Below the pieces are notes generated by a model. That model had not been told where the DNA came from, did not search any database, and saw only the letters and a program-made list of their open reading frames with translations. Made by a program: the position numbers and the translations under genes. Below are positions 1-22,207 of a stretch of DNA of 22,207 nucleotides, one piece after another. The stretch is from a virus. The stretch covers positions 1 through 22,207 of the IMG/VR virus record IMGVR_UViG_3300033153_012118; one strand, 5' to 3'. How positions within the stretch are numbered: position 1 is the stretch's first letter; each line of letters begins with the position of its first letter.

Positions 1-1026
1 ATGAAAAAGCTTTTAATATTAAATGCATCTATGTCCTTAAGTAGAGTAACGATTTTTGCAAAAAGTTTAGAGAAATTTTATGACGTATTTGTTACTGGAA
101 GTAAAGACGAACATTCTTATAAGTATAAGACTGTAGGGAAATATGCCAAAGAAAAGTTTCTGACACTTAGTTCTACTGTCCCAATTTCTTTAAAGCAGTT
201 TGATGTTGTAATGTCTCTAGACCAAGCAGGAATACCATTTTTATGTGAAGTAAAAGAACATTTTCCAAATATTAAAGTTGGTGTTCAGTTTTTAGATTAT
301 CCTCTTCATGTTTTTAAGAAAAACAAAAACTATATTCATGGAATTTCTTGTATTTTTGCTGAATATGTTGAGATTATTAATAAATTAGATTTTATTATAC
401 ATAATCAAAAAATTGCATTAGATTTATTAGAAGAGTATCAAAAAGATGTTGCTGTTGATTTTATTCTTTACCCTGTTTTGCCCTTTAAGCCAAAACAATA
501 TGAAAGAAAGAACACTATTGTTTTTAGTGGGAGAATTGATTCTGATAAAGGAGTTGGGTATATAATAGAAGCTCTTTCTTTATTAGAAGTAGAAGAAAGA
601 CCGAAACTTATTACAATTGGTAATGGTTTTAATCTTAAGCCATATGCTGATTTTCTTTTAGTTGAATATGAAAACATACGAGATTGTAGCGAAAAAGACA
701 AATGGAAGCACTATTATGAAAGTAGGTTTTTAATTAGTGCGTCTGATAATGAATATGTTCCATCTCTTTGTCCACTTGAAGGTATTTCTATAGGGAGGTC
801 TTCAGTTGTTTTTGATTTCCCTGAAAGCTATAGACATTATGGGGACTATGTTTATTATTGCCCTCCGATAAATATTCAAGTTTTAGCTAGCACTATTAAG
901 TTTTTATATAAGCAATCAGAATTTTGTGACGACAGAGCTAAAAATGGACCAGCTTATTACAAAAAAGAAGCAAGTTATGAGTCGTGGGGAAAGAAAGTTA
1001 ACAAGCTTATAGAAAAGACATTATGA
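1..1026 (+). CDS. GT-B fold glycosyltransferase (copy 1 of a paralogous pair)
   Basis: Probably transfers a sugar from an activated nucleotide-sugar; acceptor unknown. The 341-residue protein has a two-domain GT-B layout. An N-terminal Rossmann-like half carries LDQ (73-75) and LDYPLHV (98-104). The C-terminal half carries the group-1 donor-site pattern SGRIDSDKG (176-184, K183 in the usual phosphate-binding position) and PLEGISIGRSSVVFD (258-272), which resembles the donor-binding Glu region. LDQ and LD-aromatic-P-x-H recur at matching places in the next gene, so the two look like paralogues. The ATG is the first base of the window, so its ribosome binding site is not visible. The stop overlaps the next start by 4 bases (ATGA). 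Family-level assignment is fairly firm; donor and acceptor cannot be read. Confidence 0.8.
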   Translation: MKKLLILNASMSLSRVTIFAKSLEKFYDVFVTGSKDEHSYKYKTVGKYAKEKFLTLSSTVPISLKQFDVVMSLDQAGIPFLCEVKEHFPNIKVGVQFLDYPLHVFKKNKNYIHGISCIFAEYVEIINKLDFIIHNQKIALDLLEEYQKDVAVDFILYPVLPFKPKQYERKNTIVFSGRIDSDKGVGYIIEALSLLEVEERPKLITIGNGFNLKPYADFLLVEYENIRDCSEKDKWKHYYESRFLISASDNEYVPSLCPLEGISIGRSSVVFDFPESYRHYGDYVYYCPPINIQVLASTIKFLYKQSEFCDDRAKNGPAYYKKEASYESWGKKVNKLIEKTL

Positions 1027-2075
1027 ACTTTTTAATCTTTGGGAATGGGAAACTGATATCGAGCGGAATAGAGAAAAGGATTGGCTATGAGATAGCAGAA
1101 CTTGGTCACAAGGTTTATTTAGTAATCAACGAAGAAACCCTATATGAAACATTAAGTGTTCGTAAGCATAAAAATTTAGAATTTATATGTTTGTCTTATA
1201 ACAAATATAAGTTTGATGAACTTTATATTGAAGAGAAAATAGATATTTGTTTTGGGCTAGACCAATCAGTTTCTCCTTTTGTTGCTGAATATAAAAACAG
1301 GATGAAAGTTAAAAGCTTTTGTTTGTTTTTAGATTTCCCCGTTCACATTATAGACGGAAGAGACAGACTAAACTATGATTTTGCATATTCTCAAGAATTT
1401 TATTATTGGATAAACTGTGCACTAGAGGTAGATGGGGTATTTTTCAATACCAATATTGCGATTGAAGAGTTTAAGAAAAGATACAATAAAGAGGGCTATT
1501 TGATTCCGTACCCTATTGTTTTTGATGATGCTTATGAACATTTTAACAGAAAAGTTCCGAATAAAGATTTTACTATTGGATGTCATAAACTATGGCCATA
1601 TAAGGGTACTATTTTTACTTTAAAGGCCCTAGAGGGGCTTGGTTATAATTATTCTCATTTGTATTCTTTAGTGGAGAAGCATGAAGGGAATAGATTAAAT
1701 AAAGTTGCTAGATATGCAAATTTAGATATTGATTTTTATGAAAAAGTATCAGAATATAAAAAGATGGAGATGATGTATAATGCAAGATTGTTAATTTATC
1801 CCCAGATAACGCATTGGATAGGGGGCATATCAATTATTGAGGCAATGAGTGTCAAAACCCCTAGTGTTTGTTTTAACTATCCAATACTAAAAGAACTATT
1901 TGGTGAAAGCGTTTTATATGCTAAAGCAGAGAATGTAGAAGATTTAAGGAAAAAAATACAAATTTTATATAAAGACAACGAGCTAAATAAAGAACTATCA
2001 GAAAAGGGATATAAGAGATTTAAAGATTGTTTTACTATTGAACATTTTGTCCAAAATCTCTTAAAATATTTTTAG
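1023..2075 (+). CDS. GT-B fold glycosyltransferase (copy 2 of a paralogous pair)
   Basis: A 350-residue glycosyltransferase translationally coupled to the previous gene through an ATGA overlap. The N-terminal half shares LDQ (79-81), PFVAEYK (85-91) and LDFPVHI (103-109) with its upstream neighbour. The C-terminal half has KLWPYKGTIFTLKAL (189-203), the donor-phosphate loop, and GGISIIEAMSVKTPSVCF (267-284), the typical GT4 donor-site segment with E273. No signal peptide or membrane segment is visible, so it should act in the cytoplasm. In phages such enzymes modify hypermodified DNA bases, virion proteins or host surface sugars; the sequence does not decide between these. Confidence 0.82.
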   Translation: MNFLIFGNGKLISSGIEKRIGYEIAELGHKVYLVINEETLYETLSVRKHKNLEFICLSYNKYKFDELYIEEKIDICFGLDQSVSPFVAEYKNRMKVKSFCLFLDFPVHIIDGRDRLNYDFAYSQEFYYWINCALEVDGVFFNTNIAIEEFKKRYNKEGYLIPYPIVFDDAYEHFNRKVPNKDFTIGCHKLWPYKGTIFTLKALEGLGYNYSHLYSLVEKHEGNRLNKVARYANLDIDFYEKVSEYKKMEMMYNARLLIYPQITHWIGGISIIEAMSVKTPSVCFNYPILKELFGESVLYAKAENVEDLRKKIQILYKDNELNKELSEKGYKRFKDCFTIEHFVQNLLKYF

Positions 2076-2086
2076 AAGGGTAAAGA

Positions 2087-3019
2087 ATGAAGAAGAAAAA
2101 GCTTACTTTTTTTTGCAATGGTGAAGATATCTTTTTGAGAGATATTATATCTAATCTTAGAGGAGAGTATGATATAAAATTTTATCAAAGAGGAACAGAA
2201 AAAGAATTCTATAACATGTTACATGATACAGATATAGCTTGGTTTGAGTGGTCTAACGAGATGGTAGAAAAAGTAATGAGTAGACCCAAAATGTGTGAAA
2301 GGTATATTGTTAGACTTCATTCATATGAAATGTTTACACCTATTCCAAGTAGGATAGATTGGTCAAAAGTAGATGATTTAATTTTTGTTAGTGAAAAAGT
2401 GTGTGATTTGTCGTTAAAGAAATTTCAGATTGACCCAAAGATAGCGAGAATAATTTATAATGGTGTTGATATAGAAAAATTTACTATACCAAAAAACAAA
2501 GAAGACACTAAAAAGATTGCTTTTATTGGGTTTATAAACTATAAAAAAGGTCCTGAAATTTTACTTCAAGCATTTAAGGCTATTTATGACTATGACCCAT
2601 CTTTTGAATTTCACATAGCAGGTGATTTTCAAGACGAAAGAATAGCTTTGTATTTTAATAATATCAAAAAACACATGCCCTTTGAAATTAAATTTGATGG
2701 ATGGGTTGCAGATATAAATAAGTACTTAGAAGATAAAAGCTATATTATTTCATCTTCTTTGTTCGAGTCTTTTCAATATTCTATTGCCGAGGGAATGGCA
2801 AAGGGATGCGTTCCCCTTGTTCACAGTTGGGCAGGTAGTGAATTGATTTATCCAGTTAGTAATATTTGGACTTGGCCAGATGAATGTGTTAATATTATTA
2901 AAGATTTTGAAAAAGCTGAAAACAAAAAAGAAATAAGGGCAAAATTAAGAAAACATATAGTTAGAAATTATTCTTTGAAGAAACAAATAGGGAAAATCAA
3001 AGAATTGTTAGCGAGTTAA
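2087..3019 (+). CDS. GT4-family glycosyltransferase
   Basis: A 310-residue GT4-type retaining glycosyltransferase, the clearest of the three. It shows IYNGVDIEKF (123-132), the usual linker into the C-terminal Rossmann domain, then FIGFINYKKGPEILLQAF (147-164) with K154 in the donor-phosphate loop. The EX7E motif lies in SLFESFQYSIAEGMAKG (224-240, E227 and E235). It lacks the LDQ and LD-P-H signatures of the two upstream genes and so is more distantly related. It follows them after 11 bases with the weak ribosome binding site AAGGGTAAAG. Acceptor unknown. Confidence 0.87.
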   Translation: MKKKKLTFFCNGEDIFLRDIISNLRGEYDIKFYQRGTEKEFYNMLHDTDIAWFEWSNEMVEKVMSRPKMCERYIVRLHSYEMFTPIPSRIDWSKVDDLIFVSEKVCDLSLKKFQIDPKIARIIYNGVDIEKFTIPKNKEDTKKIAFIGFINYKKGPEILLQAFKAIYDYDPSFEFHIAGDFQDERIALYFNNIKKHMPFEIKFDGWVADINKYLEDKSYIISSSLFESFQYSIAEGMAKGCVPLVHSWAGSELIYPVSNIWTWPDECVNIIKDFEKAENKKEIRAKLRKHIVRNYSLKKQIGKIKELLAS

Positions 3020-3020
3020 T

Positions 3021-3689
3021 ATGAAAATCTTAGTTTCGGGGAACACAAAAGGCAATCTTTGTTTGCTTAACAAGTATATAAAAGAAGAGCATGTCGATTT
3101 TGCGGTTTGTTCTGGTGATTTTGGAATCTCTCTTCGAAACACAAAAACAAATAGTGATTTTTATAAATTTCTTGAGGGAAGAGAGAAATTTGTTAAGCCC
3201 GTTATTACTATTAGAGGGGCAAACGACAACTTGTATTTATATAGGCAACTTTGTAAGAAAAGTATTCAAGTTGATAATTTAACTGTTCTTAGAAACGGAG
3301 AAGTATATACGCAGGGTAGTATTAAAATAGGGGGGATAGGGGGAACATATAGCCCTAAGTGTTATTCAAAAGAGAAGTTAGTTGGGGGAGAGAAAAGACA
3401 TTTTACCAAAAAAGAAACAAGTTATTTATATAATTCTGGTTTAGATATTTTGTTGATGCATGATTTTATGGGAGGGTGCTCTAAAAGAAGAGTAAAATAT
3501 TCTGAAGAAACTTTAGGGTTTATTGAGAAAATAATGCCATATTATTGTGTTGTTGGTAAATATGATTGGTGGGGTGCTTCTAAAATGATTGGGTATAATA
3601 TAGTTGTTATGCCTTCTCTCGAAAAGGGATATTTAATTATTGACAGTAATAACGAGTGGAATTCTAAGGGAGTGAGATTTGATTTGTAA
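3021..3689 (+). CDS. Lariat-debranching-enzyme-like metallophosphoesterase with degenerate metal site
   Basis: The 222-residue protein follows the order of conserved blocks in Dbr1-type calcineurin-like phosphoesterases: SGNTKGN (6-12, block 1), CSGDFGISLRN (30-40, block 2), PVITIRGANDN (60-70, block 3), IKIGGIGGTY (101-110), ILLMHDF (143-149, block 4) and VVGKYDWW (177-184, block 5). Against the family, block 1 has N8 and K10 in place of the Asp/Cys and His, block 3 reads GAND rather than GNHE, and block 5 reads GKYD rather than GHxH. Only D33 and H147 appear retained. It may bind nucleic acid or nucleotide without hydrolysing it, or use an altered metal site. It starts one base after the preceding stop, in the same operon. 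Confidence 0.68.
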   Translation: MKILVSGNTKGNLCLLNKYIKEEHVDFAVCSGDFGISLRNTKTNSDFYKFLEGREKFVKPVITIRGANDNLYLYRQLCKKSIQVDNLTVLRNGEVYTQGSIKIGGIGGTYSPKCYSKEKLVGGEKRHFTKKETSYLYNSGLDILLMHDFMGGCSKRRVKYSEETLGFIEKIMPYYCVVGKYDWWGASKMIGYNIVVMPSLEKGYLIIDSNNEWNSKGVRFDL

Positions 3690-3900
3690 AAAATGTGGAA
3701 GAGGATTAAGACATGCTCCAGCAATAATGGAATATGTTAAAAATGGACCTATGTCTGGAATGACTGGTTCGAGTTGGGTTTGTCCTGTTTGTGGAGATGC
3801 TTTTGAGGGAGACACTTTTCCTGTGCCAGGGCAAGATATGATGTGTGGTGGAAGTCCACCATACCCATATTGTGAGTGTAGCGATGGAGAAAATGAATGA
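3679..3900 (+). CDS. Small zinc-ribbon protein, TTG start
   Basis: A 73-residue protein with two Cys pairs, C3/C6 (CKKCG) and C35/C38 (CPVCG), typical of a rubredoxin-like or zinc-ribbon fold. Further cysteines follow at C56, C65 and C67. I chose the TTG at 3679 because it keeps the first CxxC pair and has the SD-like AAGGGAG about 5 bases upstream. The alternative ATG at 3727 would delete that pair. It overlaps the upstream gene by 11 bases and the reductase gene downstream by 4 (ATGA), so it may be coupled to reductase synthesis. It could be a reductase accessory or nucleic-acid-binding protein; no function can be named. Confidence 0.66.
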   Translation: MICKKCGRGLRHAPAIMEYVKNGPMSGMTGSSWVCPVCGDAFEGDTFPVPGQDMMCGGSPPYPYCECSDGENE

Positions 3901-6017
3901 ACAATAAAGATTTAACACCAAACGCTTTAGTTGCATTAAACAGAAGATATTTTATAAAAGATAAAAAAGGGAAAGTAGTAGAAGATTGGAAGAAGCTTTG
4001 CAAAAGGGTTTCGTCAGCAATAGCTCAAGATGAAAAATCAGATATAGACAGGGGACGTTGGCAACAAAAATATTACGATATTATTAACAATCTTTATTTC
4101 TTACCCAATAGTCCAACACTTATGAATGCAGGTAAAAAGAATGGACAGTTGGCTGCTTGTTTTGTTTTGGGAATAGAAGATAGCATGAAGAGTATTATGA
4201 AAGCCACTACTGATGCGGCGTTTATACATAAAAGTGGGGGTGGAACTGGTTTTGATTTTTCTAGGCTTAGGCCGTCTAAAAGTAGAGTAGCTACTACTTC
4301 TGGGACTGCTTCTGGTCCTATTTCTTTTATGAGAATGATAAACAATGTGACGGAAGAGATAAAGCAGGGAGGTACTCGTAGGGGCGCAAACATGGGAATT
4401 TTAAGATGCGACCACCCGAATATATTGGAGTTTATTGACTGTAAACAAGATACTTCTCAGATTAATAATTTTAATATTTCTGTTGCTTTAACAGACAAGT
4501 TTATGAAAGCACTTTCTTTGGGTGAAGATTACTCGTTAATTGACCCAAGAGACGGAAAAGAAATAGAAAAAATTAGTGCTAAGAAAGTATTCGAGAAAAT
4601 AGCAGAGAATGCATGGAAAACAGGGGAGCCTGGGATTATTTTTATTGACGAGATAAACAAAAAGAATCAATGGGGAGAAATAAGAGCAACTAATCCCTGT
4701 GGAGAACAACCCTTACGTGATAATGAGTCTTGTAATTTGGGCAGTATGAATCTTTCATTATATGTCAATAAAGACGGGGTTTTTGATAAAGACCTTTTTG
4801 ACGAACATATTAAAATAGCTACTAGGTTTTTAGATTCTGTAATTTCAATGAATAGTTACCCATTAGAAGAGATAAAAAAGACACACGCAGAGACAAGAAA
4901 AATTGGTCTTGGTGTTATGGGGTTTGCTGATGCTCTTATTCTTAGTGAAATAGAATATGGAAGTGTAGAGTCTTTTCAGTTTGCTAATTATGTGTATTCT
5001 TGGCTGAATGATGCAAGTAAACAAGCGAGTGAAGAACTTGGGAAAGAAAAGGGGATTTGTTTTGCTTGTGAAGAGTTAAAGCTAAAAAGAAGGAATCTTT
5101 GGACTACAACTATTGCCCCAACTGGGACAATAAGTATTATAGCTGGATGTTCTTCTGGTATTGAGCCATTATTTGCAGTAGGGTATGAAAGAAATATTTT
5201 AGACGGAGATAAGCTTTTAGAAATAAATAAACATTTTTTAAGTGAGGTTTGTGGGGGTGAAGACCTAGAAAGAGAAATATGTTCTTCTAACTCTATTCAA
5301 AACATAAAAGGTATTCCAGCAAAAATCAGAAAGAAATATGTTACTTCTCATGATGTTTCTCTAGAGAATCACATAAAAATGCAGTCAGTTTTTCAAAAGC
5401 ATTCTGACAGTGGAATATCTAAAACGATTAATCTTTCTAGTGATGCTAAAAAAGAAGATGTAATAAAAGCTTATTTATTAGCTTATAAACTGGAATGTAA
5501 GGGGATTACTGTATATAGAGATGGGTGCAGGGATAATCAACCCATGAGAGTAAAAAAAGAAGAAGTTGTTAGAAAGACTTTTAATCGTATTTCTGTAATG
5601 AAGGGTTCTACTGAAAAAATTGAAACACCTTTGGGTGGTTTATTATTGACTATTAATGAGAATGTTCATGGAGAACCTGGTGAAGTAATACTCAACATAG
5701 GAAAGTCTGGTGCTGATGTGAATGCTTTTTGTGAAGCATTGGGAAGGATTATTTCTATAGGGCTACAACATGGACTACCAGCACATAAAATAGCTAAACA
5801 ACTTAGACGAATAAAGGGTGAAGATATTATTTTCCATGACGGGAAAAAATATACATCACTACCCGACATAATTGGTAAAAGATTGGCAGAAAAAGCTAAG
5901 GAAAAGTCTAAAGATAATAATGAGAGATTGTTAGCGAAATGTCCTTCTTGTGGGGAGAGATTGTTTAATGCAGAAGGATGTTCACAATGTACGTCATGTG
6001 GGTATTCGAAATGTTAA
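3897..6017 (+). CDS. nrdJ: Adenosylcobalamin-dependent (class II) ribonucleoside reductase
   Basis: Reduces ribonucleotides to deoxyribonucleotides for phage DNA synthesis using a radical derived from coenzyme B12, so it needs no separate radical subunit but depends on host cobalamin. The 706 residues show the class II landmarks: PNSPTLMNAG (70-79), redox Cys C88 (AACF), the active-site loop NPCGEQ with C268 and E270, and the second redox Cys C279 (ESCNLGSMNLS). The spacing C268-E270-C279 matches known class II enzymes. APTGTISIIAGCSSGIEP is the phosphate-binding region. A TSCPD domain (about 565-670) and a C-terminal zinc ribbon (682-706), which normally shuttles reducing equivalents, complete it. 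It starts at an ATG with GGAG upstream and overlaps the preceding gene by ATGA. Confidence 0.95.
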   Translation: MNNKDLTPNALVALNRRYFIKDKKGKVVEDWKKLCKRVSSAIAQDEKSDIDRGRWQQKYYDIINNLYFLPNSPTLMNAGKKNGQLAACFVLGIEDSMKSIMKATTDAAFIHKSGGGTGFDFSRLRPSKSRVATTSGTASGPISFMRMINNVTEEIKQGGTRRGANMGILRCDHPNILEFIDCKQDTSQINNFNISVALTDKFMKALSLGEDYSLIDPRDGKEIEKISAKKVFEKIAENAWKTGEPGIIFIDEINKKNQWGEIRATNPCGEQPLRDNESCNLGSMNLSLYVNKDGVFDKDLFDEHIKIATRFLDSVISMNSYPLEEIKKTHAETRKIGLGVMGFADALILSEIEYGSVESFQFANYVYSWLNDASKQASEELGKEKGICFACEELKLKRRNLWTTTIAPTGTISIIAGCSSGIEPLFAVGYERNILDGDKLLEINKHFLSEVCGGEDLEREICSSNSIQNIKGIPAKIRKKYVTSHDVSLENHIKMQSVFQKHSDSGISKTINLSSDAKKEDVIKAYLLAYKLECKGITVYRDGCRDNQPMRVKKEEVVRKTFNRISVMKGSTEKIETPLGGLLLTINENVHGEPGEVILNIGKSGADVNAFCEALGRIISIGLQHGLPAHKIAKQLRRIKGEDIIFHDGKKYTSLPDIIGKRLAEKAKEKSKDNNERLLAKCPSCGERLFNAEGCSQCTSCGYSKC

Positions 6018-6027
6018 AGGAGAAAAG

Positions 6028-6126
6028 ATGGAGTCAGAGGATAAACTGTTAGTTTGGGTAATTCTTGGAATTGTAGGGATAGTGTGTGTTGGAGCCATTG
6101 TTCAGTTATTAATATGTGGATGCTAA
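6028..6126 (+). CDS. 32-residue single-pass membrane micropeptide
   Basis: A very short reading frame with an acidic N-terminus (MESEDK) followed by an uninterrupted hydrophobic stretch from about residue 7 to the end, which finishes with Cys-Gly-Cys. It has a good SD, AAAGGAG, six bases before the ATG. It fills almost exactly the gap between the reductase stop and the next gene's ribosome binding site. The length and composition fit one transmembrane helix with the charged N-terminus on one side. Function unknown; small lysis, superinfection-exclusion or host-membrane-modulating proteins are possible guesses only. Confidence 0.6.
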   Translation: MESEDKLLVWVILGIVGIVCVGAIVQLLICGC

Positions 6127-6142
6127 TAATAAAGGAGAAAAA

Positions 6143-6595
6143 GTGACAGCATTAGAAGAAGTAAACAAGAAATTATTGGATTGCCCAAAAACAGTTTTTG
6201 ATGATATTGACCTTAAAATTGACCTTAAGAAAATTGGTGGAGCATTAAGGGACGAACTAGCTCAATTAACTAATTTATATGGGAGAATTAATCAGCTTGC
6301 CAGTAATGCTATTTTGTTGAAAGAAGAAGCCGAGAAGAGATTAGAGAAAATTGAAGCTGTAGCATGGTCGTCCCTAGACCAGTCAATAAAAGTAACAGAC
6401 AAAAAGAAAATAGTAAAAGATGTTAAAGTGAAGATAGATGAAGAGATAACAACCATTAACGAGCAAGAATGCTCATTGGTCTTGTATTCTTATGTTGCAC
6501 AAAGAGGGAGAGACAAAGTAAAGGAAATATCTGCAATATTAGATGTTGGTAGAACCCTTCTTAGTTGGGACAAAGAAGAACAAAGGAGAATGTAG
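6143..6595 (+). CDS. Helical coiled-coil protein of unknown function
   Basis: The 150-residue protein is charged and almost entirely helix-forming, with heptad-like spacing in the middle (ALRDELAQLTNLYGRINQLA and later KEEAEKRLEKIEAV). No catalytic motif is seen. I chose the GTG at 6143 because AAAGGAG lies five bases upstream. An earlier in-frame GTG at 6116 lies inside the preceding micropeptide and has no SD. It sits among nucleotide-metabolism genes and is followed after one base by the cytidine deaminase gene. It could be a structural adaptor or oligomerising host-interaction factor. Confidence 0.72.
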   Translation: MTALEEVNKKLLDCPKTVFDDIDLKIDLKKIGGALRDELAQLTNLYGRINQLASNAILLKEEAEKRLEKIEAVAWSSLDQSIKVTDKKKIVKDVKVKIDEEITTINEQECSLVLYSYVAQRGRDKVKEISAILDVGRTLLSWDKEEQRRM

Positions 6596-6596
6596 A

Positions 6597-7013
6597 ATGA
6601 TTAAAGTTTATAAAGATGCACTAACTGAAGACCTGCTTGGCATGAGGGAATCAGCAATGGAAGCAAGAGAGCGGTGTCGTTTTCTTAAAAGTACTACAAA
6701 AGTAGGATGTTGCATTGAAAGTGATGCAAAGAATTGGTATAGTGGGTGTAATTTTGATTTTGAATGGGGGATTGCTGTTCATGCAGAAGAGTCAGCTATT
6801 TCTTCAATGATTAATGATGGTGATTTTAATAACGAAGAGATTGTTTGTGTGTATATTTATGCTGAAGCAGATGCACTTACTTCTTGTGGGGATTGCAGGG
6901 ATAAGCTTATGCTTTATGCGGTAAATGAGGATATTCCTGTCTATATTGACAATGGAGAGACTATTTCTGTGTTTACTTTGAAAGAATTGTTACCCTATGC
7001 ACCAAAGAGGTAA
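6597..7013 (+). CDS. cdd: Cytidine/deoxycytidine deaminase
   Basis: Deaminates cytidine or deoxycytidine to the uracil nucleoside, feeding the pyrimidine pool. The 138-residue protein has the zinc-site motif VHAEESAISS (H62 ligand, E64 catalytic proton shuttle) and the second zinc motif SCGDCRDKL (C97, C100). It ends in LLPYAPKR, which resembles the LLPxAF end of bacterial cytidine deaminases. The His-Ala-Glu form is that of the E. coli-type enzyme, although the length is that of the short tetrameric enzymes. The usual Pro before CGxC is Ser. I chose the ATG at 6597, with AAAGGAG about 8 bases upstream, over an in-frame ATG at 6543 inside the previous gene. A nucleotide (dCMP) substrate is not excluded. 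Confidence 0.84.
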   Translation: MIKVYKDALTEDLLGMRESAMEARERCRFLKSTTKVGCCIESDAKNWYSGCNFDFEWGIAVHAEESAISSMINDGDFNNEEIVCVYIYAEADALTSCGDCRDKLMLYAVNEDIPVYIDNGETISVFTLKELLPYAPKR

Positions 7014-7024
7014 GGAGGATAAAA

Positions 7025-7402
7025 ATGGAATTTGATAAACAGAAATTTCTTTTATGGGTCAAAGAAAATTCTAATTATGACGAGCTTTCAGCGAGAGCTA
7101 CTGAGGTTTTTACTGGATGGTCAGCTAGTGATGGTACGGTTCTTTTTGAAAAGATTGATAGTCTTGTTGCTCTTTTTAAAGAAGTAACTGAAATTGTTGA
7201 AAAGTTTGCTCGTACAGTCGATGACTTATCTGGCAAAGATAAGTTAGAAGTTGCAGTACAGTTTATTGATGACCTTGTAAAGTTTCCATTCTTTTTAGAG
7301 TTTGCTGATGATATTGCTATTAAGTGGGTACTTTCAACTGTTGTTTCTTTGAAAAATGAATATGTAGGAAAAGATTGGTTTAAAGATGAAGATAACAGTT
7401 AA
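7025..7402 (+). CDS. Hypothetical helical protein
   Basis: Not recognised. The 125-residue, acidic protein is predicted to be mainly helical. A moderately hydrophobic segment (about 78-112, including FIDDLVKFPFFLEFADD) could be a buried amphipathic helix pair rather than a clear membrane span. Translation is supported by an excellent SD, TAAGGAGG, ahead of the ATG. It overlaps the next small gene by 17 bases, in line with the compact operon. Confidence 0.7.
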   Translation: MEFDKQKFLLWVKENSNYDELSARATEVFTGWSASDGTVLFEKIDSLVALFKEVTEIVEKFARTVDDLSGKDKLEVAVQFIDDLVKFPFFLEFADDIAIKWVLSTVVSLKNEYVGKDWFKDEDNS

Positions 7403-7604
7403 AAATGGGCATAGTAATTTAAGAAATCTTATTGTGGTAAGTAAAGATGGACTAAGAACTTGTTGGTCTCTTGTTTCAGATATAAAAGTAGAGTCAGAAG
7501 ATTCTATAACTGTCTTTTTTAATGGAAAGGGGAACTACATTAAAGTAGACAACGTTTATTCTGTTCTATTTGAAGAGATGCAAACTAACCCTTTGGGATA
7601 TTGA
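7386..7604 (+). CDS. Hypothetical small beta-rich protein
   Basis: Not recognised. The 72-residue protein has alternating polar and hydrophobic residues suggestive of a small beta-barrel or SH3-like fold (for example ITVFFNGKGNYIKVDNVYSV). The start at 7386 lies inside the end of the previous gene and has no strong SD, so it may be translated by coupling. Its stop is one base before the ATG of the HD-domain gene. The composition matches its neighbours. Confidence 0.6.
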   Translation: MKITVKNGHSNLRNLIVVSKDGLRTCWSLVSDIKVESEDSITVFFNGKGNYIKVDNVYSVLFEEMQTNPLGY

Positions 7605-7605
7605 T

Positions 7606-8286
7606 ATGATTAATTATTTTTATGACTTTGTTAATCACATTAACAAGAACGAAAAAGTCCCATATTTTATAGAATGTAAAATAAAAGACTTACTGTGTTC
7701 GCTTACTCTAGAAGAAAGAAGTGACGTATTACATCACATTGTTTCTTCTGAGAAATCAAGTGATTGTTTTCGATATTTAGATAAAAATAAGATTCTTGGG
7801 TTTTTAGATATGGCAATTGGGGGATTAAGAAAAATTCCTCAAAATAAAGGTAAATCTAAAAATGCGTTAGACCACACATTAAGAGTTCTTGATGAAGTTC
7901 CTACTGATTTGATTGACTTAAAGTGGGTTGCTTTGTTTCACGATTTAGGGAAAGATGTTTCTCATCATTTTTATGACAACTTTAATAATCACGCTATTTT
8001 TAGCCACAATATAGCAGAAAAGTTATGTAGCTTATATAAAATTCAACGACCACATAAGATTTGTTCTATTGTCAAAAATCACATGTTTCCATTAGACTAT
8101 CAGCGTAATCCGAATTGGACAGATATTGGCGTGTATAGATTTATTAAAAGATGTGGAGAAGAATATGCATTAGACACTGTTAGATTTGCTTATTATGATA
8201 AGAAAGCAGAGAACAATGTAGTAGAGTTTTTAAAGCCAATTTTAGAACTAGAAGAAAGGATTAAAAAAATTGTCAGAAAAACTTAA
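7606..8286 (+). CDS. HD-domain phosphohydrolase-like protein
   Basis: The 226-residue protein contains an HD metal-binding domain: H90 in LDHTLRVLDEVP, H112-D113 in LFHDLGK, then H129, H134 and H159 (IVKNHMFPLD), with an Asp-rich helix near 190. The arrangement most resembles the HD domain attached to tRNA nucleotidyltransferases and poly(A)-polymerase-type enzymes, but no nucleotidyltransferase domain is present. Likely chemistry is hydrolysis of a phosphate ester or nucleotide. I chose the ATG at 7606; an in-frame TTG at 7570 lies inside the previous gene. It overlaps the next gene by 17 bases. That neighbour is a dATP/dGTP diphosphohydrolase-N-type protein, so a role in dNTP-pool shaping is plausible but inferred. 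Confidence 0.76.
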   Translation: MINYFYDFVNHINKNEKVPYFIECKIKDLLCSLTLEERSDVLHHIVSSEKSSDCFRYLDKNKILGFLDMAIGGLRKIPQNKGKSKNALDHTLRVLDEVPTDLIDLKWVALFHDLGKDVSHHFYDNFNNHAIFSHNIAEKLCSLYKIQRPHKICSIVKNHMFPLDYQRNPNWTDIGVYRFIKRCGEEYALDTVRFAYYDKKAENNVVEFLKPILELEERIKKIVRKT

Positions 8287-8677
8287 ACAGGGAGCCAAGT
8301 ATGATGATGGAAAACTTCGATATGACTTAATTCCTATAATTCCCTTGGCCCTTTTAGCACATGTTTATACTCTTGGTGCTATTAAGTATTCAGATAGAAA
8401 TTGGGAGATGGGGATAGATATAAAAAGAATTCATGCGGCTATGATGAGACATTATTTTGCATATAAAGGGGGAGAGAGACTAGACCAAGAAGATGGTCAG
8501 CATCATTTGTCTTCTATGATTTGGGGGGCAATGACCTTGATTGAATATGAATATACTCATCCTGAACTTTTTGAAAAAGACGAAGAACCTAAACCATATG
8601 CAAGTGAAGAGTTTTCAAAGTTAATGGACGAATATTTTCAAAAAACGATTGAAGCTAAAAGGAAGAAGAATGCATGA
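8270..8677 (+). CDS. dATP/dGTP diphosphohydrolase N-terminal domain (DUF5664-type) protein, TTG start
   Basis: The 135-residue protein carries the characteristic phage domain of this family: GAKYDDGKLRYDLIP (8-22), LGAIKYSDRNWEMGI (35-49), MMRHYFAYKGGERLDQEDG (58-76) and HHLSSMIWGAMTLIEYE (78-94). The paired Glu/Asp and His residues suit a metal-dependent nucleotide pyrophosphohydrolase of the all-alpha NTP type. I chose the TTG at 8270 because the family signature begins just after it, AAAGGA lies about nine bases upstream, and the next in-frame ATG would delete the domain core. It probably hydrolyses a purine dNTP; specificity cannot be read from the sequence. Confidence 0.8.
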   Translation: MSEKLKQGAKYDDGKLRYDLIPIIPLALLAHVYTLGAIKYSDRNWEMGIDIKRIHAAMMRHYFAYKGGERLDQEDGQHHLSSMIWGAMTLIEYEYTHPELFEKDEEPKPYASEEFSKLMDEYFQKTIEAKRKKNA

Positions 8678-9032
8678 AGGTTCGAATGGTAAATACTGTA
8701 AACCTAATAAGGCGCCAAAACCAAACTATTTTAAAAAGAAAAAAATTAATAATCCAAAGAATCTCAAACTCTGTGTTAAACAAGCCCCAAAGTGTCAATT
8801 TTGTAATTCTAAACGGGGTTTATCAGCCCATCACATAATTTTTCGCTCAGAGGGTAGAGATGATTCTTTAGAGAATTTAATATCTTTATGTTTTGATTGT
8901 CACAGAAAAGCACATGATGGGTATTATATAAAAGAGATATATATTACAGCAAGGAATTTCGTTATATTTGAATTAGAGCGTTTAAACGATAAAAAGTATG
9001 AACAAACAATATTGGAGCTTAGAAAAAAATGA
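8670..9032 (+). CDS. HNH endonuclease (free-standing)
   Basis: The 120-residue protein has a basic, disordered-looking N-terminus (1-40, Lys and Pro rich) followed by a complete HNH finger. Zinc Cys pair C42/C45 (CQFC) is followed by the catalytic-type His in SAHHIIFRS (H54/H55), N69 in DSLENLISLC, the second Cys pair C74/C77 and HRKAH (78-82). It would nick or cut DNA with a divalent metal. Such genes are common in phages as homing endonucleases or packaging cofactors. Here it sits between nucleotide metabolism and the clamp gene, away from the terminase. I chose the ATG at 8670 with AAAAGG upstream over a TTG at 8649. Confidence 0.85.
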   Translation: MHEGSNGKYCKPNKAPKPNYFKKKKINNPKNLKLCVKQAPKCQFCNSKRGLSAHHIIFRSEGRDDSLENLISLCFDCHRKAHDGYYIKEIYITARNFVIFELERLNDKKYEQTILELRKK

Positions 9033-10126
9033 AGATTTCAACAACAGTAAATGAAGTAAAAAAAGCACTACAAAAACTAACACCAATTATTAACTATAAT
9101 CATTCGACTTTAGCTTATAGATATTTACTCATTAGGAAAAGAGAAGACCGGATAGAGTTTAAAGCTTTTGATGATTATACAGTTGGTTCGTCTTTTGTTG
9201 CGTGTAGTAACATAGAAGGTGAAGAAGAAAATTCTTATGTTTTAGCTAAACATTTTGTAGGGCTTATTGGGAGCTTTGGCTCTAAAGATATTACTTTAGA
9301 AATCAATCAAGAGGGCTGTAAAATTAAGTCTGGGAAATCTAAATATAAGCTTTTAGTGTTAGACAAAGAAATTGCCGAAGAATCACTTAAAGAGCTTGAT
9401 ATTAATTATTATGATTTTGATGAAGATGACACAAAAATAAAAATAAGTAATTTTGCTATTAGTTATATCTCCATTCAACATTGTTTGTCAAAAGACAATA
9501 CACAAATTAATTTACAGAATGTTTTTCTTAAAGACAACAGAATGATAGCTTGTGATGGGGTCAGGGGTGCGTTTGTTGAGTTTGATACAACGAATTTGAA
9601 TGAAGTTATGTTACATAAAAAAGTATGTGATTGTATAATAAACGTTAAAGAGTCTAATGAAATCTGTTTAACAAGAGGTGATAATAGAATTTTTGGGAGA
9701 ACGGACAATTTTATTTTTGTTTCTTCTGTGGGTGATGAGTATCCATATGCACAATTAGAAGATATTATAGTTGGGTTTGATGAAAATTCGCTACCCATAC
9801 AGATTCAAGTAGACACAGAAGATATATCAGAAAAACTTAATCGTGTGTTAATGTTCGCTGATAGCGATACAAATTCTGTTTTGGTTTCTTTTGATGAGAA
9901 AAAACTAATATTGAGCGTAGAGAACACAAATAGCGCAGAAGAAGTCATTGAGGTTTTTAATAACATTAATAAAAATGATATGTCTTTATATATAGATGGT
10001 AAGATTTTAAGAGAGTTTATGAACAAATCTCTTTCTGAAGCTAAATGGCTCGCTTCTGACGAAGAGAGTGTTCAGTATGTTTATGATGGAAATTTATTAC
10101 AATTTTTCTTGGGATTAGATGGATAA
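9029..10126 (+). CDS. dnaN: DNA polymerase III beta-type sliding clamp
   Basis: The 365-residue protein matches the length and three-domain layout of bacterial beta clamps, which form a dimeric ring that tethers the replicative polymerase to DNA. The first domain is recognisable (VNEVKKALQKLTPII, then YRYLLIRKREDRIEFKAFDD and the strand-rich KSGKSKYKLLVLD). The later domains repeat the clamp pattern, for example VFLKDNRMIACDGVRGAFVEF and VLVSFDEKKLILSVEN. The usual C-terminal MPMR-like end is absent; it ends FFLGLDG. It overlaps the upstream HNH stop by 4 bases and shares one base with the sigma-like gene (TAATG). A bacterial-type clamp is less usual in phages than a T4 gp45-like one, though not unknown. 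Confidence 0.84.
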   Translation: MKISTTVNEVKKALQKLTPIINYNHSTLAYRYLLIRKREDRIEFKAFDDYTVGSSFVACSNIEGEEENSYVLAKHFVGLIGSFGSKDITLEINQEGCKIKSGKSKYKLLVLDKEIAEESLKELDINYYDFDEDDTKIKISNFAISYISIQHCLSKDNTQINLQNVFLKDNRMIACDGVRGAFVEFDTTNLNEVMLHKKVCDCIINVKESNEICLTRGDNRIFGRTDNFIFVSSVGDEYPYAQLEDIIVGFDENSLPIQIQVDTEDISEKLNRVLMFADSDTNSVLVSFDEKKLILSVENTNSAEEVIEVFNNINKNDMSLYIDGKILREFMNKSLSEAKWLASDEESVQYVYDGNLLQFFLGLDG

Positions 10127-10638
10127 TGATAATATTTAATTACAACAGGGTTTTGAAAGACTATGAACCTTTGATAATGTCTTATGCTAATAGGATTAAC
10201 AAAGACATTGAAGATATGGCACAAGAAATTAGAATCTATGTTTTTGAGAACTTGTCAAGGTTTGACCCGAACAAAGCTTCGTTAAGTTGGTATATTCCGA
10301 TGATTATTAAGACATCGTATAGGAAGCTTGTTTTTCAGAAAAAGAACCAACAGATATTTGAAGAAGAGTTTTTTGAAATCAGAGATGAAGTGGTCTGTGT
10401 AGAAGAAGAAGATAGTTATGATATAACTCTTTTTAAAATTTTAGAGAAGCTTCATAAAGTAACTGGTGTAAATAGATATTCTCTTATATCTGTTTTTTGG
10501 GCACTAGTATATAACAATGATGATAAGAATTATTCACAACTTTCAGAAAAAATGAAAGCAGAATATACTTCATTTTTAAAATATACAGACATTATTAAAA
10601 AAGTTACAAGAGAAGTAATAGAAGAGAGACAAGAATAA
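10126..10638 (+). CDS. Sigma-70 region 2-like transcription factor (candidate late sigma factor)
   Basis: The 170-residue protein has an N-terminal half that reads as sigma region 2. It runs from a helix around YEPLIMSYANRI (13-24), through DIEDMAQEIRIYVFENL (27-43, the core-RNA-polymerase-binding part), to RFDPNKASLSWYIPMII (45-61) and a basic helix (to about 73) where -10 recognition would lie. The C-terminal half is helical with no convincing region 4. The size and single clear region recall small phage late sigma factors. It starts in a TAATG overlap with the clamp gene and stands just before the terminator that separates the early operon from the virion module. Driving the repeated late promoter motif is an attractive inference, not shown. 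Confidence 0.72.
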   Translation: MIIFNYNRVLKDYEPLIMSYANRINKDIEDMAQEIRIYVFENLSRFDPNKASLSWYIPMIIKTSYRKLVFQKKNQQIFEEEFFEIRDEVVCVEEEDSYDITLFKILEKLHKVTGVNRYSLISVFWALVYNNDDKNYSQLSEKMKAEYTSFLKYTDIIKKVTREVIEERQE

Positions 10639-10648
10639 GGAGGAAATG

Positions 10649-10831
10649 ATGGAAGGTTTAAGTTTTGATAGAGATTTTAAAGTAGAGTTAGAAGACGGGA
10701 AATTTGTTATAAAAGACGGGGAAACGAATGAACTGTATTGTGTTTGTGAGAGTATTGGAGCTACTATGATGGGTATGAAGGGGTTAGAACTAGGGAAAAG
10801 AATGCAGGGAATAAAACAACTAGGGTTTTAA
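10649..10831 (+). CDS. Small protein downstream of the sigma-like gene
   Basis: Not recognised. The 60-residue protein has an acidic first half (FDRDFKVELEDGKF), then a Met/Gly-rich helix, and ends in KQLGF. It has the strongest SD of the operon, AAGGAGG. Two adjacent ATGs exist at 10646 and 10649; the second gives a better spacing of five bases. As the last gene before the terminator and third in a clamp/sigma run, it is placed like a small transcription co-factor. The hydrophobic C-terminus could be a clamp-binding peptide, but this is speculation. Confidence 0.68.
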   Translation: MEGLSFDRDFKVELEDGKFVIKDGETNELYCVCESIGATMMGMKGLELGKRMQGIKQLGF

Positions 10832-10837
10832 TAAACT

Positions 10838-10878
10838 GCAGAGGTGAACTTGTCTTTAGCGACAGGTGTATGTTCTGC
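10838..10878 (+). other. Predicted imperfect RNA hairpin after the early operon
   Basis: Outer stem GCAGA/TCTGC (10838-10842 with 10874-10878) and inner stem ACTTGTC/GACAGGT (10848-10854 with 10861-10867, one wobble) close a six-base loop TTTAGC, with wobble pairs and small internal loops between. It lies between the last early gene and the terminator and contains no gene. It may be a 3' stabilising or processing structure, or part of a short RNA ending at the terminator. Confidence 0.35.
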
Positions 10879-10884
10879 TAAATT

Positions 10885-10915
10885 GGGCTTATTTTTCGAA
10901 ATAAGCCCTTTTTTT
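10885..10915 (+). terminator. Intrinsic terminator closing the early operon
   Basis: A perfect 10-bp stem (GGGCTTATTT with AAATAAGCCC) closes a TTCG tetraloop and is followed directly by seven T residues. This is a textbook rho-independent terminator, placed after the last non-virion gene and five bases before the first late promoter motif. It insulates the virion module from upstream transcription. Confidence 0.93.
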
Positions 10916-10920
10916 GGATA

Positions 10921-10960
10921 AAATTCAAGTATATGCAAGTAAAATCCGTATTTTATAGTA
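10921..10960 (+). promoter_or_regulatory. Late promoter motif, copy 1 (terminase operon)
   Basis: Carries AAATTCAAGT (10921-10930), ten variable bases, then AAAATCCGTA (10941-10950) followed by TTTTATA. The same two blocks with the same spacing occur at 15361 and 21737. CCGTATTT in the second block, about 15 bases after the first block, loosely resembles a sigma-28-type -10 with its -35. If that reading is right, transcription starts near 10960 and the leader to the GTG at 10977 is very short, containing only AAGAAGGG as ribosome binding site. Confidence 0.75.
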
Positions 10961-10976
10961 AAAAGAAGGGTATTTT

Positions 10977-11855
10977 GTGAATGCAATAATGATGACAGAT
11001 GAAGATAGGGATAAGTGGTATCCCGTATTAGCTGACTACTATCGTCAAAAGGGAGAAGCTGAGGATAGAATACCAGATATTGTAAATACTGTTCTTGCTG
11101 AAGCTCAAGCTGGATGGAAAAGGGCTCCTCGTGATTTAGACACTAGGATTAAGATGAAAAGCGGGTATCAGTGGAAATCTCATGCTAATTTAAAACCTAA
11201 GAAAAAAGAAGAAATAGAAGAAAATATCAAATCAAACAAAGAAGAAGATATTTCATTTGAGATAACATCTTCGATGACTAAAAAAGAAAGGGATTGGTTT
11301 GAATTAAGACTTAAAGACTATGTTACTGATTTTGATTTTAATAATAGTTCTGATAAGCCTCTTCTTGAACAACTTCTTGTTGAAGAGTTGATTCAAAGAA
11401 GGCTTTTTGGTTTACAGTTGAAATATATAGATAGGGATTATAGTAAAAAAATGTCGGAAAGTCTTAAGAGGGTTAGCGATATCCAAACAAAGTTAGGTAT
11501 TACCAGAGAACAAAGAGCAGGTGCTTTAGACAATATTGATGGTAATGTTGCTCAGATTTCTGTTGACTTAAACGAGAAACTGAAGAAAATGCCAGAAAAA
11601 ATCAGACGAGAAGAAGAAGAAGAGTTATACTATTCTAATCTTAAAAAGCAAAGACCCATTGTTAATATTCTACCTGCTCCAGAAAAATTAGAAGCCATGT
11701 TAAGAATAGATGGCAAAACCACTGCAAATCTTGACAGTGAACATATTTCGATTATAACTGAACAAGTTGCAAAAGAGATAACAGAAGTTAACGAATCTAA
11801 CAAAGAAAAGCCACCACTTAAAGAACTAGCTGAAGGAATTGATGTTTCTAGATGA
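10977..11855 (+). CDS. Putative small terminase subunit (gene directly upstream of terL)
   Basis: The 292-residue, highly charged, mainly helical protein is called small terminase mainly from position, directly before the large terminase with a 4-base ATGA overlap, as first gene of the late operon. It contains a region (about 12-70) that could be a helix-turn-helix DNA-binding part, a Lys/Glu linker (about 73-92), a central helical region (about 100-200) and a long C-terminal part. It is large for a small terminase. I chose the GTG at 10977 (AAGAAGGG seven bases upstream); ATGs at 10989 and 10992 are alternatives. It could instead be another packaging accessory protein. Confidence 0.5.
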   Translation: MNAIMMTDEDRDKWYPVLADYYRQKGEAEDRIPDIVNTVLAEAQAGWKRAPRDLDTRIKMKSGYQWKSHANLKPKKKEEIEENIKSNKEEDISFEITSSMTKKERDWFELRLKDYVTDFDFNNSSDKPLLEQLLVEELIQRRLFGLQLKYIDRDYSKKMSESLKRVSDIQTKLGITREQRAGALDNIDGNVAQISVDLNEKLKKMPEKIRREEEEELYYSNLKKQRPIVNILPAPEKLEAMLRIDGKTTANLDSEHISIITEQVAKEITEVNESNKEKPPLKELAEGIDVSR

Positions 11856-13426
11856 AAAGACAACAAGCAAGATTATCAAAGAGTGATTTATTTAAACTAA
11901 ATTGCTCAGAAAAATTTATTTTATTTTGTAGGAACAATCCAGCAGAAGCCGCTAAACATCTAATGAATATTGATTTAATGTGGTTTCAAAGAATTATTCT
12001 TCGGTCTCTTTGGGACAAGAAGTATAATCTATTATTATTGGGAAGAGGAATCGGTAAAACTTGGCTTCTTGCTTTATTTGCTTGTCTTTATGCTATGCTT
12101 CATCCCAAAGTTAAAATCGGGGTTATTACTCCGTCGTTTAAGCAAACAGAATTTTTATTTGACAAAATCGCAGAATTTTTTGAAGATTCCCCTTTCTTAA
12201 GAGCGTCTACTGGGAAACTTCAGAGAACTACTTTTAGAGCTATTGTGAGATTCCATAATGGTTCTTTTATTGAGGGTCTTCCTCTTGGTACAGGAGACAA
12301 AATAAGAGGTCGTCGATATAACCTTATATTAATTGATGAATATGCATTTGTTGATGAGGATATTATTAAAAAAGTAGTTAACCCAATGATGAATGTGAAA
12401 ATTCCTGGTATTGAAAATAAACAAGTTATTTCTTCTACTGCATATTATCCATGGAATCATTATTATTTACAATATTTATTTTACAATATTATGTCTGAGA
12501 ATAAGCCAGAGCTTTATGGTTTGCATGAGTATATAAAAGAAGACGTAGACTCAGTTCCAAATGCTCCGTTTTTGTTAGATGAAGATGTATACGAAATGAT
12601 GAAAAGCACAACAACAGCAGAGATATATAATATGGAGAACAAATGCCAATTTCCTATTGAAAATGTGGGATTCTTTTCTGCTAGATTAATTGATGCTTGT
12701 ACCCCAAGAGAAAAAGAGGGTCAAGATTCTTGTCCGATAGAAGTAGAGGGTATTAGTAACAGTAGTTATTCTATGGGTATTGATGCCGCTAGAGTAGCGG
12801 GGGGAGACAATTTTTCGATTAGTATTGAGAAACTAGAGGCTGGAGTAAAGAAATTTGTTCATGGATTTACGCTTAACGGTGCTCCGTATCAAGAAATGAT
12901 ATATCATATAAGAAGATTGACGCAAGAATTTAATATTATTCAGATTAATATGGATGCGGGTGGTGGTGGTACGACTCTTAAAGACCTGCTTATGCAACCC
13001 TACAAGACAATTGAGGGGACAGTTCTTCCAGCAATATTAGATATGGATGATAAAGATATGGAATATAGAGAGGGTCAGCATATTTTAAGAATGATTAATT
13101 TTACAAGAACAGTTGTTAATGATTTGTATATGAGGTTAAAAGCCGATATGCAACATCGAACGCTTCAGTTTCCTCTTGATATTAGAAGACATTCAGATAG
13201 AGAGTTAGAAAAAATAGCTAAAGAAATAATAGAAACTAAACGAGAACTTTTAGTATTGCAAGCAGAAGGAAAAGGGAATTACTATACTTTTGATGTGCCA
13301 AGTCAATTTAAAAAAGATAGAGCTACATCACTAGCATTAGCTACTCAGGCGGCTAATGATTTCTTGTCTATGTACAAAGAAGAAAGTGTTCCTGAGCTTG
13401 CTACTGGATTTTGGATGGACAGATGA
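11852..13426 (+). CDS. terL: Terminase large subunit (packaging ATPase/nuclease)
   Basis: The DNA-packaging motor: it docks on the portal, hydrolyses ATP to pump DNA into the prohead, and cuts the genome. The 524 residues show the ATPase domain with Walker A GRGIGKT (64-70) and Walker B LILIDEYAF with D162-E163. The RNase H-like nuclease domain has D311 (MGIDAAR), D368 (NMDAGGGG) and D489 (KKDRATSLALA) as the metal-binding acid set. All key residues are present, so it should be active. Motifs and length resemble the T4 gp17/Terminase_6 class. It overlaps its upstream neighbour and the portal gene by 4 bases each. Confidence 0.96.
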   Translation: MKRQQARLSKSDLFKLNCSEKFILFCRNNPAEAAKHLMNIDLMWFQRIILRSLWDKKYNLLLLGRGIGKTWLLALFACLYAMLHPKVKIGVITPSFKQTEFLFDKIAEFFEDSPFLRASTGKLQRTTFRAIVRFHNGSFIEGLPLGTGDKIRGRRYNLILIDEYAFVDEDIIKKVVNPMMNVKIPGIENKQVISSTAYYPWNHYYLQYLFYNIMSENKPELYGLHEYIKEDVDSVPNAPFLLDEDVYEMMKSTTTAEIYNMENKCQFPIENVGFFSARLIDACTPREKEGQDSCPIEVEGISNSSYSMGIDAARVAGGDNFSISIEKLEAGVKKFVHGFTLNGAPYQEMIYHIRRLTQEFNIIQINMDAGGGGTTLKDLLMQPYKTIEGTVLPAILDMDDKDMEYREGQHILRMINFTRTVVNDLYMRLKADMQHRTLQFPLDIRRHSDRELEKIAKEIIETKRELLVLQAEGKGNYYTFDVPSQFKKDRATSLALATQAANDFLSMYKEESVPELATGFWMDR

Positions 13427-14967
13427 AAGAAATAAAAGTTGACGAAGCTACTATAGTAGCTGACCAAGATTTTGAAGCAGAAAAAAGAGAAGAACTTGCT
13501 ATTGGATTAAAAATTCCAACTTCTATGAAAACACCAGTTGGGTATTTAGATGGATTAAATAAATTCAAAGATATCTATAATGATATTTATCAACAAATGG
13601 AAGTCAGTTCTAAGCTTTATAAGTTTAATAGTATTGTCGGAAATGCTGTTGATGTTTTAATTGATTTTGCTGTAACACCCCTTAGAGTTCAACCAACGGG
13701 AAATAAGCAATTTGATAAAGTATTAAAGCATTTTTTAGACAATGTGAACAATTCTAATACAAGTACTTTGCCTGGTATATATCCCCTTTGCCAAGAAGTA
13801 GCGTTAGAATGGTTCACTTCTGGGAATGTTTTTCCTTATACTAAGTGGGAAAATGTTAAAGTTGGAAATACGACATATAAGCTTCCAATGTCTATTAATT
13901 TAATTAATCCACAATCTATTGATATACCAAGTGGTCCTATAGCTTTTGGTCAAGAAATAATATATTTAAAATATGATAGTGAATTGATGACCCAGTTGAC
14001 ACAAGATGGGAGAAGCAATCCTGAAGCCGCATTAATTAAAGCGGCTATACCACGAAGTATTCTCAATAGTTTAAAAAAGAATCCAGGTTCTTCTCAGGGA
14101 GCACGACTTAACCCAAAATATGTTACTCATTTGAAAAGAAGGTCTAAAAGCTATCAACCTTGGGGAACTCCGTATCTGTCAAGATGTTTTGATTCTGTTA
14201 CTCTTCTTGAAAGGATAAGACAACTTGATAATTCTATTGCGGCAGGGTTAATTAATTTAATTACTGTTTTTAAGATAGGGACTGAAGAACATCCAGCTTC
14301 CCCACATAGACTTAAGAAATTTGCCGCACTTTTACGAAATCCCAAAGCTACTCAGACTTTAGTTTGGGCGCATGATGTTGACCTTATTCAAGTTGGTCCA
14401 GATGGTAAAGTTTTAGCTTGGAAAGATAAGTACAAAGACGCAAAAGAAGATGTTTTAATTGCATTGGGTATTCCCCCAGTTTTAACTTCACTTAATCAAT
14501 CAGGAGATGAATGGGTTTCTATTCTTTCTCTTATTGAAAGACTATCTCATTGGAGAAAAACTGTGTCTATTTGGCTTGAAAAAGTTTGTGAAGATATAGG
14601 AAGACACAATGAGTTTAAGCAAGAAGTAAAAATAAAATGGGAAAGAATGAATCTTGCTGATGAACAGTCTATAAAGAACTTAGTCTTATCTTTTTATGAC
14701 AGGGGTTTAATTTCTATTAAGACTGCTCTTAGGGAATCTAATTATGATATAGAGCAAGAACATAACGCTAAGAAAGAAGAGAAAGAAATTCAAGAAGATT
14801 TTCTACCTCCCAATCTTCCTTTTAGTGGGAGTAACACAGAAGTAGACAAATCAAGACCAAAAGAAGATAGCACAAAAGAAAAAACAAAAAAAGACACGAA
14901 ATCTGAAAATACAGTTGATTTAAAAGAACAAAAGAAGAAAAAAACACCCAAACCTACTAAGAAATAA
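13423..14967 (+). CDS. Portal protein
   Basis: Forms the dodecameric ring at the unique capsid vertex through which DNA enters and leaves and on which TerL docks. The 514-residue protein follows terL and has portal-like sequence in its middle: YLDGLNKFKDIYNDIYQQM, FTSGNVFPYTKW, INPQSIDIPSG, the SYQPWGTPYLSRCFDSVTLL crown/stem segment and ALGIPPVLTSLNQSGDEW. The C-terminal 60 residues are Lys/Glu/Ser rich and look disordered. I chose the ATG at 13423, which overlaps the terL stop (ATGA), over an in-frame TTG at 13411. The assignment rests on context plus general portal features. Confidence 0.88.
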   Translation: MKEIKVDEATIVADQDFEAEKREELAIGLKIPTSMKTPVGYLDGLNKFKDIYNDIYQQMEVSSKLYKFNSIVGNAVDVLIDFAVTPLRVQPTGNKQFDKVLKHFLDNVNNSNTSTLPGIYPLCQEVALEWFTSGNVFPYTKWENVKVGNTTYKLPMSINLINPQSIDIPSGPIAFGQEIIYLKYDSELMTQLTQDGRSNPEAALIKAAIPRSILNSLKKNPGSSQGARLNPKYVTHLKRRSKSYQPWGTPYLSRCFDSVTLLERIRQLDNSIAAGLINLITVFKIGTEEHPASPHRLKKFAALLRNPKATQTLVWAHDVDLIQVGPDGKVLAWKDKYKDAKEDVLIALGIPPVLTSLNQSGDEWVSILSLIERLSHWRKTVSIWLEKVCEDIGRHNEFKQEVKIKWERMNLADEQSIKNLVLSFYDRGLISIKTALRESNYDIEQEHNAKKEEKEIQEDFLPPNLPFSGSNTEVDKSRPKEDSTKEKTKKDTKSENTVDLKEQKKKKTPKPTKK

Positions 14968-14978
14968 AGGGGATAAAA

Positions 14979-15332
14979 ATGCCGACAGACATCTTGACTC
15001 AACCAAATACTTCAATTCTTGTTATTATTTTAGTTGTTTTAGTTCTAAGAGAGATTATTCCACTTTTTAAGAAATCAAAATTAGAAGAGATACAAGAGCA
15101 ACATAATTTAGAAACAGAGAAAATTAACAGTAAAGCTAATTTGTTGCTTAGAGATGTAGGGGCATTATACGACATGCACAATGTTAAAGACCAAGATGGA
15201 ACTTATATTTGGTATGTTAGAAGCTCTTTAGAGGAAGCCATTTCTAAATTAACAGAGTCTATAATTACTCAAAATATAATTTTCAGAGAATTAGTGACAA
15301 GATTAGAGATAAAGGGCGAAAAAGATAAATAA
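14979..15332 (+). CDS. Single-pass membrane protein with cytoplasmic helical domain
   Basis: The 117-residue protein has a hydrophobic segment at about 13-30 (SILVIILVVLVLREIIPLF) with positive residues just after it. A charged coiled-coil region follows (31-55), then a domain containing ALYDMHNVKDQDGTYIWYV (62-80). An N-out/C-in anchor is expected. It follows the portal gene, with AAAGGGGAT as SD, and is the last gene before the second late promoter. It could be a holin-like or membrane-tethering protein, but the position next to head genes gives no firm clue. Confidence 0.65.
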   Translation: MPTDILTQPNTSILVIILVVLVLREIIPLFKKSKLEEIQEQHNLETEKINSKANLLLRDVGALYDMHNVKDQDGTYIWYVRSSLEEAISKLTESIITQNIIFRELVTRLEIKGEKDK

Positions 15333-15360
15333 TCTGTTCACTGATAGTGGTTTAAAAAGT

Positions 15361-15400
15361 AAATTCAAGTATATGCGATTAAAATCCGTATATTATTATA
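15361..15400 (+). promoter_or_regulatory. Late promoter motif, copy 2 (head operon)
   Basis: AAATTCAAGT (15361-15370), ten bases, AAAATCCGTA (15381-15390), then TATTATTATA. The first 31 bases differ from copy 1 at only two positions, although the surrounding sequence is unrelated. It lies in a 96-base gap between the membrane protein and the first head gene. The SD TAGGAGAA and ATG (15429) follow about 30 bases downstream. No terminator is seen before it, so it probably boosts head-gene transcription on top of read-through. Confidence 0.75.
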
Positions 15401-15428
15401 TATCAAAGATATATGTAGGAGAATCCTT

Positions 15429-15812
15429 ATGAACAAAAGATTAGAGAGCTTTATTCCAAATAGTAAGACCGACCCTACTCTTGCTCCTGTATCACTAGAT
15501 ACCACTGCTACAACAGTTACCTATTATGACGATATGGTGGTAACTAACGAACATGCTCAAGATGGGTTGCTATATGTAGAAACCTTGGGATATAATACTG
15601 CTACTGCTGGATTTACCCCGAAAGTTTATAGCTCTTTTAATGGGTATCAATGGTTTCTGAACACATCTTTGCCTGTTACTGATACAGGTGGGTCGATAGC
15701 ATATCCATTAGATAATTTGGGTAAATATATAAAATTTGGCTATACAGCAGAAGTTAAAAGAAATATTTCTAAAGTTAGGGTGATGTTAGAACTAAATGAA
15801 ACTTACGACTAG
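15429..15812 (+). CDS. Small beta-rich probable virion protein
   Basis: Not recognised by name. The 127-residue protein is rich in Thr, Val and Tyr with strand-like alternation (TTVTYYDDMVVTNEHAQ; VRVMLELNETY at the end), suggesting a beta-sandwich such as a head decoration or fibre domain. It is the first gene behind the second late promoter, with the SD TAGGAG, and directly precedes the protease/scaffold gene. This argues for an abundant structural or assembly role. No catalytic motif is visible. Confidence 0.65.
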   Translation: MNKRLESFIPNSKTDPTLAPVSLDTTATTVTYYDDMVVTNEHAQDGLLYVETLGYNTATAGFTPKVYSSFNGYQWFLNTSLPVTDTGGSIAYPLDNLGKYIKFGYTAEVKRNISKVRVMLELNETYD

Positions 15813-15821
15813 GGAACAGAT

Positions 15822-17678
15822 ATGAAAAAAGACCTAACTGCTAATGCTGGAGACACTTATCATAATAGGTATTCTTCAGATTCCCCCTATAAGGGTAATA
15901 AAAAATATAAAAAGAAACCTCAAAAGTGTTCTAAGTGTGGTACGACAAAGGGTCCTTTTGACCTTCATCATACTAACAATAGTAGAAAAGACTTAAAATC
16001 TGGAAAAGGTATTTCAGTTATGTGCAGAAGTTGCCACAGAAAATACCACGCTAAACTAAACGGGGGTAAGGGGTCTGAAGAAATTATTTCTGCTGTAGCA
16101 AGAATAATTGATGACCCAAAAACAAATGAATCAAAAGCTATTGCTAGTGACCATAAAAATTCTGATTTAATGCATGTAGAATTTATTTTATGTCATGCTA
16201 CTGTAAATGATAATAAAGATAGATTTACGTCAGACGACTTAAAAGAATCTGCTCACACAGCGACTAATAAACCTATTAATTGGGAACATAAAGACCAAAA
16301 TATAGGCGTTATTTATGAGAGTAAATTTGTTTCTACAGATAAATTAGAAGACGAAGCTAAAGCATATTATGAAAATATTGACCCATTAGAGTATGATTTT
16401 GTTGTTTGTCGTGCTTGTGTATGGGAATATAAATATCCAATGGAATCTCGTATCATGAGAGATAGAGCTTCTAATGGTAATTTATTCTTTTCAATGGAAA
16501 ACAACTTTGATAAAGCTACTTGTTCTGAATGTAATGAAACCTTTGATAGTTTCTATGAATATTGTGACCATTTATTGTCGAGAAGGCAGACCGACAATGT
16601 ATCCAGAATATTTGGGGATAGCAATTTTGTAGGAGCGGCTGTTACAAGAAATCCAGCTGATGAACTAGCGGGAACACTTGCTCTTGCTTCTTTGAGAAAA
16701 AATCATAGTGTTTTTGCTGATGTTTGTCAATCGACAGCTTTATCGAGTGTTTCTATAAAGAATGAAATAATCCCTTATATTATTTCTAGAGAGGCTGATA
16801 TGAAAATTAGGGAATTAGATATCCCCGAAGAACTTAGAAGCGGTCTTGAAAAAGATTTATCTAATGAGCTTTTTGCGGATGATGTTAATAAAGTTTTCCC
16901 ATTAGATAACGCTGAGAATGTTTCGGTTGCAGCCGAATCGTTCCTTAACAGTGAGCTTAATTTTTATGAATCATCGGAAAAACTTTATATTGTTGAAAGG
17001 ATTGCTAAAGCAGCCAATGAATATGATATTGAAATAAATACATTGATTAAAGATATAGAAGGAGGTACTGAATCAATGACTATTGACAAAAATTCTCCTG
17101 AATTTAAACAGGCATTAGCCGAGGCACTAGATGTCGAGCTAAAAGGTATTGAGTCAGGAACTAAACTTGCTGAATCTCAAGAAGAGTTAGCTAAGGCTAA
17201 TGAAATTACTGATAAAACTAAAAAAGAATTAGACGAGTCTAATAAAGCTAAAGCTGATATTCAGACTGAATATGAGGCTTACAAAACAGAAGTTGAAAAG
17301 AAAGAACTTGCTGAAGCTCGCTATTCTACTTTGGTTGAAAAAGAACTCGAATTTGAAAATTCTGATTCCGTTAAGAGTCGTATTGCTGAAATGGATGAAG
17401 ATGCTTTTGCCGCTTATGTTGCTGACTTAGAAACTGTTGCCGCTAAAGCTAAATTCAATTTCGAGAAGAAGAAGAAAGACGAAGAAGAAGACGAAGAAGA
17501 AGACGACGACAAAAAGAAGAAAAAAGACAAAAAGAAAGACGAAGCTAAGGCCAATAAAGAAGACCCCGTTAAAGAGTCTAATGAAACCGCAATAGCTTCT
17601 AAAGTTGATGACGGCACTTCTGACCAGAAATCAAAGTTTCCTGGTTTTGATGCAGTCTTAAATGCGCTTGATAATTAG
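15822..17678 (+). CDS. HNH finger / prohead protease / scaffold fusion protein
   Basis: The 618-residue protein lies between portal and capsid genes, the usual place for maturation protease and scaffold. Residues 1-80 hold an HNH-like zinc finger (C36, C39, H49-H50, C68, C71, H72, H76). Residues about 115-290 resemble a head-maturation serine protease: MHVEFILCHATVNDN, then H156 in NWEHKDQNIGVI and S224 in LFFSMEN, spaced like the His/Ser pair of U35-type proteases. A zinc-knuckle-like patch follows (C234, C237, C248, H250). From about 420 to the end lies a charged coiled-coil scaffold with a Lys/Glu/Asp block (549-574) and a hydrophobic C-terminal helix. An internal ribosome binding site probably makes the scaffold separately. 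The protease assignment is partly contextual. Confidence 0.78.
   Translation: MKKDLTANAGDTYHNRYSSDSPYKGNKKYKKKPQKCSKCGTTKGPFDLHHTNNSRKDLKSGKGISVMCRSCHRKYHAKLNGGKGSEEIISAVARIIDDPKTNESKAIASDHKNSDLMHVEFILCHATVNDNKDRFTSDDLKESAHTATNKPINWEHKDQNIGVIYESKFVSTDKLEDEAKAYYENIDPLEYDFVVCRACVWEYKYPMESRIMRDRASNGNLFFSMENNFDKATCSECNETFDSFYEYCDHLLSRRQTDNVSRIFGDSNFVGAAVTRNPADELAGTLALASLRKNHSVFADVCQSTALSSVSIKNEIIPYIISREADMKIRELDIPEELRSGLEKDLSNELFADDVNKVFPLDNAENVSVAAESFLNSELNFYESSEKLYIVERIAKAANEYDIEINTLIKDIEGGTESMTIDKNSPEFKQALAEALDVELKGIESGTKLAESQEELAKANEITDKTKKELDESNKAKADIQTEYEAYKTEVEKKELAEARYSTLVEKELEFENSDSVKSRIAEMDEDAFAAYVADLETVAAKAKFNFEKKKKDEEEDEEEDDDKKKKKDKKKDEAKANKEDPVKESNETAIASKVDDGTSDQKSKFPGFDAVLNALDN
17059..17066 (+). 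promoter_or_regulatory. Internal Shine-Dalgarno site inside the protease gene
   Basis: AAGGAGGT, an eight-base match to the anti-SD, lies inside the coding sequence nine bases before an in-frame ATG (17076). It is as strong as the sites used by real starts in this window, for example those at 7025, 10649 and 18349. Confidence 0.7.
17076..17678 (+). CDS. Nested scaffold protein from an internal start
   Basis: An in-frame ATG at codon 419 of the fusion gene begins MTIDKNSPEFKQALAEALD and would give a 200-residue protein made only of the scaffold part: a long charged coiled coil, the Lys/Glu/Asp-rich block and the C-terminal helix (KFPGFDAVLNALDN). The upstream AAGGAGGT at nine-base spacing makes independent translation likely. 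Lambda does this with the protease gene C and the nested scaffold Nu3. Scaffold is needed in large excess over protease, which a nested start would supply. The start is inferred from sequence alone. Confidence 0.66.
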   Translation: MTIDKNSPEFKQALAEALDVELKGIESGTKLAESQEELAKANEITDKTKKELDESNKAKADIQTEYEAYKTEVEKKELAEARYSTLVEKELEFENSDSVKSRIAEMDEDAFAAYVADLETVAAKAKFNFEKKKKDEEEDEEEDDDKKKKKDKKKDEAKANKEDPVKESNETAIASKVDDGTSDQKSKFPGFDAVLNALDN

Positions 17679-17690
17679 GAGGAATATCCA

Positions 17691-18323
17691 ATGTTAGAGG
17701 TTCTTATTCCGGGTGTTCGTCATGGTGAAGCTAAAATAGATACATCAGCGGCTTATCGCGGATGTTGGTGTTATATTTCTGGTATTGATGCTGATAACTA
17801 TCATACTTTAAATGTTCCTACAACTACCGCTACCGCCATGAGGTCTGTATTCCCGATTAATAAATATAGGTTTGAAGAGGATTTGAGTGATTCAGCCGAT
17901 GCTGTAGATAAACTCGCTAAAGGCGATATGGTTGTATATTATGATGGTGGTGAATATCTCACTGATAAATGGGACCATAGTTCTTTCAATATTAATTCAA
18001 CAAGTTGGGCGGCTTCTGAGGGCGATTTGTCAACTGTTTATGGCAGAAAAATAGCAGTTCCTGGTAGTTCTACTGCCGGTGGGCAAGTTGCGCTTTGGAA
18101 ATGCTATGTTAGTACTGGTGTTGGTAGAGGTGGACCAGGATGGCTTTGTGGTGATATTGATGTTGGTTCTGCTTCTGCTGGTTTACGCCTTACAAATGGG
18201 TTTGTTGGCGTAGCTGTTGGATTATATTACACAGATAGTTCCGATGCTAAACTGAGAGTTAGAGTAGAGCCAGGTCAGGGTTTATTTGGTTCTAGGTCTT
18301 CGATTGGTGGAAACGTTGGTTAA
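17691..18323 (+). CDS. Probable head decoration/capsid-associated protein
   Basis: The 210-residue Gly/Ser/Thr/Asp-rich, strand-forming protein sits between scaffold and major capsid genes, where phages often place the decoration or stabilising protein. It starts MLEVLIPGVRHGEAKID and has GKIAVPG-like beta segments and a Gly-rich C-terminal third (GLFGSRSSIGGNVG). The TAGGAGGA site gives strong initiation. Codon choice (GGT, GCT, CGT/CGC) is closer to the major capsid gene than to the early genes, suggesting high expression. I do not recognise the family, so the role comes from position and composition. Confidence 0.6.
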   Translation: MLEVLIPGVRHGEAKIDTSAAYRGCWCYISGIDADNYHTLNVPTTTATAMRSVFPINKYRFEEDLSDSADAVDKLAKGDMVVYYDGGEYLTDKWDHSSFNINSTSWAASEGDLSTVYGRKIAVPGSSTAGGQVALWKCYVSTGVGRGGPGWLCGDIDVGSASAGLRLTNGFVGVAVGLYYTDSSDAKLRVRVEPGQGLFGSRSSIGGNVG

Positions 18324-18348
18324 ATTATAAATAATTAGGAGGTTCTTT

Positions 18349-19245
18349 GTGAACACTAAAGAAATGTGGCAAGCGTTTGCTGACGAGATGAAAGCAGCCG
18401 TTAGTAATCCCGAAGATAGGCATGCGATTGCAGACAAAATTGTAAAATATATTAGTGATAGCATTGAACAGCGTGATGTTTCTTCTCTCCTTTTACCGAA
18501 AGAAGTGATACCTGTCGGTACTTCGGCAGAGTATGCTGTTCCTACTAAACTAAAAGCCTATTGGCACGAGCCAGGCTCATATGCTCCCCGTACCTCAATG
18601 GTTCAGAAGATTTTCACCGTTCCCACGTGGATGGTGTCTGCTCATCCTGAATATGAAATTTCTCAGCTAGAAGCGGGTAGATATGGGACAGTTCAAGACC
18701 AAGTTAAGGCGGCTAGAGATGCTATCTTGGGTGCTATTAATGCACGAGTTTTTAATACTGTTTCTGGTTCTATTTCGTCTGGTGATGCTAACTATTTTTC
18801 TTCAGTAGGTAGTTTTACTAGAGCGTCTTTAGAACAAGCAATTAACTATGTTGAAGACCAATATGGGACTGTTAAAGCTATTGTTGGTCGTCGAAATTTG
18901 CTTTATCCTATGATTGAGTGGAACACTAATGCAACTTATGGCGACATGGGTTTGTTTGGTGACTCGACTAAAGAGAAGCTCATCAATACAACTAAAATGC
19001 CTACTTATCGTGGTATTCCAATTGTTGGTCTTCCTCAATGGAGGGATGGTTTTGGTAAACTAACTATTCCGCAAGATACTGTTCTTGTTATTGGCGAAGA
19101 TATGGGTCGCTATGTTGTGAGTCAAGACCTTCGCTCTAAAGACACTATTGATGTTGATACATTAATGTGGCATATCCATCTCTATATGAGAGTTGGTGCC
19201 GCAGTATTTTTCCCAGAGAGGGCCGCAAAGATTGTTGTAGGTTAA
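18349..19245 (+). CDS. Major capsid protein (HK97-fold type)
   Basis: The 298-residue protein forms the head shell. It follows the protease, scaffold and decoration genes and has HK97-like organisation: an N-terminal helix, the LLPKEVIPVGTSAEYAVPTK region, YEISQLEAGRYGTVQDQVK (a spine-helix candidate), an A-domain with YGTVKAIVGRRNLLYPMIEW, then KMPTYRGIPIVGLPQW and a C-terminal MRVGAAVFFPERAAKIVVG strand pattern. The first 40 or so residues look like a short delta domain. It starts at GTG with TAGGAGG upstream. It uses CGT/CGC arginine codons more than other genes here, a sign of strong expression. The exact fold is inferred. Confidence 0.88.
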   Translation: MNTKEMWQAFADEMKAAVSNPEDRHAIADKIVKYISDSIEQRDVSSLLLPKEVIPVGTSAEYAVPTKLKAYWHEPGSYAPRTSMVQKIFTVPTWMVSAHPEYEISQLEAGRYGTVQDQVKAARDAILGAINARVFNTVSGSISSGDANYFSSVGSFTRASLEQAINYVEDQYGTVKAIVGRRNLLYPMIEWNTNATYGDMGLFGDSTKEKLINTTKMPTYRGIPIVGLPQWRDGFGKLTIPQDTVLVIGEDMGRYVVSQDLRSKDTIDVDTLMWHIHLYMRVGAAVFFPERAAKIVVG

Positions 19246-19254
19246 TTATAAATT

Positions 19255-19272
19255 AGGGGGCTATTGCCCCCT
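19255..19272 (+). other. GC-rich hairpin after the major capsid gene
   Basis: A perfect 7-bp stem AGGGGGC/GCCCCCT with loop TATT lies ten bases after the capsid stop. No T-run follows, so it is a poor terminator. It more likely protects the 3' end of the capsid message or attenuates read-through into the next gene. Confidence 0.55.
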
Positions 19273-19290
19273 CAGACAAAAGGATGTATA

Positions 19291-19839
19291 ATGTCTAAGA
19301 AAATCGTAAAAAGAGAAATTAAAGATGACAAAAAAGCTAAAATTATTCAAGACCAACATGGAGAAGACCATCTTCTAGTTATTGAAGAGAAAACATTTTA
19401 TACTTTTACTAACTTAAGAAGAGGGCCAATGTTTTTTACTAGAGAAGATGGCAAAGAAGATATGATGAAGGGAAAAGAAACAAGAAACGATATTACTGAA
19501 AGAGAACGAGTCATTCTTTTAAAATCAAAAGATTATGAAAATGGTTGGATTGTTGAAGAAAAAGAAAAAATAGAATCTGAAAAAGAAATTTTAAATAAAA
19601 ATGCTATTAATGAAGAGAATCTATTAATATTATCTAAAAAATATAAAGGCAATTGGAAGAAATTCGAAAAGCTAATTGACGATATGGACAGTGAGTTTGC
19701 TGTTTCAAGATTAAGAGAGTTTTTCATTGAAAATGATTTACCTAGCTCCTTAGTTGTTTATTGTGACTATAGACTTCAGCAAATAAATGAAGCTTATCAA
19801 GAATCACAAAGAGCTCCGATAGACAAAGAAGAAGAATAA
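19291..19839 (+). CDS. Hypothetical protein directly downstream of the capsid gene
   Basis: Not recognised. The 182-residue, highly charged protein has a strand-rich first half (HLLVIEEKTFYTFTNL, then TERERVILLKSKDYENGWIV) and a helical second half (ENLLILSKKYKGNWKKFEKL, then FAVSRLREFFIENDLP). I chose the ATG at 19291 with AAAGGAT upstream; an in-frame ATG-less extension from 19264 would begin inside the hairpin. The position after the capsid gene suggests a head-completion, neck or tail-assembly part, without motif support. Confidence 0.68.
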   Translation: MSKKIVKREIKDDKKAKIIQDQHGEDHLLVIEEKTFYTFTNLRRGPMFFTREDGKEDMMKGKETRNDITERERVILLKSKDYENGWIVEEKEKIESEKEILNKNAINEENLLILSKKYKGNWKKFEKLIDDMDSEFAVSRLREFFIENDLPSSLVVYCDYRLQQINEAYQESQRAPIDKEEE

Positions 19840-19851
19840 AAGGAAAAATAA

Positions 19852-20472
19852 ATGGCTACAGGTTGGAATTTTTTCGGTTGGACAAGCGGAGAAGATACTG
19901 CTTTTGATGCATCGTCAGCGATAGCAATGGATTCTTCTTCTGCTTTTTCGTTTGGTGGTGGAAGTAGAACAGATTTTCAGTCTAATATTACTTTGCAAAA
20001 TTGGAACAATTCTTTTCATTACGCTCTTGATACTGCTTCTTCGAGTACTGATTATTGTTCTGATTCTCATTTATGGCCTATAACCCCAACAGGGGCACAA
20101 GAATTTGATACTGGATGTCTTGTCGAAGGAGTGTATGTCAATATGACTCTTTCTACTCCTTTGCCAACAAGAGCACTTGGTTTAAGATTTCAACATACAG
20201 ATTTTGCTGTATATTGTAATCCTATTAATGTTTGGGCTGGAAGCGGAGATGAAGCAGAAAACGACCCATCAAATTGTACAATAGCGTTAGTAGAAGTTAA
20301 TGGAGTTACTCCCCAATGGGCTTCTGCGGGGCCAAGTGCAAAATTATCATTGAGGGCACATACGAGTACCTCTTTGTCAACCCATTGGTGGTATGTTTCT
20401 ATAGCTTTGAAACCTACAATTGTTGGGCATAATGGCCAAAACAAGATGAAAGTAGAATGTACTTATTACTAG
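19852..20472 (+). CDS. Probable virion structural protein, Ser/Gly/Trp rich
   Basis: Not recognised. The 206-residue protein has a low-complexity N-terminus rich in Ser, Ala, Asp and Gly (GWTSGEDTAFDASSAIAMDS) and a strand-rich remainder. That part includes VNMTLSTPLPTRALGLRFQ and a C-terminal WWYVSIALKPTIV followed by MKVECTYY, which resembles a beta-sandwich. Several cysteines are scattered through it (DYCSD, TGCLVEG, VYCNPIN). Initiated by AAAGGAAA. It looks like a head- or tail-associated surface protein rather than an enzyme. Confidence 0.65.
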   Translation: MATGWNFFGWTSGEDTAFDASSAIAMDSSSAFSFGGGSRTDFQSNITLQNWNNSFHYALDTASSSTDYCSDSHLWPITPTGAQEFDTGCLVEGVYVNMTLSTPLPTRALGLRFQHTDFAVYCNPINVWAGSGDEAENDPSNCTIALVEVNGVTPQWASAGPSAKLSLRAHTSTSLSTHWWYVSIALKPTIVGHNGQNKMKVECTYY

Positions 20473-20499
20473 TTTTATAAAGATAGTTAGGAGAAAGCA

Positions 20500-20700
20500 A
20501 TGTCTTTGAAGATGAATGGGAAAGTAACACATGATGCTTTTGATGGGAAAGTCAATTTTAGTTTTTTGAAAGAACAATCTAAAAAAACTAAAGATTTAGA
20601 TACAGTGTCATATGATTATAATACAAATTTAGCATTTGAGATATATAAGAAATTTAAGAACTCAGATGTAGAGATTGTTGTGACAAAAAAGAAGGAATAG
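20500..20700 (+). CDS. Small hypothetical protein
   Basis: A 66-residue Lys-rich protein with no recognised motif, mixed helix and strand (GKVNFSFLKEQSKKTKDLD, then EIYKKFKNSDVEIVVTKKK). It has the good SD TAGGAG and sits between two putative virion genes, its stop one base before the next ATG. Position suggests a small virion or assembly factor. Confidence 0.62.
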   Translation: MSLKMNGKVTHDAFDGKVNFSFLKEQSKKTKDLDTVSYDYNTNLAFEIYKKFKNSDVEIVVTKKKE

Positions 20701-20701
20701 C

Positions 20702-21163
20702 ATGAGCTACAATTGGATTGTTTCGTTTAATGACGGACAACGATTAAGCAGTAAAGACTTAATCAATGGTGATGGTATTAATCCATGGGACAAAGTACTC
20801 AATTATTTAAGAAAAAATCCAGATAATGCTAATGGTAACAATAAGAAAATTACCCATTTACAGGTCGTTGTAAATGGAATTTGGTATAATAGTCCTACCT
20901 CAAGTAAAAAATCTGGGTTTAGCAGTTGTGAATTTGATAGTTTTCGCATTTTTTATAAAGATAGCGCAATACTTTCGGGTGGTGTAGAAAGCGACCATTA
21001 TGTGAGCTATTCTTATAGAAGTGGGGATTATAGACATTTTTTATGGATAAATACAGAAAATAATTTTTGCTATAGTCAAATAATTAATGTTATTAATCCT
21101 AGAACTAGAGAAGAAAGAGAGTTCGCTGAAACAGAAAAAAATATAACTGCTTCTTACAGTTAG
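20702..21163 (+). CDS. Hypothetical protein in the virion module
   Basis: Not recognised. The 153-residue protein is predicted to be a mixed alpha/beta or beta-sandwich fold. It has Tyr/Ser-rich strands (DHYVSYSYRSGDYRHFLW) and a charged C-terminal stretch (PRTREEREFAETEKNITAS). It starts one base after the previous stop with AAGGA upstream. A structural role is inferred from neighbours only. Confidence 0.64.
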   Translation: MSYNWIVSFNDGQRLSSKDLINGDGINPWDKVLNYLRKNPDNANGNNKKITHLQVVVNGIWYNSPTSSKKSGFSSCEFDSFRIFYKDSAILSGGVESDHYVSYSYRSGDYRHFLWINTENNFCYSQIINVINPRTREEREFAETEKNITASYS

Positions 21164-21168
21164 TCTTT

Positions 21169-21185
21169 GTTCCCCTAGAGGGAAC
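21169..21185 (+). other. Short hairpin before the repeat-protein gene
   Basis: GTTCCC (21169-21174) pairs with GGGAAC (21180-21185) across the loop CTAGA, six bases after the previous stop. There is no T-run, so it is at best a weak terminator or an RNA stability element. A TATAAT sequence follows at 21193-21198. Confidence 0.4.
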
Positions 21186-21192
21186 TAATGTT

Positions 21193-21198
21193 TATAAT
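21193..21198 (+). promoter_or_regulatory. Possible -10 element ahead of the repeat-protein gene
   Basis: TATAAT occurs in the only gap between genes in this stretch, 20 bases before the ATG at 21219. No good -35 box stands 16-18 bases upstream, and the sequence is AT-rich, so chance is quite possible. It is worth noting because the downstream gene has no SD. Confidence 0.22.
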
Positions 21199-21218
21199 AT
21201 TTAAATCAAAATTATCTA

Positions 21219-22001
21219 ATGCCTTTATTCGATAGTAGAACAAAAGGTGTAAATTTTCGTGATTCTAGAATTCATGGGTTAGGAGAGCCTGGAACAGAAT
21301 TCTTTAATTCGAAAATTAACCTGTCTTATTCTGCAATTTCTAGTTTTTCCTCTAAAATCAGCCTATCATATGTTTCTGGTTCTAACTCTTCTTCTAAGAT
21401 AAACTTATCTTATTCTTCTTCTAGTGAGCATTCTTCTAAAATTAGCCTATCTTATATATCAACTGTTAATTCTTCTTCTAAAATTAGCCTGTCTTATGTT
21501 TCTGGTTCTGAGAATTCTTTTAAAATTAGCTTATCTTATGCCTCAATTTCTATCTATTCTTCTAAGATTGGTTTGTCTTATGTCTCAGGTTTTAATTCTT
21601 CTTCAAAGATTAATTTATCGTATTTTGCTCAAAATAGTTTATCTGAAAAAATAAATATATCTTATACTTCCGAAATTTCTTTATCTAATAAGATTAATAG
21701 TTCTTTTGTCGGTCAAAATAGCATAAGTTCAATTATAAATTCAAGTTATACTTGTGAAAATCCGTATTATTATACAATAGGGATATCTTTTTCAGCAATA
21801 CAAACAACTTCGTCAAGTAAGATTTCTCTTAGTTATAATACTTCAGGCGGATTGTCAAACAGTAGTATTGGACTGTCTTTCTTTGTTGAAAGAGTAGGTG
21901 GGAAAATAAAAAATTATAATTCTCATTTAGGAATATATAAACATGAAGATGACAAGAAAATTAAGAGAAAAGATAAAAATCCAGCAATGCCTCCGAGGTA
22001 A
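21219..22001 (+). CDS. Serine-rich 14-residue-repeat protein (putative fibre or surface protein)
   Basis: The 260-residue protein has a short N-terminal head (1-28, DSRTKGVNFRDSRIHG). It is followed by 14 tandem 14-residue units (29-225) of consensus SSKIxLSYxSxxxS, with one single-residue insertion after unit 12, and a basic tail ending KNPAMPPR. Ile/Leu/Tyr alternate with Ser, so each unit could be one or two strands of a beta-solenoid or fibre. Units 11-12 are the most diverged. The ATG at 21219 is the only usable start after an upstream stop, and no SD precedes it. The dense Ser content makes it a possible acceptor for the glycosyltransferases upstream, a guess. Confidence 0.7.
   Translation: MPLFDSRTKGVNFRDSRIHGLGEPGTEFFNSKINLSYSAISSFSSKISLSYVSGSNSSSKINLSYSSSSEHSSKISLSYISTVNSSSKISLSYVSGSENSFKISLSYASISIYSSKIGLSYVSGFNSSSKINLSYFAQNSLSEKINISYTSEISLSNKINSSFVGQNSISSIINSSYTCENPYYYTIGISFSAIQTTSSSKISLSYNTSGGLSNSSIGLSFFVERVGGKIKNYNSHLGIYKHEDDKKIKRKDKNPAMPPR
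21303..21893 (+). repeat. 42-bp-period tandem coding repeats
   Basis: Fourteen units with a period of 42 bases encode the 14-residue protein repeats, conserved chiefly at TCTAAAAT-(A/T)-A(G/A)CCT-(G/A)TCTTAT-like positions. The first eight units are similar at the DNA level; later ones are diverged. Such an array can gain or lose units by slippage or recombination. Confidence 0.8.
21737..21776 (+). promoter_or_regulatory. Late promoter motif, copy 3 (inside the repeat-protein gene)
   Basis: AAATTCAAGT (21737-21746), ten bases, AAAATCCGTA (21757-21766), then TTATTATACA, with exactly the same spacing as copies 1 and 2. It lies inside coding repeats 11-12, where the encoded residues break the repeat pattern, about 235 bases before the next gene start. 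It would drive the downstream structural gene(s). Confidence 0.6.
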
Positions 22002-22004
22002 ACA

Positions 22005-22207
22005 ATGGCTTTAACGATAACTATTGCGACTCTTTAATTAACGATACTGGTGGTTCTGGGGTGGATGATTGGAAAGAGGATGGTGGTGGGTCGATTGACG
22101 ACGAAGCTGATGCTTTTCTTTATGGGACTACTTCGATTGGTAATCAGTATGCTTCTAAAAGTGGGTGGACATATTTTGAGTTAGGAACTCCTTTAGATTT
22201 TGATGTA
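22005..22207 (+). CDS. Start of a structural protein gene, reading frame broken near its start, truncated by the window end
   Basis: An ATG at 22005 begins MALTITIATL and meets TAA at 22035. From there the long open frame to the window end is shifted by minus one base and reads DNYCDSLINDTGGSG, VDDWKEDGGGSIDDEADAF and YASKSGWTYFELGTPLDF. Gly/Asp/Ser-rich, strand-like sequence of this kind is usual for phage structural proteins. The only start codon in that frame after its last stop (21974) is GTG at 22061, without a good SD. So either the gene starts at 22061, a one-base indel separates MALT from DNYCDS, or frameshifting occurs. No canonical slippery heptamer is seen. Confidence 0.5.

Follow-up and report, generated by a model that had tools for sequence, protein, structure and literature searches.

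The window, by which we mean the whole 22-kb stretch of phage DNA analysed here (IMG/VR record IMGVR_UViG_3300033153_012118, probably a genome fragment), carries on its plus strand a compact series of genes that leads from the end of a middle operon into the late genes. An HNH endonuclease-type gene (8649-9032; Pfam HNH, 1.7e-11) is followed by the gene of a 365-residue sliding clamp (9029-10126) and by that of a 170-residue phage sigma factor (10126-10638). The HNH stop and the clamp start overlap by 4 nt (ATGA), the clamp stop and the sigma start by 1 nt (the TAATG at 10126 which a preliminary description of this DNA had pointed out), and overlaps of this size suggest translational coupling. 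Behind the sigma gene come a 61-codon ORF (10646-10831) and the intrinsic terminator of the middle operon (10885-10908), whose perfect 10-bp stem and following run of seven T bear out its earlier recognition. The first of two very likely late promoters (10921-10956) lies just beyond. The late operon is opened by a terS-like ORF (10977-11855), which is so named from its position and orthology only and has no Pfam or PHROG family match; the terminase large subunit gene, TerL (11852-13426; phrog_2, 2.3e-30), and the portal gene (starting at 13411) come next.

Direct searches of viral contigs and phage records with the sigma and clamp proteins returned nothing except weak clamp matches in Thermus phages, and alignments of both proteins against bacterial genomes gave no matches. 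Relatives were reached through searches with TerL and the major capsid protein: two large genomes, G001 (103 kb; L003) and G002 (111 kb; L035), and the fragments L014 and L002. TerL is 62-66% identical in G001 and L002, and a terS-like orthologue stands directly 5' of it in G001, G002 and L014. The window's order of RNR, HD, dATP/dGTP diphosphohydrolase, HNH, clamp, sigma, terS, TerL and portal genes is kept in G001, and RNR, HNH, clamp, sigma, terS, TerL and portal follow one another in G002. In both the HNH gene is directly 5' of the clamp gene, which overlaps the sigma gene by 4 nt in G001 and by 1 nt in G002. At the place of the window's terminator, G001 has a hairpin and a T-run.

Two features of the virion genes may be recorded here. 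A large head-module protein has an HNH-like zinc motif (CSKCGTTKGPFDLHH...CRSCHRKYHAK) at its N-terminus in all five phages (window 15822-17678; L003 12453-14252; L014 4585-6393; L002 3485-5362; L035 7421-9259). A virion-module protein of the window (21219-22001) contains a 14-residue tandem repeat (SSSKISLSYVSG-like) with a 42-nt period and seven copies in register.

The clamp, the sigma factor and the small reading frame

The clamp had been called bacterial in type, and this assignment holds. The protein matches phrog_947 (DNA polymerase processivity factor) over its full length at 2e-27 and the N domain of the Pfam beta clamp (DNA_pol3_beta) at 5e-5, and a two-row profile of the clamps retrieves solved beta clamps from 8e-7. 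Its length is 365 residues in the window, G001 and G002, with 44% and 36% identity to the window protein in the two relatives. A segment ACDG[VI]RGA is kept in all three orthologues and aligns with DGYRVA of a solved beta clamp, which we take to correspond to DGHRLA in Escherichia coli and to form part of the peptide pocket. The predicted structure of the window clamp (pLDDT 38) was unusable, and it is from the sequence matches that the protein is assigned to the three-domain bacterial beta type, whose subunits have about 370 residues and a peptide-binding pocket. Since genes for a DnaE polymerase, a clamp loader and a DnaG primase are all present in G001, a clamp of this kind presumably has an ordinary job in replication. 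These replication genes are on the opposite strand and far from the clamp gene, in contrast to Thermus phage Lalka8, where the clamp gene is near the replication genes. At the place where a clamp-binding motif would be expected in the phage polymerases, as judged by eye, G002 has TKSLF and G001 SRSLI.

The sigma factor matches Pfam Sigma70_r2 (1e-6) and phrog_1740 (4.6e-8). The preliminary description had recognised its region 2, which is indeed present, but the protein is not limited to that region. The orthologues align with phrog_1740 from sigma2 through sigma4 (residues 6-157 in G001 and 10-157 in G002), and in the window protein sigma2 would occupy approximately residues 1-80 and sigma4 residues 93-170. 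An AlphaFold model of modest confidence (pLDDT 60) agrees with this division: its residues 1-76 superimpose on Mycobacterium tuberculosis SigH (Z 8.2, 74 residues, 3.1 A) and residues 94-170 on region 4 of E. coli sigmaE (Z 7.2, 68 residues, 3.1 A), Z values that are middling for helical folds, so that these alignments were used only alongside the sequence matches. Taken together, family matches and model identify a phage sigma factor of 167-170 residues in the three phages that has sigma2 and sigma4 and lacks sigma1.1 and sigma3, which is the ECF architecture.

The sigma orthologues of G001 and G002 are 42% and 27% identical to the window protein, and the C-termini of the three are unrelated to one another. 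A conserved clamp-binding peptide was sought across these three sequences and not found, nor was there a conserved equivalent of the TKSLF/SRSLI-type motif of the polymerases. What is invariant in all three is KxQxxFE in the linker between sigma2 and sigma4 (residues 73-79; region 10198-10365 of the window), which may be a contact site or an ordinary feature of the linker.

The 61-codon ORF yields 61 residues from its first ATG, or 60 from the ATG at 10649, which lies 5 nt past AGGAGG (10638-10643); the small reading frame with a strong Shine-Dalgarno sequence that had been described is thus really there. It had also been taken for the third member of a cassette with the clamp and sigma genes, with its KQLGF end as a candidate clamp-binding peptide, and in both respects the proposal fails. 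Pfam, PHROG and further homology searches reveal no detectable homologue, and the short gap between the sigma and terS-like genes holds no counterpart in either G001 or G002. Compared with the QLxLF clamp motif of bacteria the peptide is a residue too short, and we rejected it for this poor fit and for the lack of conservation. As G001 and G002 keep the HNH, clamp and sigma genes with no such ORF in the gap, these three genes are, on comparison of the genomes, the conserved cassette, and the 61-residue ORF does not belong to it. The preliminary description had named relatives as the place to check its gene order: the clamp-sigma pair is not unique to the window and is kept in G001 and G002, but its supposed third gene is absent there.

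These observations bear on the explanation from which the study of the locus began, a three-protein complex like that of T4 in which the 61-residue protein would be a gp33-like co-activator held on the clamp by KQLGF. The position of the ORF immediately after the sigma gene, its Shine-Dalgarno sequence and its end ahead of the terminator are what such a complex would lead one to expect. With no homologue, no such gene in the gap of the two relatives, a QLGF peptide lacking one residue of QLxLF and a sigma factor provided with its own sigma4 domain, we nevertheless consider it very improbable. A gp33-like co-activator that binds the flap is not needed where the sigma factor itself carries sigma4. 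The 61-residue ORF is specific to the window and probably plays no part in the clamp-sigma system.

Probable late promoters and a proposed middle-to-late switch

The repeated promoter-like motif noticed earlier also stands: 36 nt in two copies (10921-10956 and 15361-15396) that are 92% identical, a repetition found in none of 100 shuffles. Each copy contains the -10-like core CCGTAT, at 10946-10951 and 15386-15391. For comparison between phages we took the 100 nt preceding two genes, the terS-like one in three phages and the one that opens the next head operon in five. Seven of these eight homologous regions contain CCGT[AC]T, at 26-43 nt ahead of the start codon, against a mean of 0.12 and never more than two regions in 2000 Markov shuffles; this contrast is somewhat generous, since some of the same regions had served to derive the pattern. 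The hexamer most widely shared is CCGTAT itself (six of eight). Before the terS-like gene, G001 has CCGTAT and G002 CCGTCT; the core of the second promoter has counterparts in the equivalent position of G001, L014 and L002, and the corresponding region of G002 is the lone exception. A further CCGTAT-type copy precedes a late gene of G001 (position 51740 of the reverse complement). Among the aligned columns, only those of CCGTAT and of the A/G-rich ribosome-binding side downstream have a high information content. No -35 element is conserved between the phages, and the upstream half of the motif is shared by the window's own two copies. The exact window pattern was not met in the viral contigs.

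It is very likely, to judge from this conservation, that the repeated motif is a late promoter whose core reads CCGT[AC]T. ECF promoters typically have CGTA or CGTC in the core of their -10 element, and CCGTAT thus fits the ECF architecture of the sigma factor; a GAAC-like -35, the other half of an ECF promoter, was not found in conserved form. Near-consensus TTGACA promoters of G001 lie mostly in the left arm and on the opposite strand, as expected of host-type early promoters. At about 600-17800 of the G001 reverse complement there are many minus-strand ORFs of about 100 residues with near-consensus TTGACA-N17-TATATT promoters; they are probably early genes.

We consider it probable that the region is a switch from middle to late transcription. 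Early genes would be driven by host-type promoters, and the middle operon would end with the HNH, clamp and sigma genes (and, in the window, the 61-residue ORF) at the terminator. The small sigma2-sigma4 factor, co-translated with the beta-type clamp that the phage encodes, would bind the host RNA polymerase and direct it to late promoters with the -10 core CCGTAT; we infer both that this sigma reads these promoters and that the core polymerase is the host's. As the first such promoter lies just past the terminator and 5' of terS and TerL, the packaging and virion genes would be switched on, while the clamp would serve the phage replisome. The pairing of the two genes would at least tie their timing, and late transcription would start as replication proceeds. 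The sigma2-sigma4 layout, the overlapping pair standing directly 5' of the late genes in each of the three divergent phages, the terminator between the sigma gene and the promoter, the conserved CCGT[AC]T core with its ECF-like -10 sequence, the mostly left-arm, opposite-strand position of the host-type promoters of G001 and the replisome genes of that phage argue for the switch to late transcription by this sigma, which we regard as likely. Against it are the absence of a conserved -35 despite the sigma4 domain, the lack of a match to the second promoter in G002 and the pLDDT of 60 for the sigma model.

Clamp-sigma linkage and its meaning

Such a switch is compatible with more than one relation between clamp and sigma, and our confidence in it therefore overlaps with our confidence in the two explanations that follow. 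One is that the genes are neighbours simply through the gene order of the lineage and that their products act independently. We give this an even chance: gene order in the relatives largely agrees with that of the window, from RNR to portal in G001 and for the most part in G002, which makes conserved synteny a fair alternative to coupling. The other is a physical coupling analogous to that of T4 but separately evolved, in which the clamp loaded on DNA would tether the sigma-RNA polymerase complex, late promoters would fire on replicating DNA and sigma4 would take the place of gp33. The overlapping genes in three divergent phages, the remoteness of the G001 clamp gene from the replication genes (among which the Thermus phage clamp lies), the conserved pocket segment of the clamp and promoters that show a -10 core only are in keeping with it. 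The differing C-termini of the sigma factors, with no conserved clamp-binding peptide, speak against it, adjacency may be plain synteny, and the QxxFE of the linker may be an ordinary ECF feature.

More distant relatives bear on this choice. TerL also leads to the Bacillus Slashviruses and to phage MaeS. In Stahl the order is gp22, two small genes and the sigma gene gp25, with terS and TerL downstream; gp25 matches phrog_1740 at 1.6e-61, and gp22 (234 residues) belongs to phrog_15095 with weak matches to phrog_6615 (1.9e-8) and phrog_947 (3e-5). Orthologues of gp22 and gp25, 30% and 38% identical, follow this order in MaeS, whose sigma factor matches phrog_1740 (1.8e-19) and Pfam sigma4 (1.3e-9) and which has a distinct clamp elsewhere in the genome (phrog_6615, 1.5e-24). 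The family matches of the MaeS gp22 orthologue do not themselves identify a clamp, which weakens the argument for coupling. Profiles from our alignments, which are very small, gave no information when compared with the Slashvirus proteins, and the link to the window consequently rests on shared PHROG families. The genome paper of Stahl (PMC4541283) lists two sigma factors, together with a small number of replication proteins that do not include a clamp. Read in this way, the cultured Bacillus phages and MaeS would have a weaker version of the clamp-sigma arrangement.

That a clamp-like gene stays close to a sigma gene of the same family in the Slashviruses and MaeS, where most neighbours are different, is not what plain synteny predicts, and the separate additional clamp of MaeS likewise favours coupling. 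The recurring linkage is suggestive as a sign of coupling, which we still hold to be rather unlikely. A fuller proposal, and an unlikely one, would be that late transcription is coupled to replication by an independent route: a beta clamp, loaded by the phage clamp loader, would activate a sigma2-sigma4 factor at -10-only promoters with no gp33-like factor, and the sigma-linked clamp-like protein of MaeS would be a relative dedicated to transcription beside a replication clamp. The recurrence, loose as it is, in culturable Bacillus phages adds a tractable ground on which the link between replication and late transcription can be tested.

Some observations on MaeS stand apart from this argument. 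The CCGTAT core was considered as a late promoter of the Slashviruses and MaeS and rejected, there being no CCGTAT promoters in them. Several MaeS (L004) genes are preceded by intergenic GTTATA...GTTATA pairs (e.g. 9527-9605, 20482-20555, 27466-27630), perhaps this phage's own promoter type. The 570-nt gap before its terS (13488-14058), read by eye, seems to contain an unannotated tRNA-like sequence. MaeS (MT362618.1) is labelled a Microcystis phage, a host label that looks doubtful given its SleB-type lytic enzyme and the Bacillus Slashviruses as its closest relatives in this analysis.

Comparison with known systems

The clamp resembles the bacterial DnaN in length, in its three domains and in the DGHRLA-type pocket segment, and differs in being phage-encoded and very divergent and in the overlap of its gene with a sigma gene. 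The sigma factor shares with ECF sigmas (sigmaE, SigH, SigW) the layout of sigma2, linker and sigma4 and a CGTA-like -10 core; unlike them it is phage-encoded and very divergent, with no anti-sigma factor seen and no conserved -35. The Slashviruses (Stahl, Slash, Staley, Stills) likewise have a phrog_1740 sigma gene 3' of a clamp-like gene and 5' of terS and TerL, although their clamp-like gp22 is short, two genes intervene and CCGTAT promoters are absent.

In phages phiEco32 and 7-11 a small phage sigma factor directs the structural genes from a few well conserved phage-specific promoters, and early genes have host-type promoters (PMC4331800). The CCGT[AC]T regions described above are also few-copy promoters placed before structural genes and probably served by a phage sigma; they differ in sequence, and the window's sigma gene overlaps a clamp gene, whereas a clamp is unmentioned in that paper. 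In a brief search of the literature we met no description of a phage sigma gene paired with that of a beta clamp, which is no proof that none exists.

A subunit of T4 gp45 has about 230 residues, and the 365-residue beta-type subunit of the window does not correspond to a homotrimer of subunits of that size. In T4 late transcription gp45 is a homotrimeric clamp, gp55 combines sigma2 with a conserved C-terminal clamp epitope, and gp33 occupies the site on the beta flap that sigma4 would otherwise cover and itself contacts the clamp (PMC2988020, PMC7892883). The window resembles this system in having a phage factor of the sigma family, a phage clamp and late promoters of which only a -10-like core is conserved. 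It differs in its three-domain clamp and its promoter core. Its sigma factor is not a sigma2 protein devoid of sigma4, and the unrelated C-termini of the orthologues show no evident hydrophobic-acidic clamp epitope like that of gp55. The 61-residue ORF is not the conserved small partner with a C-terminal clamp epitope that gp33 represents. With sigma4 present, KQLGF unfit and the third gene not conserved, the analogy fails for the sigma factor on the features tested, and the window system does not belong with that of T4. A conserved clamp-sigma pair outside the T4 family, in uncultured phages, offers a direct way of asking whether the coupling of late transcription to replication has evolved more than once.

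Follow-up and report, generated by a model that had tools for sequence, protein, structure and literature searches.

Phage-encoded sigma factors of the ECF type that work with low-copy, conserved late promoters are already known. In phiEco32, the ECF-type sigma gp36 drives a few well-conserved middle and late promoters before virion operons, each a single motif, tAATGTATAtA, 6–8 nt before the start, and phage SU10 offers a further case (PMC4281155). In Salmonella phage 7-11, low-copy, highly conserved late motifs with a core TGATGT plus TATA, and with no separate -35 block reported, were found by pairwise comparison of intergenic regions (PMC4331800). The locus analysed here resembles phiEco32 in having a phage-encoded ECF-like sigma gene and a few conserved candidate late promoters that the sigma would recognise, and resembles 7-11 in that its motif was likewise found by pairwise likeness. 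However, its motif is in two parts with CCGTAT, sites 1 and 2 do not match the gp36-type motif tAATGTATAtA, and 7-11 belongs to a different phage group.

Two further systems bear on the comparison. In T4 late transcription (gp55/gp33/gp45), a small phage sigma and the phage sliding clamp control the virion genes; T4 late promoters carry only TATAAATA, and gp55 has no region 4. Our locus likewise combines a small phage sigma, a phage sliding clamp and virion genes, but its motif is bipartite with a -35 block and its sigma is modelled with a region 4. Membership of the T4-type clamp-coupled class was rejected on the bipartite motif and the absence of a clamp-binding motif at the sigma C-terminus. 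The Bacillus sigma-W promoter is TGAAAC-N16-CGTATA, and CGTATA/CGTC is a known -10 type of ECF sigmas. Our sites share with sigma-W promoters a CGTATA-type -10 and about 22–23 bases from -35 to -10, whereas the -35 of the locus, TTCAAGT, lacks the AAC found in most ECF promoters; AAC was present only in the G001 head and G003 terS sites of the relatives described below.

The window is the whole stretch of DNA that was analysed, 22,207 nucleotides from a 22-kb record of an uncultured phage. On one strand it runs from glycosyltransferases, a B12-dependent ribonucleotide reductase and nucleotide genes through the sliding clamp, the sigma factor and a small ORF to an intrinsic terminator, site 1, the terminase and portal genes, site 2 and the head genes (Table 1). 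Between the sigma gene and site 1 are 0.3 kb that include the terminator; the sigma transcript ends there, and site 1 follows directly. The large ORF of the head operon, which is kept in all relatives reaching that region, begins with a zinc-finger/HNH-like stretch (KCSKCGTTKGPFDLHH...CRSCHRKYH) also found in L004 and L005; an HNH-like domain fused to a head-maturation protein would be odd.

Table 1. Features of the window around the candidate late promoters; assignments of promoters and transcription starts are predictions.
Feature	Coordinates	Strand	Details
DNA polymerase sliding clamp	9029–10126	+	phrog_947 E 2e-27; TIGR00663; shares operon with sigma gene
ECF-like sigma factor, 170 aa	10126–10638	+	phrog_1740 E 4.6e-8; Pfam Sigma70_r2; presumed recognition factor
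Intrinsic terminator	10885–10915	+	10-pair stem 10885–10908 plus T run; fold z -3.35
Putative promoter site 1 (terminase operon)	10921–10951	+	-35 part AAATTCAAGT 10921–10930; -10 part CCGTAT 10946–10951; predicted start near 10958
Terminase/portal operon	10977–14967	+	putative small terminase 10977–11855 (position, synteny)
Large terminase	11852–13426	+	terminase/portal operon
Portal	13411–14967	+	terminase/portal operon
Putative promoter site 2 (head operon)	15361–15391	+	-35 part 15361–15370; CCGTAT 15386–15391; predicted start near 15398
Head operon	15429–19839	+	15429 ORF, 15822–17678, 17691 ORF, major head protein, 19264 ORF
Large ORF, protease/scaffold position	15822–17678	+	head operon
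Major head protein	18349–19245	+	head operon
Site 3	21737–21767	+	exact match in 3' part of ORF 21219–22001; candidate internal promoter for genes beyond 22001

The original prediction held that a motif, AAATTCAAGT-N10-AAAATCCGTA, recurs upstream of two virion operons. Both copies were recovered with 0 mismatches, at 10921–10950 and 15361–15390, and both are intergenic, ahead of the small terminase gene (10977) and the head operon (15429). The first 31 bases of the two sites differ, as had been stated, at two positions, both within the spacer, and the flanks are unrelated. The two copies listed are indeed on the plus strand, but a third exact copy on that strand, at 21737–21766, had been overlooked. 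Dinucleotide shuffles gave 0.01 expected matches with up to three mismatches allowed, against the three exact matches found. The reversed-pattern control had zero matches in the window, the minus strand of the window carried no motif sites, and the runner-up match in the window had 5 mismatches out of 19. Across the whole window, no 31-mers separated by over 100 bases, other than the copies at 10921 and 15361, matched with two or fewer mismatches; such a pair occurred in none of 60 shuffled windows. The exact motif was not found in 2.9 million other viral contigs. A relaxed 17-base motif matched only 12 of those stretches, at one site each; all were unrelated, none had a window-related protein, and we regard them as chance matches.

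The protein encoded directly after the clamp was classified as an ECF-like sigma factor with a region 2 and a probable region 4. Region 2 was detected with Pfam PF04542 (28.9 bits against a cutoff of 24), and TIGR02937 (sigma70-ECF) matched with 27 bits (E 2.9e-6), under its curated cutoff of 42.9 bits; the G001 orthologue (L005) covers positions 5–157 of the 165 in TIGR02937. A structure model built from five sigma orthologues had a pLDDT of 77, an earlier AlphaFold model from 3 sequences (pLDDT 64) having been too poor. The top matches in a structure search with this model were all sigma factors, mostly ECF (SigK, RpoE, sigma-H, SigW), with weak E-values. Because of these E-values and the TIGR02937 score below the curated cutoff, we call the protein ECF-like only. 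Many sigma structures align, in their region 2, with residues 1–72 of the model (rmsd 2.2–3 Å). No HMM matched region 4 in the window protein; in the corresponding area, model residues 91–170 align to M. tuberculosis sigma-L 104–177 (Z 7.0). Regions 1.1 and 3 are absent, since region 2 ends near residue 72 of 170 and is followed by a low-confidence linker (residues 83–95) and then the next domain; the total length falls within the range of about 160–200 aa that goes with such an ECF build. Sequence searches gave little: tblastn of the sigma against phage records found no real homologue and no close sequence relative in the phage collection, its profile had no significant score against that of the Slash sigma, and a search of solved structures with the sigma alignment returned a spurious SNARE match only.

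It had been suggested that the second block faintly recalls sigma-28-class promoters. That resemblance fails: TAAAGTTT is missing and the -10 is CCGTAT, not GCCGATAA. The sigma-28 class, TAAAGTTT-N11-GCCGATAA, was rejected for want of such a -35 at the sites and because a 170-aa sigma is too short for region 3. An ECF-type assignment fits better. The distance from TTCAAG to CGTAT at the window sites is 23 bases, and the sites fit an ECF-type -10 (CGTA/CGTC type at ECF spacing), CCGTAT being invariant and replaced by CCGTCT in G003.

We compared the locus with its syntenic relatives, G001 (103 kb), G003 (111 kb), L012, L004, L024 and L027; a terminase search of genome contigs added no relative. 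The two ~100-kb genomes have their genes in the window's order (clamp, sigma, terS, terL, portal, head), the shorter contigs show part of it, and the virion proteins of the relatives compared for CCGTAT are only 58–70% identical to those of the window. G001 also keeps the junction of terminator and late promoter, with a terminator (L005 9021–9046) ahead of its own CCGTAT. In relatives, CCGTAT lies 26–43 nt ahead of terminase, head, tail and deformylase operons, and the -10 block has this distance to start codons in five genomes. The distances in G001, whose operon gene names were read from sequence by eye, are 29 nt for terS, 33 for the head operon, 36 for the tail operon and 29 for a small peptide deformylase-like operon. 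The expectation that sites in relatives would precede virion genes on the transcribed strand was thereby upheld in G001, whose four promoter-like CCGTAT sites are all intergenic and on the plus, virion strand, 29–36 nt before genes, with 0 ahead of early genes. In L012 and L004, CCGTAT stands 26–28 nt ahead of the head operon. G003 has CCGTCT 33 nt ahead of terS, and the terS equivalents of L027 and L024 have GCGTAT and AGTAT with a common AAATATAGTTT upstream. In this more distant clade (G003, L027 and L024) only the terS site was recognisable, and none of the further copies sought elsewhere in those records was convincing.

CCGTAT ranked first of 4096 hexamers in the upstream regions of the window, G001, L012 and L004 (7 observed against 0.18 expected, P = 1.2e-9, or about 5e-6 after correction for 4096 hexamers). 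In G001 alone, which is independent of the original finding, it occurred 4 times against 0.15 expected (P = 1.9e-5), second to CTTGAC only. When five sites, taken from two phages, were aligned without guidance, TTnAnnT and CCGTAT came out as the invariant blocks; a MAFFT alignment of four head-operon leaders misaligned the short ones and did not line up CCGTAT. No relative carries the complete -35 half, and the role given to it therefore depends on the three window sites and a weak TTnA match. Thus, going by the relatives' sites, the hexamer counts and the site alignment, different phages have the -10 half in common, and conservation of the -35 half is mostly confined to sites of a single phage.

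The hexamer count in G001 also yielded CTTGAC, TTGACA and GTCGAT, which are parts of TTGACA-N17/18-TATTAT-like promoters on the opposite strand, ahead of early genes. The early genes of both G001 and G003 have CTTGACA..TATTAT/TATATT promoters. A host-type early class together with a distinct virion class matches what a phage sigma switch predicts. The early arm of G001 (L006–L011, reverse-complement 1130–4318 and 11995–16960) also contains tandem small paralogous-looking ORFs of about 70–124 aa, starting MKI.L....

We therefore consider it highly probable that the motif is a tailed-phage late promoter read by host RNA polymerase together with the phage's own ECF-like sigma. The original proposal was a late promoter specific to the phage and recognised by a dedicated factor; the adjoining sigma gene and the -10 half kept before the virion operons of relatives support it. 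We infer binding of the sigma to the sites, the start positions and the timing as follows. Ordinary host promoters would serve the early and middle genes (nucleotide metabolism, clamp, sigma), whose transcription would end at the terminator and so be kept out of the virion genes until sigma is made. Accumulated sigma would then redirect host polymerase to site 1, site 2 and probably also site 3, switching on the terminase, head and following virion operons. At each site, TTCAAGT (within AAATTCAAGT) would be read by sigma region 4 and CCGTATW by region 2, with CCGTATW as the -10 element melting into an A/T-rich stretch and transcription starting about 7–10 nt after CCGTAT.

It is improbable that the sites are instead promoters for unmodified host holoenzyme, whether with sigma-70, sigma-28 or a host ECF sigma. 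The TTnA-N18-GTAT geometry is near ordinary -35/-10 spacing, CCGTAT and the sigma-28 -10 have CCG in common, and there are TATTAT-like hexamers in the A/T-rich stretch after CCGTAT. However, an invariant CCGTAT is not a sigma-70 feature, the relatives' early genes use canonical TTGACA/TATAAT-like promoters, and a sigma gene of the phage itself adjoins the late operon. Moreover, phages with the same -10 differ in their -35, which would be expected had each phage sigma diverged, and the sigma does diverge faster than the large terminase (27–42% identity among orthologues against about 60% for terL).

Replication-coupled late transcription, in which the ECF-like sigma would be activated at these promoters by the clamp encoded in its own operon, also seems unlikely. 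Directly after region 2, the sequence K-x-Q-x-x-F-E is invariant in all five orthologues despite their low overall identity. Clamp-binding motifs need a hydrophobic residue at a position where this sequence has Glu, and the sigma C-terminus is charged. Clamp coupling, if true, would mean an independent evolutionary origin of a T4-like arrangement, built here on an ECF-like sigma able to read a -35 element as well.

A site near a separate promoter that binds some other phage regulator, whether activating or repressing, is in our view very unlikely. Such a protein could explain two blocks that are set apart and well preserved in a single genome, and binding by the sigma is itself deduced. Against this, the blocks are neither inverted nor direct repeats, their spacing fits a promoter, the -10 block lies at the distance from start codons given above in five genomes, and in most cases a further promoter would not fit into the sequence downstream. 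If the motif were a structured RNA leader or translation-control element, a conserved block within 90 nt of start codons would be accounted for, but this reading is hardly credible, as an Rfam scan gave no match, a tRNA scan found nothing, and the folds of the three sites were unremarkable (z -1.2 to -1.8) and without common structure. Chance similarity or recent duplication of a short stretch can be dismissed as extremely unlikely: although the genome is AT-rich and three copies could descend from one by promoter-cassette transposition, the shuffled sequences did not reach what was found, the similarity ends at the motif, and diverged phages have the same -10 at orthologous positions.

Site 3 lies about 240 bases before the end of its ORF, which is repeat-rich; its translation there, TCENPYYY, is atypical. 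Given that a later boundary of virion operons in G001 (51739) also bears CCGTAT, site 3 may act as an internal promoter for the genes downstream of it. The same ORF has SKISLSY-type repeats and is followed by a start-less -1 open frame (KSSNASEVNNGFNDNYCDSL...) within 21219–22207; a GATAAAAAT run at about 21972–21980, near that frame, could mark a -1 frameshift or an assembly error.

Two distant cultured phages, Bacillus phage Slash and Microcystis phage MaeS (terminase 32–34% and head protein 23–24% identical to those of the window), likewise have an ECF-type sigma gene upstream of the terminase; Slash stands here for its group (Slashvirus). In Slash (L033/L034), an annotated ECF sigma (Slash_25) lies upstream of the terminase, with a terminator before terS. 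The MaeS sigma occupies the same genome position as that of the window and, at 44.7 bits, passes the ECF cutoff. Slash differs from the window in its motif, with GTATTAAT before late genes, and in its three annotated sigma factors (Slash_25 ECF, Slash_67 SigB-like and Slash_99). The left 44.6 kb of Slash contains seven copies of GTATTAAT on the plus strand and one on the minus strand; five copies are in the 6.3% that is intergenic, 40–60 nt before genes including terS and the gene after the terminase. Copies in Slash include those at 10222, 12268, 15429, 27241 and 42487. By eye, TTGAGA/TTGATA-like bases stand in register 24 bases upstream of GTATTAAT. Because Slash has two other sigma factors, the motif cannot be attributed to its ECF sigma and is support, not proof. 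In MaeS, CGTATTAC and TGTATTAA precede terS and the next operon but also occur elsewhere, and we do not claim a late motif there.

With its different motif, clear -35 block and place in an uncultured group of phages, the window pair is a new example of a known strategy, not a new type of system. For that group it amounts to a specific pairing of sigma and late promoter that can be checked. Across the series of the window, G001, G003, L027 and Slash, the -10 core stays CGTAT/GTAT and the -35 half appears to be rewritten as the sigma diverges; this series could help to work out how DNA is recognised by sigma regions 2 and 4, and the late operons of such phages may be callable from sequence alone.
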